Origin: Bdellovibrio sp.
GTDB lineage: Bacteria > Bdellovibrionota > Bdellovibrionia > Bdellovibrionales > Bdellovibrionaceae
Assembly (NCBI GenBank): GCA_014376435.1
Contig: JACMRL010000025.1
Location: 62,001 to 126,000, forward strand
Length of the DNA: 64,000 nucleotides
Direction of reading: 5' to 3'
The notes beneath the pieces are model-generated. The model worked only from the letters and a program-made list of their open reading frames with translations. It ran no database searches and was not told where the DNA came from. Shown piece by piece: positions 1 to 64,000 of this stretch. The number at the start of each line of letters is the position of its first letter. The first letter of the stretch is position 1. The translations under genes and the position numbers were made by a program.

Positions 1-113
1 TCAAATGTTTTAACAGCCGCGGCTGAAGTTTTACGATTTGGTACCACTGCAAAAGCAGACAACGCAAAAGTAATTACTAATGTAAACAAAAGTGTAATTT
101 TCATTCGAGGCAT
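1..113 (-). CDS. Exported protein, N-terminal fragment
   Basis: Only the first 37 codons lie in the window; the rest runs off the left edge. The ATG at 113 is preceded by AAGGAG with a 7-base spacer. The reading begins MPRMKITLLFTLVITFALSA and continues FAVVPNRK, a typical Sec signal peptide with likely cleavage after the SAFA region. A second ATG at 104 is possible, but the spacing favours 113. The mature part is too short to assign a family. The 176 bases upstream, up to the transposase gene, hold short palindromes but no other gene. Confidence 0.6.
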   Translation of the reverse strand, partial: MPRMKITLLFTLVITFALSAFAVVPNRKTSAAAVKTF

Positions 114-168
114 TCAAATACTCCTTCTCTTAATTGTGACTGTGTTTACGTAAAAAGCAATATGGCGG

Positions 169-289
169 TTACAAGTTGTAAAAAGACGTCTTAAGACCTT
201 GGTCCTGAAACCGGCTTTCGCCCCTGCGGTGTGCTTTAAATGTGTATAGGTATTTCTAAGAATGGTGTCTTTTTTGTAACTGTCCCCGT
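169..289. repeat. Transposase-associated upstream sequence
   Basis: This is a non-coding stretch directly before the RAYT-type transposase. Visible elements are the inverted repeat TTACAA-G-TTGTAA (169-181), the palindrome AAGACGTCTT (183-192), then AATGGTGTC (261-269) and CTGTCCCC (280-287), which ends two bases before the ATG. From memory, sequence like AATGGTGTC plus CTGTCCCC often flanks Y1/RAYT transposase genes in deltaproteobacteria-type genomes. A scrambled version lies at 10022-10046. The role as a recognition element is inferred. Confidence 0.4.
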
Positions 290-826
290 ATGAGAAGAAA
301 TTCATTTAAAAATAAACGTTACTATCATCTTAATTTAGACTTCGATACGCATCCACTTTTCAAAGAACTAGATTGGATATTCATTCAGAAAAAAATTCGT
401 AATGTGGCGTTTTTATTTAAAATAAATATCCACGCGCTGATTATGATGGATACGCACATTCATCTACTACTAAGTTCAGATGATAAAAATGAGAATTTTT
501 TCTGTGAGCATTTCCAGAAACAAATTTCACCGAAAAAGACGATCGATTGCTTCTGCGAACCTATTCATGATTATTCACAATATTTAAATACATATAAATA
601 TCTTTACCGAAATCCTGTCGAAGCTGGCTTGTGCTCTCGGGCAGAATTTTTTCCGTACTCGTCGTTACAAATTATTTTAGGTAAAAGTGTGGGCTACGTT
701 GAAATTGATGATCAGCTAGGGATCATTCAAAACCCCATGCAAATTTTAAAATGGATTAATTCAGACGGCGATTTTAAAAATTCTCAGCTTAAGCTTTTAC
801 GCCAAGATAATTCACTATCAATGTAG
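290..826 (+). CDS. RAYT / IS200-like Y1 transposase family protein
   Basis: A 178-residue HUH-type single-strand DNA transposase relative. The HUH pair is His56-Ile-His58 in the stretch ALIMMDTHIHLLL, matching the family pattern where the histidines bind the catalytic metal. The usual C-terminal motif is present as KYLYRNPVEAG (about 103-113), followed by FFPYSS. Tyr104 aligns with the catalytic Tyr of the common YIHxNPvrAG motif. The N-terminal part is shorter and more divergent than usual, so activity is unsure. There is no Shine-Dalgarno before the ATG, which abuts CTGTCCCC. The gene stands alone, with no terminal repeats of an autonomous IS seen. Its last 43 bases overlap the 3' end of glpD on the other strand. 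Confidence 0.75.
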   Translation: MRRNSFKNKRYYHLNLDFDTHPLFKELDWIFIQKKIRNVAFLFKINIHALIMMDTHIHLLLSSDDKNENFFCEHFQKQISPKKTIDCFCEPIHDYSQYLNTYKYLYRNPVEAGLCSRAEFFPYSSLQIILGKSVGYVEIDDQLGIIQNPMQILKWINSDGDFKNSQLKLLRQDNSLSM

Positions 827-2391
827 TCTTTAAGCAATTTTTTTTGTTTTTCAGTTTCGGCTGATGACCAATTCAATTCTTGCTCGAAAACTGTCGCGAT
901 TTTCTCTAGCAAACTTAAGCCATGGTCACGATACGCAAGTACCAAAGGCACTCGGCGTGCAAAGAAATCAACTAAATTAAGACACATCGTCGTTTGAATT
1001 GCTTGAAATGCCTCTAATTGCCAATAATTTAAATCTTGGCCGTACTTCGCAAGGATCTCAAAACCTTCTAGACCATAACGTTCGACTAATAATTTTTCAT
1101 TTTCAGTCGCAGCTTGTGACTTTGCTAAGTGATAACTTTCTACGGATGTATAGTGATTCAACGGAGAATTTGTTTGGCAGTGACGAACCGACATACGATC
1201 TTCAATAGACCAAGTTTTTAAAACCTTATCTACAATTTGTTCCGACATCAAACGGTAAGTTGTATATTTTCCGCCGGCTACGAAAGTAAATCCACGCGCA
1301 TCTGAAATAATCGTATGTTCACGGCTAGTTTTATTTTCATTATTTGAATCATCTTTTACTAAGGGTCTAACGCCAACGTAGGTTGAAATAATATCTTCCG
1401 TAGTTAAAAGCGCACCGGGAAAATATTCATTCGTGATCTGTAATAAGTACGTTACGTCTTCTGCGGTTACTTTTGCATCTTCTGGGTTACCTTCAAAATC
1501 TGTGTCCGTGGTTCCGATAATAATCATTTCGTGGCGTGGAATTGCAAAAATAATCCTCGGCCCTTTTTGTGCCGCCATGACGACCGCACTTGTTAAAGGC
1601 AAACGGTCTTTGTGTAATGTTAAATGAATGCCTTTCGTCGGGCGCAGAATATCTTTCCAATCATCTACCATTTTGGGTCCAACTAAATCAGTCCACGGAC
1701 CGACGGTTGAAACTACATGATCACAAGAGATTTCAAAGTTTTCTTTAGAAATTAAATCTTCCGCTTCGACGCTAGAAATTTTTCCATCTTCGAAAAAAGA
1801 TTTTTTTGCTTTAACGTAATTAACGGCAACCGCGCCAAATTCATTCGCAGATCTTAGAGTTTCGTGTACCAAGCGATCATCGTCCATATAGCCATCTGAA
1901 TAAACGAAAGATCCTACTAAATCAGAACTGCGCACGATTGGCATGCGATTTAAAGTTTGAACACGATTTAATTTTTCATGAATTTCAGGAGTTTGAAATA
2001 AAGCCAATACATCGTAAAGTATCATGCCTAAGCCCATTTTGAATGGGCCCACGCGACTATCTTTAAAAAGTGGAATCATAAATCGCAACGGATGCGCTAA
2101 ATGCGGAGCTATTTCAAATAATTTTGCCCGCTCGCTTAAGGCTTCAAAAACTAAATGAAATTCATAATTTTCTAAATAACGTATTCCACCGTGGATTAAT
2201 TTACTAGAGCGTGAAGATGTACCAAAGGCAAAATCATTAGCTTCGATTAATGCGACTTTTAGTCCGCGCATTGAAGCGTCGCGTGCCACTCCCGCGCCGG
2301 TAATTCCACCACCGATAATTAACAAATCAAAGTGATTATCTTTAAGTTTAGAAATGTTCTGCTTACGTGTTTGGCTAGAAAATTCTTTCAT
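784..2391 (-). CDS. glpD: Glycerol-3-phosphate dehydrogenase, aerobic FAD type
   Basis: Oxidises sn-glycerol-3-phosphate to dihydroxyacetone phosphate with FAD at the inner membrane and feeds electrons to quinone. The FAD-binding GGGITGAG lies near residues 27-34, followed by the family stretch FGTSSRSSKLIHGGIRYLE, and HEMIIIGTTDTDFEG in the middle. About 535 residues is full length for GlpD. The longest ORF begins at 2430, but ATG 2391 has AAGG five bases upstream and lies just after the stop of the preceding gene (2399), so it is preferred. It is co-transcribed with the GNAT-like gene. The C-terminus overlaps the transposase gene tail-to-tail by 43 bases, so the last 14 codons are shared sequence. 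Confidence 0.93.
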   Translation of the reverse strand: MKEFSSQTRKQNISKLKDNHFDLLIIGGGITGAGVARDASMRGLKVALIEANDFAFGTSSRSSKLIHGGIRYLENYEFHLVFEALSERAKLFEIAPHLAHPLRFMIPLFKDSRVGPFKMGLGMILYDVLALFQTPEIHEKLNRVQTLNRMPIVRSSDLVGSFVYSDGYMDDDRLVHETLRSANEFGAVAVNYVKAKKSFFEDGKISSVEAEDLISKENFEISCDHVVSTVGPWTDLVGPKMVDDWKDILRPTKGIHLTLHKDRLPLTSAVVMAAQKGPRIIFAIPRHEMIIIGTTDTDFEGNPEDAKVTAEDVTYLLQITNEYFPGALLTTEDIISTYVGVRPLVKDDSNNENKTSREHTIISDARGFTFVAGGKYTTYRLMSEQIVDKVLKTWSIEDRMSVRHCQTNSPLNHYTSVESYHLAKSQAATENEKLLVERYGLEGFEILAKYGQDLNYWQLEAFQAIQTTMCLNLVDFFARRVPLVLAYRDHGLSLLEKIATVFEQELNWSSAETEKQKKLLKDYIDSELSWRKSLS

Positions 2392-2398
2392 GGCGACC

Positions 2399-2851
2399 TT
2401 ATTTAGTAGTTTTAAGTAGTACGGTTTCACGATCCCAGGGATGAAATGAAAACGATTTTTTCAAATCGAGTTCTAAAACACTCGACGCAAATAAAACTCT
2501 TTGAAAATGTTTTTCGCGGGATAATCGATAGGCAATATCAATTAGTTCCCCGGTTACATCAGCCGTTAAGGCGCTTACATACTCAACCCATAAAGTTTGG
2601 GTTTGTTTGTCTACAAATAATAAGGGCTGACCTAAAAAAAAGCCGACAATATTTTTTTGATCGTCTTCGGCCACAAAACTCCAGCCCAATTTGAAGTGAT
2701 GCTCTAAAGATTCTTTGCGAAATGATGAATCCCAGATGAGCATTTTGTTTTCAAAGCTTTCGCTATCGTCTTGAAATTTTGCGGTTACCTCGAATTGGTA
2801 AACTTTTTCAACATCGTCTAATTGCGCAATTCGGTAAGTAATGGAATTCAT
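2399..2851 (-). CDS. GNAT-like acetyltransferase fold protein
   Basis: A protein of about 150 residues with a GNAT-like outline: TYRIAQLDDVEKVYQFE at the N-terminus (the usual first strand and helix), WSFVAEDDQKNIVGFFLG (about 80-97; the central beta hairpin), and TLWVEYVSA where the acetyl-CoA strand would be. The classic Q/RxxGxG/A pyrophosphate loop is not clear, so activity and substrate are unknown. It lies eight bases upstream of the chosen glpD start and is probably in the same transcript. ATG 2851 is chosen over the GTG one codon earlier. Confidence 0.55.
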   Translation of the reverse strand: MNSITYRIAQLDDVEKVYQFEVTAKFQDDSESFENKMLIWDSSFRKESLEHHFKLGWSFVAEDDQKNIVGFFLGQPLLFVDKQTQTLWVEYVSALTADVTGELIDIAYRLSREKHFQRVLFASSVLELDLKKSFSFHPWDRETVLLKTTK

Positions 2852-2918
2852 CACTCTATTTCACCTGAGTTCGCCAATGAAGCCAAGTACTAATGCCCTG
2901 ACTGCTGATAGTTGACTG

Positions 2919-2954
2919 ATGACAGCCCTTCCAATCTCGACTAAGATCTGTGCT
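2919..2954 (+). promoter_or_regulatory. Candidate leaderless promoter for the HAD gene
   Basis: ATGACA (2919-2924, 5/6 to the -35 consensus), a 17-base spacer, then TAAGAT (2942-2947), with the ATG at 2955 only seven bases further on. No Shine-Dalgarno precedes 2955. Transcription would start at or next to the A of the ATG. The upstream in-frame ATG at 2919 lies inside the -35 box, which argues against that longer start. Confidence 0.5.
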
Positions 2955-3704
2955 ATGAATTACAAAGCATTCCCCAATGAGTATTGGCAAAATATAGAAA
3001 AAACAATTTCTGAATTGAAGGCCGCAAACCAAAATCTGATTGCCGCTTTTGATGCTGACGGAACCTTGTGGGATGTCGATTTAGGTGAAAACTTTTTTCA
3101 GTATCAAATCGATCATCAGCAGGTACTTTTGCCCGCCGATCCATGGAACCACTATTTAGAAATGAAAAAAGTGAATGATGACCCGCGCCCCGCCTATATT
3201 TGGCTAGCGCAAATCAATGAAGGCAAATCCGTTGAACAAGTACGCACTTGGGCACAGGCCGCCTTTGATTCAATTCTACCTTCGCCAATTTTTTCTGAGC
3301 AAAAAAAATTAATCGGTCTTTTAAAAAATCACGGTGTTAAAATTTATATTGTAACTGCTTCTATCAAATGGGCTGTGGAACCTGGTGCACGCGCGCTTGG
3401 CTTAACGAACGAACAAGTCATTGGTGTAGAAACGGCGATCAAAGACGGAATTATTACTAATCAGCCGGCTTTACCCGTTACTTACCGTGAAGGTAAAATG
3501 ACGGCTTTACTGAAGGCGACTGATAATCAAAAGCCTTTTTTCAGCGCGGGTAATTCGATTGGTGATTTCGAGCTTCTGCAGGGAGCAACCCATTTACAAT
3601 TAGCCGTCAGTGCCGCTTCACGCGATGATAAACTTTTCCGCTCTGAGAATGCTTTATTAACCAAGGCAAAAGAGCTTGGCTGGTGGAGTCACCGTTTTAT
3701 ATGA
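2955..3704 (+). CDS. HAD-superfamily phosphatase, phosphoserine-phosphatase-like
   Basis: A 249-residue HAD hydrolase. Motif I is AAFDADGTLWDVD (about 30-42), with the nucleophile and general acid Asp in DADGT. The second motif is the Thr/Ser region IYIVTASIKWAVEPGA, the Lys region is YREGKMTALL, and motif IV is FFSAGNSIGDFELL with GNSxGD. This set and the helical cap position match the HAD-IB phosphoserine phosphatase-like group. The substrate cannot be read from sequence. The stop TGA overlaps the ATG of the next gene (ATGA), so the two are translationally coupled. The start is chosen from the leaderless promoter geometry. Confidence 0.8.
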   Translation: MNYKAFPNEYWQNIEKTISELKAANQNLIAAFDADGTLWDVDLGENFFQYQIDHQQVLLPADPWNHYLEMKKVNDDPRPAYIWLAQINEGKSVEQVRTWAQAAFDSILPSPIFSEQKKLIGLLKNHGVKIYIVTASIKWAVEPGARALGLTNEQVIGVETAIKDGIITNQPALPVTYREGKMTALLKATDNQKPFFSAGNSIGDFELLQGATHLQLAVSAASRDDKLFRSENALLTKAKELGWWSHRFI

Positions 3705-4087
3705 TTAATAAATTCCAACAGATTATTAAAGTTTTTATCGTCATCTGCTTAACTGCGGGTGTATTTTTATTAGCTAAAAAATCTTATAATAAAAAAGTAT
3801 TACAAAAGTCTTATACAAATTCAAAACTGGTTACCTTAAAAAAGTATTTGATCGGACACGAAAAACCACAGCGAGTCGAAATTTTTAGCTACACGCAAAG
3901 ATTTGAAAAAGATGTGGCCGAAATTAAAAAATTGAAAATTGCTCAAAGCCCGCAATCAAATTTTTATGTAACAATTCAATTTTTTACTGATGAATCTGAT
4001 GCGACGGCGCCTTTAATTGCGCAAATTCGTTTTGTAGATATTAAAAGTGGAAATCAGATTAAAGAAGAAAGCCTTAACTTAGAGTAG
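3701..4087 (+). CDS. Membrane-anchored protein of unknown function
   Basis: A 128-residue protein with one N-terminal membrane segment (IIKVFIVICLTAGVFLLA, about 8-25) and a basic region just after it, so the rest is probably periplasmic. The soluble part is Lys-rich with alternating strand-like segments (NFYVTIQFFTD, PLIAQIRFVD). No family was recognised. The start ATG overlaps the stop of the HAD gene. The longer ORF from 3683 would overlap that gene in another frame and is less likely. The stop codon lies inside the terminator hairpin. Confidence 0.6.
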   Translation: MINKFQQIIKVFIVICLTAGVFLLAKKSYNKKVLQKSYTNSKLVTLKKYLIGHEKPQRVEIFSYTQRFEKDVAEIKKLKIAQSPQSNFYVTIQFFTDESDATAPLIAQIRFVDIKSGNQIKEESLNLE

Positions 4088-4098
4088 TTAAGGCTTTT
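4070..4098. terminator. Intrinsic terminator, probably bidirectional
   Basis: Perfect 10-bp stem AGCCTTAACT (4070-4079) with AGTTAAGGCT (4086-4095), a 6-base loop, and TTTT after it on the plus strand. It ends the HAD operon, and on the minus strand it lies just past the pepP stop. The TAG stop of the upstream gene (4085-4087) spans the loop and stem. Confidence 0.75.
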
Positions 4099-4107
4099 AA
4101 TCGCAAA

Positions 4108-5427
4108 TTATAATGTACCAACTAGTTTTTCAATCTCGTCGATTTCTTTAGGCACGCCTGAAGTTAAATTATCGCAACCCTTTGCAGTTACGACGATGTT
4201 ATCTTCGATGCGCACACCAATCCCCCGAAACTCTTCCGGTGCATTTATATCATCGGCTGGGATGTATAACCCTGGCTCTACGGTAAAACACATTCCCTCT
4301 TCAACCGGGCGCGCTTCGTTTTTAATAAAATAAAGTCCCGCATCATGAACATCCATTCCTAACCAGTGACCAATGCCGTGTGGATAGTACTTGCGGTGTT
4401 CATTGGCTTTCATCACGTCTTCTTTGCGGCCGCTCACTAAACCAAGCTCAAGCATGAGGTCAGTTAAGCGGCTTGCTCCCATCTCGTGAAGATCTTTAAA
4501 AAGTATTCCTGGCTTGATGTAAGCAATAATTTCTTTTTGAATTTTTAAAACACCTTCATAAACTTTTCTTTGCGCTGGACTAAATTTTCCATTCACCGGA
4601 AATGTTCGCGTAATATCACCTGAATAATAATTATACTCAGCACCTGCATCGATTAATAATAAATCACCGTTTTTACAAACTTGGTCATTAAAATTATAAT
4701 GTAAGGTCGTAGCGTTCGCACCTGACGCTACGATGTGATTGTAACCAGGGCGGGCGGCACCTTTCATGTAAAATTCAGTTGTTAATACACCTTGAATTTG
4801 ACGTTCGTTAACACCCGGCTTTGTAAATCTCATGGCTGCGATGTGGGCTTCCGCTGAAATTTGACAAGCAATTCGCTGATTAGCTAAATCGTCTTGATCT
4901 TTTTTCAGACGGTGCTCTCCTAAAAATGTATCCGCGTCTTTGATTGTTAACAATCCATAACCAGTGCGGCCTGAAGCACGCTTCAAAGATATTAATACTT
5001 TTTGTACCCAGTAATCTGCTTCTGGGTTTTTGAATAAAGAGTAATAAAGTTCTTCGTGGCCTTTTAATAATTCAACTGCTTTGGTATCAAAGTCTTCAAT
5101 TTTATAAACTTCATCGATGTGAAATTCTTTTTTTGTTCCTTCCGGCCCAAAACGAAAACCATCCCAAGTTTCACGTTCGACATTTTTTTGGCGCACAAAC
5201 ATAACTGTCTCTGGAACTTTTCCGGGACGAATTAACAAAACGCTTTCGGGCTCTTCAAAACCAGTTAAGTAATACAAATTAGAATCTTGGCGGTAATGAT
5301 GATGAACATCATTATTTCTGAGTTGTTCTGGATGTGCGACCACCATCAAAGCAGCGCCATTCAAGCCAGCTATTATGCGCTTACGACGTTTTTTAAAAAT
5401 TTCCGGGTTCTCAGTCGATTTTCTCAT
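4108..5427 (-). CDS. pepP: Xaa-Pro aminopeptidase (M24B)
   Basis: Removes N-terminal residues ahead of proline; a cytosolic di-metal enzyme. The N-terminal creatinase-like domain is followed by the pita-bread catalytic domain. All five metal ligands are visible: Asp260 (LLLIDAGAEYNYYS), Asp271 (GDITRTF), His354 (PHGIGHWLGMDVHD), Glu384 (FTVEPGLYIP) and Glu408 (GVRIEDNI). The N-terminal RQDSNLYYLTGFEEP is typical of PepP. At 439 residues it matches E. coli PepP. It is transcribed alone or with the patatin-like gene upstream, 37 bases away. Confidence 0.92.
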   Translation of the reverse strand: MRKSTENPEIFKKRRKRIIAGLNGAALMVVAHPEQLRNNDVHHHYRQDSNLYYLTGFEEPESVLLIRPGKVPETVMFVRQKNVERETWDGFRFGPEGTKKEFHIDEVYKIEDFDTKAVELLKGHEELYYSLFKNPEADYWVQKVLISLKRASGRTGYGLLTIKDADTFLGEHRLKKDQDDLANQRIACQISAEAHIAAMRFTKPGVNERQIQGVLTTEFYMKGAARPGYNHIVASGANATTLHYNFNDQVCKNGDLLLIDAGAEYNYYSGDITRTFPVNGKFSPAQRKVYEGVLKIQKEIIAYIKPGILFKDLHEMGASRLTDLMLELGLVSGRKEDVMKANEHRKYYPHGIGHWLGMDVHDAGLYFIKNEARPVEEGMCFTVEPGLYIPADDINAPEEFRGIGVRIEDNIVVTAKGCDNLTSGVPKEIDEIEKLVGTL

Positions 5428-5464
5428 AAATTTTCATCCATCTTTAGTTTGCACTAGCGGCGGT

Positions 5465-6382
5465 TTAAAGTCCGTACTTAGTAGCTAGTTTTCTAATTTG
5501 ATTGTAACTGATTTCAGCACCCTTGGCTATTAAATCGCGGCGCTTATCCAGATCTTTTATTCCATAATCATCCAAATTGATCTCGATAATATCATCGACA
5601 CCCGTCGGCTTCTTAGACATAAGTGCGGCTGATTGCACCCATAAGATATTCTCGGCTGAGCTAAAGTCTTTAACGAACGAACGCGGATTATTCTGCGATG
5701 CCATCACGTTAACTAAAATAATGCGATTTGCCCCGGTCGAACGTAAATACTGCGCTAATCCCGCCACATCACTCATCAATGCTACGCTTTGTGCGTGAGC
5801 CGCCGTTACCGGTGGCTGTGGAATACAAAATGGAATTAACTGATCTAATTGGCCGCGGTTTAATAAAAAGTAAGTTTGTTTATTTAAATTTAATGATGGG
5901 CATACAAACGGGACTTTTAAATCAGAGGTACTTTTCTTTTCAAAAACACTTTTAATAAATGTATCCGTCTTGTCGAATTCTTTTAGCTTAGACATTTCCC
6001 ACTCAACTTCATTCGCCGATAAGTTTTCAGCATAAGTAGCCGCAACAACAGATCCCCATTCGAATCCTGCCACCGCATGTACCGGCCATTTCATTTTTTG
6101 TAACTCTTTTAAAACGCCGATATGGGCCCAGGCTTTGGCGCCGCCGCCCGAAAAAATAAAACCAAAGCGTGGTAAAGTTTTGTTCATCATCACAACAGGC
6201 GTATTTGGATTTGTTGTAGGAATTGAATTTACGACCGAGGCATCTTCTTTTTTTAATTCAGCTTGCTCAGGAATTTTAGCGGACGTTGCCGTAGTGTCTA
6301 AATCTTTACGAACGCGTAAGTTGCTGCAAGCCGAAATTAATAGCACGGTCGCGATTAATAATTTAAAATTTATTTTTTCCAT
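5465..6382 (-). CDS. Patatin-like lipoprotein, catalytic Ser apparently lost
   Basis: The start at 6382 (AGGAG ten bases upstream) gives MEKINFKLLIATVLLISAC, a lipoprotein signal with Cys19 in the lipobox. The body matches the bacterial patatin/RssA family: FGFIFSGGGAKAWAHIGVLK (about 75-92; oxyanion-hole glycines) and later LMSDVAGLAQY. The nucleophile elbow, normally GxSxG, reads G106-F-E108-W-G110, so Glu stands in the Ser position. The dyad Asp motif (DG-G/A) reads D205-V-A. A lipase activity is therefore doubtful, and a binding or scaffold role is more likely. It overlaps the tlyA end by 20 bases, implying one operon. The longer ORF to 6451 would bury the signal peptide. Confidence 0.75.
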   Translation of the reverse strand: MEKINFKLLIATVLLISACSNLRVRKDLDTTATSAKIPEQAELKKEDASVVNSIPTTNPNTPVVMMNKTLPRFGFIFSGGGAKAWAHIGVLKELQKMKWPVHAVAGFEWGSVVAATYAENLSANEVEWEMSKLKEFDKTDTFIKSVFEKKSTSDLKVPFVCPSLNLNKQTYFLLNRGQLDQLIPFCIPQPPVTAAHAQSVALMSDVAGLAQYLRSTGANRIILVNVMASQNNPRSFVKDFSSAENILWVQSAALMSKKPTGVDDIIEINLDDYGIKDLDKRRDLIAKGAEISYNQIRKLATKYGL

Positions 6383-7130
6383 AAATAAAGAACTCCTGAT
6401 TGCCATCTTTTCCGGGCAAATCTGATTTAAAATAATCTTTAACTTCGCCAAAAACTTGAACTGCTTTTTCTGTTACTTCATTCTGTATCAAAGCGTAGAC
6501 TTTTTCATCTTTTATAATTCCGTTACGGTCTAAGGCCTTAGCCCCGGCCTCGAACTGAGGTTTTACTAAAAAAAGAAAATCGCCATCTTTCGCTAAATAG
6601 GTTTTTAAAAAATTCATTACTTTTGTAATTGAGATAAACGAAACATCCATCACAATCACAGGAAATCCGCCCCGGGGTATATGGGATAAAAAATCTTTTG
6701 ATTGGGCTAATTCTTTTGCGTTCAGGCCTTCAATAAATATAACTCGCGAATCATTTTTTAAAGACTGGTGAAGCTGATCATGGCCGACATCTACACCAAC
6801 GACCTTTTGAGCGCCTAAACTTAATAGACATTCGGTAAAACCACCCGTTGATTGCCCTACATCTAGTATAATTTGATTTTCTATATTTATTTTAGCTTTT
6901 ACAATCGCCGCCTCTAGCTTTAGACCCGCACGTGAAACAAACTTCTGTAACGGATTTTGGTCAACCTGAATAAAAGCTTCCATCTCTTCCGTTACTTCAT
7001 AACTAGATTTAGTAAGTGTAACGATCTTGTCGAATTTTTTAAAACTGACGTATTTGTTTTCAATGAAATCTTGGGCTTGAGTTCTCGAGATTGCTTTTTT
7101 TGATTTTACTAAAAATAGATCGAGTCTCAA
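6363..7130 (-). CDS. tlyA: TlyA-family rRNA 2'-O-methyltransferase
   Basis: An N-terminal S4 RNA-binding domain (MRLDLFLVKSKKAISRTQAQ and following) is joined to an FtsJ-like Rossmann methyltransferase. The SAM-binding loop is ILDVGQSTGGFTECLLSLGA (about 89-108), then VVGVDVGHDQL and VIVMDVSFISI. At 255 residues it is the usual TlyA length. Family members methylate cytidines in 16S and/or 23S rRNA; some have been called hemolysins in error. The start codon is one base after the ispA stop region, so it belongs to the xseA-xseB-ispA-tlyA operon. Confidence 0.9.
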   Translation of the reverse strand: MRLDLFLVKSKKAISRTQAQDFIENKYVSFKKFDKIVTLTKSSYEVTEEMEAFIQVDQNPLQKFVSRAGLKLEAAIVKAKINIENQIILDVGQSTGGFTECLLSLGAQKVVGVDVGHDQLHQSLKNDSRVIFIEGLNAKELAQSKDFLSHIPRGGFPVIVMDVSFISITKVMNFLKTYLAKDGDFLFLVKPQFEAGAKALDRNGIIKDEKVYALIQNEVTEKAVQVFGEVKDYFKSDLPGKDGNQEFFIYGKNKF

Positions 7131-8006
7131 TTACAAGACCCTTTGTAGATTATAATCTATTAAATCGATCAGGCTTTGAGTTTTATCACTGTTTAATAAA
7201 GTTAACTGCTCTTTTGCTAAATTAGATTTTTTATTAAGCTCAGCTAAGGTTTTTTCTTTTCCGAGTACGGCTAAATAACTTTTATAATCTTGCTGTTTGT
7301 CGTTTTCGTCTAATAAATCGTCTTTAATTTGAAATGCTAAACCTAAATTTAATGCGAAGTCGCTGATTGCTTTTAGCTGAGTTTCGTTTGCTCCAGAAAT
7401 GATTGCCCCGCCAAGCGCAGCTGCTTGGATCAAGTAGCCGGTTTTCAGTAAATGGATTTCTTCTAGCTCGGTGATTGTTATAGCCGGGGTTGAATTCATG
7501 TCTAAAGCCTGACCGCCCACCATCCCAAACGAACCAATTTTGTCGGCTAACATTCTGACAATTTTAACGACTGTCTCTGCGGGTAAAGATAAATCATGAC
7601 TGATTAAAGCAAATGCTTCGCTCACTAGTGCATCACCCGCTAGTAAGGCGATGGCTTCGCCGTGCACCTTGTGATTTGTGGGTTTTCCTCTACGTAAATC
7701 ATCGTTATCCATGCAAGGAAGATCGTCGTGAACCAGTGAATAAGTGTGGATCATCTCGATCGCTAGACAAAAGCTTTTAATTTTTTCTAAATCTTGATTC
7801 CAGATTTGATAAACTAATGAAGTTAAAAATGGACGAAATCTTTTACCGCCCGAACGAACGCTATATGTTTTGCTGTCCCAAAGTGCGGATACAAAGTGGA
7901 TTTTTTTTTCTTGAGCCGAAACATAAACGTCAAACCAATGATCAAACTGGTTTGCAAAAGCTTCCGCTTTTTTATAAATAGGTTTATGTTCTTCGGTCAA
8001 GATCAT
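7131..8006 (-). CDS. ispA: Polyprenyl diphosphate synthase (FPP synthase type)
   Basis: Condenses IPP with allylic diphosphates to give farnesyl-length chains for quinones, undecaprenol and similar products. The first Asp-rich motif is DDLPCMDNDDLRRGKPT (about 94-110), with the two-residue insertion typical of type II FPP synthases. The second is FQIKDDLLD (about 229-237). GGKRFRP near residue 53 binds IPP. At 291 residues it matches IspA. The start overlaps the end of xseB by 4 bases (ATGA), the common xseB-ispA arrangement. Confidence 0.92.
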   Translation of the reverse strand: MILTEEHKPIYKKAEAFANQFDHWFDVYVSAQEKKIHFVSALWDSKTYSVRSGGKRFRPFLTSLVYQIWNQDLEKIKSFCLAIEMIHTYSLVHDDLPCMDNDDLRRGKPTNHKVHGEAIALLAGDALVSEAFALISHDLSLPAETVVKIVRMLADKIGSFGMVGGQALDMNSTPAITITELEEIHLLKTGYLIQAAALGGAIISGANETQLKAISDFALNLGLAFQIKDDLLDENDKQQDYKSYLAVLGKEKTLAELNKKSNLAKEQLTLLNSDKTQSLIDLIDYNLQRVL

Positions 8007-8233
8007 GATTCGCTGTTTTCGCCTTTGAATGCTTCCGTTAAAGCTTTACCGCTAGCATCAAAACCAACCAGTTTTTTAACTTGAGCTTCGGCCTGTGCTA
8101 ATTGCCCATGACATTCGCGCGAAAGCTTTACGCCCTCTTCAAATAACTTTAACGATTCTTCTAAAGCTAAATCTCCTTTTTCCATTTTAGAAACAATTTC
8201 TTCTAAGCGAGATAATTTTTTCTCAAAGTCCAT
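8003..8233 (-). CDS. xseB: Exodeoxyribonuclease VII small subunit
   Basis: A 76-residue helical subunit that binds the XseA large subunit to form the single-strand-specific exonuclease VII. The sequence FEKKLSRLEEIVSKMEKGDL with ALEESLKLFEEGVKL is the family signature, ending in an acidic tail. ATG 8233 has AAGGAG seven bases upstream; the longer ORF start at 8251 has none. It overlaps the end of xseA by 11 bases. Confidence 0.93.
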   Translation of the reverse strand: MDFEKKLSRLEEIVSKMEKGDLALEESLKLFEEGVKLSRECHGQLAQAEAQVKKLVGFDASGKALTEAFKGENSES

Positions 8234-9626
8234 TTGACTTCTCCTTCGCAATTAACGATTTAGTGCCGATTACTTCGGCCATGATTAAACCGTCTTTAAT
8301 TTTAATTTCAATTTGATCTGATTTTTTAACATCTTTAATTTTACGAACAATTTTAGCGCCACTTGAAACAATCGAATAACCACGATCCACAACTTTTAAT
8401 GGGCTTAATGAATCAAGCAGGCTCATTACGTTTTTAATTTTGTAGTCGTAAGAACTTAATTTAGTCGTTAACGTATTTGTCATGCGCATTTGAAATTTTT
8501 CAATTTTAGCTTTGAAAGCCTGAATAACATCTGTGGGTTGCGCCAACTGTTCTTGCAACAACTGAACATCATGCTTTTTATTATTTAATACCGACTTCAT
8601 TGAATATTCTAAGCGCGTTAGCAATTCATCATTCCGTAATGAGTAGTCTTGCAATTTCTTTTTAGGATCAATCAATCGCTTTACCGTTAAAGAAAACATT
8701 TGCTGTTTTAAGCGTAAAAGTTTTTGCAAAGTCGAAATCAACATGCGGTCCGCATGATTTAATTTTTGTGTAATCTCAACTGAACTTTTTGCTACAAGCT
8801 CGGCTGCCGCCGAAGGAGTGGGCGCACGCAAGTCTGCAACGAAATCGGCAATCGTGAAATCAATTTCGTGACCAACCGCTGAAATGATGGGAATCGTTGC
8901 TGAGGCAATTAACCGCGCTAGTTTTTCATCATTAAAGCTCCACAGATCTTCCATCGATCCGCCACCGCGACCAATGATAATTACATCAACCGGAAGCTTC
9001 AACGCTAATTGAAGCGAATCAACGATCGAGGCCGCTGCATTAACCCCTTGAACTAAAGCCGGCACTAAAGTGATTTGTACGTTTTTCGCACGACGGCTCA
9101 TGATATTTAAAATATCTTGAATTGCGGCGCCCGTGGGCGAAGTAACGATCGCCACATGTCTTGGATAAGCAGGAATTGGTTTTTTTCTTGCGGCATCAAA
9201 TAAGCCTTCAAGTTTTAATTTTTCTTTTAATTGTTCGAATTGTTTCTGCAAAGCTCCCGCGCCAACGGGCTCCATCGACTCGCACGCAATTTGATAAGTA
9301 CCGCGAGGCTCGTAAACTGTAATTCGTCCGCGAATAATAACTTCTAAACCATCGTGTGGTTTAAATTTTAACTTTGAATTAAATCCGCGAAACATAATCG
9401 CCGAGATTTGCGCTTTGGAATCTTTTAAAGAAAAATAAAAATGACCTGATGAATGTGGTTTAAAATTTGAAATTTCGGCCTGCAACCAAACAATTCCTAA
9501 ATTTCCTTCAAGTGTTTGACGAATGTGTGCATTCAGCTGTTCGACGCTGTAGACAACGGATTCACGTGCAGAAGACTGCTTGCCGGATTCAGAATTTTCA
9601 ATAGGGTTGAAGGTGTCCTGAGACAT
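8223..9626 (-). CDS. xseA: Exodeoxyribonuclease VII large subunit
   Basis: Large catalytic subunit degrading single-stranded DNA from both ends. An N-terminal OB-fold (VYSVEQLNAHIRQTLEGNLG, then VWLQAEISNFKPHSSGHFYF) is followed by the catalytic core with VAIVTSPTGAAIQDI, VIIIGRGGGSMEDLW and AVGHEIDFTIADFVADLRAP (about 155-275), and a long coiled-coil region to about 400. At 467 residues it is full length. The first about 20 residues are a low-complexity extension. AAGG precedes the ATG. It heads the xseA-xseB-ispA-tlyA-patatin operon. Confidence 0.94.
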   Translation of the reverse strand: MSQDTFNPIENSESGKQSSARESVVYSVEQLNAHIRQTLEGNLGIVWLQAEISNFKPHSSGHFYFSLKDSKAQISAIMFRGFNSKLKFKPHDGLEVIIRGRITVYEPRGTYQIACESMEPVGAGALQKQFEQLKEKLKLEGLFDAARKKPIPAYPRHVAIVTSPTGAAIQDILNIMSRRAKNVQITLVPALVQGVNAAASIVDSLQLALKLPVDVIIIGRGGGSMEDLWSFNDEKLARLIASATIPIISAVGHEIDFTIADFVADLRAPTPSAAAELVAKSSVEITQKLNHADRMLISTLQKLLRLKQQMFSLTVKRLIDPKKKLQDYSLRNDELLTRLEYSMKSVLNNKKHDVQLLQEQLAQPTDVIQAFKAKIEKFQMRMTNTLTTKLSSYDYKIKNVMSLLDSLSPLKVVDRGYSIVSSGAKIVRKIKDVKKSDQIEIKIKDGLIMAEVIGTKSLIAKEKSNGL

Positions 9627-9660
9627 GCAAGGACCTTAGCAGCCAGATCATTTATGTCAA

Positions 9661-9891
9661 TTAAGAAAACCAGATATTTTGCAGTGACCAAAGACCACCT
9701 GCGTAGAGTGAAAATACCGCTATTTTTCGATGCTTTTCAAATGTCGCATATTGAGACGGCATTTGCTTTCGCGCTAATGCAACCAGGTATGGGATTTCAA
9801 GAACAAAGTTTATCGCTAGACCATAAAAGAACACAAAAAACGGAAAATAAAAATCAAGGCTTTGAATTGTAAAGTTGTTAGCATAAAACAT
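9661..9891 (-). CDS. Small membrane protein of unknown function
   Basis: A 76-residue ORF, MFYANNFTIQSLDFYFPF and on, with a hydrophobic first half (LDFYFPFFVFFYGLAINFVL, about 12-31), a basic middle (ARKQMPSQYATFEKHRK) and a second hydrophobic stretch near the C-terminus (IAVFSLYAGGLWSLQNIWF). That gives one or two membrane segments. No family was recognised. It lies 34 bases upstream of xseA on the same strand and 2 bases after the stop of another tiny ORF. A 118-residue ORF on the opposite strand looks like its shadow. Confidence 0.5.
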   Translation of the reverse strand: MFYANNFTIQSLDFYFPFFVFFYGLAINFVLEIPYLVALARKQMPSQYATFEKHRKIAVFSLYAGGLWSLQNIWFS

Positions 9892-9893
9892 GC

Positions 9894-10016
9894 CTATAAT
9901 TCGGAAGAAAAAGAAACTTTCTTGAGTCCTGATTCATAGACTTTCTGTAAATATTTAGGTATTCTATTCATGGGTTCGACGACGTAAAACTCATCGAAAA
10001 TAAACCTTACAAGCAT
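9894..10016 (-). CDS. Tiny ORF, 40 residues, possibly a gene remnant
   Basis: ATG at 10016 to TAG at 9894-9896 encodes a soluble-looking 40-residue peptide beginning MLVRFIFDEFYVVEPMNRIP and ending FSSEL. The stop is two bases before the start of the 76-residue membrane protein gene, so the two would be coupled. There is no strong Shine-Dalgarno. It may be a real small protein, or the tail of a larger gene truncated by whatever placed the transposase-type motif at 10022-10046, immediately upstream. Confidence 0.35.
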   Translation of the reverse strand: MLVRFIFDEFYVVEPMNRIPKYLQKVYESGLKKVSFSSEL

Positions 10017-10021
10017 ATATT

Positions 10022-10046
10022 TGGGGGCTGTCCCTGACAATGGTGT
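10022..10046. repeat. Transposase-associated motif, second copy without gene
   Basis: GGGGGCTGTCCC followed by TGACAATGGTGT. CTGTCCC (10028-10034) and AATGGTGT (10039-10046) both occur immediately upstream of the RAYT gene at 261-287, here in the reverse order. No transposase is present. It looks like an orphan end or a non-autonomous remnant. Confidence 0.35.
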
Positions 10047-10237
10047 GCATGCTCACCTCGTAGTGAGAAGCCTAAAGTTGTTACCATGGCCACCCACCTT
10101 GCAATCAGAGGTTTAGTTTCAGAGTTGTCCTCGAGCCTTTTTTTTTGCCTTTTCATCAACTTTTTCAGTCCCATTTCTGGACCTTTATCCCATGAATCTA
10201 CCTCGAGAATTAAACGAATTAAGCCGATAAGTAGACA
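10047..10237 (+). promoter_or_regulatory. Upstream region of the duplicated module
   Basis: This stretch has no convincing gene. A 12-codon ATG ORF at 10194-10232 could be a leader peptide but has no support. GCCGATAA (10223-10230) equals the sigma-28 -10 consensus and also contains a sigma-70-like CGATAA. It ends seven bases before the GTG start at 10238, the same spacing seen at other leaderless-type starts here. No matching -35 element was found at the right distance. Confidence 0.25.
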
Positions 10238-12352
10238 GTGAAATCTGTTATCAAAGTTAACCTACTTTTTGCTTTTCTATTTCTATTTGCAGGCTGCTCT
10301 GCGATTAAAAATTCTCAGTATGAGCAATATCTTTCTTTAGAATCAGAAATTACGGAGTGCTTAACTAGCTTCACCTATGCTTCACCAAACTACATCAACG
10401 GGACAGCTACTTTTTATAAACGAGGGCTCAACTTAGTCGTGCAGTCTGGTGAATTAAAAAATATGTTTCAAGGAAATCCACTGGCAACTCCGTTACCTAT
10501 TCGCTTTGCGGAAGTTGCGGTTTATGATGGAAGTAATAAATTGGTTCAATGCGGAAAAACGGATGTTACGGGCCGACTAAAAGCGTTAGACGGAATTTCA
10601 AATTTAATTATTCCAGCCACGGCGGGAAATTATACCGTTCGCGTTTTAGCGCGAACTCATAAAACATTAACTTTTGGTGGCAAACTTCCATTTGAAATGT
10701 TCTTGGCCGTTAAAGAAGACATTTACACTAATAAAGTTCATTATGTGTCGGGAACTAGTTATTCAAACGGCGTTGATGGTATTACAAATTTAGATATCAA
10801 AGCATTCGCCCGCCAAACTCAAGATTTAGCAATTAGAGGCGGAGCTTTTAACGCATTAAACACAATTCAAACGGCTTATGAATTTATTCAAAATAATACC
10901 GGCCCCGTAACTACGACCTGTTTAAATAGTAAATTAAACGTTTACTGGAAAGCAGGGTTTAATCCCGGACAATATTTAGAACCTAGTACAAATCCGGCGA
11001 ATGTCACCAGTAATTCATACTATGTAAATGGCGAAAAAAATCTTTTTATCACGGGTGGAAAATTAGGAAATGTTAGTATTGAAACCGCTCATCACTTCGA
11101 TGATTTTGTTATTATCCATGAATTGGGACATTTTATTGAAGCCCAGTGTGGGCAGTTAACGTCTCCCGGTGGTAGTCATTCGATCATTGCACGAATTGAT
11201 CCCCGCTTGGCTTGGACCGAAGGTTGGGCAAATTATTTTGCTGGCCAAGTTATGAATGCTAAAATTTCTTCTTTAAATCCTGAACTTATTCCAAAGCTTG
11301 CGGCCGAGGGATTACCTTCGTCTTGGAAATATTTTTTCGCTTCAAAAGGTTTTACAGATAGTTTTCAAGGAATTACAAATGGTACCGGGTTTATGTTTGA
11401 TATGTCTAAGCCAGGAAATAATCCTGATATTTGGCAAATTGGCGCATTTGAAGGTTTTCTTTTTGACCCCGTCGATCCGCCCAGATATCTCGGCGAAGGT
11501 CACTTTCGCGAGGGTGCAATCACAAGGGGATTATTCAAATTAACAAATACCTGTGGAGCAAATTGTATGAGTGCGTCTCCGATTTCTTTTCAAAATATTT
11601 GGAAAAGTATGGATCGTATTACGGGCGCGGGTAAATCAATCTATACATTTAAAGACTCACATCGAGTATTAGAAATACTTAAAAATTTTATCACGGTAGG
11701 AAATACGGTTCCGGCCAACTGGACACCTTATAAAACCGTAAATCAAGCCACGACGTCTGAAGCACTACAACTATTTAGCGACGGGCTTTATACAACCGGC
11801 GCGGGCGTATCAGCGATTAATCGCTGGACACCTTACGGAACATTTTTAACTACAAAATTGGCGGGCAGTTGCGCTAACGGATTAAATTATATTGAACCAC
11901 GTACCGACGATCCTGTTTTAACTTCTACAAATTCTGATCAGCGCTATTCAAATCAATACTTTACTTTTGATCCGGCTATTTTAACTGGAATCACACAGCT
12001 TAATTTCACTTTCACTAAAGTAAATGGGTCTGGGTCTAACGTAGAATTCGATATACTGCTTTACGGAGCCGGCTACTTTCATGCACCTGACTACACTTGC
12101 ACCGCCTACAATGCGAACGCTGAGTGCGTAGGATCTTGGGCGCCAACACGCACAGTTGCGTCTGATATGTTGCGCAGTGATCGTCGTGCCGGTGCCCTCG
12201 CAACTAAAACGATCAGGACTTTGAACCTGCTTGATCCAACTCAACGTTACTTAATTGATGTGCGCGCTTACACGGCCAACAGATCAATCGCTACGGTTAC
12301 CGATTATTCTTACACAATCACCGATCAGAATGGTTTAAGCATATGCCCTTAA
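10238..12352 (+). CDS. HExxH lipoprotein, copy A1 of a duplicated module
   Basis: A 704-residue surface or periplasmic lipoprotein (FLFLFAGC lipobox, Cys19-20 region) starting at GTG. Visible layout: a carboxypeptidase-regulatory-like beta domain (about 45-180, with RFAEVAVYD and CGKTDVTGRLKALDG), then a zinc-protease-like core with His294-Glu295-LG-His298 and a downstream Glu328 in TEGWANYF, thirty residues later as in gluzincins. At the C-terminus is a domain beginning SDQRYSNQYF and ending VRAYT, resembling pre-peptidase C-terminal (PPC) domains. The metal triad is intact, so peptidase activity is plausible. Its stop overlaps the next gene by 10 bases. The same layout recurs at 12857. No named family was recognised. 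Confidence 0.7.
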   Translation: MKSVIKVNLLFAFLFLFAGCSAIKNSQYEQYLSLESEITECLTSFTYASPNYINGTATFYKRGLNLVVQSGELKNMFQGNPLATPLPIRFAEVAVYDGSNKLVQCGKTDVTGRLKALDGISNLIIPATAGNYTVRVLARTHKTLTFGGKLPFEMFLAVKEDIYTNKVHYVSGTSYSNGVDGITNLDIKAFARQTQDLAIRGGAFNALNTIQTAYEFIQNNTGPVTTTCLNSKLNVYWKAGFNPGQYLEPSTNPANVTSNSYYVNGEKNLFITGGKLGNVSIETAHHFDDFVIIHELGHFIEAQCGQLTSPGGSHSIIARIDPRLAWTEGWANYFAGQVMNAKISSLNPELIPKLAAEGLPSSWKYFFASKGFTDSFQGITNGTGFMFDMSKPGNNPDIWQIGAFEGFLFDPVDPPRYLGEGHFREGAITRGLFKLTNTCGANCMSASPISFQNIWKSMDRITGAGKSIYTFKDSHRVLEILKNFITVGNTVPANWTPYKTVNQATTSEALQLFSDGLYTTGAGVSAINRWTPYGTFLTTKLAGSCANGLNYIEPRTDDPVLTSTNSDQRYSNQYFTFDPAILTGITQLNFTFTKVNGSGSNVEFDILLYGAGYFHAPDYTCTAYNANAECVGSWAPTRTVASDMLRSDRRAGALATKTIRTLNLLDPTQRYLIDVRAYTANRSIATVTDYSYTITDQNGLSICP

Positions 12353-12876
12353 AAATAGCCTGTTTTATTATTTTAATTTTTTTAATTATCAGCGGCGGCA
12401 TTTACTTTGCTCGAAGTAAGCACGTTACCACGTCACCAAGTGGTTTTGCGAATATTACTCAATCTATTTATTCCAATCGTGGAATTGTTGATCGAATTAT
12501 TTCCATTCAATTATCTTCTAAAAATACAGATAGCGAAACCCAAGAAATTACGGCCGAGATTTCAATGCCGTTCGATTATGCGGAAACTCTTCAATACAAA
12601 TGGAATTTGGCGGAAAATGTAGTTATTGCGGCCGGTGATCTAAGCGGTGTAGTTGATAATTTAAAAGCCAGCTCACCCACAAAAATTAAAATATTAGTAA
12701 AAGGTTTCGTAAACAACGAAAGTCGCTTTATTAGTTTTGAGGCTGTCGGGCAAACCACTTCGCGCCGAATCTATGGTGAAAGCTTACTAGCTTCGCAAGC
12801 AGAAAAATCTTTTGAAAATATAGTGCAAAACGTAGAACGAATTAAAGCTTCTCGAAATGGAAAATCACGTGAATAA
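12343..12876 (+). CDS. Membrane-anchored Ig-like partner, copy B1
   Basis: A 177-residue protein with an N-terminal membrane helix (IACFIILIFLIISGGIYF, about 5-22) and a beta-rich periplasmic part. The stretch LQYKWNLAENVVIAAGDLSG then VVDNLKASSPTKIKI matches LTFTWHLPKDAEIVDGSLTG in the second copy (14899), so the two are paralogues. The C-terminus is a short charged helix (SFENIVQNVERIKAS). It overlaps the lipoprotein before it by 10 bases and the one after it by 20 bases, implying coupled translation. The function is unknown; a stalk, inhibitor or chaperone for the adjacent lipoprotein is inference. Confidence 0.6.
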   Translation: MPLKIACFIILIFLIISGGIYFARSKHVTTSPSGFANITQSIYSNRGIVDRIISIQLSSKNTDSETQEITAEISMPFDYAETLQYKWNLAENVVIAAGDLSGVVDNLKASSPTKIKILVKGFVNNESRFISFEAVGQTTSRRIYGESLLASQAEKSFENIVQNVERIKASRNGKSRE

Positions 12877-14920
12877 AATTTTACACCTTAGCCTACTTTT
12901 TAGCTTAGCTTTGTATTCATGCACGCCAGCCGGCGAATCAGTTACCAATACGCCATCCATCGCGCCTGAAGTAAGCGAATGCTTAACCAGCACTACTTAT
13001 ATGTCGCCGGTTATAGTGAATGGTAGCGCGCACTTTTTTAAACGAAATTTAATTCCCACCACTTCGGGAACAAATGTAACCTCTATGATTTTGGGTACGT
13101 CAAATACCACACCTATTCCGATTCAATTTGCAGAGGTACAGGTGATTAATTTTGGCGGTACAGTTATTCAGTGCGGAGTGACCGACGTGAATGGCGATAT
13201 TAAAGCCTTAGATGGAACGTCTAATTTAAATATTTCCAATACAGCTGGTAATTACACGATTAAGGTTCTGGCGCGTACTAACCATACAATGACTGGATTA
13301 CCTGTAGGTAAAAACGTATTCAAAGTTTATGCTTCGGTTAAATCAGATATATATTCGAATGAAGTTCACGCTATTTCGCAAACAATGAGTTCAAACGGAG
13401 TAACCACACTGAGCCCAAATATAATTGCTTATGCTACCGAAAGCGATTCTGCCGAAATTCGTGGTGGTGCTTTTAATATTTATAACGATGTTGTTACGAC
13501 ATACAAATATTTAGGGCAAAGCACCGGCACTAGAAATTTAAGTTGTTTAAGCCCTAAGTTAGAAGTTTATTGGCGGGCTGGCTTCAACCCAGCTCAATAC
13601 ATTTATCCATCGTCTGATCCAAATAGCTTGGGTACTTTATCTTTTTATTTACGCGGCTACAACCAGCTTTATATTAACGGTGGTCGGCTAGGAAATGTAA
13701 AGACTCAAGATACTGATCACTTTGATGACGCCGTTATTATTCATGAACTAGGTCACCGCGTTGAAGATGCTTGCGGAAAAATGGATTCTCCGGGTAATTC
13801 ACACTATGGTCTTTACCGAATTGATCCACGGCTAGCGTGGTCTGAAGGCTGGGGGAATTTCTTTGGCGCGCACATCATTAGAAATAATATGTCTGCCATT
13901 AATCCTGATTTAGCTGCTTCAATTCTAACGCGTGATGGTTGGCTTTATTACTTGGATACTTCAGGTTATAATGACGGCGCCGGCAGTGCGGGTTCGATGT
14001 ATATTTATCTCAATCTTAATCGTTCTGGTGCCAACCCCGAATCTGCATTTGTTAATGGAAATTTACGCTACTACGATAAAGTCAGTTCTGTTAGCAATCC
14101 AGGCGAAGGTCATTACCGCGAAGTTTCGATTGCGCGTAGCTTATTTAAATCAACAAATACATGCACGGCAGCTTGTACAAATTGTTCAAGCTGTACCAAT
14201 GCCGATTATTTTGAAAATTTTTGGCGAGCTCTCGAAAACGATCCGACCGGAATTGGAATGGGAAAAAATATTTTTCCATTCCGCAGCTCGGCGCGCTTTT
14301 ATAGCCGTCTTAACCAATCATTTGGCGGTTCAACTCCGGCCGCAATTGATTCGATTTTAAATTCAAACGAAGCTCAACAACGAGAAGCAAATACCGATTT
14401 TACCGTCCTTGGGAATCGTGTATCTGTACCCTATGGAATTAAATTAATTCCTAGCGCAAGTCTTTGTCCGTTACGAATTCAGCCAAAACCTGGCTTAGGG
14501 CTAACTACGGATTCGGCTTCAGACCAAAGATTTTCAAATCACTTTTATGCGATTGATCTAGCTTCACTTCCCGGAGTTACTAGCATTAATTTAACCGCTA
14601 CAAAAATGTCGGGATCAAACCATGACATTGATCTAATTTTATTTAATCCAAGTTACAAATTTAACGAAGACTGCACGGGTCGCAACGCTGCCGGCGATTG
14701 TACCTCGGTACAAAAATCAACTTCAACCGATGCCGCGCGCGCGGACCGCTCTGCGGGTTTAATAAAACAAGTGACTTCAATCAACACTTTAGATGGTTCA
14801 CAAACTTATTTATTAGATATTCGTAGCTATCCAACCACGTTTCCCGCTATTGATTCGGAATATACTTACACTTTGACTGACCAATCCGGAGGAAACTTAT
14901 GTCCATCACCAAGCTTTTAA
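12857..14920 (+). CDS. HExxH lipoprotein, copy A2 of a duplicated module
   Basis: 687 residues, a clear paralogue of the gene at 10238 along the whole length. Matches include ECLTSTTYMSP, PIQFAEVQVINFGGTVIQCG, RGGAFNIY and LEVYWRAGFNPAQYI. The lipobox is SLALYSC. The metal site is retained: His296-Glu-Leu-Gly-His300 and Glu330 in SEGWGNFFG. It has a Cys-rich insertion (TCTAACTNCSSCTN, about 434-447) not seen in copy A1, and the same C-terminal beta domain starting SDQRFSNHFY. The ATG at 12857 overlaps the previous gene; a GTG at 12869 is an alternative start that would shorten the signal peptide by four residues. Confidence 0.7.
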   Translation: MENHVNKILHLSLLFSLALYSCTPAGESVTNTPSIAPEVSECLTSTTYMSPVIVNGSAHFFKRNLIPTTSGTNVTSMILGTSNTTPIPIQFAEVQVINFGGTVIQCGVTDVNGDIKALDGTSNLNISNTAGNYTIKVLARTNHTMTGLPVGKNVFKVYASVKSDIYSNEVHAISQTMSSNGVTTLSPNIIAYATESDSAEIRGGAFNIYNDVVTTYKYLGQSTGTRNLSCLSPKLEVYWRAGFNPAQYIYPSSDPNSLGTLSFYLRGYNQLYINGGRLGNVKTQDTDHFDDAVIIHELGHRVEDACGKMDSPGNSHYGLYRIDPRLAWSEGWGNFFGAHIIRNNMSAINPDLAASILTRDGWLYYLDTSGYNDGAGSAGSMYIYLNLNRSGANPESAFVNGNLRYYDKVSSVSNPGEGHYREVSIARSLFKSTNTCTAACTNCSSCTNADYFENFWRALENDPTGIGMGKNIFPFRSSARFYSRLNQSFGGSTPAAIDSILNSNEAQQREANTDFTVLGNRVSVPYGIKLIPSASLCPLRIQPKPGLGLTTDSASDQRFSNHFYAIDLASLPGVTSINLTATKMSGSNHDIDLILFNPSYKFNEDCTGRNAAGDCTSVQKSTSTDAARADRSAGLIKQVTSINTLDGSQTYLLDIRSYPTTFPAIDSEYTYTLTDQSGGNLCPSPSF

Positions 14921-15504
14921 AACCGTTAGTTGTTATCACCGCTGGTGCCTTCGTTGGATTTTACGCAGTGCAATTTTTTGTAAATCAACCGACTTCACAA
15001 AGTCGATTTTTAGCTTCGGCAACAATGTCCAAGCTAGGGTCAGAGCAATTTTCAAAATCATTTTTTGATATTAAAATTAAAAATGAAGATTTGGCTGAAA
15101 AAAATGACGCGGTTTCTACCGTTAAAGTAAATTTAGAAGCCTTCCAAAAACTTCCGGCTGGTTTAACTTTTACGTGGCATTTACCCAAAGATGCAGAAAT
15201 TGTAGATGGTTCCTTAACAGGTATTATTACAGAGCTTGAAGCCAGCCAAACTCAAGAATTTGAAATTAAAATTAAGGGTTACTCACACGAATTAAAAAAT
15301 CACGTGGTTTTTGCGATTAAGGGCAGTGTTCAGAACAGTTTGATTGATCGTAACGTGATCGTTTCGTCGCGCCCGGAAGATTCTTTTGAATATATTGTAC
15401 AAGCTTATGAAAAATCTAAGACTTTAGAAGCCAAAGCGAAAAAGAAACTAGGCCAAACCACCACCCATCGTGGACCGATCGACCCAAAAGACGTGATTTT
15501 TTAA
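14899..15504 (+). CDS. Membrane-anchored Ig-like partner, copy B2
   Basis: 201 residues with an N-terminal membrane segment (LVVITAGAFVGFYAVQFF, about 10-27) and a beta-rich periplasmic domain that mirrors copy B1, including the closing helix (SFEYIVQAYEKSKTLEAKAK). The start has a strong GGAGG upstream and overlaps copy A2 by 22 bases. The C-terminal tail is longer and Lys-rich compared with B1. It ends the four-gene unit, and its stop overlaps the stop of nfu on the other strand by 4 bases. No known family was recognised. Confidence 0.6.
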   Translation: MSITKLLKPLVVITAGAFVGFYAVQFFVNQPTSQSRFLASATMSKLGSEQFSKSFFDIKIKNEDLAEKNDAVSTVKVNLEAFQKLPAGLTFTWHLPKDAEIVDGSLTGIITELEASQTQEFEIKIKGYSHELKNHVVFAIKGSVQNSLIDRNVIVSSRPEDSFEYIVQAYEKSKTLEAKAKKKLGQTTTHRGPIDPKDVIF

Positions 15505-16055
15505 AGCGGAATTACTTCGATCGTTGGATTAAATTCATCGCGAAGAATTCCTTCAATCGCCATTAATGTTCCCGTTGTTGAGCTTGGACAAGTGCCGCAG
15601 GCTCCTTGGTAAGAAACATAAACTTTATTTTCATCATACTTAATTACTTCTATATCGCCGCCATCACCTTGCAGGCCTGGGCGAATCGTGCGGTCTAAAA
15701 TTTCTTCAATCGCTTGTAAATCCGGAGATAAATTTTGACGAGAAATTTTCTTTTCATCTAGGACCGTTTGGTTTGGATTATGAACGGCAATACGGGTTTG
15801 AATAACTGCACAAACTTGTTTTTGAATATCTTCACCATCAACATCGAATTGATGAGTCACCGTGATCACATTTTGAAAAAAGTGAACCTGGCGCACGCCG
15901 GCAACTTGAAAAAGTGAGCTGGCCAAGTTGTTATGTTCAGCTTCTTGAATCGTTGAATAAGTTGCCTTGCCTTCGTTTAGTACCGGGCGGTCTAATACAA
16001 ATTTCCAGGCCGCCGGGTTCGGAGTGGCTTGCACACGAATTAGTACATCTGTCAT
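15501..16055 (-). CDS. nfu: Nfu-type iron-sulfur carrier protein
   Basis: Delivers Fe-S clusters to apo-proteins. An N-terminal Nfu-N domain (VQATPNPAAWKFVLDRPVL, about 7-25) precedes the C-terminal NifU-like domain GLQGDGGDIEVIKYDENKVY and the cluster-binding CGTCPSS (Cys-x-x-Cys, about 152-158). The 184-residue two-domain form resembles mitochondrial and proteobacterial Nfu proteins. Its start overlaps the end of sufS by 4 bases, so it is the last gene of the suf operon. Confidence 0.9.
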   Translation of the reverse strand: MTDVLIRVQATPNPAAWKFVLDRPVLNEGKATYSTIQEAEHNNLASSLFQVAGVRQVHFFQNVITVTHQFDVDGEDIQKQVCAVIQTRIAVHNPNQTVLDEKKISRQNLSPDLQAIEEILDRTIRPGLQGDGGDIEVIKYDENKVYVSYQGACGTCPSSTTGTLMAIEGILRDEFNPTIEVIPL

Positions 16056-17269
16056 AAAAGCATCCTTTTGGCTTTTTTCACGCCATCGATTAATTTTTCG
16101 ATGTCACTTTCATTATTATATATAGAAATTGAGGCTCTAATTGTGCCCGTCAAGCCAAGCTTTTTTAAAAGCGGCTGCGTGCAGTGATGACCCACTCGAA
16201 CGGCAACGCCTTGCTGGTCAAGAATTTGTCCGACGTCTGAATGATGTGTGCCTTCCACTAAGAAGCTAACAATTGCTGCCTTCTGTAAAGCTTCGCCAAT
16301 AATTTTAACTCCGCCAATCGCTTTCAATTCGTCTTGCACTGTATGCATCAAAGATTGCTCGTGTTTAAAAATATTTTCTAGATCTAATTTATTAAAAAAT
16401 TCAACCGCGGCCAAGGTTCCGACGGCGCCTTCAACGTGCGGAGTACCCGCTTCAAATTTAAACGGCAGATGGTTAAATGTAGTACATTGAAATTCAACCG
16501 AAGAAATCATACTACCCCCCGTCTGATAAGGCGGCATTTGCTCTAGAAATTCTTTTTTTCCGAACAGTATACCAAAACCAAATGGGCCAAATAACTTATG
16601 CGCTGAAAAAACTAAGAAATCGACGTCCAGTTCTTTAACATTAATTTTCTTCTGTGAAACGTATTGGGCCGCATCCATTAAAGTCATGGCCCCAACTGAT
16701 TTCGCTTTTTTAATAATTTCTTTAATTGGAGTAAAAGTTCCTAAGATATTTGAGCAACTTGAAAAAGCGACGATTTTAGTTTTTTCAGTAATTTGTTCAT
16801 TGATAGAATTTAAATCAATTTCACCATTTTCTAATACCGCAATATATTTTAAAATACATTTCTTGCGTTCAGCCAACATTTGCCATGGTACAATGTTGGC
16901 GTGGTGTTCTAATTCGGTCATGACAATTTCGTCACCCTCGTTTAAAAACTTATCGCCGTAACATTGTGCGATCATGTTAATACTTTCCGTCGTACCTTTT
17001 GTAAAAATAACTTCTTCGATTGTATCAGCACCGATAAAAGTTCTGATCGTTTCACGGGATTTTTCGAATTCACTAGTGGCCGCATCACTTAAGTAATGAG
17101 CTCCGCGATGCACGTTTGCCGTTTCGTAAGAATAAAACTTCGTAATTCTTTCGATTACCGAAAGTGGCTTTAAAGTCGTCGCCGCGCTATCCAGGTAAAC
17201 CAAATCATTTCCGTGAATTTTTTGACTAAGGGCGGGAAATTGCGCGCGCAGCTCCTGAATATTAAACAT
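16052..17269 (-). CDS. sufS: Cysteine desulfurase SufS
   Basis: A PLP enzyme that removes sulfur from cysteine for Fe-S cluster assembly. The PLP lysine lies in FSAHKLFGPFGFGILFG (about 221-237), the His stacking on PLP in TELEHHANIVPWQ, and the persulfide-forming Cys in RVGHHCTQPLLKKLG (about 361-375). At 405 residues it matches the SufS (group II) form. No sufE or sufU lies in the operon, so the sulfur acceptor is either elsewhere or replaced. The start overlaps the sufD end by 8 bases. Confidence 0.94.
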   Translation of the reverse strand: MFNIQELRAQFPALSQKIHGNDLVYLDSAATTLKPLSVIERITKFYSYETANVHRGAHYLSDAATSEFEKSRETIRTFIGADTIEEVIFTKGTTESINMIAQCYGDKFLNEGDEIVMTELEHHANIVPWQMLAERKKCILKYIAVLENGEIDLNSINEQITEKTKIVAFSSCSNILGTFTPIKEIIKKAKSVGAMTLMDAAQYVSQKKINVKELDVDFLVFSAHKLFGPFGFGILFGKKEFLEQMPPYQTGGSMISSVEFQCTTFNHLPFKFEAGTPHVEGAVGTLAAVEFFNKLDLENIFKHEQSLMHTVQDELKAIGGVKIIGEALQKAAIVSFLVEGTHHSDVGQILDQQGVAVRVGHHCTQPLLKKLGLTGTIRASISIYNNESDIEKLIDGVKKAKRMLL

Positions 17270-18536
17270 TTTGAATCATCCGTTCTAATTTGCTGTGCAG
17301 AGACTTCATCAGAAAGTCCTGCACCGACTGGTCCTCAAATTTATAGACGAGTTCTTTAGCATAGCCAAAAGCCAACATTTTTACTGCCTCAAATTGGTTG
17401 ATACCGCGACTCAGAAAGTAAAAAATTTCGTCTTTATTTAATTGCCCCATCGTAGAACCATGACCCGCCTTCACATCATCCGCATAAATTTCTAATTGCG
17501 GAATACTGTTTGCCGAAGCTTCCCGAGTTAATAAAAGATTATTATTAAGCTGTTCAGAATTAGCCTTTTGCGCATCTTGCTCGATACGAACTCGGCCACG
17601 GAATACAGATTGCGATGCGCCCGACAGAATCGATTTATAATGCTGGATTGATTGATTTTCACCAATGCTGTGCTGAATAAAAGTATAATTATCTACGTGC
17701 TGTTTAGAATCTAAAATCGTTAAACCGTAGACTCCCGCAAAAGAGTTTTTACCTAAGAAATTAACGTGCAAGTAATTACGAGTTAACTTTGAACCTAGCG
17801 ACATCGCTAAAGATTGAAATTGCGCATTTGATGCTAAATTTACTTCGCACTGTGAAAAATGATACGATTGCACATCTTCGTTTTGTAATTGAATCATTTT
17901 AACGCGGGCTGAATTAGCCACGCTCACATCAACATTCATGTTTAAAGCATCGCCCGTAGCATTTGCAAAACTAAAAGTATTCACTATTAAAGTTAGCTCT
18001 GCATCTTCACCAACTTTAATGCTAATTTTTTCGCTGACATAAACTGAAGCTTTTGACGACTGAACCACAACAATCTGCAAAGGCTTCGCGAATGTTTTGT
18101 GGCTTTTAATATTGATGATTAATTTTTTTGACAAAAAAGATTTTGATAATTGTAGCATATACGATTCAACATGCTTGTCATCTTTAACCAAATCTTCAGC
18201 CACGATCTCAGACAATGTAATATCGGAATCTAAATCATCCGATAAAGTTTGATTTAAAGATCCATTTACAAAAACTAGATTGTAAAATTCAGCTGGCAAA
18301 TTTTTAGAAATCGCTAATAATTGATCATGCGTTAAAATTTCTTCTTCGAGTAAAGCTGATTGCCAAGGTACCGCTTTAAAATCCGTTAAAGAGGTATACT
18401 TCCAAGCTTCTTCTTTGCGCGTCGGTAAACCTTGGCTTAGAAAATTTTCGAAACTGGCTTGGCGCATTTGATTAGCCGCAATGCTGTCTAGGTTCGATTT
18501 CGATTTAAATTGAAGGTATGTATTTTCCCAACTCAT
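17262..18536 (-). CDS. sufD: SufD scaffold subunit
   Basis: A beta-helix subunit of the SufBCD cluster-assembly complex. The C-terminal family region reads ADDVKAGHGSTMGQLNKDEI followed by FYFLSRGI (about 353-380), including the conserved His in AGHGS. The N-terminal TRKEEAWKYTSL (about 39-50) is typical of SufD. 424 residues is normal. It sits between sufC and sufS with overlaps of 4 and 8 bases. Confidence 0.92.
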   Translation of the reverse strand: MSWENTYLQFKSKSNLDSIAANQMRQASFENFLSQGLPTRKEEAWKYTSLTDFKAVPWQSALLEEEILTHDQLLAISKNLPAEFYNLVFVNGSLNQTLSDDLDSDITLSEIVAEDLVKDDKHVESYMLQLSKSFLSKKLIINIKSHKTFAKPLQIVVVQSSKASVYVSEKISIKVGEDAELTLIVNTFSFANATGDALNMNVDVSVANSARVKMIQLQNEDVQSYHFSQCEVNLASNAQFQSLAMSLGSKLTRNYLHVNFLGKNSFAGVYGLTILDSKQHVDNYTFIQHSIGENQSIQHYKSILSGASQSVFRGRVRIEQDAQKANSEQLNNNLLLTREASANSIPQLEIYADDVKAGHGSTMGQLNKDEIFYFLSRGINQFEAVKMLAFGYAKELVYKFEDQSVQDFLMKSLHSKLERMIQNV

Positions 18537-19282
18537 AAAAGCCAGTCATAACCTTTCTTGTCTAATTCTAAGGCTAAAGAAGCATCGCCCGTTTGAATGA
18601 TTTTGCCGTTAGCCAAAACGTGGACGAAATCTGGTTTAATATATTCTAATAATCTTTGGTAATGCGTAACTAATACCATCGCATTTTGTTTTGAACGAAG
18701 TTGGTTCACACCTTCGGCCACTATACGTAACGCATCAATATCTAAGCCCGAATCTGTTTCATCGAGTAAAGCTAAGCGCGGAGATAATACGGCCATTTGC
18801 AAAATCTCGTTACGTTTCTTTTCCCCGCCCGAAAAACCAACGTTCACGGCGCGGTCTAAATATTCAGGTTTCATTTGCACCAGTTTCATTTTTTGATAAA
18901 GAAATTCGCGAAATTCTCCCTCAGACATTGGCTCAGAGCCTTGATGTTGTAAAACAGAATTAAATGCTGTTTGTAAAAAACTAAAATTTGTAACGCCCGG
19001 TACTTCAACGGGATATTGAAATGCTAAAAAGATTCCCTCTTTCGCACGAACATCCGGAGCAAATTCTAAAAGATTCTGCATCGTGAAGTTAATTTCATAT
19101 TTTACTTCACCCGACGTTACTTCATACGCTGGATGACCAGCCAATACTTTCGATAAAGTACTTTTGCCCGAGCCATTCGGCCCCATAATCGCGTGCACTT
19201 CGCCCGCGTTTACTTTTAAAGAAAGTCCTTTTAGAATTTCTTTACCTTCGATTTTAGCATGTAAATTTCTAATATCTAACAT
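18533..19282 (-). CDS. sufC: SufC ATPase
   Basis: An ABC-type ATPase that drives conformational change of SufB-SufD. Walker A is GPNGSGKSTLS (about 34-44), the signature FSGGEKKRNEILQM (about 148-161), and Walker B with the family-specific LLDETDSGLDIDA (about 171-183). 249 residues is the usual length. Its stop overlaps the sufD start by 4 bases, and it follows sufB after 3 bases. Confidence 0.94.
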   Translation of the reverse strand: MLDIRNLHAKIEGKEILKGLSLKVNAGEVHAIMGPNGSGKSTLSKVLAGHPAYEVTSGEVKYEINFTMQNLLEFAPDVRAKEGIFLAFQYPVEVPGVTNFSFLQTAFNSVLQHQGSEPMSEGEFREFLYQKMKLVQMKPEYLDRAVNVGFSGGEKKRNEILQMAVLSPRLALLDETDSGLDIDALRIVAEGVNQLRSKQNAMVLVTHYQRLLEYIKPDFVHVLANGKIIQTGDASLALELDKKGYDWLL

Positions 19283-19285
19283 TTT

Positions 19286-20704
19286 CTATCCTACCGAATT
19301 TTCTAGTTTCATTTCAATTAACTTCACCGCTTCCACCGAAAACTCTAATGGTAGCTGCTTAAATACTTCTTTACAAAATCCGTTCACCAGCATCGAAATT
19401 GCTTTTTCGCTATTTAAACCACGCGACTGAAGATAAAAAATTTGATCTTCCGAAATTCGCGAAGTGGTTGCTTCGTGCTCTAAAGTTGCGGATTTATTTT
19501 TAACTTCGATGTACGGAAAAGTGTGCGCGCTTGATTTATCGCCGACTAACATTGAATCACACTGCGAATAATTACGTGCATTTTCAGCCGAAGCCATAAT
19601 CTTCACTTGGCCACGATAGGCATTTGATGAATGCCCCGCCGAAATCCCTTTCGAGATAATTGTACTTTTTGTATTTTTACCGATGTGAATCATTTTTGTT
19701 CCGGTATCAGCCTGCATATGATCATGAGTTAATGCCACCGAATAAAATGCACCTTCAGAATAATCGCCCAGCAAAATAACCGAAGGGTACTTCCAAGTAA
19801 TCGCTGAACCTGATTCAACTTGCGTCCAAGAAATTTTTGAATGTTTGCCTTTGCAGATTCCACGCTTCGTGACAAAATTGTAAATTCCGCCCACGCCATT
19901 TTTATCGCCCGTGTACCAGTTTTGTACTGTCGAATATTTAATTTCTGCATTTTCCATCGCGATCAATTCAACGACCGCGGCATGTAATTGATTTTCATCA
20001 CGCTGTGGGGCTGTGCAACCCTCTAAGTAATTAACAAAACTATCTTCCTCCGCGATAATCAAAGTTCTTTCAAACTGGCCCGTTTCTTTAGCATTGATAC
20101 GGAAGTACGTGGATAAATCAATCGGGCAACGCACGCCCTTGGGGATATAAACAAATGAACCATCTGAAAAAACCGCGCCGTTTAGGGCTGCATAGTAATT
20201 ATCCGACGGCGGAATCACAGTGCCTAAGTGTTTTTTTACTAAATCTGGATGCTTCGTTAAAGCTTCCGAAATCGAGCAAAAAATAACTCCGACTTCATCA
20301 AGTTCTTGATGGTGTGTGGTAGCAATACTAACCGAATCAAATACGACGTCGACGGCTACACCCGAAATACGTTTTTGTTCTGATAACGGAATTCCTAAGC
20401 GCTCAAAAGTTTTTACTAACTCGGGATCAATTTCATCCATCGAAGTTTTTTCTTTTTTTTCCTTAGGGGCTGCGTAGTAAGTTAAGGCTTGAAAATCAAT
20501 TTTGGGGTACGAAACGTGAGCCCAGGTAGGCTCAGTCAAAGTTAACCAGTGGCGATAAGATTTTAGACGATAATCTAGCATCCATTCGGGCTCGTTTTTC
20601 TTTAGCGAAATCATGCGCACGATATCTTCGCTTAAACCTTTTGGAAATGCTTCAGTTTCGATATCGGTCGTAAAACCATATTTGTATTCGTAAGATTCAG
20701 ACAT
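19286..20704 (-). CDS. sufB: SufB scaffold subunit
   Basis: The main scaffold on which the Fe-S cluster is built. The family core includes [20 protein letters not shown] (about 229-248, with the cluster-site Cys), [20 protein letters not shown] and [18 protein letters not shown] 20704 is preceded by GAGG at the right distance; the ORF extends to 20716 inside the regulator gene, with which it overlaps by 8 bases. At about 472 residues it is full length. Confidence 0.94.
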
Positions 20705-21101
20705 GCAAAACCTCATGCAACGAAACTGATTTGTAAAATTCTTGAACTTTATTATTTAATGCCAAAATAGGTGAAACAATATTGCAGGTTTCAGAAATAT
20801 CGCAGGCCTCATCCGAACCCAAACATTTCGTTAAAGATGTATGACCTTCTAACATTTCCGTTAAATCATGAACCGATACTTCGCTGAGTGGACGAGCTAA
20901 AAGATAACCGCCACCCGCTCCGTATTCAGCTTTCAAAAGACCACGCGAGGAAAGCGCCTGAAGTACTCGCGCCGTTACATCAAATGGCAAATGCATTTGA
21001 TCGGAAACTTCTTTAGCCGTGGTTAATGCACCCGGGGGCCGCTGACTCATCATTCGCAGCGCCATCAAGGCGTATTCCATTTTTTTATTCATTTTGTTCA
21101 T
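20697..21101 (-). CDS. Rrf2-family Fe-S regulator of the suf operon
   Basis: A 134-residue winged-helix Rrf2 protein: [33 protein letters not shown] and the wing [19 protein letters not shown]. Three cysteines follow the DNA-binding part in [18 protein letters not shown], a C-x6-C-x5-C pattern close to the cluster-binding C-x5-C-x5-C of IscR. It should sense Fe-S or redox status and control the suf operon it heads. It could be called IscR-like or SufR-like; the spacing difference leaves the name open. Confidence 0.88.
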
Positions 21102-21464
21102 AATTTACCTAATATTTTCAGTGCTTTAAGAAAAAATAATGAACATTTTGGTGTATGTACGTTATTTTTAGTCGTATTTAGCGATCTCAAATTAGTTGAG
21201 TTCTTATTGAAAGGCAAATGAAAAACAGCCGTGAAAAAAAACATACGAAAATCTGTTTTTACATAAAGAAAATTTAGCAAAAAGTAATACTTTCACACCT
21301 GTCAAAAGCTTCAACTTTCACAAAACTTTTTCACTCAGAAACACTCTCCAGGGCCACTCCGCGGTTCCTGGGCCCATAAGCTAAGCTTATTAGAAGAATT
21401 CACAAGTCTGATTAGATATTCAGCAAAAAATACATTATTGTGCGTGAAGTTTAAGGAAGTAATT
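21102..21464. promoter_or_regulatory. Divergent control region with inverted repeats
   Basis: A 363-base intergenic stretch between the Rrf2 regulator (minus) and the barrel-like gene (plus), one of the longest in the window. It holds a perfect inverted repeat ATAAGCT-A-AGCTTAT (21376-21390) and a looser pair CCAGG/CCTGG (21348-21352 and 21367-21371), a GC-rich island in otherwise AT-rich DNA. The plus-strand gene has AAGGAAG five bases before its ATG. No convincing gene is present; short ORFs on the minus strand have no start signals. Confidence 0.4.
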
Positions 21465-22373
21465 ATGAAAATGATGAACGCTAAAATTTTATCAGCCTTG
21501 GTTTTAAGTACTTTAATAAGTACGTCGATGGCTCTTGCCACCAGCGAGAGCCCAATGAAAGAAGCTCCAAAAATGGCTGAGATGAGCATGTCATTGGCTG
21601 AGATCCAAGCCAACAGCAGTAGCGCGATGCAGATTCAAAATGACGGCATCTCTGAGCACAAAGGTTTAGGAATTACCACTGGTTTAGAATACGCACAAAA
21701 AAACGCGGTTGATCAACGCGGCACACGCGATAGCGAAACAAACTTATTATTAGCACCTAGCTACACAATTAATTCGCGTCTAGCCGTAAGTGCTAAAGGC
21801 ATCATCACTAAACAAAACTCCGGGCCTAAAGACACAACCTATTCAAATACAACTGTGACTTTATCAATCGGCGGTATTCAATTAAACGATCAATTTAAAA
21901 CTTTACACTCAGTTGCGGGTGTTCTTCCAACTAGCCAAGATAGTCAAAAAATTGATCGTCTTAAAGGTGGAGTATCGATTAAAAACGGTATTTCATTTGA
22001 TTATGACAAAATAAATTTAAAGTACTCGATCGTTCTTTCACAGAATTTTCATGAGTTTAACTTCAATGCGGACGGCGATGCCAATGTTCAATATCGCTTA
22101 GGCCAATCTGTTGAAGTTGCATTCTTCATTACTGACCGCTTTTACATAACGGCTGCGGGTATTTACCGTAACGGAGTTACTTATGGTGGTTTCGACCGAA
22201 CTGCATTTGGTATCGATGCCGACCTTAACTACGATTTATGGAAAAATTTTTCGCTGAACTTAGGAACTTCGAATGAAGGTTCTGCGTATAAATCGAACGG
22301 GGTCGATTCAAACATCAGCGCATACAACGACAACACTTCCGTCGTACGCGCCGGGATGTCTTATGTTTACTAA
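21465..22373 (+). CDS. Exported barrel-like protein of unknown function
   Basis: About 302 residues with a clear Sec signal (MKMMNAKILSALVLSTLIST then SMALA). After a short Met/Ala/Ser-rich linker the mature part shows alternating amphipathic strands (RLAVSAKGIITKQ, VTLSIGGIQLNDQF, VEVAFFITDRFYITAAGIYR) and ends in the aromatic residues VVRAGMSYVY, as outer-membrane barrels do. AAGGAAG precedes ATG 21465; the ORF start at 21438 lacks a site. It is 43 bases before a giant lipoprotein protease gene and probably in one transcript with it. Confidence 0.65.
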   Translation: MKMMNAKILSALVLSTLISTSMALATSESPMKEAPKMAEMSMSLAEIQANSSSAMQIQNDGISEHKGLGITTGLEYAQKNAVDQRGTRDSETNLLLAPSYTINSRLAVSAKGIITKQNSGPKDTTYSNTTVTLSIGGIQLNDQFKTLHSVAGVLPTSQDSQKIDRLKGGVSIKNGISFDYDKINLKYSIVLSQNFHEFNFNADGDANVQYRLGQSVEVAFFITDRFYITAAGIYRNGVTYGGFDRTAFGIDADLNYDLWKNFSLNLGTSNEGSAYKSNGVDSNISAYNDNTSVVRAGMSYVY

Positions 22374-22416
22374 TAATTTAAAGAAAATAATTTTTAATAA
22401 TAGCGAGGGGAAAAAA

Positions 22417-25400
22417 ATGTTCAAAGGTAATAACGAACTAAAAAGTGTAATGCTGCTGGCGCTGAGTGCCTTGGCTTTAGCTTCTTGTACGAAAGAAATT
22501 CCGTTCAAAGCCGCTGATCCAGGAAAAAAAGAGCACGTCATTGAATCAAGCTTAGTTGATCAAAAAGCTGAATACCTTTACTCGGCATCCATGCAGAACG
22601 CCAGCCGTTCATCAGCGGATGCTCTTCCCTTTTCAACAGGCGATAACAAACGTGTTAAAGTTGAAATCACTGAAGATACTCTTCGCATCGTTGAAGTAGA
22701 GCGTGATGCGCGTTACGCTCCAAATACTACGAACAATAAACTTTTATTAGAAGTACCCGTTGAACACGTACAGTTTCAATGCGCTAAAGATAAATACGGC
22801 GAGTGTACAAATTCTGAAGAGGAAGCAGCCGATGTTCCTTGGCAGCAAAAATCTCAGATTCGCGTAAAGCTAAAAGACGCAAAATCTGGAGAGCTTGATT
22901 TATTACCAATCATGATCAGCCAAACTGAAGGTTCTGATTGTTACGAAACAGTTTCAACTCGTTTAGTTAGTTCAAACATTACGGCGGATGCAATTAACTT
23001 TCAAGTTGAGCGTACTTTCAAAACTAAATTAGAGTGTCTTGGTAATGTTGATAAATTAACTGATGCAACGGTAGCGGCCGTATTTCACTACTCTTTAGTT
23101 AAAGTGAATTCAGTAATATCAAAAGATTATAAAACAATTTCGTACCCAGAAGGCTCTGAAGACGAAGGCTCTTTTGGATTTTTCTCTTCAAGACATACCT
23201 TACTGGGCATAGATAATAACAAAACGGATACAAGCAGTATTCAAATAATGAACCGTTGGAATCCGAACCGTAGCGAAATCGTTTACTACTTAAGCGATGA
23301 ATTTGCTAAACCAGAAAATAAATTAATCAAAGATTTAACTTATGAAACTGTAGGCAACATCAATAAAGGCTTAGAAATTTCTGGAGTAAAATTCAGAATT
23401 AACTTGAAAGATCCTGCCGGAAAAGTTCCGGGCGATATTCGTAACAGCATGATCGTACTTGTAGAAGACCCAGTTGAATCAAATATTATCGGTTACGGCC
23501 CACAAACTGAAGATCCAGTTACGGGCGAAATTATCTCAGCAAGAACTGTGATGTTTTTAGGTACGATCAAAAAGTTTATTAATAGCACTTACGATGAAAT
23601 CGTCGCTGAGAAAAAAGAAGCTTTATTAGCTAAAAAATCAGTTGGTATAACTTTATCTGCCGGTTTAGCTAATATGGTTGCTTTCAAAAAACAATCTGGC
23701 ATGACTGCGGGAATTTCTCAACTTAGTGCTCAGGTAGCGGCTGGCAAACCCGGCATTCAGAAGCCAGGAACATCTCCGATTTCACCGATTACAAATTTAA
23801 CGAACAGACTTGCAAAAGCTCAAACATCTTTGCAAAGTTACACAAAAAACGTAAATCCTGAAGCGAAAGGTTTAGATCTTAAATCTCAACTGAAATATCA
23901 ATTACGCGCTAAAAATTGTGCTTTTGAACCAAACGCAGACAGCTTCGGTGGCGGAATTAGTGACAAACTAAAATCTAAATTTTCTGATGATGCAAAACCT
24001 TGGAATCAGCTAAGTGATTCTGAAAAAAATGATGTAATCGCAATCATTTTACCAGAGATTTGGGTTCCAACTTTAATTCATGAAATGGGACACAACTTAG
24101 GTTTACGCCATAACTTTAAAGCTTCTGAAGATAAAGATAACTTTTACTCGGATCAAGAATTGCTAGCGAACGGTATGGATCATTCTGTGCCTTTTAGTTC
24201 AGTGATGGATTATGGAAATGATTTAAAAACTCTTTCTGTTTTAGGTAAATACGATATTGCTGCTTTACGTTTCGGCTACTTACGTGAAGTTGAAGTTCAA
24301 GATTTACAAGTTGATGCTCAAACTGGAGCTAAAACAGTTACCGGCACAAAAACTGTTTCGGTTACAAATACGCTCGATTCACTGCTTGTAAAAATGGGTG
24401 AATCATCTCAACTAAAACCTTATGGGTTTTGTACAGATGAACATTTAGGTATCAATGCTGGTTGTAAACAATTTGATTTAGGTACAACACTTCTTGAAAT
24501 CACTAACAATATGATTAGCGATTACGAGAAATACTACTTGAAAAGAAATTTCCGTAACGGTCGCTCTAACATGAGCTTGATGGATGATTTAGCTTACAAG
24601 CGCCGTATCTCAAGTACATTTCGTGATTTACGTATCATGATGGAGTCTGCAGAAAGAATTAAAAACATCATTGGTTCTGACGCTAAAGAGTGGGAATCAG
24701 TCGCTTGGTTAAAAGATTTAAAGCAAGCTTCTTTAACTGCAGGTACTTTTTTAACTAAAGTTATCTTAGTTCCGGATTTAACTTGTGCGGTCGCTTTAAA
24801 AGCTAAACCAAATGAAGTAATGGCTTTAGTGCGCGCTAATGAACTAGATAAAGCATCAATGAGCTGTGCCGATGTTAAGTTGAATGATCAATACATGGTT
24901 GTTGGCCAAACTGGTAAATTTTTAAACTCTAAAAAAGATCCAAAAAGTACAAATCACTTCGCTGACCAAATTGATATTCGTGGTATCTGGGCAGATAAAG
25001 TTGCCGCGGCTGACACTTTATTGAATCGTCGCATCGGTATCTACACAATGGATCAAGAAGGTTTAGATAACTTTCTCAATGTTCCTGAATTACGCGATGG
25101 TATTAGCAATGCGCTGAATGCCGTAATGTTAAATAATGTAGTGGATTCTTTACCGTTTACTTTAAATGATGGTTCTGTGGTGAAGCTTGAAGTTAGTTAC
25201 GATTTATCCGACTCTCAAGTCGTTGATCGTCCATTATATTATGATGCTGCATCAGGAGCTTCTAAAGAGATGCGTGATAAAATCGTCGCAGCATTTGGCC
25301 TAAAATGGGATGGAACAACTCAGTTACAAGAAATTATTGCGAACAAAATGATTTCGCAAGCTTTAGATACTTCTGGTAAACACGAACAAGACAAAGCGTT

Positions 25401-25755
25401 TTTAACTGAATACTCAGTTGATCGTTTAAATCCACGCTTAAACACTGAGTTAGCAAAAGACTCTTCTACCATTACCTTGGGCGATACAAAGTTTGTAGCT
25501 AATGCGAATAACAATATCGCGATGCAATCAATTACTGGTTACTCAATCGCGGCCGTAGTCCAAGCGATTCCAGCAGAAAAGCTTAATGAGATTCTTGCGG
25601 CTAAACAGAAAAAACAGCCAATGCCAGAAACGGCAACGGCTGAAGAAAAAGCGGTTTGGGGATTACCGGATGCAACTTTAGGAGCGGTTGCTTCAGGAAT
25701 TATTAAAACGACTGACTTCTACGCTCGTTTATTAAATATTCTTCCTAGTAACTAG
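22417..25755 (+). CDS. Large metzincin-like zinc protease lipoprotein
   Basis: About 1112 residues. ATG 22417 has GAGGGG six bases upstream and begins a lipoprotein signal ending LALASC (Cys about 24); the longer ORF runs into the previous gene. The catalytic motif HEMGHNLGLRH (555-565) has the metzincin form HExxHxxGxxH and is followed by FSSVMDYG (about 596-603), a Met-turn-like element. This combination resembles the DUF5117/DUF4953 family of bacterial zinc-dependent metalloproteases, from memory. The N-terminal 500 residues are beta-rich and the C-terminal 400 mostly helical. It is probably anchored in the outer membrane. An intrinsic terminator follows the gene. Confidence 0.8.
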   Translation: MFKGNNELKSVMLLALSALALASCTKEIPFKAADPGKKEHVIESSLVDQKAEYLYSASMQNASRSSADALPFSTGDNKRVKVEITEDTLRIVEVERDARYAPNTTNNKLLLEVPVEHVQFQCAKDKYGECTNSEEEAADVPWQQKSQIRVKLKDAKSGELDLLPIMISQTEGSDCYETVSTRLVSSNITADAINFQVERTFKTKLECLGNVDKLTDATVAAVFHYSLVKVNSVISKDYKTISYPEGSEDEGSFGFFSSRHTLLGIDNNKTDTSSIQIMNRWNPNRSEIVYYLSDEFAKPENKLIKDLTYETVGNINKGLEISGVKFRINLKDPAGKVPGDIRNSMIVLVEDPVESNIIGYGPQTEDPVTGEIISARTVMFLGTIKKFINSTYDEIVAEKKEALLAKKSVGITLSAGLANMVAFKKQSGMTAGISQLSAQVAAGKPGIQKPGTSPISPITNLTNRLAKAQTSLQSYTKNVNPEAKGLDLKSQLKYQLRAKNCAFEPNADSFGGGISDKLKSKFSDDAKPWNQLSDSEKNDVIAIILPEIWVPTLIHEMGHNLGLRHNFKASEDKDNFYSDQELLANGMDHSVPFSSVMDYGNDLKTLSVLGKYDIAALRFGYLREVEVQDLQVDAQTGAKTVTGTKTVSVTNTLDSLLVKMGESSQLKPYGFCTDEHLGINAGCKQFDLGTTLLEITNNMISDYEKYYLKRNFRNGRSNMSLMDDLAYKRRISSTFRDLRIMMESAERIKNIIGSDAKEWESVAWLKDLKQASLTAGTFLTKVILVPDLTCAVALKAKPNEVMALVRANELDKASMSCADVKLNDQYMVVGQTGKFLNSKKDPKSTNHFADQIDIRGIWADKVAAADTLLNRRIGIYTMDQEGLDNFLNVPELRDGISNALNAVMLNNVVDSLPFTLNDGSVVKLEVSYDLSDSQVVDRPLYYDAASGASKEMRDKIVAAFGLKWDGTTQLQEIIANKMISQALDTSGKHEQDKAFLTEYSVDRLNPRLNTELAKDSSTITLGDTKFVANANNNIAMQSITGYSIAAVVQAIPAEKLNEILAAKQKKQPMPETATAEEKAVWGLPDATLGAVASGIIKTTDFYARLLNILPSN

Positions 25756-25768
25756 TGCGAGAAAAGTT

Positions 25769-26527
25769 CTAATTCAGAATGATCAAGCCGTAAGGATTAT
25801 AACTTACGGCTTTTTCTTTTTCGGCCGACGTAATCGGACCAACGATGATTCTTTTATGACGACGCGCGAATTCTTTTAGTAACTCATCCGTAAAAAACAA
25901 CTGTTTACGCACATAAATTGGATGAATGATCACGTCAGCGCGAATATTGGTGGCTTCAACCACATACATCGAATTCATCGCTAAGATTTTTAAAATTTCG
26001 GGCTGCGTACTTCCAAAAATTAGTGCCGGCTGAATTTCTTTAAGGGCTTTAATCAAAGCTTCGTATGGGCTAGTCACGATAAAGTTTTCGCCTTTTCCTA
26101 AACCTATTTCCTTAATATTATGAAAAAATATTTCGTGTCCCGCTTGCGCATTTTCAACTAAGTTGAAAATAATTTTTCTGACTTTTAAATGGTCTTTATA
26201 TTCACTTAGTAAGATGACATCTTTTTTAACGTCTTCGTAATTTTGATTACGAAGCGTTTTCTCATTCAGTGCCCAAGCGCGATTAGCAATCACCAACTTT
26301 TGATCTAAAGTCGTGGCCACATCTAAATAAATATTTTGTGGGCCTTTTAAAGTAGTGATCAGATTTTCGTAGGAAGGTTTTATGAATTCGATCGGCGTGG
26401 TCTGCGCGGTAAACATGGGATGTTTATACTCTGGATAACCTTGTGATTGACCCCAAAGTTTTACGATCCAAAAACAAACGGCGCTTAACATTAACGTGAA
26501 GACAGAGACGATTAAAATTCTTTTCAT
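25769..26527 (-). CDS. Degenerate GDPD-like membrane-anchored protein
   Basis: 252 residues with an N-terminal membrane anchor (ILIVSVFTLMLSAVCFWIVKL). The rest follows the outline of a glycerophosphodiester phosphodiesterase TIM barrel: IYLDVATTLDQKLVIANR (about 67-84) lines up with the family's vElDVxxTxDgxlVvxHD, and NFIVTSPYEALIKALKE with a late strand and helix. The catalytic Glu of the first motif is Tyr and the His-Asp of the second is Asn-Arg, so catalysis is not expected. The family match is my own alignment by eye. Its start lies near a TATAGA box with no Shine-Dalgarno. Confidence 0.5.
   Translation of the reverse strand: MKRILIVSVFTLMLSAVCFWIVKLWGQSQGYPEYKHPMFTAQTTPIEFIKPSYENLITTLKGPQNIYLDVATTLDQKLVIANRAWALNEKTLRNQNYEDVKKDVILLSEYKDHLKVRKIIFNLVENAQAGHEIFFHNIKEIGLGKGENFIVTSPYEALIKALKEIQPALIFGSTQPEILKILAMNSMYVVEATNIRADVIIHPIYVRKQLFFTDELLKEFARRHKRIIVGPITSAEKEKAVSYNPYGLIILN
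25785..25818 (+). terminator. Intrinsic terminator inside the convergent gene
   Basis: Perfect 10-bp stem AAGCCGTAAG (25785-25794) and CTTACGGCTT (25803-25812) with an 8-base loop, then TTTCTTTT. It ends the metalloprotease transcript. It lies inside the last codons of the minus-strand gene at 25769-26527, which has no T-run on its own strand here. Confidence 0.75.
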
Positions 26528-26549
26528 ACTAGATCTATAGCAACATAAA

Positions 26550-27746
26550 TTAGAAGCGGCTACATTGATCGCCTAATTGGCGCTGCACGTAGTCTTGAGT
26601 TGCAACCATATCGGCCACGTAAGTGGCTTTATGAATGACCGCGTACTCGGCAAAACTAAGCTTATTCAGTTTTCCTTTTTTAATTGCGCGAGCTAAAATT
26701 TCACGTTTTTCAGGTTCTGCACGCAGAATTTTTTTAACGCGCGCTAAGTTTTGATTTAGATCTAAATCTTGTTCTGTAGCAGTTTGCTTCATACTTTTTT
26801 TATAATCGCTGTAACCCACCAGCAGCCTTTTAATTCCTGTCATTCCTCGGTTGTATGCCAAATATACTAATTGTCTTTTTATCCGATCGGTTAATGCGGG
26901 CTTTAAACTTTCTAAAGTAGAAAGTTCGCGCTCAACATCAGATTTTAATTCAATTTGATCAAGCATGGTGTGGATATAATTAAAAAACATCGACCGATAT
27001 GGATTTTGTGGAACCGCAATCATCGCGCATCGTCTTTCAACGCTGAATGAAGTGATATCAAAAGCGCCCATGGTACTAGAAATTCGCGAACAGGAAGGCC
27101 TTGAACTACTTAGCAAGGCTTCGCGGGTGCGTGAAATTCGGTTTTTAGAAATAACTTTTTTAATTCCGTTTGCAGTAAATTGCGCAATGCCGGAATCCAT
27201 CCCTGTTTTATTAAATGCGTTGATATGAAAGCCACTTTCGATCATGAACTGTAAGTAAAATTCTTTTGGATCTAAATTAAAACAATCCATTACATCGTGA
27301 AAAGCGTTATACACCAAATGAGTGTAATTTTCAGTTTGGCAGGGGCGATAAACCGTTAGTTTTGGTTTTGATTCTTCATCATCACACTGGGCAAAATTTC
27401 CGTTAAAATTCCGCTGAGCAAACTGAATGCACTTTAGCGGAATTGAAGTTGTCCAATCACTATTATGCGGGCGTAAATACTCTTCCGGCATTTGAGCGAT
27501 TTTATTTTCTAAATAATTGCGTTTTTCGGTGGCGCATTGCTCAAAAGCGTATCGGTTTTTACTGTTGTCAACGGCGGGCGCAGACGCTGAAGAAATGTTT
27601 CGGTCGATGACGTTATTTGTATGCACACACTGTATCAAAAAAACGGAAGCGATTGCCATTAAAAAAGCGAAGGTTTTAACCTTGCTAGCCGAGCTAATTC
27701 GATTTACGCTTTTTGATATGAAAACTATGAACACTTCTTTAATCAT
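26550..27746 (-). CDS. Lipoprotein with lysozyme-like (SLT-type) fold
   Basis: Up to 398 residues. An N-terminal signal ends FLIQC, so the product is a lipoprotein. The middle part, [20 protein letters not shown] followed by MDSGIAQFT (about 146-174), resembles the lytic transglycosylase pattern ESgfnpxAxSxxGAxGLMQ, with Glu in IESGF as the catalytic candidate; [17 protein letters not shown] resembles the later AYNaGxgxv motif. Peptidoglycan cleavage is therefore plausible. The exact start is unclear: ATG 27746 lies inside the 5' end of tolQ on the other strand and has TAAGAT ten bases upstream, while ATG 27659 would leave too short a signal. Confidence 0.6.
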
Positions 27747-28506
27747 TCTAAGTTCTATCTTATCACAAACTTCGCTGGCTGCGCCTACCCCGACCTCGCC
27801 AAACGTCGGTATTCAAATGGGAGCCATTGATTCCCTACTGCAAGCTAGCTTTATTGTTCAATTAGTCATTTTGATTTTGGTCAGTTTATCCGTTTTATGT
27901 TGGGGAATTGCTTGGTCGAAATATAAACAATTTAAAAAATTAAAAGAAGCTAATGATATTTTTGACCAACAGTTTTGGAAGATGAGTTCTCTGGATGATC
28001 TGTTCGAAAAAATTTCGAACTACCAAGCCAGTTCACATGCCCGCGTTTTCAAAGCGGCTTATGTAGAAATGAAAAAAATTGCGGAGTCTCCCCTTTTAAA
28101 TAAATCAGGCCAGCAAGATACAGATTCTCCGCAACTTTCAGGGATTGATAACTTAGAACGTTCGATGAGAAAAGCGATCGAAACTGAACTGGGTGATTTA
28201 GAATCACGTTTAACAATTTTAGCTTCGACGGGCTCTACGGGTCCCTTCATTGGATTATTCGGTACCGTTTGGGGAATCATGAATTCATTCCATCAAATTG
28301 GTCGCACTGGCTCAGCCAGCTTGGCGGCCGTGGCGCCGGGTATTTCGGAGGCTTTAATCACGACGGCAGTTGGTTTAGCGGCGGCAATTCCAGCCGTAAT
28401 TATTTATAACAATTACGTGGCAAGAATCCGCAAAGAAGAAATGGCTTTAAATAATTTCAGCGCAGATTTCTTAAACATTGTTAAGCGAAACTTTTTTAAA
28501 GGTTAA
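27718..28506 (+). CDS. tolQ: TolQ proton channel subunit
   Basis: An inner-membrane MotA/TolQ/ExbB family protein that uses the proton gradient to energise TolA. Three membrane segments are visible: [20 protein letters not shown] (about 38-57), the [20 protein letters not shown] hairpin region (about 178-197), and [20 protein letters not shown] (about 209-228), the family signature. The start is ATG 27718 or 27727; the 5' ORF extension to 27517 is antisense to the SLT-type gene. No Shine-Dalgarno is seen. It heads tolQRAB. Confidence 0.9.
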
Positions 28507-28509
28507 TTT

Positions 28510-28926
28510 ATGGCAATGGGATCGTCTTTAAAGTCTTCAAGCCGCATGGTGATGAGTGAAATCAACGTGACCCCATTCGTGGATGTGATGTTGGTATTAC
28601 TTGTTATCTTTATGGTGACGGCGCCGATGATGCAGCAAGGGCTAGAAGTTAATTTACCAAAAACAGCCTCTAGCGGAGTTGCTTTATCGGAAGATCCGTT
28701 TGTATTAACGATTGATTCAAGTGGGCGTTTAAAAGCAGCCGACATCCAAATTAATATCGCAGATGCCCGTGAAAAAATTAAAGCTATTTTTGAAACTCGT
28801 AAAAATAAACAAATTTATATTCAAGCCGATCGTAAAGTTGATTACGGTGTCGTCGCCGAAGTGATGGGCGAAATTAGAGCTGCGGGTATTTTGAATATTA
28901 ATTTAATTACACTGCCGAAGGAGTAA
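28510..28926 (+). CDS. tolR: TolR/ExbD-type subunit
   Basis: A 138-residue single-span protein with the signature SEINVTPFVDVMLVLLVIFM (about 17-36), holding the proton-carrying Asp, then a periplasmic domain (YIQADRKVDYGVVAEVMGEI). It pairs with TolQ, from which it is separated by 3 bases. Confidence 0.93.
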   Translation: MAMGSSLKSSSRMVMSEINVTPFVDVMLVLLVIFMVTAPMMQQGLEVNLPKTASSGVALSEDPFVLTIDSSGRLKAADIQINIADAREKIKAIFETRKNKQIYIQADRKVDYGVVAEVMGEIRAAGILNINLITLPKE

Positions 28927-28928
28927 TA

Positions 28929-29726
28929 TTGGGCGCTCGTGAGTTGAATAAATCTCATGATGACGACTTTAAGCGTGGATTTGGAATCTCGGCGGTTCTG
29001 CATGTTCTGATCGTTCTATTTTTTATTGTTAAAGTCGCTTTCTACGACGAACCCATTTTAGATTTATCGCAAGCCATTCGCGTTGATATGGTCGGTTTAC
29101 CCGATAAAATGGACGCCAATAAACTGCCCCCCAAAGTGGAAGAGATTTTAAAAGAAAAACTTCCCACGAAAGAACAACCTAAAGTCGAAGAAAAAAAAGA
29201 AGAAGTGGTTAAAGAGCCCGTTAAAGAAAAAGCGGCCGTTGTTAAAACACCTAAAGTTGAAAATGATGCGGTTAATTTAAAAAAAGTTCAGCAAAAACAA
29301 AAAACCGCGATAGATAAATTAAAAAAATTAGATGCGTTAGAAAAAATTAAACAAGATATTCGTAACGAGGCGCAAAAGGCGAACGTAAAGCCTATTAAAG
29401 GCCGTGTAATCATGCCAGGCTCAGGCTTAACCGGCTTAGATAAGCTGGATGCAAATGCTTATCTACAAACTTTGGATCAACACGTAAAACAAAATTGGTC
29501 TTTGCCACAATGGTTAATGAATAAGCCGCTAAAAACTCAGGTTCATGTGCGTTTCGACGCTAACGGAAAGATTTTATCGCGCGCGGTTTTGCGCAGTAGT
29601 GGCGAACCCGCGTACGATGAACAATGCCTAGAAGCCGTTGATCGCTCTGCGCCGTTTCCAATCGTGCCTGAGAAGTTTTCTGAAAAATTTAAAGTTGATG
29701 GCGTCGTGATCGGATTTCCCGAATAA
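28929..29726 (+). CDS. tolA: TolA-like energy transducer, TonB C-terminal type
   Basis: 265 residues starting at TTG with AAGGAG five bases upstream. It has one membrane segment (ISAVLHVLIVLFFIVKVAF, about 17-35), a Pro/Lys/Glu-rich region (about 60-105), a coiled coil (about 110-145), and a TonB/TolA C-terminal domain (VKQNWSLPQWL, then THVRFDANGK-like strand and LRSSGEPAYDEQCLEAVDRS). It links TolQR to TolB and the outer membrane. TolA is the likely identity from the locus, though the C-terminal domain is TonB-like. Confidence 0.82.
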   Translation: MGARELNKSHDDDFKRGFGISAVLHVLIVLFFIVKVAFYDEPILDLSQAIRVDMVGLPDKMDANKLPPKVEEILKEKLPTKEQPKVEEKKEEVVKEPVKEKAAVVKTPKVENDAVNLKKVQQKQKTAIDKLKKLDALEKIKQDIRNEAQKANVKPIKGRVIMPGSGLTGLDKLDANAYLQTLDQHVKQNWSLPQWLMNKPLKTQVHVRFDANGKILSRAVLRSSGEPAYDEQCLEAVDRSAPFPIVPEKFSEKFKVDGVVIGFPE

Positions 29727-29740
29727 AGAGAGAGGTTTTT

Positions 29741-31120
29741 ATGAAGAAGTTTTTATTTTTAGTGATTTATCTATTTGTGCAAACATCATGGTCAGAGCAA
29801 TCTTACATTAAGCTCGGCGATGCTAAATCTAGAAAAAGTAATCTAGCTTTCCCGTACTTTAATAATTTAGGTTCAAATAATTCTGGCGCCGCCACTTCTG
29901 CCGCGGCCGATATTCACGCAACCGCTAAGCGAAATTTAGAACTTTCTACTTATTTTCAAATGATGTCGAATTCAGTTCTTTTGGAAGACCCAGCAAAAAC
30001 CGGAGTTAAACCACAGCCGGGCCAAGCGGATGGATTTAAATTTGAGCCACTTAAAAAAGTGGGCGTCGAATTTTTAATTCGCACGGGTTACACGATCGTC
30101 GGCACTGAAATGACCGTTGAAATGTATTTATACCAAGTTCCACAATCAAAATTAATCGTCGGTAAACGTTATAAGGCAGCGACCAGCCAATCAAAACAGA
30201 TCGGTCACACATTGGCGAATGATGTGATCGAAGCCTTGACGGGAGAACGCGGGCCTTTTATGTCTAAGATTGTTGCCACTTCAGACCGTGGTGTCGGAAA
30301 ATCTAAAGAAGTTGTGGTGATGAATTGGGATGGCGCCGACATCGACCAGATCAGCCATCATAGCTCCGTAGCGCTTTCGGCTAACTGGTCACCGGACGGA
30401 AAAAAAATCGCTTACTCAGTTTTTTCTAAGTTTATTAAAAAAGATGGCAGTTCGATGTCGAACGTTTCTTTGTACGTTTTAGATGTAGCAACTGGTAAGC
30501 GCGTATTAACATCTTACCGACCCGGCGTAAATTCGGGCGCAACATTTTCTGCTGACGGCAAATCAATTTATTTAGGAATGTCTATGGGTAGCGGAGCCGC
30601 CGATATTTACCGAATTAATTTAAACGGAGAGATTCAAAAGCGTTTAACGACGGGTCCTGCGGGCGCGATCAACGTTGAACCTTCATTAAATCCAAACGGA
30701 ACGCAGATCGCTTTTTCTTCGGAACGCGGGGGACGTCCGATGATTTACACAATGACTTCAGATGGTGGAAACGTAAAGCGTTTAACTTTCCAAGGCGTCT
30801 ATAATTCTTCACCTTCATGGTCTCCAGATGGAAAGAAAATTGCGTTTGCCGGACAAGATGATGATCACTTTGATGTGTTCGTGATGAACGCCGATGGATC
30901 AAATATTGTTCGTGTCACCTCGGCAAAAAAAGCGAGCGGACGCTTTGCCCATAATGAAGATCCAAGCTTTTCTCCGGACAGCCGCTACCTTGTTTACACA
31001 AGTAATCGCACCGGAAAGAATCAGATTTATATATCTACGGTAGATGGTAGTGAAGAGCGTCGCGTTACTAATGACTCTTATAATTATTATAAGCCTAAAT
31101 GGTCGAAAAATTTAGAGTAA
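29741..31120 (+). CDS. tolB: TolB periplasmic beta-propeller
   Basis: 459 residues with a signal peptide (FLFLVIYLFVQTSWSEQ). An N-terminal alpha/beta domain is followed by WD-like propeller repeats with the family motif SWSPDGKKIAF (about 361-371), NWSPDGKKIAYS and SFSPDSRYLVYTS. It binds Pal and OmpA-like proteins in the Tol-Pal envelope complex. AGAGAGG precedes the start. No pal gene follows; two cyclophilins come next. Confidence 0.93.
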   Translation: MKKFLFLVIYLFVQTSWSEQSYIKLGDAKSRKSNLAFPYFNNLGSNNSGAATSAAADIHATAKRNLELSTYFQMMSNSVLLEDPAKTGVKPQPGQADGFKFEPLKKVGVEFLIRTGYTIVGTEMTVEMYLYQVPQSKLIVGKRYKAATSQSKQIGHTLANDVIEALTGERGPFMSKIVATSDRGVGKSKEVVVMNWDGADIDQISHHSSVALSANWSPDGKKIAYSVFSKFIKKDGSSMSNVSLYVLDVATGKRVLTSYRPGVNSGATFSADGKSIYLGMSMGSGAADIYRINLNGEIQKRLTTGPAGAINVEPSLNPNGTQIAFSSERGGRPMIYTMTSDGGNVKRLTFQGVYNSSPSWSPDGKKIAFAGQDDDHFDVFVMNADGSNIVRVTSAKKASGRFAHNEDPSFSPDSRYLVYTSNRTGKNQIYISTVDGSEERRVTNDSYNYYKPKWSKNLE

Positions 31121-31143
31121 ATTGTTAACTTGAACTCGAAATC

Positions 31144-31180
31144 TTGACCACTGAGGACTGATTGATTAGATCTGTTCTCT
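31144..31180 (+). promoter_or_regulatory. Candidate leaderless promoter of the exported cyclophilin
   Basis: TTGACC (31144-31149), a 17-base spacer, TAGATC (31167-31172), then eight bases to the ATG at 31181 with no Shine-Dalgarno. The predicted transcription start is at the start codon. Confidence 0.45.
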
Positions 31181-31819
31181 ATGAAAACATCAGCCCTTAA
31201 AAATAATCGTGTCTTAATTGTATGCATCTACGCTTTAGCTTTTGTTTTAATGACTTGGTCATTCAATGCTCGCGCCGCTGAACCTAAAAAAGGTAAAGCT
31301 GCAGTGGTAAAAGCCGAAGTAAACCCAAGTGTCGTCATCGAAACTTCAATGGGAAAAATCGTCGTGAAATTAAACAGCGAAAAATCTCCGATCAGTACCG
31401 AAAACTTTATGAAGTACGTTGAGAAAAAACATTACGACGGAACAATCTTTCACCGTGTAATTAAAGACTTCATGATTCAAGGTGGCGGCTTCAATGCGGA
31501 CCTGACTCAAAAAACAACTTTAGGTTCCATCACTTTAGAATCTAACAACGAACTTTTCAATAAACGCGGAACAATCGCGATGGCTCGTACAAACGACCCA
31601 AACTCTGCGACTTCACAATTTTTTATCAATACAGTTAACAACAGTATGTTGGACTACGCTTCGGCTACGAACCCAGGCTATGCGGTCTTCGGTGAAGTGA
31701 CTTCAGGATTAGACGTAGTCGATAAAATTCGTGCCGTTAAAACCTCAACTAAAAACGGAATGGGCGATGTGCCCGTTGAAACCGTAACTATTAAAACTAT
31801 TCGTAAAGGATCTAAATAA
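31181..31819 (+). CDS. ppiA: Exported cyclophilin-type peptidyl-prolyl isomerase
   Basis: 212 residues with a Sec signal ([20 protein letters not shown] then RAAE). The cyclophilin core reads [20 protein letters not shown] (about 53-72), [18 protein letters not shown] (catalytic Arg in FHRV, about 87-104) and [14 protein letters not shown]. It speeds proline isomerisation during periplasmic folding. Its stop TAA overlaps the ATG of the cytosolic paralogue, so the two are co-translated. Confidence 0.9.
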
Positions 31820-32325
31820 TGTTTGCTACTTTCGAAACAACTCAAGGCAATTTTAAAATTAAATTATTCAATGATAAAGTTCCTAAAACAGTTGAAAACT
31901 TTGTGGGTTTAGCAGAAGGCACAAAAGAATTCACCGATCCAAAAACGGGCGAAAAAGTAAAACGCCCTTTTTACGATGGCCTAAACTTTCACCGCGTAAT
32001 TAAAGATTTTATGGTTCAGGGTGGTTGCCCGCTAGGAACTGGTACTGGCGATCCAGGATATCGTTTCGCTGACGAAATCGTTGCCGGACAAAACAGTCAT
32101 GCAAAACCAGGAATGCTTTCTATGGCGAACGCTGGTCCGAACACAAACGGTAGCCAATTTTTTATTACAACTGTACCAACCCCTTGGCTTGATAAAGGCC
32201 ACACGATCTTCGGCGAAGTGATTGAAGGTTACGACGTGGTGGATAAAATTTCTAAAGTGAAAACTTATCCAGGTGACAAGCCACAAGAGCCAATCATCGT
32301 TAAACACGTAAAGATTCAGCACTAG
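31819..32325 (+). CDS. ppiB: Cytosolic cyclophilin-type peptidyl-prolyl isomerase
   Basis: 168 residues, no signal peptide, beginning [20 protein letters not shown]. The active-site stretch is [17 protein letters not shown] (about 54-70), with [20 protein letters not shown] later. This is the usual PpiB form. It starts one base into the stop of the exported cyclophilin, so a periplasmic and a cytosolic isomerase are made from one message. An intrinsic terminator follows 30 bases after the stop. Confidence 0.92.
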
Positions 32326-32355
32326 TACAAACTTTTACACAGGTAGTGACAAATC

Positions 32356-32386
32356 AAGGGCGACTCTCAAAAAGAGACGCCCTTTT
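32356..32386 (+). terminator. Intrinsic terminator after ppiB
   Basis: AAGGGCG-A-CTC paired with GAG-A-CGCCCTT (one internal mismatch), a 7-base loop, then TTTT. It ends the cyclophilin transcript. Downstream, TATAGT (32426-32431) could be a -10 box for the next gene, which has AGGAG before its ATG. Confidence 0.7.
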
Positions 32387-32452
32387 CATTTTTACGGCTT
32401 TTGATCAAGTCTCTGAATTGCTCTTCTATAGTCTACAGGAGCACATCTAATA

Positions 32453-35413
32453 ATGAGACACATCTTTGCAATCTTTATTCTATTCTCTCTGCAACTAGCT
32501 CAAGCTCAAAACGCTGATGGCGTTTTAGTTCCCGTTCAAATGGACGGACAACAAGCTCCGATGATGTTAGAAATGCCCGCTGCTCAGCCCGCTGGTGACC
32601 CATCCGTATTAGATAATCTTCGTCGTGCTATCAATGAAGAAGCCAGTAAAGAACATGCACAAACTCAAAAAGATGGCTGGTATAAAAGTACAACGAAACG
32701 CTTTGTTCCTGAATCGATGACTTTTTTCTTAGCGACTGGTTTAGTGGTTTACGAAACGGCTTGGGCAAAAGCTCATGGTGATCCGTTAGCGATGGAACGG
32801 CATATTCTTTCTTTAAAAGACCCGATCGCTTCAGCTTCGTTTTATGCGTTTATGGTGGCGAATGGTTTTTATATGCATCGCAAAGGCTTAAGCTTACCCG
32901 CGACGATGGATGCGCAAACTCGCGCGCAGATGATGCGTCGTTTTTCGTACGGCGGAATGGTTTGGGGATCTTTAGCATCAAGTTTAATTTCAGATGTGTT
33001 TTCTCCTTTTAAACCTTGTCTAGATAGAATGTTCGCTTCGGATTATCGTAAAGATAAACATTTGGAAGAAACTTGTAAAAAAGGCCTTGATGGCGCCTGG
33101 GAGCAATGGAACGTCAGAAATAAATTTGGCCAGTATGCTCCGCAAATTATGTCTTTAATTCTTTCGCAAAAAACAGCTGAAATTGTCACTGCAGGTATTA
33201 ATAATAAAGTCAGCCGAGTTGCGAAATCTGAACTTTGGGAAAAATTTGCGATTAAAGACGCGACTAAAAAAATGATTTTTAAAATTTCTGCAGTCGATGC
33301 CATCATGACATTTATTCCGGGAAAAGGTCCGGTCATGGTTTTACGTTGGGCCGGGAAATTAGTTCAATTCACTGGTTTTATGTATATCGATCATTTGCTT
33401 TCAACTTCGGTTTACCGCGGCTTTAACAATGCTTGGCGCCCGACTTCATTTGTATTTGATGCGATGAAAATTGATCGTTTATGGAAATCAGCAGATCGCT
33501 TTGCTTGGGATGAAGCGGCACCTGCATCTAAAAATATAGAATGCCCGGTGCAAACTCCAAATTGCTTAAACTTTTCTGATATTTCAAAAGAAGTTATCAA
33601 CTTTAGTACTCAGATGCAGCAATGGCGTGAGCATTTGAATGCGGCGAATGAGCAAGATTTAGCGGGTTGGATGGAGATGACTAAAAAACTTCTTAATCAA
33701 ATTAGTTTAAGTTACAGTTTTTATAACACATACCTTACTAGCTTATTTGAAACTTTGAATGTTGGTAACCGTATTCAAAATAACGAATCAACTACGGAAG
33801 CTTGGAATAATTATAGTCGCTATCCGTTTCGTCAACTACCACTTTACGGCATAGCCACCCCGCAAATTAAAGATTCGGATGTATCAGTTAGAGATCAATA
33901 TTTATTGTCTCCGCATAAACTTGAACCTTACCAAATTACCCACGTGCACAATACGATGAAACGTCTTACTGGTTTAACTTTAAGTAATAAAGAGGGTGCG
34001 AAACAATGGGAATTATTATTATCGAAATTACTTTCTGCAAAAGCAAATGAGATTGGTCAGGGCCTTGTCGACTTAAACACAATCGTTGGTGTTTATGGAA
34101 TCGAAAAACAGCGCAAAGCTAACTTTTTAGCTGATCCGAAATTTATGAATTTACTGATCTCTCTTCGCAAAGAGCTTGGTAACCCGTTACCAGTAGTGTA
34201 CGCGGGTGCAGGCTTTTCACAGGCTTTCGCAATGAACGAAGCGACTTTAGAAATGGCACGTGAAGCAAATTTTAGCTGGAGTGGTAAAACTTATTCTTTT
34301 ACAAAAGATGGTGACTACCTGACTTATCAAATGGTTTGCGGTGGTGAAAAAGGTGTTTTAACTGATCATTTACTTTTCTCAGATGATTTTATTGCCCCAC
34401 GGATTGTTAAAGCAAATAGCAAACCTTTGCAGATTTGCAACAACTACGGAACTTTTGTTAATTCGAACAATCTTTACTCAATGGTTCTAACGAATGAAGC
34501 TAGTAAAAAAGACTCGGTGGGAATTACTAACTATATCACTGAAAATATTAACTACGATATTTTAGGTGATTTCCGCGACAATAAAAATAAAGGTCGGTTT
34601 GATAAATGGTGGTCGGCTAACGTAAAAGAAGCAACTAGACCACGCTTCCGTGATTTTGATGAAAAATACCAAGTCTTAGTTAATAAAACATTTGATGCTA
34701 TTTGGGGAACAAATGCGTCTGATGCAACCTATTTAGACTTTGTAAAATCACGTGCAGTAAAAGGCTTAGACTTAATAAATCAAAGTAATTATTTACCTAA
34801 AACACTAGCGGGATCATTTCATTTTGAAATTGAATTTTACTTAGACATTTTACAAAGCGTCTCGCTGAAAAAGAATACGGCAAGTTACAACAGCGTATCG
34901 TTTTTAGATCGCATTGCTGAGAATTCTAAAAACTCTGCTTCGGCCGGAGTTTATGCAAAACGTGTTAGTGAATTAACCGAGCTCAAATCACTGTTTGATG
35001 CTTACTTTAATTTGTTAGAAAAAAGACAAGTTACGTTTGAAGCGTATTTAGATTTTTCTAAAAAAATTAGAGAACAAATTGAAGTAATTAAAAAAAGACT
35101 GGGTGCAGATGAAAGCGCTAAACAAAGCAAATTAGTGAATGAAGAAAAAACTGAGGCTGAAAAACAAACTGATGTAAAAACTGAAATACAAAAAATTAAT
35201 TTTAAACAACAGCCAGCAAAACACGCCACGGCGATAGCCGCCATCGACGGTTTAAATTTAGTTGAATCAGAAATGCGAAGATTTTTAAGAATGAAGCTTC
35301 TTATTTCGCAAACATTAGATATTGAAACAAAAGAATTTATGGCTGACGTAAAGGATACGAAGAAGTCTTCAAATGATTCAGCGAAAGTTCGCTCGGCTGC
35401 TACGCCGAAGTAA
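32453..35413 (+). CDS. Large exported protein of unknown function
   Basis: 986 residues with a signal peptide (MRHIFAIFILFSLQLAQAQN). The region about 80-330 holds several hydrophobic helices (TFFLATGLVVYETAWA, SASFYAFMVANGFYMH, MVWGSLASSLIS, VMVLRWAGKLVQFTGFMYI), so it is probably membrane-embedded rather than simply periplasmic. The remainder is helical and charged, ending in a Lys/Glu-rich coiled coil (about 860-905). There are no recognisable catalytic motifs. AGGAG precedes the start. It may form a transcript of its own, followed by a smaller exported gene. I do not recognise a family; long lineage-restricted proteins of this kind are common in Bdellovibrionota. Confidence 0.65.
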   Translation: MRHIFAIFILFSLQLAQAQNADGVLVPVQMDGQQAPMMLEMPAAQPAGDPSVLDNLRRAINEEASKEHAQTQKDGWYKSTTKRFVPESMTFFLATGLVVYETAWAKAHGDPLAMERHILSLKDPIASASFYAFMVANGFYMHRKGLSLPATMDAQTRAQMMRRFSYGGMVWGSLASSLISDVFSPFKPCLDRMFASDYRKDKHLEETCKKGLDGAWEQWNVRNKFGQYAPQIMSLILSQKTAEIVTAGINNKVSRVAKSELWEKFAIKDATKKMIFKISAVDAIMTFIPGKGPVMVLRWAGKLVQFTGFMYIDHLLSTSVYRGFNNAWRPTSFVFDAMKIDRLWKSADRFAWDEAAPASKNIECPVQTPNCLNFSDISKEVINFSTQMQQWREHLNAANEQDLAGWMEMTKKLLNQISLSYSFYNTYLTSLFETLNVGNRIQNNESTTEAWNNYSRYPFRQLPLYGIATPQIKDSDVSVRDQYLLSPHKLEPYQITHVHNTMKRLTGLTLSNKEGAKQWELLLSKLLSAKANEIGQGLVDLNTIVGVYGIEKQRKANFLADPKFMNLLISLRKELGNPLPVVYAGAGFSQAFAMNEATLEMAREANFSWSGKTYSFTKDGDYLTYQMVCGGEKGVLTDHLLFSDDFIAPRIVKANSKPLQICNNYGTFVNSNNLYSMVLTNEASKKDSVGITNYITENINYDILGDFRDNKNKGRFDKWWSANVKEATRPRFRDFDEKYQVLVNKTFDAIWGTNASDATYLDFVKSRAVKGLDLINQSNYLPKTLAGSFHFEIEFYLDILQSVSLKKNTASYNSVSFLDRIAENSKNSASAGVYAKRVSELTELKSLFDAYFNLLEKRQVTFEAYLDFSKKIREQIEVIKKRLGADESAKQSKLVNEEKTEAEKQTDVKTEIQKINFKQQPAKHATAIAAIDGLNLVESEMRRFLRMKLLISQTLDIETKEFMADVKDTKKSSNDSAKVRSAATPK

Positions 35414-35551
35414 ATAAGGCGTCGAAATTGTTTACACTGAATCACATAATATGTCGTTCAAAGGTAAAACAGAGCTTAAAACGAATATAAATGATTAAGG
35501 AACATGAAAACAGGCATTGAAGTTGAAATAAAAGAAGGAAACGAGGGTTAT

Positions 35552-36142
35552 ATGAAAAATATGTTATTGGTAGCAATCTTATTCGTAGTTCAAGCTAGCT
35601 TTGCAGCTCCGGCACGTGATGTAAAACCACGCGGCGTAGAAGCACATCGTACAGAGTTAACAAAAGATGCTTCTTACAAAGAGTTACTGGAAAAAGGTAA
35701 AACTGGTAAAGCCTTAACAGCCAAAGAAAAAGAGTTCACAACTAAAGCGGTTAATGATGCTTTAAAAGGAACATCGGTTTCGGCAACTAACGTTATCTTG
35801 ATGGCGCAAGTTAAACCTGAAATCTTACCTTATATTTTAGCTAAGTCTGAAATCGTAAAATCTAGTGAATCAACGAAAGAACAAAAAGACCAAGCTGAAT
35901 TAGATTTAAAAGTAATCGAATCTGGCGGACGCTCTCTAGATGTAAATTCAGCTAGCGCTAAAAACGATGCAGAAATTATTTTAACTGTTTCTAAAGTTGA
36001 AAATTACGCAAATTCGACTGTTGCTAGCTTCAAAGCTGATTTCGTAAAAGCTTTAGAAAATGGTAAATCGATTGAAGCTTCGGTAACACTTGCATCTAAA
36101 GGTAAATTTGACGCAAAAAAATTAAAAGAACTTTGTATCTAG
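35552..36142 (+). CDS. Small exported Lys/Ala-rich protein
   Basis: 196 residues. ATG 35552 has GAGGG four bases upstream and starts a signal peptide (MLLVAILFVVQASFAAPA); the longer ORF from 35504 would precede it with a charged segment. The mature protein is helical, rich in Lys, Ala and Ser, with one Cys at the end (KELCI). No family was recognised. It ends overlapping the motB stop by 4 bases on the other strand. Confidence 0.6.
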   Translation: MKNMLLVAILFVVQASFAAPARDVKPRGVEAHRTELTKDASYKELLEKGKTGKALTAKEKEFTTKAVNDALKGTSVSATNVILMAQVKPEILPYILAKSEIVKSSESTKEQKDQAELDLKVIESGGRSLDVNSASAKNDAEIILTVSKVENYANSTVASFKADFVKALENGKSIEASVTLASKGKFDAKKLKELCI

Positions 36143-36909
36143 TTCTGTAATTTTTCGTCTAAAACTAAATAGATTTCAATACGACGATTCTGAGAGCGAC
36201 CCTCTTCAGAATCGTTGCTTTTTAAGGGTCTGGTATCCGCGTAAGAAATAGCGGCCAAACGTTTCGGATCCATCTGATGATACTTAATTAAATATTTCAC
36301 AATGCTAGTTGCGCGTAATGATGCTAACTCCCAGTTCGATTCAAATGGAGCATCTTTAGACACTGGCGTGTTATCAGTATGACCTTCAATAATAATTTTT
36401 CGATCCGTCTCTTGTAGTAAGGCTGCTAATTTATCTAAAGCAGGTAATGCTCCGACTTTGATTTTTGTACCACCGGGATTAAAAAACTGCGATGAGGCCA
36501 ATGCAATTCGAACTCCCATGGCATCGTGGCGAAGATCTTGAATTTTTTCTTTATCAGATTTATCTAATTTCTTTTCCATGAAACGGCTTACGTACTCTTG
36601 CGTTTCACCTGGGCCACCGCGCGGAGGAAATCCCTCCATCGGGATAATGACGTCGGCTGAGTTTTCACCACCCGCTTCGCCCTTATCAGCGCCCGTACCA
36701 GCTCCGCCGCCACTGCCTTCAAGCTTAAAGTTTACCCGAACCGAGTTTTCGAATGATTTTTGTTTTTCTTGATTATTGGTTGATGTCGCATACATGACAA
36801 CAAAAAATGCAAACAGCAAAGTAATGAAATCTGCATAAGACACCAACCATCGTTCGTGATTTTCGTGCTCTTCTTGATTATTTTTTCTGTTGTTAGACTC
36901 TTCGCTCAT
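36139..36909 (-). CDS. motB: MotB flagellar stator protein
   Basis: 256 residues. A single membrane span includes the proton-carrying Asp in WLVSYADFITLLFAFF (about 21-36), then a Gly-rich linker and plug region (about 55-100). The C-terminal OmpA-type peptidoglycan-binding domain has IIEGHTDNTPVSKDAPFESN (about 174-193), SLRATSIVKYL and SQNRRIEIYL. Together with MotA it anchors the stator to the wall and drives the flagellum by proton flow. Its start overlaps the motA end by 17 bases. Confidence 0.92.
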   Translation of the reverse strand: MSEESNNRKNNQEEHENHERWLVSYADFITLLFAFFVVMYATSTNNQEKQKSFENSVRVNFKLEGSGGGAGTGADKGEAGGENSADVIIPMEGFPPRGGPGETQEYVSRFMEKKLDKSDKEKIQDLRHDAMGVRIALASSQFFNPGGTKIKVGALPALDKLAALLQETDRKIIIEGHTDNTPVSKDAPFESNWELASLRATSIVKYLIKYHQMDPKRLAAISYADTRPLKSNDSEEGRSQNRRIEIYLVLDEKLQN

Positions 36910-37651
36910 TATTACTCGTATATGAAATAAGTTTTTGTTCGATTAGCTGCGCATTCAGACCGGTTCCGACCAACAAGGCGCCGTCTAAAATCATTAATTT
37001 ATGCTTAGATATTTCGAATACGTTCTTTTTAATTTTATTACCGATGGGTAAAAAAATTAAATTGGCGAAGCCAACCCCATAAATAGTGGCTACGAACGCT
37101 ACCGCGATACCCATACCAAGCTTGCTGGTATCTGATAAATTGCCCATGACGTGAATCAAACCTAAAACTGCGCCAATAATTCCAATCGTCGGTGAAAAAC
37201 CACCCGCATCGATCCAAATTTTTCCGGCTTGTAAAAGTTTTTGTTCTTCTTTTTCAATAATATTCTCAAAAATCTGTCTGGTTAATTTAGGATCTACGCC
37301 GTCGATTACATTTTTTAAAATTTCTTTTAACATCGGCGAACGTAATTGGTTTAATTTTGGTTCTAAAGCTAAAGGAGACTCTTTTTTGGCTAAACGAGCG
37401 CAATCCAAAATTTCGGAAATTGGCATTTCAAAATTCAGTTTTTGCTCTTTAAAACTATTTAAAAAAAGCTTATAGCCCAATTTAATATCGCGGGTGCGGT
37501 TAGAAACTAATACGGCCCCTAAAGTTCCGGCCATAACGATTAAAAAAGCCGTTCCTTGAAGAAGTGAAGCAATATGCCCACCCTCAATAAAATTACCTAA
37601 AAGTATTCCGCCGATGCCGATGATAAGTCCGAAAATTGTAGATCTATCCAT
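36893..37651 (-). CDS. motA: MotA flagellar stator protein
   Basis: About 252 residues with four membrane segments: FGLIIGIGGILLGNFIEGGH near the N-terminus, FLIVMAGTLGAVLVS, then the pair GGFSPTIGIIGAVLGLIHVM and GMGIAVAFVATIYGVGFANL (about 150-200) that holds the conserved stator Pro. ATG 37651 matches the usual MotA start (MDRSTIFGLIIG); an ATG at 37669 with a distant AAGGTG is an alternative. It is coupled to motB. Confidence 0.92.
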   Translation of the reverse strand: MDRSTIFGLIIGIGGILLGNFIEGGHIASLLQGTAFLIVMAGTLGAVLVSNRTRDIKLGYKLFLNSFKEQKLNFEMPISEILDCARLAKKESPLALEPKLNQLRSPMLKEILKNVIDGVDPKLTRQIFENIIEKEEQKLLQAGKIWIDAGGFSPTIGIIGAVLGLIHVMGNLSDTSKLGMGIAVAFVATIYGVGFANLIFLPIGNKIKKNVFEISKHKLMILDGALLVGTGLNAQLIEQKLISYTSNNERRV

Positions 37652-37720
37652 AAAGAAATATTGCCACACATAAACAAAGCTTTCACCTTGATCTGCAACA
37701 GGCTAGACTAAAGGACTATG

Positions 37721-38293
37721 ATGGAATGGCTTTTAAAAATTGACTACTGGATCTTCGAAAAAATAAACCGTGCTGGCGCGTTTAGTCTTGGCGATATGTT
37801 CTTTCCGTGGGTGACCGATCTTCATAAATTAGCTTACTTTAAATGGATTGCTATACCTTTAATTCTTTTTATATTTTATTGGAAATTTAGAAAATGGTCG
37901 GCTCTAGTTTTTTTTAATTTATTAATTGCGCTTTCGTGCAGTGATTTTTTTGGCAATATTGTTAAAAATCATTATTTGCGCCCGCGCCCATTTGAAAATA
38001 GTGAAATCGTTGTCTTACAAAAATCACCGGCGGGTTCTAAAAGTTTTTATTCAAATCATTCTTCAAATATGTTTACGTTTGCCACCTATACCGCCCAAAT
38101 AATTCCCGGAGCGGCTATACCTGTTTACGCCCTTGCAACCGTGGTGGCTTATAGCCGTATTTACAACGGTGTTCACTACCCTTCCGATGTTCTTGCGGGT
38201 AGTCTTGCCGGAACTTTATGGGGATTTTTATTTTCGCTTTTAACAAAAACGCTGTTAAGAAAATTTAAATCAAAAAAAGAGAACCCAGTATGA
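37721..38293 (+). CDS. PAP2-family membrane phosphatase
   Basis: 190 residues with about five membrane segments. The acid-phosphatase motifs are KNHYLRPRP (about 88-96; K-x6-RP), SNHSSN in place of the usual PSGH (about 111-116), and SRIYNGVHYPSD (about 146-157; SRxxxxxHxxxD). The family removes phosphate from undecaprenyl diphosphate, phosphatidate or lipid A. The exact substrate is unknown. AAAGGA is five bases before ATG 37721; ATG 37718 is also possible and is eight bases after a TAGACT box. It overlaps the next gene by 4 bases. Confidence 0.85.
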   Translation: MEWLLKIDYWIFEKINRAGAFSLGDMFFPWVTDLHKLAYFKWIAIPLILFIFYWKFRKWSALVFFNLLIALSCSDFFGNIVKNHYLRPRPFENSEIVVLQKSPAGSKSFYSNHSSNMFTFATYTAQIIPGAAIPVYALATVVAYSRIYNGVHYPSDVLAGSLAGTLWGFLFSLLTKTLLRKFKSKKENPV

Positions 38294-39273
38294 AAGTTAT
38301 TGTTACCGGTGCAAACGGATTTCTGGGGTCTTGGTTAACAAAGCGTCTGCTTGATGAAGGCCACGAAGTAACGGCTTTGGTTCGTAAAAGCAGTGATTTA
38401 TCTGAGCTTGAAAGTTTAAAGCCAAATTACGTCTACGGCGATATTACTGACCTCGCTTCATTAAAAGCGGCATTTAAAGACCAAGAAATTGTTTTCCACT
38501 TAGCGGGTGCCATCGCTTATAAAAAATCAGAGCGCGCTTTGATGGAAAAAGTAAATGTGCACGGAACTCAAAATGTTGTTGATACCTGTGCACAACTACA
38601 AACCCCACAACTTTTACACCTATCTTCTGTTGTAGCCATTGGCGCTTCTTTCAAGAAAGATGTTTTAACTGAATCTTCTAATTATAATATTCAAGATTTA
38701 GACTTAGGTTATTTTGAAACGAAAAGAAAAGCCGAACAAATTGTTATGCATGCGGCGCTAGAAAATAAAATTCGCGCAGTTTGCGTAAACCCCAGTACAA
38801 TTTACGGTGCAGGTGATGCTAAAAAAAGTAGTCGTAAAACTCAAGTTAAAGTCGCGGCTGGTAAGTTTCCATTTTACACGAATGGTGGCGTCAATGTTGT
38901 CGCCGTAGAAGATGTTGTCGAAGGAATTTTACTGGCGACGAAAAAGGGTAAAAACGGAGAACGTTATATCCTTTCGTCGGAAAATATGATGATAAAATCT
39001 TTATTTCAGCGCATCGCTAGTTTTGCTAATGTCAAAGCTCCGCAAATTTTAATGCCTAATTGGGGACTGCATACTTTAGGAACGGTTGGCGATACTTTGA
39101 CCGCGATGGGCATGAAAGGCGGTTTTAGCCGCGAAAATGCTTACACCGCTTCAATGTTTCACTGGTTCGATTCAACAAAAGCACAAAATGATTTAGGCTT
39201 CAAACCTTCACCCTCAGACCAAGCAATCGAAAAAAGTGTGCGCTGGATAACAGAGCACGGCTATTTGAAATGA
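38290..39273 (+). CDS. NAD(P)-dependent epimerase/reductase (extended SDR)
   Basis: 327 residues. The Rossmann loop is VTGANGFLGSWLTKRLLDEG (about 4-23), and the active-site Tyr-x3-Lys is YFETKRKAE (about 143-151) after LHLSSVVAIGA. The sequence resembles the dihydroflavonol-reductase / HpnA-like extended SDRs (CVNPSTIYGAGDAKKSSRK). The substrate is unknown, likely a lipid or sugar nucleotide given the flanking PAP2 and GT51 genes. It overlaps both neighbours by 4 bases. Confidence 0.85.
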   Translation: MKVIVTGANGFLGSWLTKRLLDEGHEVTALVRKSSDLSELESLKPNYVYGDITDLASLKAAFKDQEIVFHLAGAIAYKKSERALMEKVNVHGTQNVVDTCAQLQTPQLLHLSSVVAIGASFKKDVLTESSNYNIQDLDLGYFETKRKAEQIVMHAALENKIRAVCVNPSTIYGAGDAKKSSRKTQVKVAAGKFPFYTNGGVNVVAVEDVVEGILLATKKGKNGERYILSSENMMIKSLFQRIASFANVKAPQILMPNWGLHTLGTVGDTLTAMGMKGGFSRENAYTASMFHWFDSTKAQNDLGFKPSPSDQAIEKSVRWITEHGYLK

Positions 39274-40058
39274 AAAAGCTCTTAGTTTTAGCGGGTATCG
39301 TTTTTTTAGTTAGTACTTTAGCTTTTGTGTTTTGGCTACCGAGTGAAACGCAGATCAAAGGCTGTTTAAAGACTTCAATGTACGGAGTCGATTTATGCCC
39401 TGTATCAAAAAATTATGTCTCATTGTCAAATATTTCTAAAAATTTGCAAAACGCGATTTTACTGACGGAAGATTCTGGTTTTTATCAGCATAATGGGTTT
39501 GATCAAGAAGGTATTTCGCATTGTATCGAAAAAATTAAAGAAAAAAGAAAATTAGTTTGCGGCGGCTCAACCATCACCCAGCAGTTGGCTAAAAATATGT
39601 TTTTATCAAAAGATAAAAGCTTTTTTAGAAAAGGTGCCGAAGCAATTATTACGTTACGAATTGAAAAAAGCCTTACGAAACGCGAAATCTTAGAACGTTA
39701 CTTAAATGTGATTCAATTCGGAAAAAATATCTACGGCATTAAACAGGCTTCACAGTTTTACTTTAGAAAATCACCCTCGCAGCTATCCGTAACAGAGTCT
39801 GCTTTTTTCGCGATGATTTTACCGAACCCAGAAAAGTACTCACAGTCTTACTACCGCAAAGACTTAACTAAATTTGCTAGAAAGCGTTTGAGTAAAATTA
39901 TCAATGATCTATTTAAATATAAAAAAATTAACGAGAATCAGTATTTAGCTGCAGAAGATAGTTTAGATTTCTTTTTAAGATCAGGCCAAGCAGTACCACA
40001 ACCGAAAGAACAAGAAGAGATTTTAACTGAAGAAGATTTATCTGAAATGGAAGAGTAA
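39270..40058 (+). CDS. GT51 peptidoglycan glycosyltransferase domain protein
   Basis: 262 residues with an N-terminal membrane anchor (LLVLAGIVFLVSTLAFVFWL) and a stand-alone transglycosylase domain: LLTEDSGFYQHNGFD (about 64-78, catalytic Glu in the EDxxFxxHxG motif), CGGSTITQQLAKNMFL (about 96-111), RKGAEAIITLRIEKSLTKRE and LERYLNVIQFGKNIYGI. It polymerises lipid II into glycan strands, like MtgA, with no transpeptidase domain. The C-terminal tail is Glu-rich. It ends back-to-back with the ABC permease gene. Confidence 0.88.
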   Translation: MKKLLVLAGIVFLVSTLAFVFWLPSETQIKGCLKTSMYGVDLCPVSKNYVSLSNISKNLQNAILLTEDSGFYQHNGFDQEGISHCIEKIKEKRKLVCGGSTITQQLAKNMFLSKDKSFFRKGAEAIITLRIEKSLTKREILERYLNVIQFGKNIYGIKQASQFYFRKSPSQLSVTESAFFAMILPNPEKYSQSYYRKDLTKFARKRLSKIINDLFKYKKINENQYLAAEDSLDFFLRSGQAVPQPKEQEEILTEEDLSEMEE

Positions 40059-40799
40059 TTATTTAATTAATTTTTTTGAGAAAAGCTTCTGCGCAATCAA
40101 TACAAATACCGCTAGATAAATAATTAATACCCCTAAATCAATGAGGCTAGACATACTTAATTGTCGATAAAGAATCGTCCGTGTTAAAGACACGGCATGA
40201 GTCAACGGAAAAATCTGCGCCAGCGACCGCATAAACAATGGCATGTCGTTGATCGAAAAATAAGTTCCGCCAATCAGCGACATCGGAATAATTAAGCCTG
40301 AAGTGGAAAAAATGAATGAATCATAGTTTTTAGCCAGCGAAGTCACGATCATTCCGAAAGCTGCAAATACTAAACATAGCAGAAATAAAATCGGCAGAAC
40401 TAGATACACCTGAACTTTAAATAATCCAAAAAATAAAGAAATTAAAATTACACCGCAAATTCCGATGAAGCCTTTGGTCGCTGCCCACAAAATTTCGCCA
40501 AATAAAATTTGGTTCGGATTTAGCGGGGTTAAAAGCATCGTTAAGTAAGTTTTTTGGTAAGTTAGTTTTGTATAACTAGGATACGTTGATTCAAAGTAAG
40601 AAACCATCATCGCTGTCGAAGCTAATAAACCTGGATAATAAAATTCAATAAAACTTAGACCTTCAATTTGTTCAACGAAACGCCCCAGTCCAAAACCAAT
40701 CGCCGCTAAATACATCAAAGGCTCAAGTGTAGTCCAAAACAAAGTAACTAAAAATGTTTTACGAAAAAATAAAAAGTTTCGAAGCCAAACTTGAATCAC
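40059..40799 (-). CDS. ABC-2 type export permease
   Basis: 246 residues with about six membrane segments and an ABC-2/NodJ-like layout (TLEPLMYLAAIGFGLGRFV near the N-terminus; PLMFLRSLAQIFPLTHAVSL-type segment, here MPLFMRSLAQIFPLTHAVSL, late). It partners the ATPase encoded upstream, whose gene it overlaps by 4 bases. The exported substrate is not evident. Confidence 0.85.
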   Translation of the reverse strand: MIQVWLRNFLFFRKTFLVTLFWTTLEPLMYLAAIGFGLGRFVEQIEGLSFIEFYYPGLLASTAMMVSYFESTYPSYTKLTYQKTYLTMLLTPLNPNQILFGEILWAATKGFIGICGVILISLFFGLFKVQVYLVLPILFLLCLVFAAFGMIVTSLAKNYDSFIFSTSGLIIPMSLIGGTYFSINDMPLFMRSLAQIFPLTHAVSLTRTILYRQLSMSSLIDLGVLIIYLAVFVLIAQKLFSKKLIK

Positions 40800-41716
40800 G
40801 CGTCGCCTCGCATGCTGTAGCCAGCTAACTTTAAGAATACGTCGTTCAAGTTAGCCAATCGAGTCACGTAGTGAATGTTTTGTAGCTGCATAATAAAGCT
40901 TTGTCTGGCTTGCACATTCGGAAAAAATGCAAACAGCTTATTTTCATGATCTTGAAAATCAATTTTTAAAGTACTTAGTTTTGATTTCCAATAACTGGTC
41001 TCGCTACCCGAACTAATTTCTACAACTTCGGCGCCAATATGTTTTTTAACTAATTCGGCCGGCGAAGCACAATCTAACATTACTCCTTGATCGATCATGG
41101 CTACGCGGTCGCAAAGCCTTTCGGCTTCTTCCATATAGTGAGTCGTTAAGATCATCGTTTTTTTCTGAGCTTTTAAATTTTCAAAATAATTCCAAATCCA
41201 TAACCGCGCCTGTGGATCCAAGCCGGTCGTAGGCTCGTCTAAAACTAGTAATTCTGGCTGGTGAATCATGCCACGCGCGATGGCTAATCGTCGCTTCATA
41301 CCGCCGCTTAACGCTTCAACGTGACGAAATTTTTGTTCGGATAATTTCATTTCAGATAATAAATGTTCCGCGCGTGCTTTGGCAATATCGCGTGGAACAC
41401 CATAATAACTAGCGAAAATCTGTAGATTTTCTAATGAATTAAAATCAACGTCCAACCCATCTTCCTGGGGAACAACGCCAATTTTAGATTTAATTCTTTT
41501 GATATCGGTGCGGGCGTTAAGCCCTAGAACAAAAAGGTCACCCTTTGTGGGAACGACGTGACCATAAATCATCTTCATGGTCGTCGATTTACCGGCTCCA
41601 TTGGGACCAAGAATCCCAAAACATTCACCCGGCTTGATTTCAAATGAGATATTTTTCACCGCCGTAATTCCATCAAAGTCTTTTGCAAGATTTTGTGCAA
41701 CTACAGCGTTCGTCAT
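40796..41716 (-). CDS. ABC exporter ATPase, NodI/CcmA-like
   Basis: About 306 residues. Walker A is GILGPNGAGKSTTMK (about 38-52), the signature LSGGMKRRLAIARGM (about 135-149), and Walker B LLVLDEPTTGLDPQAR (about 155-170). A C-terminal extension of about 90 residues is typical of NodI-type exporters. ATG 41716 has GGTGG eleven bases upstream; a GTG at 41731 inside the typA end is the other option. It is paired with the ABC-2 permease. Confidence 0.88.
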   Translation of the reverse strand: MTNAVVAQNLAKDFDGITAVKNISFEIKPGECFGILGPNGAGKSTTMKMIYGHVVPTKGDLFVLGLNARTDIKRIKSKIGVVPQEDGLDVDFNSLENLQIFASYYGVPRDIAKARAEHLLSEMKLSEQKFRHVEALSGGMKRRLAIARGMIHQPELLVLDEPTTGLDPQARLWIWNYFENLKAQKKTMILTTHYMEEAERLCDRVAMIDQGVMLDCASPAELVKKHIGAEVVEISSGSETSYWKSKLSTLKIDFQDHENKLFAFFPNVQARQSFIMQLQNIHYVTRLANLNDVFLKLAGYSMRGDA

Positions 41717-41720
41717 TAAA

Positions 41721-43532
41721 CTATTTGCCACCTTTAGGGCGTTTGTGCGGATCTAATTCTTTTACGCGAAGACGGATTGTTTTCGGCGTTACTTCAATTA
41801 GTTCAGTCTCTTTGATCCATTCCATTGCGAATTCTAATGTCATTGGCTTAACTGGCGTCACACGAATTGCTTCGTCTGAACCAGAGGCACGAACATTCGA
41901 CATTCTTTTTGCTTCTTGAATATTTACAATCATGTCGTTGTCTTTAGCATTTTCGCCGACGATCATACCTTCGTAAACGATATCACCATCGTTCACGAAC
42001 ATTCTGCCGCGCTCTTGCTTATTCCAGATTGAATACGCATTTGCTTCGCCTTGACGATCTGAAATCATCGCACCATTGATACGAGAATTGATATCGCCAC
42101 GGTACTCATCATAACCATCAAAGTTAGTATTTAATAAACCAGTACCGCGAGTATCCGTTAAGAACTCAGAACGATAACCGATTAAACCACGTGAAGGAAT
42201 TCTGAATTCTAAACGCGTACGACCCGTTCCTTTTTGAACCATATTAGTCATAACGCCCTTACGCATACCCAACTTCTCAGTTACTGCGCCTACATATGGA
42301 TCTTCGATATCGATCACTGCGTGCTCGAACGGCTCTAGTTTTTTACCATCAACGGTTTTAAAAATAACCTGAGGCTTAGAAACTAGTAACTCGAAACCTT
42401 CTCTGCGCATTTGTTCAATCAATACACCTAATTGTAATTCGCCACGGCCGACTACCTTAAAAGCATCGGTCGCATCCGTTTTTTCTACGCGGATTGATAC
42501 GTTATAAAGTAATTCTTTTTCAAGACGCTCTAAAATTTTTCTTGAAGTAACTTGCTTACCTTCTTGGCCAGCGTAAGGACCATTATTGACCGAGAAAATC
42601 ATTCCAACCGTAGGCTCATCCACTTTAATACGAGGAAGAATTTGTGGATTTGTTGCTGAAGTGATGGTGTCACCGATTGTGAAATCTTCGATACCCGCGA
42701 TAATCGCCATGTCGCCCGCGCCAATTTCTTGAACTGGAACTTGTGAATTCACGAAATATTGAAACAACGCCGAAACTTTAACTTTTTTCTGAGCGTTTTC
42801 TTGAATGCAAAGAATTTCATCGCCGACTTTGACCGATCCGCCGCGCATACGGCCCATCGCTAAACGACCTACATAATCATTGTAACCAACGTTAGAAACC
42901 ATTAACTGCAATGGCGCATTTTCAACGATTGTTGGTGGGGGCACTAATTCAACGATTGCATCGTAAAGTACGTTTAAGTTTCCAGTGTTAACCGCTGGGT
43001 CAAGTGTCGCCATACCATCACGCGCGATTGCGTAAATCGTGTGGAAGCTACATTGCTCTTCATTGGCTTCAAGATCGATGAATAGATCGAATAATTCATT
43101 GTGTACATCTTGAATACGAGCATCCGAACGATCGATCTTGTTGATAACAACGATCACTTTAATATTTTGCTCTAACGCTTTTTTCAAAACGAAACGAGTT
43201 TGTGGAAGTGGACCTTCTGAAGCATCACAAAGTAAGATTGCGCCATCAACCATGTTAAGTACGCGCTCAACTTCTCCGCCGAAGTCACTATGTCCCGGAG
43301 TATCTACGATATTAATTTTAATATCTTTATAAGTGAAAGAAGCATTTTTTGCCGCGATCGTGATTCCGCGTTCTTTTTCAAGGTCCATTGAATCCATCAA
43401 ACGTTCTTCAACCGCTTGATTCTCACGGAATGTTCCGGCTTGTCGAATTAAGTGATCTACTAGAGTCGTCTTCCCATGATCGACGTGGGCAATGATGGCG
43501 ATATTTCTAATTTTCGTTGGATCTTGTAGCAT
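41721..43532 (-). CDS. typA: TypA/BipA ribosome-associated GTPase
   Basis: 603 residues. The GTPase motifs are [15 protein letters not shown] (about 12-26), [18 protein letters not shown] and INKIDR, followed by EF-G-like domains and the BipA C-terminal region ([20 protein letters not shown]). It supports ribosome assembly and growth at low temperature or stress. ATG 43532 has AAGGAA eight bases upstream; the ORF start at 43577 lies inside dusB. It ends with a Lys/Gly tail. Confidence 0.95.
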
Positions 43533-43545
43533 GTGTCTTTTCCTT

Positions 43546-44568
43546 TTATCCGTGTCCACCCATAAGGAATTCCTCATGGCTGGTGTCTTCTTGTTCTATT
43601 GTTCCGATTGAATTGAAGAAGTCTATCGCATGTGATAGTACTTCGTCATTATTCTTAAGTTGAAATATGGTCTTTCGGAAGGCCGAAGCTCCTGGGTAAC
43701 CTGTCGAAAACCACATAGCGAACTTTTTAAGCTGAATATTCGTTATATGTTCCTGGCTATGGGCGCGAATTGCGTGATTAAGATCCATAAATATACCGGC
43801 GTAGTTACGCTTTAGGTCCGTACGCAGTGGTTCATTTTTCCAAAGGCTTAAGGCATCAGCAAAGATTAAAGGGTTTTTAAGAGCCCCGCGACCGATTAAT
43901 ACCCCATCACAGCCCGATTCTTTCAATCTTGAAACAGCTTTTTGTGGGGTTAAGATATCGCCGTTACCTAAAACAGGAATCTTCGTTTTAGCTTTTACGT
44001 CGGTGATAAAATCCCAATCGGCGTTGCCCGAATAACCCGCGGCGCGCGTACGACCATGAATTGCAACCCATGTAATACCTTCATCGTAAGCTAAGTTACA
44101 TACGTCAACGGCATTGCGGGAAGCGTGATCCCAACCCGTTCTGATTTTAATTGTGACCGGAATTTTTACGGCTTTCACACAAGCGGAAAGCATTTTCTGC
44201 ATTGCCGGAAGATCCTTTAACATGGCTGATCCCGCGCCTTTTTTCACGACTTTGGGAACAGGACATCCAAAATTAAGATCAACAAAATCAGCACCGTCAG
44301 CTTCCGCGATTTGTGCCGCCCGGGCGACGATTTCTGGTTCTTCGCCAAAAAATTGAATTCCGATGGGGCGCTGGCTTTCGTCGAAACTCATCAATGATCT
44401 GGTACGTTCAGATTTATATTCTAAACCCGTCGCAGAAACTAGCTCGGTTACCACAACGCTTGCATCTAGCTTTCGCATAAAACCGCGAAACGCATGATCG
44501 GTGATTCCGGCCATGGGTGCTAAAACAAATGGGTTTTTTTTAAGAGCTTCAAGAGGGTGGATGCGCAT
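43546..44568 (-). CDS. dusB: tRNA-dihydrouridine synthase B
   Basis: 340 residues. The FMN-binding TIM barrel starts LAPMAGITDHAFRGFMRKL (about 16-34). The catalytic Cys is in FGCPVPKVVKKGAGSAML (about 99-116), with the substrate stretch KIRTGWD and the phosphate loop GNGDILTPQKA and GCDGVLIGRGALKNP. It reduces a uridine in the tRNA D-loop. It ends 13 bases before typA and is probably co-transcribed with it. Confidence 0.92.
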   Translation of the reverse strand: MRIHPLEALKKNPFVLAPMAGITDHAFRGFMRKLDASVVVTELVSATGLEYKSERTRSLMSFDESQRPIGIQFFGEEPEIVARAAQIAEADGADFVDLNFGCPVPKVVKKGAGSAMLKDLPAMQKMLSACVKAVKIPVTIKIRTGWDHASRNAVDVCNLAYDEGITWVAIHGRTRAAGYSGNADWDFITDVKAKTKIPVLGNGDILTPQKAVSRLKESGCDGVLIGRGALKNPLIFADALSLWKNEPLRTDLKRNYAGIFMDLNHAIRAHSQEHITNIQLKKFAMWFSTGYPGASAFRKTIFQLKNNDEVLSHAIDFFNSIGTIEQEDTSHEEFLMGGHG

Positions 44569-44642
44569 GAAGAAGGTATGCCCGAGACCATCCTAATTAG
44601 CAAAAAAAATCGTATTTTTTGAGGGAATTGATTTAAACTGCA

Positions 44643-45458
44643 CTAAGTCTTAACCAAATCAAAAAAGTCGACGTTAAGTACGTAAATTTTTTCTTCAGAC
44701 GAGGATTTAATGATCGCCGCTTTGTTTTTAATTTCGTCTAAAAGCATATTTTTTATTTGGTAAGCATCTTGTTCAGATAAAGTGTGAACCCCAGAGTAAT
44801 GCAAATCTTGTAACTCTTCATTTTCAAAATTTTCCACGGCCTTCATGCGCCAATTTGTGTGATGGCGCAAAATCCAATTAGAATTATTTCCTAGGCGAAT
44901 TTGCGTCTGGCCAGCGGTAAATCTACCTTTTTCATCTATGATTAAACCGGCTTCAATTAAGAACTGTATGGTCTCATTAAATTTACTGATTTTAATTTTA
45001 AAAATTTTTCTTAAAGTTTCTTTCGTCTGAAATTTGGGAATGGTGACGGCCATGTGTATAGCTGCATAAATCCAACTTGAATAATAAATCGCACGTTCTT
45101 TTTCATCTAGCTGATTCGTTGCGCCTAATCTTTGTGATAAGCTCATTCTCTTTTCTTGGATGGCGCTGATTTGCTCTTGAAAATGTTTTTTTAAATCCGC
45201 ACTGCCCGCGCGATCTTTTTGGTGCAGTAAAAGTAGAAATGCTTTTTCTTCTTCGTTCAATTCGAAAAACCCACAGGCTTTATAAATCTGTTCGAGACTA
45301 AGTTCTGCTTTGTCTTTAAAGACTTGTGATAGGAAAGCGGCTTGGCAGCCCATAGCTTCCGATAGCTTAGCTTTCATGCCCCAAGAACCGACCTCTGCTT
45401 CTGCTTTATACCGCAAATAGTCTTTGTAGTGCTTAAATTCAAAAATATTTTTATTCAT
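44643..45458 (-). CDS. TIGR02147-family regulator-like protein
   Basis: 271 residues. The N-terminus IFEFKHYKDYLRYKAE followed by an HTH-like segment (MKAKLSEAMGCQAAFLSQVF, then LSLEQIYKACGFFELNEEE) and KAFLLLLHQKDRAGS is the pattern of the TIGR02147 family, which is expanded in Bdellovibrionota and Fibrobacteres and usually lies next to an exported protein gene. Here it faces such a gene at 45637. The C-terminal half has a winged-helix look (TKETLRKIFKIKISKFNETI). A transcriptional role is inferred from family and position. Confidence 0.8.
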   Translation of the reverse strand: MNKNIFEFKHYKDYLRYKAEAEVGSWGMKAKLSEAMGCQAAFLSQVFKDKAELSLEQIYKACGFFELNEEEKAFLLLLHQKDRAGSADLKKHFQEQISAIQEKRMSLSQRLGATNQLDEKERAIYYSSWIYAAIHMAVTIPKFQTKETLRKIFKIKISKFNETIQFLIEAGLIIDEKGRFTAGQTQIRLGNNSNWILRHHTNWRMKAVENFENEELQDLHYSGVHTLSEQDAYQIKNMLLDEIKNKAAIIKSSSEEKIYVLNVDFFDLVKT

Positions 45459-45577
45459 ATATATCGATAAGATACAGCATATTATTAACTATTACTTAAT
45501 ATTTTAATAAATAATTAATTTATATTACGTAGAGATTTTTAATGTGTTGCGTTATTCTTCATTTCGCACCCTAACCC

Positions 45578-45601
45578 GCAAAAACATACCCCAGTTTTTG
45601 C
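45578..45601 (+). promoter_or_regulatory. Inverted repeat before an exported protein gene
   Basis: Perfect arms GCAAAAAC (45578-45585) and GTTTTTGC (45594-45601) around an 8-base spacer, 35 bases upstream of the ATG at 45637. It could be an operator for the divergent TIGR02147-family regulator or a hairpin in the 5' leader. The 178-base intergenic region around it has no gene and is very AT-rich near the regulator start. Confidence 0.45.
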
Positions 45602-45636
45602 AATTAACTGAGCATTAGCTCGAAACGGAGACCTAT

Positions 45637-46518
45637 ATGAAAACGATCGCACTTTTAACGTTGTTAACTGTACAGCTGACTAGCCTTTTTACGCCTGCCT
45701 TTGCAAAGGGCGGAAGTAGTGACGGTGGAGCAAATGCTGTAAATGGAGTTCTCTTAGATCTTTACCAAGACCACAAGATTGCCCGTACCAGCGCCAAAAC
45801 GATGATTGAGTCGAGCCAGATTTTAAAAGCATTTTTCGAAAAAACTGAGGCTATGACTTACAATTTTAATTTTTTCGTTAGGTCAGAAAAAACTTGGTTG
45901 CTGGTAAACGATATTAACTTGGATGGCCATATTCTATGTAAAAATGCGAATATTACAAAAGCTTCAGCTAAAATTGTTGGTTGCCAAAATGAAAAATATG
46001 TTTTTATTAACAAAGACTGGTACGACACCGCAAAATCAAATTCACAAGCAGGCGTTATTTTACACGAAATTTTAGTCGGCATGGCTCAAACAAGTTTGCT
46101 TTATGATAACTCTGAAAAAAAGGCTGAAGCGGAATTAACAATTCAATTATTCGTAGCTGATGCTATTTTTGATCGTTTTGAATATGGCACTTTAAAAGAT
46201 ATTTTAGGATATGTTTCGCCAAATGCTACTTTGTTAACAAAAAGCGAAGCTAAGACTTTAAGAATTGAAATGCTATCCGCTATAAAGTCTTTGTGTATTC
46301 TTAATGACAGCTTAGCTACAGACTACTCTCAAAGTAAAAAATTGACCGTGCTAAAACAACTGAATCGAGGTCTGTCTGTTTTAGCAAGTGAATCTGCATT
46401 TGTTCGTCAAAATTACGAATTAAACCTAGTTAGTGCTTTATCTGGTGGTGAAGACAGCTTAATCGCTGGAAAATATGATCACTCAGTTGCTAAATTTTGC
46501 GCTCAACTTCCAAATTAA
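45637..46518 (+). CDS. Exported protein of unknown function with HE motif
   Basis: 293 residues with a signal peptide (MKTIALLTLLTVQLTSLFTP, then AFAKGG). After a Gly/Ser-rich GGSSDGGANAVNG the protein is alpha/beta, with GVILHEILVGM (about 140-150) containing His-Glu but no full HExxH. Exported proteins with a Gly-rich mature N-terminus and an HE-containing helix near TIGR02147 regulators are familiar in Bdellovibrio relatives, from memory. CGGAG precedes the ATG. No function can be stated. Confidence 0.6.
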   Translation: MKTIALLTLLTVQLTSLFTPAFAKGGSSDGGANAVNGVLLDLYQDHKIARTSAKTMIESSQILKAFFEKTEAMTYNFNFFVRSEKTWLLVNDINLDGHILCKNANITKASAKIVGCQNEKYVFINKDWYDTAKSNSQAGVILHEILVGMAQTSLLYDNSEKKAEAELTIQLFVADAIFDRFEYGTLKDILGYVSPNATLLTKSEAKTLRIEMLSAIKSLCILNDSLATDYSQSKKLTVLKQLNRGLSVLASESAFVRQNYELNLVSALSGGEDSLIAGKYDHSVAKFCAQLPN

Positions 46519-47127
46519 TTACTTCAACCAAGTAACACGCCCCTCGATTTGTCGCGGGGCTTTGGGTGGATTGTGATCCGGGTAGCCCAAAACGATTCCA
46601 CATAACAATTCCAGTTCGCCTTTTTTGTAATCCTCTAATTCGGTTACGCCCAAAAATTCATCGACTTCTTTTTTAATTTCTAATGGCGCACCCATCGTGC
46701 AACTACCTAAACCTTCAGCGACGCACGCTAAATTTAGATTTTCAACGGCCATATAAACACTCCCAATGCTGGTGTAGTGTTTTTCTTCCGAAGAATTTTG
46801 CGAGTAAGCAAAAATTAAAACCGGCGCATCGCCCAAAGTGAAAAAAAATCTTTCGGTAAATGCGTACAAAGATGGTTTTAATCTTTCGTGTAAAATATCT
46901 TTAATATTAAGCCAAGATTTTTGCGAATATTTCAAATATTCGTCTCGCTTTTGTCCTTGTACGACAAAGAAGCGCCAGTTTTGGCGATTCTTGCCGGATG
47001 GTGCATGCATAGCCGCTTCAAGAATGCGGTTTAGAACCTCTGCGGGTACTTCTTGCTTCTTAAATTGTCTGATCGACTTGCGCGCTTTTATTAATTCGTA
47101 AAAATCATCACGGTTTATTTGACCCAT
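46519..47127 (-). CDS. Nitroreductase-family FMN oxidoreductase
   Basis: 202 residues. The family signature ELIKARKSIRQFKKQEV (about 11-27) is followed by ILEAAMHAPSGKNRQNWRFF (about 35-54; FMN phosphate binding) and GSCTMGAPLEIKKEVDEFLG (about 139-158). It reduces nitro groups, quinones or flavins with NAD(P)H, forming a dimer. ATG 47127 is chosen since TATAAT sits seven bases before it and the MGQINRDDFYELIKARK start fits the family; the ORF extends to 47325 antisense to another gene. Confidence 0.85.
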   Translation of the reverse strand: MGQINRDDFYELIKARKSIRQFKKQEVPAEVLNRILEAAMHAPSGKNRQNWRFFVVQGQKRDEYLKYSQKSWLNIKDILHERLKPSLYAFTERFFFTLGDAPVLIFAYSQNSSEEKHYTSIGSVYMAVENLNLACVAEGLGSCTMGAPLEIKKEVDEFLGVTELEDYKKGELELLCGIVLGYPDHNPPKAPRQIEGRVTWLK

Positions 47128-47155
47128 GAAGGTGATTATAACAAGATAAACCCAG
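47128..47155. promoter_or_regulatory. Very compact divergent promoter
   Basis: Only 28 bases separate two divergent start codons. TATAAT on the minus strand (47135-47140) is seven bases before the nitroreductase ATG. On the plus strand TATAAC (47137-47142) overlaps it, 13 bases before the ATG at 47156. The -35 regions must lie inside the opposite coding sequences. Leaderless transcription is likely for the minus-strand gene. Confidence 0.45.
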
Positions 47156-47641
47156 ATGACTACAAATGAAAACGTACCAAATTCGAAAAACTCTAAGATT
47201 GTTTTCTTGTTGTTATTTGCGGCCCTGATTGTAGCCGTGCTTTCGTCATTAAGTAGTGTACAAAAGATCGTGCAGCCCATGTTTCGTAATTCATCACGGG
47301 TGGTTTTAGCCAAGGTTTCGGCCATTTACGGCGAAGGCGCCTTACAGTTTTTAATTTTGAAAGTAAAAGACGCGAACGGGTTGCAAATTGAAGTATATCA
47401 GGTGAACCCATTAGTTAGTTCGCAAGAGTTTAAGCAAAAATTTGATTTGGCTTTAGATTCGGATGCTTACGTTACGATTGATAAAAATTCGACTAATTTA
47501 GCGCTTTCGGATGTAGATCACGACGGACATATGGATATTTTAGCCCCGTCGGTTGATCGCAATGGAAATTTAAGATTAAACACTTTTCGTTACAATGCGG
47601 ATTTGAAAATGTTTGAACCGCACACCGAAACGACGAACTAA
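47156..47641 (+). CDS. Membrane-anchored protein with EF-hand/VCBS-like loop
   Basis: 161 residues with an N-terminal membrane helix (IVFLLLFAALIVAVLSSLSS, about 15-34). The periplasmic part is beta-rich and holds ALSDVDHDGHMDILAPSVDR (about 122-141), the DxDxDG calcium-binding loop seen in FG-GAP/VCBS and dockerin repeats, here only once. Function unknown. It converges on mltG, and both stop codons lie in the terminator loop. Confidence 0.6.
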   Translation: MTTNENVPNSKNSKIVFLLLFAALIVAVLSSLSSVQKIVQPMFRNSSRVVLAKVSAIYGEGALQFLILKVKDANGLQIEVYQVNPLVSSQEFKQKFDLALDSDAYVTIDKNSTNLALSDVDHDGHMDILAPSVDRNGNLRLNTFRYNADLKMFEPHTETTN

Positions 47642-47659
47642 TTCGTCGTTTTCTTTTTT
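47628..47659 (+). terminator. Intrinsic terminator with both stop codons in the loop
   Basis: Perfect 10-bp stem AAACGACGAA (47628-47637) and TTCGTCGTTT (47642-47651) with loop CTAA, then TCTTTTTT. TAA (47639-47641) ends the plus-strand gene. TAG, read from 47640-47638 on the minus strand, ends mltG. The stem therefore encodes the last residues of both proteins. Confidence 0.8.
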
Positions 47660-48708
47660 AGATCGCGCCAAGACTTACCTTCCCGCGCTTTTGAATTTAC
47701 CTGAAATGATTGAACCGCTTTATTATGCTGCTGGTAAGTTTCAGAAAATACATGGGTTCCGTTATTTTGACTGACAAAAAATAAATACTTCGAAGTTGCT
47801 GGCTTTAGCGTAGCTAAAATTGCTTCACGACCCGGATTTGAAATTGGCGTCGGCGGTAAGCCAAAGTTTGTATACGAGTTGTAGCGAGTTGGCGTCATCA
47901 AATCTAGCTTCGAAATATTTTTTGGCATTTGCCCTAGCTGTACGGCTTTGCCATATAAAACTGTGGGGTCAGTTTGCAATTTCATTTTTCTGACTAAACG
48001 ATTGTGAAATACTGATGATACGATAGGTCTTTCGAAGCCTGCCCCAGTTTCTTTTTCTACGATACTGGCAAAAGTAACAATTTGGTTTCTGGTCCATTTT
48101 GACTCTTTAATTGCCGGTTGAAGTTCTTTCCACACGCTTGAAAATCTTTTTACCATTTGGGTAACAACCATTTTTGGCGTATCAAACTTGGTAATTTTAT
48201 AAGTTTCAGGAAATAAGTATCCTTCTAAACTTTCTAAATCTTCACCCAGTAATGATTTAATAAAAACGCGGTCACGCATGATTGATAAATATTCTTCTTT
48301 GGGGCCAAAGCCGCTTTGTTGCAGAATATCTGCAACATCGAACATATTTAAACCTTCAGCGACTGTAAAATTACGGGCAACACTTTTTCCAGATATAATT
48401 ACCGACATGATTTCATCTGGAGTCATCGCTTTATTTAATGAGTATTCGCCCACCTTAATTTTTGAATTCATTTTTTGTAAACGTGCATAAAACAAAAAGA
48501 TGCGACCATTTCTAATCAAGTTCCGATTTTCTAGGTCAGACGCCACCTGCGCCATATTTGTGCCGGGTGCTACGTCGAATAAAACTTCCGTTTTATCTGT
48601 ACTGACTGACGTTTTTAAAGTTTGGTAACCAAAAAAAACGACTACGACTGAAACCGCGATCGCTAAGCTAACGATGCTTAGCAGAACGACTTTTAACTTA
48701 TTCGTCAA
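47638..48708 (-). CDS. mltG: Endolytic murein transglycosylase
   Basis: 356 residues with an N-terminal membrane helix (VVLLSIVSLAIAVSVVVVFF). The YceG-family core includes FDVAPGTNMAQVASDLENRN (about 44-63), LEGYLFPETYKI, the catalytic Glu in FASIVEKETGAGFERPIVSS (about 213-232) and LQTDPTVLYG, ending SNPGREAILATLKPA. It cuts nascent glycan strands and sets chain length. It starts at TTG with GGAG upstream, overlapping astD by 11 bases. Confidence 0.93.
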   Translation of the reverse strand: MTNKLKVVLLSIVSLAIAVSVVVVFFGYQTLKTSVSTDKTEVLFDVAPGTNMAQVASDLENRNLIRNGRIFLFYARLQKMNSKIKVGEYSLNKAMTPDEIMSVIISGKSVARNFTVAEGLNMFDVADILQQSGFGPKEEYLSIMRDRVFIKSLLGEDLESLEGYLFPETYKITKFDTPKMVVTQMVKRFSSVWKELQPAIKESKWTRNQIVTFASIVEKETGAGFERPIVSSVFHNRLVRKMKLQTDPTVLYGKAVQLGQMPKNISKLDLMTPTRYNSYTNFGLPPTPISNPGREAILATLKPATSKYLFFVSQNNGTHVFSETYQQHNKAVQSFQVNSKAREGKSWRDLKKKTTN

Positions 48709-50206
48709 GATTCACTCCGGGTAATAACTTTGTTTTATCTAGGCTGGTTGGATCTTCTAGGCTTGCCACAGGCACTGTACAGTACTGAATTGCAAAGTGA
48801 GCCGACGGTCGGTCATTGCCTGATTTACCCATTCCGCCGAACGGTAATCTTGAGCTAGCGCCATTGGTTGTGCGGTTCCAGTTTAATAAACCCACGCGCG
48901 CTTTGAGCAAGGCTGTTTCGTAAAGCTCTTTATCTTTACTAAATAGCGCCATCACCAAGCCATAACCAGTTGAATTAACCATTTCCATCGTTTTATCAAA
49001 ATCACTTGAACGGTAAATAGCTACGTTCGGGCCAAAAATTTCTGTTTTTTGATAAACAGAATTTGCATCGAAGCTTTTTACTAAGTGAATACTGGGCGTC
49101 ACGTAGTGACCCTTGTGTTCAAGCTCTAAAGATTTTCCCCGCATCAGACTTTCTGCATTTTCACGATTTGCCATTTCTTGAAAGCGCACATATTTTTCTA
49201 CGGCCGGTCCATTAATTAATGGACCCATAAAGGGATTTTTTGACCAGTGGCCAATCGTTAATTTTTTGGCGGCCTTGTAAAAACGATCCGTGAACTGATC
49301 GGCAATTTTGTCATGTAAAATAACTCGCGAAGTTCCTGAACAACGTTGACCCGTTGACATATACGCGCCCACTAAAGTTTCGTAGATCGCTTTATCGATA
49401 TCAGCGTCTTCCCAAACCACGCTGGCATTCTTACCGCCCATTTCTAGCGCTAAAATTTTCCAGTAGTGATTTAAAGTTTCTTGTTTAATTTTTAATCCAA
49501 CTTCATACGAACCCGTAAATAAAATTCCATCGACTAATTCATGTGCGACTAATTTACGGCCGGTTTCAGCTTCCCCGTGTACTAAATTGAAAACTCCCGG
49601 AGGAAATTCTGCTTTTTCAACCATCTGCGCGTAAAGTTGCGCGACAGCCGGAGTTTGCTCTGAAGGTTTGTACACAATGGTGTTCCCAGAAATAAGTGCC
49701 GGAATAATATGACCATTTGGTAAGTGAGCCGGAAAATTAAATGGACCAACGACCGCCATTACCCCACGTGAACGGTAACGGATCACTCCGTCAACTTGCG
49801 GAAGTGCGTTGGTAATACGTTCATCTTGGATTAATTTAACTGATTCATTTAAGGTAATATCAATTTTTCCGGCTAAAGCTTTTGCTTCAGTCGTTGCGTC
49901 CCACAAGGCTTTACCTGTATCGCGCGCGATCAGTTCAGCCATTTCAGATTCGTGCGCCACAAAAATTTCTTTTAATTTGAGTAAATATTTTTTTCTTTCA
50001 TTTAATGAAAGCTTCGCCCAACTCATGTAAGCGTCTTTTGCCGCATGGCAAGCACGGTCAACGTGATCTAATTTATAAGTGACCGTCATCACTTGATCAC
50101 TTAAATCTGCCGGGCTGATATCTTTAAACTGCCCATCGTTTTTTTCGCCCATGATAAAGCGACCGTTAATAAAATCGCCTGCGAACGAAATATTTTTTAA
50201 GCTCAT
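48698..50206 (-). CDS. astD: Succinylglutamate-semialdehyde dehydrogenase
   Basis: 502 residues of the aldehyde dehydrogenase superfamily. Key parts are VVGPFNFPAHLPNGHIIPAL (about 151-170), the NAD loop FTGSYEVG, Glu in LALEMGGKNASVV (about 253-265) and the catalytic Cys in GQRCSGTSRVIL (about 287-298), ending FGGMGKSGNDRPSAHFA. This pattern matches AstD of the succinyltransferase pathway more than general ALDHs. It converts N-succinylglutamate semialdehyde to N-succinylglutamate. It follows astA with a 4-base overlap. Confidence 0.88.
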   Translation of the reverse strand: MSLKNISFAGDFINGRFIMGEKNDGQFKDISPADLSDQVMTVTYKLDHVDRACHAAKDAYMSWAKLSLNERKKYLLKLKEIFVAHESEMAELIARDTGKALWDATTEAKALAGKIDITLNESVKLIQDERITNALPQVDGVIRYRSRGVMAVVGPFNFPAHLPNGHIIPALISGNTIVYKPSEQTPAVAQLYAQMVEKAEFPPGVFNLVHGEAETGRKLVAHELVDGILFTGSYEVGLKIKQETLNHYWKILALEMGGKNASVVWEDADIDKAIYETLVGAYMSTGQRCSGTSRVILHDKIADQFTDRFYKAAKKLTIGHWSKNPFMGPLINGPAVEKYVRFQEMANRENAESLMRGKSLELEHKGHYVTPSIHLVKSFDANSVYQKTEIFGPNVAIYRSSDFDKTMEMVNSTGYGLVMALFSKDKELYETALLKARVGLLNWNRTTNGASSRLPFGGMGKSGNDRPSAHFAIQYCTVPVASLEDPTSLDKTKLLPGVNLDE

Positions 50207-51234
50207 GTGTTTTTTCTTCCATATTCAAAAGGGGCTACAAAAACTTCTTGGTCTAAGTCAGCCTTTAATAAATCCCGGGATTTATTCGGAATCGAAATAA
50301 CTCCATCACGAATTTCATAGCCAGTCATGACACAACGAAAATCATCTGCACCGGTACCTACTAAGCCTTGGGTCTTGAATGTAGAGTCTTTCATTTCAGT
50401 TAAGCGAAGTTTTTTACCCATTTTGATCGGTAAAATATCTTTAGTGTCGGCGCCGTAATGGGGGCCGCCATCAAAAGGATCAACTTCGTCTAAATATTCA
50501 AATCCGATGCTTTCTAATAAATGTTGCGCCGGCTTGGTAGCCTCGCCCACGCGGCCAATCACTAAACGAGCTTTGGCATCTAATAAGCTCATGTAAATAT
50601 CTTCTTCCGGAAACAATGATTCAATAAATTCTTTGTTTGTTTGTGAAAGCATATCGGCTTCTTGATATGGTAAGCCCGTGAAACGACGGCCTAAGGCTTC
50701 CCAGAATTCACTGCGACCTTCCTCGGTTAGCGGCGGAGTTAGCTCACACAACACACGTTTTTCAAAACGATCTGGATTTAGTCCCATATAAATGAAGCGG
50801 CTTAAAGAAATTTGTTTTCCTAAACGCTCGGGTCTGCGGCGGTAAGAACGGTCGACTAATAAGCCCCCAATTTCACTTGGGCCGTCCGTATCGAGCTGGA
50901 ATCGTAAAACTTGATGGATAAATCCAATTCCTAAATCTTGTGAGAAATGATCACGTTTTAAAATTTTAAAATAAGAATGTGGAGTATGCTCAGTGCCATG
51001 TTTTGCTAAAATTAAAGAGCTTCCAACAATCATACTCTGTTCGGTATCCTCGATCACAAAAATATACTCAGATTTATCTTTTTCTAATTCGCTGGCGAAT
51101 GATTTTTCACTGCGTTCTATTTTTTCGGCTAGAATTTTTCGATCGCCCGGCAAATTAAGTAAATTAAATTGCTTAGCTAAGTCAGTTAATTGCGTTAAAT
51201 CGTCGCGTTGTACACTTCGTATAATAAAACTCAT
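50203..51234 (-). CDS. astA: Arginine/ornithine N-succinyltransferase
   Basis: About 343 residues. It starts FIIRSVQRDDLTQLTDLAKQ, with GLLVDRSYRRRPERLGKQIS (about 139-158; CoA region), FWEALGRRFTGLPYQEADML (about 183-202) and GFEYLDEVDPFDGGPHYGA (about 245-263), all AstA-family marks. It transfers succinyl from succinyl-CoA to the alpha-amino group of arginine or ornithine. ATG 51234 has AAAGG eight bases upstream; the ORF's TTG at 51240 is less likely. It overlaps the M20 gene by 4 bases. Confidence 0.9.
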   Translation of the reverse strand: MSFIIRSVQRDDLTQLTDLAKQFNLLNLPGDRKILAEKIERSEKSFASELEKDKSEYIFVIEDTEQSMIVGSSLILAKHGTEHTPHSYFKILKRDHFSQDLGIGFIHQVLRFQLDTDGPSEIGGLLVDRSYRRRPERLGKQISLSRFIYMGLNPDRFEKRVLCELTPPLTEEGRSEFWEALGRRFTGLPYQEADMLSQTNKEFIESLFPEEDIYMSLLDAKARLVIGRVGEATKPAQHLLESIGFEYLDEVDPFDGGPHYGADTKDILPIKMGKKLRLTEMKDSTFKTQGLVGTGADDFRCVMTGYEIRDGVISIPNKSRDLLKADLDQEVFVAPFEYGRKNT

Positions 51235-52604
51235 AAACAAAACCTTTCGACCATCTGTTGATAAAAATAAGTCGCTTTTTCTAGATCTTCGATTTTAACA
51301 TGTTCTTCAGCCGTATGCACATTGCCTTCGCGAACCCCTGCGCCAATGCAGATACATTCGATATTAAGGCGAGTAAATAAGCTGGCTTCATTTGTTGACG
51401 CAAGTGATATGCACTTCGCATCAAGGCCCATCTTCTGCAACACGCTTTGCGCGGTTTTAACTAATACCGAGTTTTCGGCAGTGCGGAATGGTTTTTTATA
51501 ATCTGTAATACGAAACTGAGCCCCGCACTCGTCACAAATGGCCTGTATTTTTGCCATCCATTTTTCGTACTGCTCCTGCGTGACGTTGGGTAGAATACGA
51601 CATGATCCACCTAGCAAAATACTGTCTTCAAAAGTACGGATAATTCCCACGCTTAATGTTGAATAGGCAGGTTCAAAATCAGTATCTTGAAATTGCTGCA
51701 TATCGATTTCGATTTCTTGCATCACGCGATAAATTTTATTTAATTTTACTAAACTTACATTTTTTAAATGGGATGCAAAATCAAGCTCGATCATTGCTTG
51801 ATTTGGAATCATATTAAAACGAGTTCCGCCGTCGGCTTCGATCAAAATCATATTGTCAGGCATTTTTTGTAAATAATCGAACATCTTCTTAATTGCGTTG
51901 TCACCTAAGTGCGGCGTCGATGAATGCGCTGATTGACCGGCAAAAAGTTTGGTTTGCGTTGAAGTTGATTCTAAAGTTCCTCGCACTGATTTATAATTTC
52001 GTTCTTCTTCCGGAATCGGCAACCGAACTTCAACCACCGCAAAGCCTTTGGCGGCTTGAATAATTTTTAAATCACTGGTTTCGCCAATTAATGCATACTT
52101 TGCATTTAATTTATTTTTTCTAATCAGACGTAGCGCACCCTGCATTCCGGTTTCTTCACCGAAGGTGCCAACTAACACGGGCTTTAACTTGGTAAAAGAC
52201 TCTTTCTTAAAATTTTCTAGTGCATTTAATTTACAGATGAAATCAAGTTTTACGTCGGCTGCGCCTAAACCATAAATTTTTCCGTCGGCAATGCTGGCAT
52301 CAAACGGATTAAATCCATTCTTTTTCCACAACACAAAATTGCCCGGATCAATCGTATCTAAATGCGTTTGTAATAAAAATTCGTTATCGCCAGGTTTAAA
52401 GGCTTCCGTACGAACTAAAATATTAGCGTGCGTGATTCCATTTTGCACTTCGTGCATTACTTCTACATCAAAGCCCGCCTCGCGCGCTAGCTGAGCTAAA
52501 AACTCAACGACTTCAACCGTCGAACTACCCGGAGAACTATCAAGAGCAATTAGCTTTCGACAGGTCTCAATCAGATTGGCTCGGCTGGTTTCGTCTGAAT
52601 TCAA
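51231..52604 (-). CDS. M20-family metallo-deacylase/peptidase
   Basis: 457 residues of the ArgE/DapE/CPG2 group. The di-zinc site is visible: LLQTHLDTIDPGN (His in HLDT, about 80), YGLGAADVKLDF (bridging Asp), TFGEETGMQGAL (Glu-Glu, about 149-151), IGETSDLK, and the last His in GNVHTAEEHVKIEDL. A dimerisation lid lies between (about 190-300). In this operon it could remove succinate from N-succinylglutamate or N-succinylornithine, replacing AstE, which is an unrelated M14 enzyme; that is inference. It is two bases after the aminotransferase gene. Confidence 0.8.
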   Translation of the reverse strand: MNSDETSRANLIETCRKLIALDSSPGSSTVEVVEFLAQLAREAGFDVEVMHEVQNGITHANILVRTEAFKPGDNEFLLQTHLDTIDPGNFVLWKKNGFNPFDASIADGKIYGLGAADVKLDFICKLNALENFKKESFTKLKPVLVGTFGEETGMQGALRLIRKNKLNAKYALIGETSDLKIIQAAKGFAVVEVRLPIPEEERNYKSVRGTLESTSTQTKLFAGQSAHSSTPHLGDNAIKKMFDYLQKMPDNMILIEADGGTRFNMIPNQAMIELDFASHLKNVSLVKLNKIYRVMQEIEIDMQQFQDTDFEPAYSTLSVGIIRTFEDSILLGGSCRILPNVTQEQYEKWMAKIQAICDECGAQFRITDYKKPFRTAENSVLVKTAQSVLQKMGLDAKCISLASTNEASLFTRLNIECICIGAGVREGNVHTAEEHVKIEDLEKATYFYQQMVERFCL

Positions 52605-52605
52605 A

Positions 52606-54027
52606 TTAGATTCCTTGTAAAATTGTTTTTTCGATAATCTCTAATGCAAGATCGATGTCTTGGTCTTCGATAATCGCGGGAACTAAAAAGCGAATTCGCA
52701 CGGGTTCTTTGCCGCAGCTAAATGCGATGATGCCGTTTGCAAAAAGTTTTTTTATTAAAGCTTCAACTTGTTCTTTTTTTCCATCGAATGGAGTAAAGGC
52801 AATCATTAAGCCCATGCCGCCCGCGTCTTGCGCCAGGCCTTTGCAAGTTGTTTCGTTTAAATAATTTAAACCTTGTACGAATTTTTGATGAATTTTTAAA
52901 ATGCGCCCATTGGGTCCTAAATATCCTTCTTCCAGCATTTCTAAAATTTCTAACCCAGCCGCCATCGAGGCACTACCGCCGGAAAACGTACCCGCAATTA
53001 AGCCTGGTTTTGGATTATATTCTTCCGTATATAAAGTGGCGCCTAGCTGAACTGTTTTAGCGATGGTGACGATATCAACATACTGGCCTAAATCCATTGT
53101 TTCAAAAGCAAAAAATTCTCCAGTACGTGCAAAAGTTTGCACTTCATCGGCCCATACCGCGATATTATTTTTTTTGCAGAACTCTAACATCGGAACATAA
53201 AATTCACGTGGAGTAGGGATGAAGCCACCTTCACCCAGCATGGGTTCAAAAACAAAACACGCGATATCTTTTTCATGCTTAGCGTATTCTTCTTTCATTT
53301 TGTTGAAAGCTTTTTCAGAACTTTGTGGATCTTTTTTGTCATAAGTAGGAATGTGGATCACTTCGTTATAAGAAGGTAAACCTTGGCGGTAGGCTGGGTT
53401 ATCTGTCACTTCTGCCATCATCGTTGATCGACCCGCGAATGCATTTTTCATTGCAAAAACATATTTAGCTGGAGAATTTTTTTGGCGCGCCATTTTAAGC
53501 GCATTTTCATTAGCCATTGTGCCGCAAGTTGAAAACCACGCGTGTTTCAAACGACTTTTGCGACTAGCAATTTGAACTAATTTTTCAGTTAATTTCCAGT
53601 AATCATTATTGGGCTGAATATTTCCCTGCATGACCACATCAGATAAAGATCCGCGCACGGCGGCTTTCATCACGCGTGGATTACTGTGACCCATAATGTG
53701 AATTCCGATTCCGTTAATTAAATCAAGCTTAACGCTGCCATCTTCCAACTCAACATAAGGTCCGCGACCGGCACCGGTTCCAATATAATTGTGATACAAA
53801 GGTCGGCCACGTAAGCTGCCCGTTTTATCAATTAATTTTTTTGAATTTTCCATTAGGCTTGCTTGGGGCGGGCGAACCGAACTGATTTCGCTGTTAATCA
53901 CCATCACTTCATCGATGAGGTCGTTAACTAAATTTTCTACCTTCGGATCGTTATCGATTTTACGACCTACTAAAATTTCGTCAGAAGTTTCAACATGGTT
54001 AAACGCGTTTTTTAAAACAGATAGCAT
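52606..54027 (-). CDS. Class III PLP aminotransferase, AstC-like by context
   Basis: 473 residues. PLP features: STCGTMANENALKMAR (about 167-182), WADEVQTFARTGEF (Asp binding the pyridine nitrogen, about 292-305), and the Schiff-base Lys in TIAKTVQLGATLY (about 321-333), then GTFSGGSASMAAG. The N-terminal about 60 residues are longer than in typical acetyl/succinylornithine transaminases, and the active-site stretch AKTVQLG is unusual, so a family other than AstC is possible. In the operon it would transaminate N-succinylornithine to the semialdehyde used by AstD. Confidence 0.8.
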   Translation of the reverse strand: MLSVLKNAFNHVETSDEILVGRKIDNDPKVENLVNDLIDEVMVINSEISSVRPPQASLMENSKKLIDKTGSLRGRPLYHNYIGTGAGRGPYVELEDGSVKLDLINGIGIHIMGHSNPRVMKAAVRGSLSDVVMQGNIQPNNDYWKLTEKLVQIASRKSRLKHAWFSTCGTMANENALKMARQKNSPAKYVFAMKNAFAGRSTMMAEVTDNPAYRQGLPSYNEVIHIPTYDKKDPQSSEKAFNKMKEEYAKHEKDIACFVFEPMLGEGGFIPTPREFYVPMLEFCKKNNIAVWADEVQTFARTGEFFAFETMDLGQYVDIVTIAKTVQLGATLYTEEYNPKPGLIAGTFSGGSASMAAGLEILEMLEEGYLGPNGRILKIHQKFVQGLNYLNETTCKGLAQDAGGMGLMIAFTPFDGKKEQVEALIKKLFANGIIAFSCGKEPVRIRFLVPAIIEDQDIDLALEIIEKTILQGI

Positions 54028-54088
54028 AAAAGACCTTTCATGAAGGAATTACCAAGAGTCTCATTATTTTACATCGGTGCACTAGTGC

Positions 54089-54126
54089 GTGACAATCGCG
54101 AGATCTTGTTTGTAGACTTTGGCTCT
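54089..54126 (+). promoter_or_regulatory. Candidate leaderless promoter for TPR-SH3 gene
   Basis: GTGACA (54089-54094), an 18-base spacer, TAGACT (54113-54118), then eight bases to ATG 54127 with no Shine-Dalgarno. This supports ATG 54127 over the longer ORF start at 54040. Confidence 0.45.
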
Positions 54127-54882
54127 ATGCCTCAAGAAAATAATGTGACTTTTTCGCAGCTTTTTGAACAAGGACTTGCTTCGCAGCAACAAAAAAACTG
54201 GGATGCAGCGCTCGACTCTTATCAGCAAGCACTAGACAAAGGTCTTAAAGATATGAATCCAAACCAAGCCTCTGCCATTTATCATAACATGTCGACCGTG
54301 GCGTTTGAAAAAGCCGATTTTTTAAAAGCTTACGTTTGGTCAAAAAAGGCTGTGGCATTGAACCCGAGTAATAAAATTGCGGGGCAATCTTTAGAACAAC
54401 ATTCGAAAAAATTTGAAGTTCCCCAACTGGCTCATCAAATTTCGAGTTACGAAAATTTAAAAAGTGCTTTACGACTTACCTCGATTGATTTTTTATCGAT
54501 TTTAACTCTGGTTTTATTTTCAATCACTTTAATGTTTACTTTTAAAAACCTTATCCTTAGCAAAAAAAACGCGGTTGAAAATTTACCTCGTCGTGGATTT
54601 TCATGGGTTGCTTTTGTTTTAGGTTTAGCAACTTTTGTAACTTTATTTTCGACAATTATTTTATGGAACGATGAACTAACATTACGCGGACTGATCATTG
54701 CCGATAAAACGGCCGTCCAAACGGCTCCGGGCGAGAATAAACCCGTGATTTTTGAAGTTCAACCTGGCATTGAAGTCGAAGTCATCCAAAGCCAAGCTGA
54801 TTACGTTCAAGTTCGTTACCCTGGAGCTTTTTCAGGCTGGATTCCTAAAAAAAGCATCGAAGTACTGTCGATTGCTCAATAA
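54127..54882 (+). CDS. TPR-SH3 membrane protein, BatE-like
   Basis: About 251 residues from ATG 54127. An N-terminal TPR region (SQLFEQGLASQQQKNWDAAL, then YHNMSTVAFEKADFLKAYVW, about 10-90) is followed by two membrane segments (LSILTLVLFSITLMF; WVAFVLGLATFVTLFSTIIL) and a C-terminal SH3-like domain (VQTAPGENKPVIFEVQPGIE and VQVRYPGAFSGWIPKKSIE). This order resembles BatE of the Bat aerotolerance group, though no other bat gene is nearby. The longer ORF from 54040 adds 29 residues that overlap the promoter. Confidence 0.65.
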   Translation: MPQENNVTFSQLFEQGLASQQQKNWDAALDSYQQALDKGLKDMNPNQASAIYHNMSTVAFEKADFLKAYVWSKKAVALNPSNKIAGQSLEQHSKKFEVPQLAHQISSYENLKSALRLTSIDFLSILTLVLFSITLMFTFKNLILSKKNAVENLPRRGFSWVAFVLGLATFVTLFSTIILWNDELTLRGLIIADKTAVQTAPGENKPVIFEVQPGIEVEVIQSQADYVQVRYPGAFSGWIPKKSIEVLSIAQ

Positions 54883-54948
54883 CTGATTTGTCGCTAGTCA
54901 AGTTAGCACATTTCGACCCGATATTTCAGCAACCCTATGCGAAAATTT

Positions 54949-54977
54949 TTGACATCAAACAGGCATTCGGGTCTTAT
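54949..54977 (+). promoter_or_regulatory. Promoter of bamD
   Basis: Perfect -35 TTGACA (54949-54954), a 17-base spacer, TCTTAT (54972-54977, 4/6). The start of bamD at 54995 has AGGTG six bases upstream, so unlike the leaderless group this gene has a short leader with a ribosome site. Confidence 0.5.
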
Positions 54978-54994
54978 CAATTTAGGTGCAAATT

Positions 54995-55735
54995 ATGGTA
55001 AGTAAGAGCTTGAAATTATTATTCATTTTGACAGTTTTTCAATTTTTTGTTGGCTGTGCTTCTGACAATTCAAAAACCGAAACTCCCGAAGGCGCTTTTA
55101 AGTTCGCCAAAGAGTTTGAAGACGCCGATCGTTACGAAATTGCGATTCAAAAATACGCTGACGTAAAAAATAAATTTCCTTACAGCTCTTACGCTGTTTT
55201 AGCTGAACTTGCGATTGCCGATGTTCAATATAAACGTGAATCATATGCTGAATCACAAATTGCTTACCAAAATTTTCGCGAACTTCATCCAAAACATGTA
55301 AAAATTGATTTCGTTCTTTACCGCATTGGCATGAGTTACTTTTTACAACTTCCGGATACAATCGATCGAGATTTAAGTTTAGCTCAGGATGCAATTTACA
55401 GCTTCAATGAAGTTATTAAAACTTATCCAAATTCAGAACATCTAAAAGATGCGCGCGAATATCGCGAAAAAGCTTATGTGATGCTGGTTGAAAAAGAACT
55501 TTACGTGGCTGACTTTTATTTCAAACAAAAAAAATATGATTCCGCTTTAACCCGTTATGAAACGGCTTATCGTAAATACCCAGGTTTTGGTTACGACCCA
55601 AAATCCTTACTGGGCGCTAGTCGCGCGGCGGAAAAACTTTCAGACACTAAAAAACAAAAACAATACTCAAGCCTACTTATTTCTAAATTTGGTAACTCAG
55701 ACGAAGCTAAAACAGCCAAGAGCGAGGGACTTTAA
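54995..55735 (+). CDS. bamD: BamD outer-membrane assembly lipoprotein
   Basis: About 246 residues. The lipoprotein signal is SLKLLFILTVFQFFVGCASD (Cys about 21). TPR-type helical repeats follow: EGAFKFAKEFEDADRYEIAI, PYSSYAVLAELAIADVQYKR, ESQIAYQNFRELHPKHVKID and AQDAIYSFNEVIKTYPNSEH, the BamD/ComL pattern. It works with BamA to insert outer-membrane barrels. ATG 54995 is chosen because AGGTG precedes it; GTG 54986 is part of that site. The stop overlaps the next ATG (TAATG). Confidence 0.9.
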   Translation: MVSKSLKLLFILTVFQFFVGCASDNSKTETPEGAFKFAKEFEDADRYEIAIQKYADVKNKFPYSSYAVLAELAIADVQYKRESYAESQIAYQNFRELHPKHVKIDFVLYRIGMSYFLQLPDTIDRDLSLAQDAIYSFNEVIKTYPNSEHLKDAREYREKAYVMLVEKELYVADFYFKQKKYDSALTRYETAYRKYPGFGYDPKSLLGASRAAEKLSDTKKQKQYSSLLISKFGNSDEAKTAKSEGL

Positions 55736-56457
55736 TGAAATCGTTTTCTCAGCAGCTGATTGATGAAGCCCGCGTTGCCTTTATCGAAGGTGACTACAAA
55801 ACCGCTGAGCCTTTATTAAATCAACCCACTTTGATTAACTCGCGCAACACAGAGGTTTTTCAAATGCTGGCTACGATCTATTATGATCAAGGCAAATTTA
55901 ATAAAGCGATTAAAACTTTTAAACGTGCTTTAGAAATTGACCCTGGCTACACAGACGCGGCCGTAGGTCTTTCAATTATTTTAAACGACATTGGCCGTTA
56001 CGATGACGCTAAAAAAGTTTTTGAAGACGCCAAGGCCTTACTTGATTCTAAAAAACAATCTACAGAGCCAAACGTAAACGAAAAGTTTGCGTCTAAACAT
56101 GCCGAACTTGCTGACCTTTATTTACAACATAAACGCTACAGCGAATCGATCGAGCAATACACGAAGGCGCAGCAACTATCTGAGAAAAAAGCTGACTACG
56201 CCGTTCGTATTGCCGAATGCTATGTACAGGCCGGCCAAAAAGATAAAGCGATTAAAGAGCTTAAAGCGATCTTGCAAACAGATCCGAAGCTAATCACGCC
56301 TCGACTGAAGCTGGGTTTAATTTTATACAACGGTCATCATATTGCCGAAGCGGTCGACCAATGGGAGAATATCCTACGCTACGACGCAAAAAACCAAGAA
56401 GCACTTCGCTACTTGAAAATGGCGCAAGCCGCAGGCGTTACGACTCTTTCACTTTAA
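55735..56457 (+). CDS. TPR-repeat protein
   Basis: 240 residues with about six TPR units: ARVAFIEGDYKTAEPLLNQP, VFQMLATIYYDQGKFNKAIK, AAVGLSIILNDIGRYDDAKK, HAELADLYLQHKRYSESIEQ, VRIAECYVQAGQKDKAIKEL and LKLGLILYNGHHIAEAVDQW. No signal peptide, so cytosolic. It probably serves as a protein-binding scaffold; the partner is unknown. The start overlaps the bamD stop, so it is co-translated with it. Confidence 0.75.
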   Translation: MKSFSQQLIDEARVAFIEGDYKTAEPLLNQPTLINSRNTEVFQMLATIYYDQGKFNKAIKTFKRALEIDPGYTDAAVGLSIILNDIGRYDDAKKVFEDAKALLDSKKQSTEPNVNEKFASKHAELADLYLQHKRYSESIEQYTKAQQLSEKKADYAVRIAECYVQAGQKDKAIKELKAILQTDPKLITPRLKLGLILYNGHHIAEAVDQWENILRYDAKNQEALRYLKMAQAAGVTTLSL

Positions 56458-56475
56458 GATTTAAAAGGAATTGAA

Positions 56476-56994
56476 ATGGCACAAATTAAAGACGAAATGA
56501 CATCTTTCTTATCTAAAGACGATATTGCAAAACTAGTTTCAAAATTAGCGACGCAAATTGAAAACGACTATGAAGGTAAAGAAATTATTTTCATCTGCCC
56601 GCTGCGCGGATCCATGCATTTCACCGCTGACCTCATGAGAAAAGTTGGATTGATGCAACAAGTAGATTTCGTCTATCTGCAATCAACTGAAAAAGGCGGA
56701 GCCATCCGCATGACGAAAGATATTTCAATTAACATCGCCCACAAACACGTAATCATCGTTGAAGAAGTGATTGATACAGCTCGTACACTTAGCTTTTTAC
56801 AGAGCCGTTTATTAGCTTCAAACCCGGCTTCACTTAAAATCGTAACTTTATTAGATAAGCCCGCCCGTCGCGAACTTCCAATTCGTGCAGACTACATTGG
56901 TAAAACCATCGAAGATCGCTACGTGATTGGTTATGGTATGGATTCAGAAGAAATGGGTCGTAACTACGCTGATATCTACGTTCTGAAGAACTAG
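56476..56994 (+). CDS. hpt: Hypoxanthine/purine phosphoribosyltransferase
   Basis: 172 residues. The type I PRTase PRPP loop is VIIVEEVIDTARTLSFLQ (about 95-112), where the usual VEDIIDTGxT reads VEEVIDTART: the second acidic residue is Glu and Gly is Ala. The N-terminal IIFICPLRGSMHFTADLM matches the usual lrGg region, and PIRADYIGKTIEDRYVIGYG (about 135-154) is the purine-binding region. It salvages hypoxanthine or guanine to nucleotides. AAGGA precedes the start. A GC-rich repeat array follows its stop. Confidence 0.85.
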   Translation: MAQIKDEMTSFLSKDDIAKLVSKLATQIENDYEGKEIIFICPLRGSMHFTADLMRKVGLMQQVDFVYLQSTEKGGAIRMTKDISINIAHKHVIIVEEVIDTARTLSFLQSRLLASNPASLKIVTLLDKPARRELPIRADYIGKTIEDRYVIGYGMDSEEMGRNYADIYVLKN

Positions 56995-57001
56995 TTGATG
57001 G

Positions 57002-57078
57002 CCTAGCCGGCCGCACCTAGCCGGCCGCACCTAGCCGGCCGCACCTAGCCGGGGGCGCCTAGCCAGCCGCGCCTAGCC
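57002..57078. repeat. 14-bp GC-rich tandem repeat array
   Basis: Units of CCTAGCCGGCCGCA: three identical copies (57002-57015, 57016-57029, 57030-57043), two variants (CCTAGCCGGGGGCG 57044-57057, CCTAGCCAGCCGCG 57058-57071) and a half unit CCTAGCC (57072-57078). It contrasts sharply with the AT-rich surroundings. It begins 8 bases after the hpt stop and its last half unit overlaps the stop codon of the small peptide gene on the other strand. Confidence 0.9.
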
Positions 57079-57150
57079 CATTAAAGCATTAACTACGAAA
57101 AGTGTAATCACACAGACAACATATAATAGTACGAATTGTTTAGGGATCAT
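57073..57150 (-). CDS. 25-residue single-helix membrane peptide
   Basis: ATG at 57150, with GGAGG seven bases upstream, is followed by 25 codons and TAG at 57073-57075. The product begins MIPKQFVLLYVVCVITLFVV and ends NALMG. It is one hydrophobic helix with a single Lys near the N-terminus, the usual form of small bacterial membrane proteins. The strong Shine-Dalgarno is the main evidence. The stop codon lies in the last units of the 14-bp repeat. It is too short for most gene finders. Confidence 0.6.
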   Translation of the reverse strand: MIPKQFVLLYVVCVITLFVVNALMG

Positions 57151-57299
57151 GAAGCTTCCTCCGCCGTGTGAAACATAATTAATTATCAACCTATTTAGAA
57201 TAGTTGAGATCGTTCTGCTCTTCAAATATTCGCATAAAAACGCGCCCAAGGTCGAGATTGTGTTTTTATATGAGATTTCAAATCAAAATAATCGATATT

Positions 57300-57326
57300 T
57301 AAGTTATTCCCGAAAACAGACGATAA
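57300..57326 (+). promoter_or_regulatory. Sigma-28-like promoter before the Tad locus
   Basis: TAAG (57300-57303), 15 bases, then GACGATAA (57319-57326). The FliA consensus is TAAA-N15-GCCGATAA, so 10 of 12 positions match with exact spacing. It ends 25 bases before the pilin ATG, and a strong AAAGGGGGA lies between. The rest of the 57151-57351 stretch is AT-rich with nothing else recognised. Confidence 0.4.
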
Positions 57327-57351
57327 GAATTCATAATCCAAAGGGGGATCT

Positions 57352-57558
57352 ATGAAAGTTCTATCCAATTTACGTAATCGCTTACGCAAAAATCTTTTAA
57401 AAAATCAAAGCGGACAAGGTGCTACCGAGTACATTTTGTTACTTGTTGTCGTTGTTGGTTTAGTAATGGCGTTTGGACCAAAAATTAAAAAAACAATGAG
57501 CGATAAAATGGCCGATTTAGACACAAGCATTCAAGGCGTTAAGGCTACAGAAAACTAA
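57352..57558 (+). CDS. flp: Flp-type IVb pilin
   Basis: 68-residue prepilin. The leader ends at Gly21 and the mature protein begins QGATEYILLLVVVVG, with Glu at +5 and Tyr at +6 as in Flp pilins, then a short polar tail. It is cleaved by a TadV/CpaA prepilin peptidase (not in this window) and polymerised by the Tad machinery. It has the strongest Shine-Dalgarno of the region (AAAGGGGGA). It is the major pilin candidate and heads the operon. Confidence 0.9.
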   Translation: MKVLSNLRNRLRKNLLKNQSGQGATEYILLLVVVVGLVMAFGPKIKKTMSDKMADLDTSIQGVKATEN

Positions 57559-57561
57559 TTT

Positions 57562-57771
57562 ATGACCCTCGAATACGTACTCCTCATGGTTGTTGGCGGC
57601 GTTTTATTTATGTCCGTCTTAATCAAAGCTCCTAAAAAAGGTTTTGAACAAGGCGGGGTACGGCTTGCTGCAAGAGTTGAAACACAAATTGCTACGGGAT
57701 CAGGTTTTAAGCCATTCCCGAGCGGAGCCAGTGATGAAGACAAACGAGTTCCATGGATTGATAAAGAATAA
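57562..57771 (+). CDS. Pilin-like protein lacking a leader peptide
   Basis: 69 residues beginning MTLEYVLLMVVGGVLFMSVL. The sequence looks like a pilin helix that starts directly at the mature end, with Glu-Tyr at positions 4-5 and no basic leader or cleavage Gly. An in-frame stop lies just before it, three bases after the flp stop, so a longer start is impossible. No Shine-Dalgarno; translation would be coupled to flp. It could be a minor pilin that needs no processing, or a decaying duplicate. It overlaps the next gene by 38 bases. Confidence 0.55.
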   Translation: MTLEYVLLMVVGGVLFMSVLIKAPKKGFEQGGVRLAARVETQIATGSGFKPFPSGASDEDKRVPWIDKE

Positions 57772-58030
57772 GCGCGGACAGTTTGCCATCGAGGCAGTGC
57801 TGTTGATGACTGTTCTTGTGGGTGCATTTATTGCGCTTACCAAAGAAGCTCGTGATCGAAAAGTACTTCAAAACTTAACGGCTGAACCGTTGACCCGCCT
57901 TGCGACAATGGCAGGCTATGGTACTTGGAAAGAAGCTTGTTCAGCTCAAGGAAAATCAAACAAAGAAACTTTGGGTAAATGCCACCCTAACTCAATTCAT
58001 CGCTCATTAAGTTCGGATCCTTCACAATGA
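57734..58030 (+). CDS. Tad minor pilin / pseudopilin
   Basis: 98 residues. The leader MKTNEFHGLIKNKRG is cut before QFAIEAVLLMTVLVGAFIAL, with Glu at +5. The C-terminal part has two Cys (CSAQG, KCHP). ATG 57734 has CGGAG eight bases upstream. The ORF extends to 57644 in another frame over the preceding gene, which is unlikely. It overlaps the genes on both sides. Confidence 0.7.
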   Translation: MKTNEFHGLIKNKRGQFAIEAVLLMTVLVGAFIALTKEARDRKVLQNLTAEPLTRLATMAGYGTWKEACSAQGKSNKETLGKCHPNSIHRSLSSDPSQ

Positions 58031-58713
58031 AGTTAACTATTAATAAAACTAAACCATCGATGCTTCGTTCTAATTCAGGTTTTATTATCGCTGACTTTTT
58101 ATTTTCATTTGTATTAGTCATCGGCATCGGAATGATAATTTTTGCTTTAACTTTTTCTTTAGCTATGGTTGAAGTTGCGCAGTACATCGTTTGGTCAAGC
58201 GCGCGTAATTTTGCTGCAGCCAATACTACAGAATGGAGTGGCTCACTTCAGGCTGGAACAAAATTTAAAAATTTAAGTAGCCAATTTCCTTTATTAACAG
58301 ATTCGAATTTATTTTCTCTACCATTTAATACTTTTAGAGCAGGTGACCTAGCAAAAGTCGATTCTGACTTTGCCGGGAAAATTCCTGGTGGTGATATCGG
58401 CAATTCAGATCCAACCGGCGAACAACGTCAGCCTTGGATTGGCGCTAGTGCTAAAATTAATTTGAAAATGTTTAATGGTTTACAAATTCCTTTCTTGGGA
58501 AAAGCGAGTGATAAGCCGATTGAATTTCCTATTCGCGCGTTTGTTATTCGTAGCCCCAGTAAAGAAGATTGCACTAATTTTTATAAATACGAAAATCGCT
58601 TTGTAAAAGGAATCAAGGCAATCGCTGATTTTGCAGAAATGAACTCAAATCTTTTAAATCCGCCAACCGATGAAGCCACTGCGTATGCAGTTCAGGAAGA
58701 CAACGGATGTTAA
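58027..58713 (+). CDS. TadE-like pseudopilin
   Basis: 228 residues. After a 18-residue leader ending SNSG, the mature protein starts FIIADFLFSFVLVIGIGMII, with Asp instead of Glu at +5, and a long periplasmic part with two Cys near the end (EDCTNF and DNGC). It resembles TadE/TadF pseudopilins, which prime or cap the pilus. Overlaps of 4 and 7 bases with its neighbours show operon membership. Confidence 0.7.
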   Translation: MKLTINKTKPSMLRSNSGFIIADFLFSFVLVIGIGMIIFALTFSLAMVEVAQYIVWSSARNFAAANTTEWSGSLQAGTKFKNLSSQFPLLTDSNLFSLPFNTFRAGDLAKVDSDFAGKIPGGDIGNSDPTGEQRQPWIGASAKINLKMFNGLQIPFLGKASDKPIEFPIRAFVIRSPSKEDCTNFYKYENRFVKGIKAIADFAEMNSNLLNPPTDEATAYAVQEDNGC

Positions 58714-59261
58714 AATTTAAAAAAACGAATAGAAAATTTAAAAAGTCCGAGGAAGGCATGGCGATTATCGAAGCTATCCCCGTTCTTTTTTTATTAGTCG
58801 TTGTATTTAATTTTTCATTAGGATTTTTCGGCGCCGTTCATTCAGGTATTTTGAACTCGATGGCTTCATATAATTACACTTTGGAAACTTTCAGGTTTAA
58901 ATCTAACTTGATGTACTTTCGTCCCGGTGGCGGCGTTACGCATTATTTAAAGTCTAGTAATCGCATTCACGGTACAACTCAAGAAGGTAGTGTGGCGCCG
59001 ACGGGTCGTGAAGATAAAAACAAGTGGCCCGCAACGATCCGTGGAATCACTTTAAATTATAGTAAAGACGATGCCAAACGCAGCCTGGCGAGTGCTGGAG
59101 TTGAAAGTAAGCGTGAGTATGCGGGTCGGAAAAGTTCGTCGAATGTTTGGTTTGCGAATTCGGATTATAAACCTGCCGAAGGAAATTCAATACAAACGCC
59201 TAGGATTTGGATCAAGACCGTTTATGGAATCTGTTTAAATGCCGATTGTGGTGGAGAGTAG
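58707..59261 (+). CDS. TadE/TadF-like pseudopilin
   Basis: 184 residues. Leader ending EEG, then MAIIEAIPVLFLLVVVFNFS with Glu at +5, followed by a polar domain ending in CLNADCGGE. The leader is Lys-rich. It is the fourth pilin-like product in the cluster. The start overlaps the previous gene by 7 bases. Confidence 0.7.
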   Translation: MLKFKKTNRKFKKSEEGMAIIEAIPVLFLLVVVFNFSLGFFGAVHSGILNSMASYNYTLETFRFKSNLMYFRPGGGVTHYLKSSNRIHGTTQEGSVAPTGREDKNKWPATIRGITLNYSKDDAKRSLASAGVESKREYAGRKSSSNVWFANSDYKPAEGNSIQTPRIWIKTVYGICLNADCGGE

Positions 59262-59270
59262 GAGTTCAAA

Positions 59271-60107
59271 ATGGGACCAAACGAATCAAGAAATTTATGG
59301 ATCTCAATCGGCGCAGGGGTTTTTGCAACCTTTATGCTATATTCGTATTCGCAAGAGAAAAAAGCCGACATGGAAAAAGTTGCAGGCGATAAAGTAAGAG
59401 TGGTTGTGGCAAAATCTGATATTCGCGAAATGGATACCATTTACGACGACGTTCTAGAAGTTGTCGAAAAAAATCGTGCTGATGTTGAGCCTGATTATTA
59501 TTCTTCTATCCCGGAAGTCATTGGTGGCGTAGCCGCAATTCCGATTAAGCAAAGACAAACGATTACTAAAAATAAGGTTTTAGAGCCGGGACCTGAAACC
59601 GGAATGGCAATTCAAGTTTCCCCGAATAAAAGAGCGGTGACGATTCCGGTATCTGATGATCGTGCGAATGCCCGTCTGATTCGTCCGGGTGACCGAGTAG
59701 ATATTATGGCCATTATTGATTCAGGAAAAGGTGTTGCTGCAAAACGTGAAGTAAGCGTAATTATGCAAGACGTAGTTATTTTGGCAACTGGCGTGAATGT
59801 GCACAACAATTTACCTAGAACAATCGAGCGTGACCCGTCTGGAAAACAACTTGTGCAAACAACTTTAACCGGCGATACAAAATATTCTACGATTACGATT
59901 GAAGCCGATGTTCAACAGGCGCAAGATTTAGTTTATTTGGTATCAGCTAATTCAAGCAGTTTATATTTTCTGTTACGTAATCCAAATGACCGTAAAATTA
60001 TTCCGCGTATGACGGCGTCTTCCTCTGAGACAATCCAAAGCAAGACTTCAGTCCCGTCTAGTGGTTATTATGTTCCACCAGTTCAGAATGGCAATCCGGG
60101 CCGTTAG
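59271..60107 (+). CDS. cpaB: CpaB/RcpC Tad pilus assembly protein
   Basis: 278 residues with an N-terminal membrane segment (LWISIGAGVFATFMLYSYSQ). The SAF domain follows (VRVVVAKSDIREMDTIYDDV, about 43-62, and VIGGVAAIPIKQRQTITKNK), then the RcpC region (AVTIPVSDDRANARLIRPGD, about 125-144, and VDIMAIIDSGKG). It is a periplasmic partner of the secretin in Flp pilus export. It lies 10 bases after the last pseudopilin gene and 20 before the secretin. Confidence 0.9.
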   Translation: MGPNESRNLWISIGAGVFATFMLYSYSQEKKADMEKVAGDKVRVVVAKSDIREMDTIYDDVLEVVEKNRADVEPDYYSSIPEVIGGVAAIPIKQRQTITKNKVLEPGPETGMAIQVSPNKRAVTIPVSDDRANARLIRPGDRVDIMAIIDSGKGVAAKREVSVIMQDVVILATGVNVHNNLPRTIERDPSGKQLVQTTLTGDTKYSTITIEADVQQAQDLVYLVSANSSSLYFLLRNPNDRKIIPRMTASSSETIQSKTSVPSSGYYVPPVQNGNPGR

Positions 60108-60127
60108 GCTATATACTTAGACCTGGA

Positions 60128-61678
60128 ATGAAACGAAAAGTAATCTACCTACTTTGTATTGTTATTTTTTGTCGTGAGCTTTTAGCTCAACAACCTGCTG
60201 CGAATCCACCGCCTACACCCGCGGCTACAAGTATTGAAACCGCCCCTGAAGAAATTTCGACTGAAAAACCAAATGCGCGACGCATTCGTCGCCATATTAA
60301 TATGGTCATCGGCGTTGAACATGACGAAGAACTTTTAATTCCAAATATTGAAACAACAATTAAGGGCCGCACTGATTTTTTCGACATCAAAAGAATCAAG
60401 GGCACCGATTTTTTTAGAATTAGTCCTAAAAAAGTTGGTAACGGCATTGCCACAATCAACAACAAAAAAACGGGTCAAATCTTAGTTGAACTTCGTTTTG
60501 ATATTCGCGATGACTCGATTGAAAAAACCATGCGTGAAGTTCAATCTTTATTGGGTGATATCGAAGGCATCGAATTTAAAATTGTTAACAACATTATTTT
60601 AATCGATGGTTATGCAATTTTGCCGCGTGATTTAGTGCGCATTGCCCAGGTTATTAAAAACTTTGGTCCTGATAAAGTTAAATCCTTAGCAACCTTAAGC
60701 CCGATTGCCCGTAAAAAAATTGCGGAATATATTTCTAGAGATGTAAATAACCCAGATGTGCAAATTACGGCCGTAGGTGATTATTTAAAACTTGAAGGTG
60801 TTGTTAATAATAAAGAAGAAAAAGACCGAATTAATTCAATCGTTGAATTGTATATGCCCGATCTAGTGATCGACGTAGCCCCAGATACAGAACATATTAA
60901 AATTTTGGGCCGTAAAAATGGCGGCCAGATTAGTAGTTTGGTTATTAATTTAATTACCGTTAAAAAAGACGAAGACAAAGTTGACCCCCCACCAAAAATG
61001 ATTCAGGTTGTAGCCCACTTTGTTGAATTCAATAGCGGTTACTCAAAAGGTTTTGATTTTAACTTTTCTCCTTCGTTAGGAGCTATTGATGGGCCGTCTC
61101 GCGGACCGACTTCAACGTTAGGTGAAACAGCGCAAATTTTGAATAACCTTTTGCCTAAATTAAAATGGGCAAAGTATCACGGTTTTGCGAAGGTTTTAGA
61201 TACGGCATCAATTTTAATTCAAGATGGCTCTTTTGGTAATATTACTAGAAAGGTGAGATTAGCCGTTGGATACAAAGATTCTGCTAACGGCGGCAAAGAA
61301 GCTATCACACAAGAAGCTGGCGTCACACTTAAGTTAACTCCAAGAATTAAATCTGAGCGTTCGGGATTAGTCTTGCTTGAGAATTTAACTGTTAACGTGA
61401 GTGATACCAATGAAAATTCCAACAATGATACAACGATCAACACCCAAATCAGCGTGCGCGACCGTCAAAGCGCAGCGTTCGGCGGCTTGATTAAAAAGCA
61501 AACCAGCAATAGCTTTGGTAATTCACCAGATACGAAAGACGCCATTTTTACTCTGCGTCAGGGTAAGAACTATTCTCGTAAAGATTCTCAGTTTGTGGTG
61601 TTCATCACCCCGATTATCAAATCGTCGGCTAGTGCAGGCTCTGAGCAAGTTAAAAAGAAATTCAGATTACGCGAATAA
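60128..61678 (+). CDS. cpaC: CpaC/RcpA Tad secretin
   Basis: 516 residues with a signal peptide (VIYLLCIVIFCRELLAQQ). An N-terminal pilus-assembly N domain and BON-like segments (VQITAVGDYLKLEGVVNNKE, about 215-234) precede the secretin domain: GFAKVLDTASILIQDGSFGN (about 356-375), GVTLKLTPRI, and SAAFGGLIKKQTSN. It ends with SQFVVFITPIIKSSAS, typical of secretins. It forms the outer-membrane pore for the Flp pilus. A small hairpin (GTCTC/GAGAC) lies in the 73-base gap before the next gene. Confidence 0.9.
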   Translation: MKRKVIYLLCIVIFCRELLAQQPAANPPPTPAATSIETAPEEISTEKPNARRIRRHINMVIGVEHDEELLIPNIETTIKGRTDFFDIKRIKGTDFFRISPKKVGNGIATINNKKTGQILVELRFDIRDDSIEKTMREVQSLLGDIEGIEFKIVNNIILIDGYAILPRDLVRIAQVIKNFGPDKVKSLATLSPIARKKIAEYISRDVNNPDVQITAVGDYLKLEGVVNNKEEKDRINSIVELYMPDLVIDVAPDTEHIKILGRKNGGQISSLVINLITVKKDEDKVDPPPKMIQVVAHFVEFNSGYSKGFDFNFSPSLGAIDGPSRGPTSTLGETAQILNNLLPKLKWAKYHGFAKVLDTASILIQDGSFGNITRKVRLAVGYKDSANGGKEAITQEAGVTLKLTPRIKSERSGLVLLENLTVNVSDTNENSNNDTTINTQISVRDRQSAAFGGLIKKQTSNSFGNSPDTKDAIFTLRQGKNYSRKDSQFVVFITPIIKSSASAGSEQVKKKFRLRE

Positions 61679-61751
61679 TTTGCATCTAACTCACACCTAA
61701 GTCTCGTTTAGAGACAGGTCGTTTCAACCGAGAAGATGACGTGGAGGTCTA

Positions 61752-63926
61752 TTGGCAATCAACCCTCAGTGTAATTTAATCGCCGTTGTCGGCGGTAAAG
61801 GTGGAGTCGGTAAATCCGTCTTCGCGGCAAATTTAACGGCGGCCTTAACGATCGAGTTAAGAACTCCGGTATTATTAATTGATTGCGACTCGAAGAGTGT
61901 GGGCGATCAAAATATTATCACCGGCATTAAACCAATTAAAACTTTGCGTGAGTTAGCAAACTCAACTCAATCTTTAAATGCGACTCCGCTACAACAAATC
62001 GTAACTCAACATCCATCGGGATTTTCTTACTTAGGTGCCGTGCGTGGGCCAGAAGAAATTTTAAGCGTGGCTCCAGAAAATTTATCAAAGCTGATGGAGT
62101 TTTTTTCACGTAGTTATAAATTTATAATCGTCGATTTAGGAAATGATTTAGGCCCGATGCAAGCCGCTATTCTACAAGATGCAACGGCCATTACGATTGT
62201 GGCGACGCCAGAAATTTTAGTGGTTCAGCAAACGCAACGTATGATTAATGATTTATTAACTCAAACTTATCCTAAAGAAATGTTTCAGTTAGTTCTAAAT
62301 AAATTTTCAAACGCGGGCTTACAACCGCAAGTGATCGGACAACATTTAGGTTTATTGCCATTAGCGCTTATTCCGGCTGATGAAGCAACCACAGCCGCGT
62401 CTTTACGTGATTCAAAACCCTTCGTTGTATCGAATCCAAAATCACCTTTATCAGCGGCTTACTTCGATTTAGTTCGTAAGTTAACGGGTGGCGTTTTACA
62501 AAAATTAAAAACTGTGCAAAAACCAAAACCTGTGGCGGTTGCTAGTTCTGCGGCGCCAGCCACAACGAATGCAAATCCGAATGGCTATGACGTTCGTACA
62601 TTACTTAAATTGCGCATCCACTCAGAATTAATTCGTACGATTGATCTTAAAAAAATTCTGTCCGAAGTGGGCGATAGCGAAAGTAAAGAAAAAGAATTAC
62701 GCGCAAAAACCCAACGCGATATCGGTTTAATCGTTGATAAAGAAGCTCCGGACGCAGCCCGGGACGAGCGCCAAAAACTAGTTAAAGAAGTTTTAGAAGA
62801 AGCTTTAGGGCTTGGACCACTAGAAGATATGTTAGCCGATCCAGCAATTTCTGAGATTATGGTTAACGGTGCAAATAAAATTTTTATTGAAAAAAGTGGC
62901 AAGGTTCAATTAAGTGGAATTAAATTCACTTCGAATGATCACCTTCGCCGAATTATTGAACGCATTGTTACACCACTTGGTCGTCAAATTAATAATTCGA
63001 CTCCGTATGTAGATGCGCGTCTTAAAGATGGTAGCCGAGTAAATGCTATTATCGAACCTTTAGCACTTGATGGCCCTGCTTTGACTATTCGTAAGTTTAA
63101 AAAAGGCGGAATTAATCCAGAAAAATACATCGAGTTTGGTAGCGCATCAAAAAACATGTTGGACTTTTTAAAAATTGCCGTTGAATACGGATATAACGTG
63201 GTTATAAGTGGTGGTACCGGTTCAGGTAAAACATCTTTATTAAATATGATTTCACAATTTATTCCCGCGCACGAACGCGTAATTACGGTCGAAGATGCGG
63301 CTGAATTACAAATGATGCAAGAACACGTTGTGCGTCTTGAAACCCGCCCGCCTTCAATGGAAGGAACAAATGCGGTTACGATCCGTGACTTAATCAAGAA
63401 TGCTTTACGTATGCGTCCGGACCGCATCGTGGTGGGAGAAACTCGTGATGGAGCCGCCTTAGATATGCTGCAAGCAATGAACACCGGGCACGATGGATCG
63501 ATGACTACAACGCATGCGAATTCACCACGTGAGTGTATTGCGCGTTTAGAAACTTTAGTCATGATGTCGGGTCTTGATTTACCCATCCGCGCAATTCGTG
63601 AACAAATTGCGGGGGCCGTTGATTTGATCGTACAAATCGTGCGACTTTCTGATGGCAGTCGTAAAATTATCAGCATTACCGAAGTGGTCGGCATGCAGGG
63701 TGATGTGGTTACGCTAGCTGAAATTTATAAATATAAAGAAACAGGTTACGATAAAAATCGTAAAGTTCTGGGCCAATTCCAATCAACGGGGACTGTGCCA
63801 ACGTTTGCGCAAGAGATTAAAGATAAGGGTGGGCATATCCCAATGGAAATCTTCTCAAATGAGATTCCAAAGGCAATCCCGGCCGCTGCTACCGCGCCAA
63901 CGACGCCAGTGAAAAAAGTAGGATAA
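61752..63926 (+). CDS. CpaE-CpaF fusion: pilus localisation ATPase and secretion ATPase
   Basis: 724 residues starting at TTG with TGGAGG four bases upstream. Residues 1-260 are a MinD/ParA-like CpaE domain (VVGGKGGVGKSVF with deviant Walker A Lys16 and Lys21, VLLIDCDSKSVGDQNIITGI, and FIIVDLGNDLGPMQAAIL). A Pro/Ala/Thr linker (about 257-277) follows. Residues 280-700 are a CpaF/TadA hexameric ATPase: SEIMVNGANKIFIEKSGKVQ, Walker A GGTGSGKT (487-494), ITVEDAAELQM, the Walker B-like RMRPDRIVVGETRDGAALDM and the MTTTHANSPREC His box. CpaE and CpaF are separate proteins in most Tad systems. The fusion would recruit the pilus motor directly. No frameshift was seen. Confidence 0.88.
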   Translation: MAINPQCNLIAVVGGKGGVGKSVFAANLTAALTIELRTPVLLIDCDSKSVGDQNIITGIKPIKTLRELANSTQSLNATPLQQIVTQHPSGFSYLGAVRGPEEILSVAPENLSKLMEFFSRSYKFIIVDLGNDLGPMQAAILQDATAITIVATPEILVVQQTQRMINDLLTQTYPKEMFQLVLNKFSNAGLQPQVIGQHLGLLPLALIPADEATTAASLRDSKPFVVSNPKSPLSAAYFDLVRKLTGGVLQKLKTVQKPKPVAVASSAAPATTNANPNGYDVRTLLKLRIHSELIRTIDLKKILSEVGDSESKEKELRAKTQRDIGLIVDKEAPDAARDERQKLVKEVLEEALGLGPLEDMLADPAISEIMVNGANKIFIEKSGKVQLSGIKFTSNDHLRRIIERIVTPLGRQINNSTPYVDARLKDGSRVNAIIEPLALDGPALTIRKFKKGGINPEKYIEFGSASKNMLDFLKIAVEYGYNVVISGGTGSGKTSLLNMISQFIPAHERVITVEDAAELQMMQEHVVRLETRPPSMEGTNAVTIRDLIKNALRMRPDRIVVGETRDGAALDMLQAMNTGHDGSMTTTHANSPRECIARLETLVMMSGLDLPIRAIREQIAGAVDLIVQIVRLSDGSRKIISITEVVGMQGDVVTLAEIYKYKETGYDKNRKVLGQFQSTGTVPTFAQEIKDKGGHIPMEIFSNEIPKAIPAAATAPTTPVKKVG

Positions 63927-63936
63927 CGAGGACGAT

Positions 63937-64000
63937 ATGGATTTATCTTCGGTTACTAAAATTTTTGGTTATGCCTGGATCACCTTCCCATTATTTGGGA
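63937..64000 (+). CDS. Start of next Tad gene, probably tadB/cpaG
   Basis: ATG at 63937 with GAGGA nearby; only 21 codons lie in the window, read as MDLSSVTKIFGYAWITFPLF. A hydrophobic segment begins at about residue 10. In Tad loci an inner-membrane T2SSF-type protein (TadB) usually follows the secretion ATPase, so that is the likely identity from position alone. Confidence 0.45.
   Translation, partial: MDLSSVTKIFGYAWITFPLFG

Follow-up and report, generated by a model that had tools for sequence, protein, structure and literature searches.

A candidate envelope protease and its Ig-like partner in the Bdellovibrionia, encoded by a gene pair that is duplicated in the genus Pseudobdellovibrio

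The window, a stretch of 64,000 nucleotides of a Bdellovibrio sp. contig, contains a large lipoprotein gene (A) followed by a gene for a small anchored protein (B), and then the same pair again. The locus raises the question of what the lipoprotein does and why a second protein is encoded with it. A preliminary description of this DNA read the locus as two consecutive gene pairs with overlaps of 10 to 22 bases, and the four plus-strand open reading frames agree (10, 20, and 22 nt; Table 1), although the 20-nt figure for the B1/A2 junction depends on a start at ATG 12857. No ribosome site was seen upstream of this ATG, and GTG 12869 may be an alternative start that would shorten the overlap to 8 nt. 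A GGAGG lies just 5' of the B2 ATG, within A2. The A-B-A-B duplication is borne out by identities of 38.6% between A1 and A2 (713 columns) and 30% between B1 and B2 (86 columns), and searches of the genome found these two A and two B matches and no others. Judged by their sequences, the neighboring genes are presumably those for Fe-S assembly (SUF) and xseA.

Table 1. Features of the A-B locus and its neighbors in the window
Feature	Position	Strand	Basis or remark
A1, lipoprotein, predicted thermolysin-type metallopeptidase paralogue, 704 aa	10238..12352	+	ORF, metal-site residues, A1 clade
B1, N-terminal membrane anchor and Ig-like domain, 177 aa, partner of A1	12343..12876	+	Fold inferred from B2
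A2, lipoprotein, predicted thermolysin-type metallopeptidase paralogue, 687 aa	12857..14920	+	ORF, structure model, fold matches
B2, anchored Ig-like protein, 201 aa, partner of A2	14899..15504	+	ORF, structure model, fold matches
A1/B1 overlap, 10 nt	12343..12352	+	ORF ends
B1/A2 overlap, 20 nt (ATG 12857) or 8 nt (GTG 12869)	12857..12876	+	ORF ends
A2/B2 overlap, 22 nt	14899..14920	+	ORF ends
Fe-S assembly (SUF) gene block, convergent neighbor, outside the module	15501..20716	-	Landmark in most of the class
xseA, upstream landmark	8223..9626	-	Homologues in 38/117 loci

The metal-site residues assigned earlier are in place in both A proteins (H294/E295/H298/E328 in A1 and H296/E297/H300/E330 in A2). 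A motif of the form HExxH-x20..40-E occurred in 8 of 5,000 shuffles of A1. The narrower form HExxH-x29..31-E[GA] is kept in all 100 distinct A proteins of the class (140 A reading frames minus those shorter than 450 aa and those sharing their last 400 residues), in a family with a mean column identity of 23%; in the alignment of some far relatives the motif is written EGY. The lipobox cysteine, from which the anchor is read, is present in 75 of 76 aligned A proteins, a count that was used in place of the 71 of 100 given by a strict lipobox regular expression. The predicted model of A2 (pLDDT 91) has a thermolysin-type fold in which consecutive helices carry the HExxH and the third-ligand Glu. 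The model thus did not refute the protease-like reading of A in the preliminary description, which is strengthened by this predicted fold and by the retained residues. The superposition on thermolysin obtained with Foldseek is loose (TM 0.28 by query, rmsd 9.2), identity to thermolysin-like peptidases is approximately 10%, and no counterpart of the catalytic His of the second thermolysin lobe was located in A; Arg421 and Glu422 are conserved in the second-lobe region. The predicted fold and the retained ligands make it likely that A is an active zinc endopeptidase, which would cut proteins.

The earlier statement that no named family could be recognized holds for the window copies, none of which matches a Pfam or NCBIfam model over cut-off. 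Models of M4 gave no match to these copies up to an E value of 10 in either collection, at a range where HMMER filters remove most matches above 0.1, and PHROGs gave none up to 0.01. Searches of the PDB by sequence returned nothing for A1 alone, only a CNA-B-like domain for the A profile (E 5.8e-8), and a best E value of 0.046 for the B profile. The M36 (fungalysin) model PF02128 found nothing in the window genome, in a search whose 14 control genomes gave no match either; among relatives it is below cut-off in L115, and its best E value over 76 A members is 1.2e-4. CarboxypepD_reg modules and putative PPC modules (PF04151, C-terminal domain) are recognizable in several A relatives. The HExxH and downstream Glu within a predicted thermolysin-type fold would place A among the gluzincins of clan MA(E), and the modeled fold would be common to A and the M4 enzymes thermolysin, aureolysin, and vibriolysin. 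Unlike M4 enzymes, in which the HExxH-to-Glu spacing is approximately 19, A has a spacing of 29 to 31 and a lipoprotein anchor. Thermolysin-type enzymes normally use a long N-terminal propeptide for folding and latency, and here A differs from both M4 and fungalysin: no FTP-PepSY propeptide was found in the window copies with Pfam or NCBIfam or among the matches listed for the 76 A members (25 of 69 Pfam families), and the first strand of the A2 model is already at residue 51.

The partner is simpler in build. The predicted model of B2 (pLDDT 88) consists of an anchor helix (residues 3 to 28), a low-confidence linker, an Ig-like beta-sandwich domain (approximately 52 to 159), and a C-terminal helix (163 to 185). 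This is a common fold, and its best structural matches are diverse. In many B proteins, short conserved motifs visible in the alignment flank the Ig-like domain (RxxAS after the anchor and, in the family of the window, SRPEDSxE near the C terminus). The preliminary description offered a membrane-bound stalk as one role for B. This reading is weakened, and a surface stalk role is disfavored, because the N terminus varies: it is a helix in the window, lipobox-like at two loci and signal-peptide-like in some far relatives (both by eye), and unmatched in the fusions described below.

That B is a dedicated partner of A, as had been proposed, is supported by a survey of co-occurrence in which the two genes are adjacent nearly everywhere. 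With B1 and B2 as phmmer queries (E ≤1), 36 open reading frames were found in 41 sources, which were loci chosen for holding A, and all 36 adjoin an A frame. Across 59 whole genomes searched in six frames, the B profile matched 65 times, in 53 genomes. By eye, every match lies beside an A gene, and 63 are no more than 100 nt from an A match; in G021 and G023 the B match lies 300 to 900 nt past the matched part of the A frame. No B match was obtained in six genomes, five of which have A (G028, G068, G069, G070, and G078) and one of which does not (G074). Because its training set consisted of B proteins located beside A, the profile could miss a more divergent B elsewhere. Seen from the other side, 96 of the 100 distinct A genes have at least 450 nt downstream, and 92 of these are followed by B at an E value of ≤1e-3. 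At L056 and L064, A is followed by a frame (170 or 150 aa) whose start resembles a lipobox and which has no HMM match to the B profile; hhalign relates the L056 frame to B at 86.7% (E 4.4e-6) and the L064 frame at only 57%. L049 has an interrupted A frame with B beyond it, and L071 is one of the fusions described below. Overlapping A-B junctions, counted from the list of gaps, number 87, with 83 in one relative frame, but they are not independent because ancestry is shared. Evolutionary distances of A and B correlate weakly over 54 loci, with a Spearman coefficient of 0.37, below that of B and SufS (0.45), and this comparison was uninformative. The conclusion that B works with A is nevertheless well supported, and the two proteins are probably made in similar amounts.

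In two genomes of genus g51 (1.2 to 1.3 Mb), A and B form one protein. The fusion at L071 is 763 aa long (5157-7448), with the B domain at residues 606 to 717 (E 8.9e-7), and that at L149 is 750 aa long (3669-5921), with the B domain at residues 608 to 719 (E 2.3e-9). In both, B is C-terminal to A, and no match extends into the N-terminal anchor region of the B profile. At the level of sequence, such a fusion is direct evidence of a functional link, although both cases appear to go back to a single event within one genus; the fusion would put the A and B domains of g51 on the same side of the membrane.

The A tree and the nearest relatives place the window in or beside Pseudobdellovibrio. In the A tree, all 21 rows of its genus join (100/100), and 11 copies of the A1 type, including that of the window, form one clade (100/100), whereas the second copies are not one clade and are placed around the A1 clade by weakly supported branches. 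In the B tree, a single clade (99/99) holds the 13 copies of the B1 type, and the 10 copies of the B2 type cluster at 94/90. Against single copies from outside the genus, A2 gives better E values than A1. The simplest account of these sequences would be one tandem duplication of the whole unit without later exchange of partners, although the A tree, taken by itself, leaves room for more than one event. A recent duplication was rejected on the 39% identity and on the presence of the duplicate clades across the genus.

The unit itself is much more widespread. The A profile was searched against 324 genomes of the phylum with a completeness of at least 80 and matched 149, comprising 110 of the 129 class genomes and 39 of the 195 others; the latter two counts assume that 155 unlisted nonmatching genomes lie outside the class, as list order suggests. 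Among the 19 genomes of the class that lack A, ten are 1.4 to 2.0 Mb in size, and five (L169 to L173; 3.2 to 4.1 Mb) belong to genus g6, which is taken to be Bdellovibrio from the tree and from genome G045. In these five, neither A nor B occurs between the Fe-S genes and xseA. Homologues of the downstream genes at 15501-16055 and 16052-17269 are each present at 83 of 117 class loci, a sample in which some genomes are counted twice and many loci end at a contig edge; this shared setting indicates that the A-B locus is old and mostly fixed. Bd0187 and Bd0188 are named as Fe-S assembly genes in PMC2797640. Of 16 distant A loci, which lie in other classes or are second copies in the order, 13 are directly followed by a small frame that looks exported; of the other three, one is at a contig end, one has no room, and one is a copy with stops and no partner. 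Profile comparison linked these distant partners to the B proteins of the class at 96.4% (E 1.2e-9) over 143 columns that include the hydrophobic N termini. In family f10 (L160 to L164), extra distant-type A copies lie elsewhere in the genome, four of five with their own small downstream frame, while that of L162 ends at the contig edge. L123, titled as a Streptomyces griseus metagenome-assembled genome, carries an A-B pair of the Bdellovibrionota type and is probably a mislabeled bin.

Two plasmids also carry relatives of A, and four plasmid tblastn searches returned the same two records. A Comamonadaceae plasmid encodes a distant A-B pair, annotated as two hypothetical proteins, with a 4-nt overlap. 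The A relative on the Burkholderia ambifaria plasmid pBMC401 (L181 3680-5434) lacks the third-ligand position, has no partner seen downstream, and is perhaps a decaying solo copy. One scan of viral_contigs with the far-A profile found no relative, and a phage or mobile origin was rejected on this result and on the two plasmid records. The suggestion in the preliminary description that the module would fit a predatory lifestyle gained no support as a special role. The pair may have a part in predation, but a special predation system was rejected on the distribution of A, which is present in most of the class, absent from five g6 genomes, and represented by a distant pair on the Comamonadaceae plasmid.

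A mechanism can be proposed from the features obtained by computation, namely, the predicted fold, the kept metal residues, the anchor signals, the adjacency, the fusions, and the shared ancestry of the units. We tentatively favor, at somewhat less than even confidence, a scheme in which A is an exported, lipid-anchored zinc endopeptidase of the thermolysin type without a long N-terminal propeptide. B would be translated from the overlapping start codon and cross the inner membrane with its Ig-like domain on the far side, where it would bind A and keep its folding or latency under control until A has reached its site. The entire unit would have been duplicated in Pseudobdellovibrio, most simply once, with each A keeping its own B. 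Binding of B to A, and an action on folding or latency instead of substrate docking, are among the conjectural steps; control of folding or latency is favored because A has no sign of the usual propeptide and because an operon of an M4 enzyme and its inhibitor, protealysin and emfourin, is documented (PMC9505478).

The lif gene of lipase-specific foldases adjoins that of its client lipase, and the foldase itself is helical. B is like Lif in being an anchored partner encoded beside its one client, and it differs in its predicted beta-sandwich and in a client with a predicted peptidase fold in place of a lipase. The foldase, LipH/Lif, is described as a membrane-anchored periplasmic helper of one enzyme in the abstract of PMC13381987. 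Protealysin and emfourin likewise share an operon, the former being a thermolysin-type enzyme and the latter a small protein dedicated to it, and weapon and immunity roles have been proposed for them, but protealysin is described as intracellular (PMC9505478), whereas A is read as an exported lipoprotein. B1 and B2 do not match the emfourin family, nor is emfourin among the matches listed for 77 members (25 of 60 families).

Several observations weaken control of folding or latency as the best explanation. The superposition on thermolysin is loose and the second-lobe His was not located; the B fold is common, with diverse matches; some other metallopeptidases fold without a propeptide; the A-B distance correlation is weak and five genomes with A have no B match; and the profile link between far and class B includes hydrophobic N termini. 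The fusions with a C-terminal B fit a permanent subunit at least as well. In that explanation, which is nearly as likely and to which we would give about one chance in three, B is an accessory subunit that attaches A to the membrane or brings it to its substrate, without influencing folding or latency. The variable N terminus of B and an Ig-like fold typical of binding modules are consistent with it, but A is already anchored, several relatives have CarboxypepD_reg and putative PPC modules of their own, and the missing propeptide is left unexplained. A stronger form of the folding or latency scheme, which we consider unlikely though worth stating, is that B acts in trans as the propeptide of A, a membrane-tethered factor of Ig-like fold that replaces the N-terminal propeptide; the pair would then be an unnamed two-gene module found beyond one phylum and re-fused in one genus.

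It is improbable that A is an envelope binding protein whose metal site is kept for structure and not for catalysis: the pBMC401 relative, which has no B gene, has lost the third-ligand position, and A departs from the M4 and M36 models, but all 100 class members examined retain the ligands despite the low column identity. Slightly less probable again is that A is a weapon against neighboring or prey cells and B the immunity protein of its maker, for although enzyme and partner genes overlap as in the published M4 enzyme-inhibitor operon and B is more diverged than A (mean distance 0.81 versus 0.63, 54 loci), the fusion of B to A in two genomes means that the protector could not stay behind, the locus sits at one place in most of the class when such weapons usually show patchy spread, and no relative turned up in the viral_contigs scan.

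The domains and the fold are already known; what is new is the near-exclusive pairing of a predicted propeptide-less thermolysin-type lipoprotein with an Ig-like partner, together with the age of this pair and its fusions. No description of the A-B pair appears among the matches listed from the open-access literature (including PMC12546842). For a widespread, long-inherited protease-partner pair of the Bdellovibrionia envelope, a fold is now predicted, a boundary is set, and the relation of the partners is put in testable form; the distribution of the pair also cautions that not every surface protease of Bdellovibrio relatives is a predation factor. Genome G045, which we take to be that of B. 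bacteriovorus HD100, appears to carry a single A-B pair, and the roles of A and B could therefore be tested there by gene removal.
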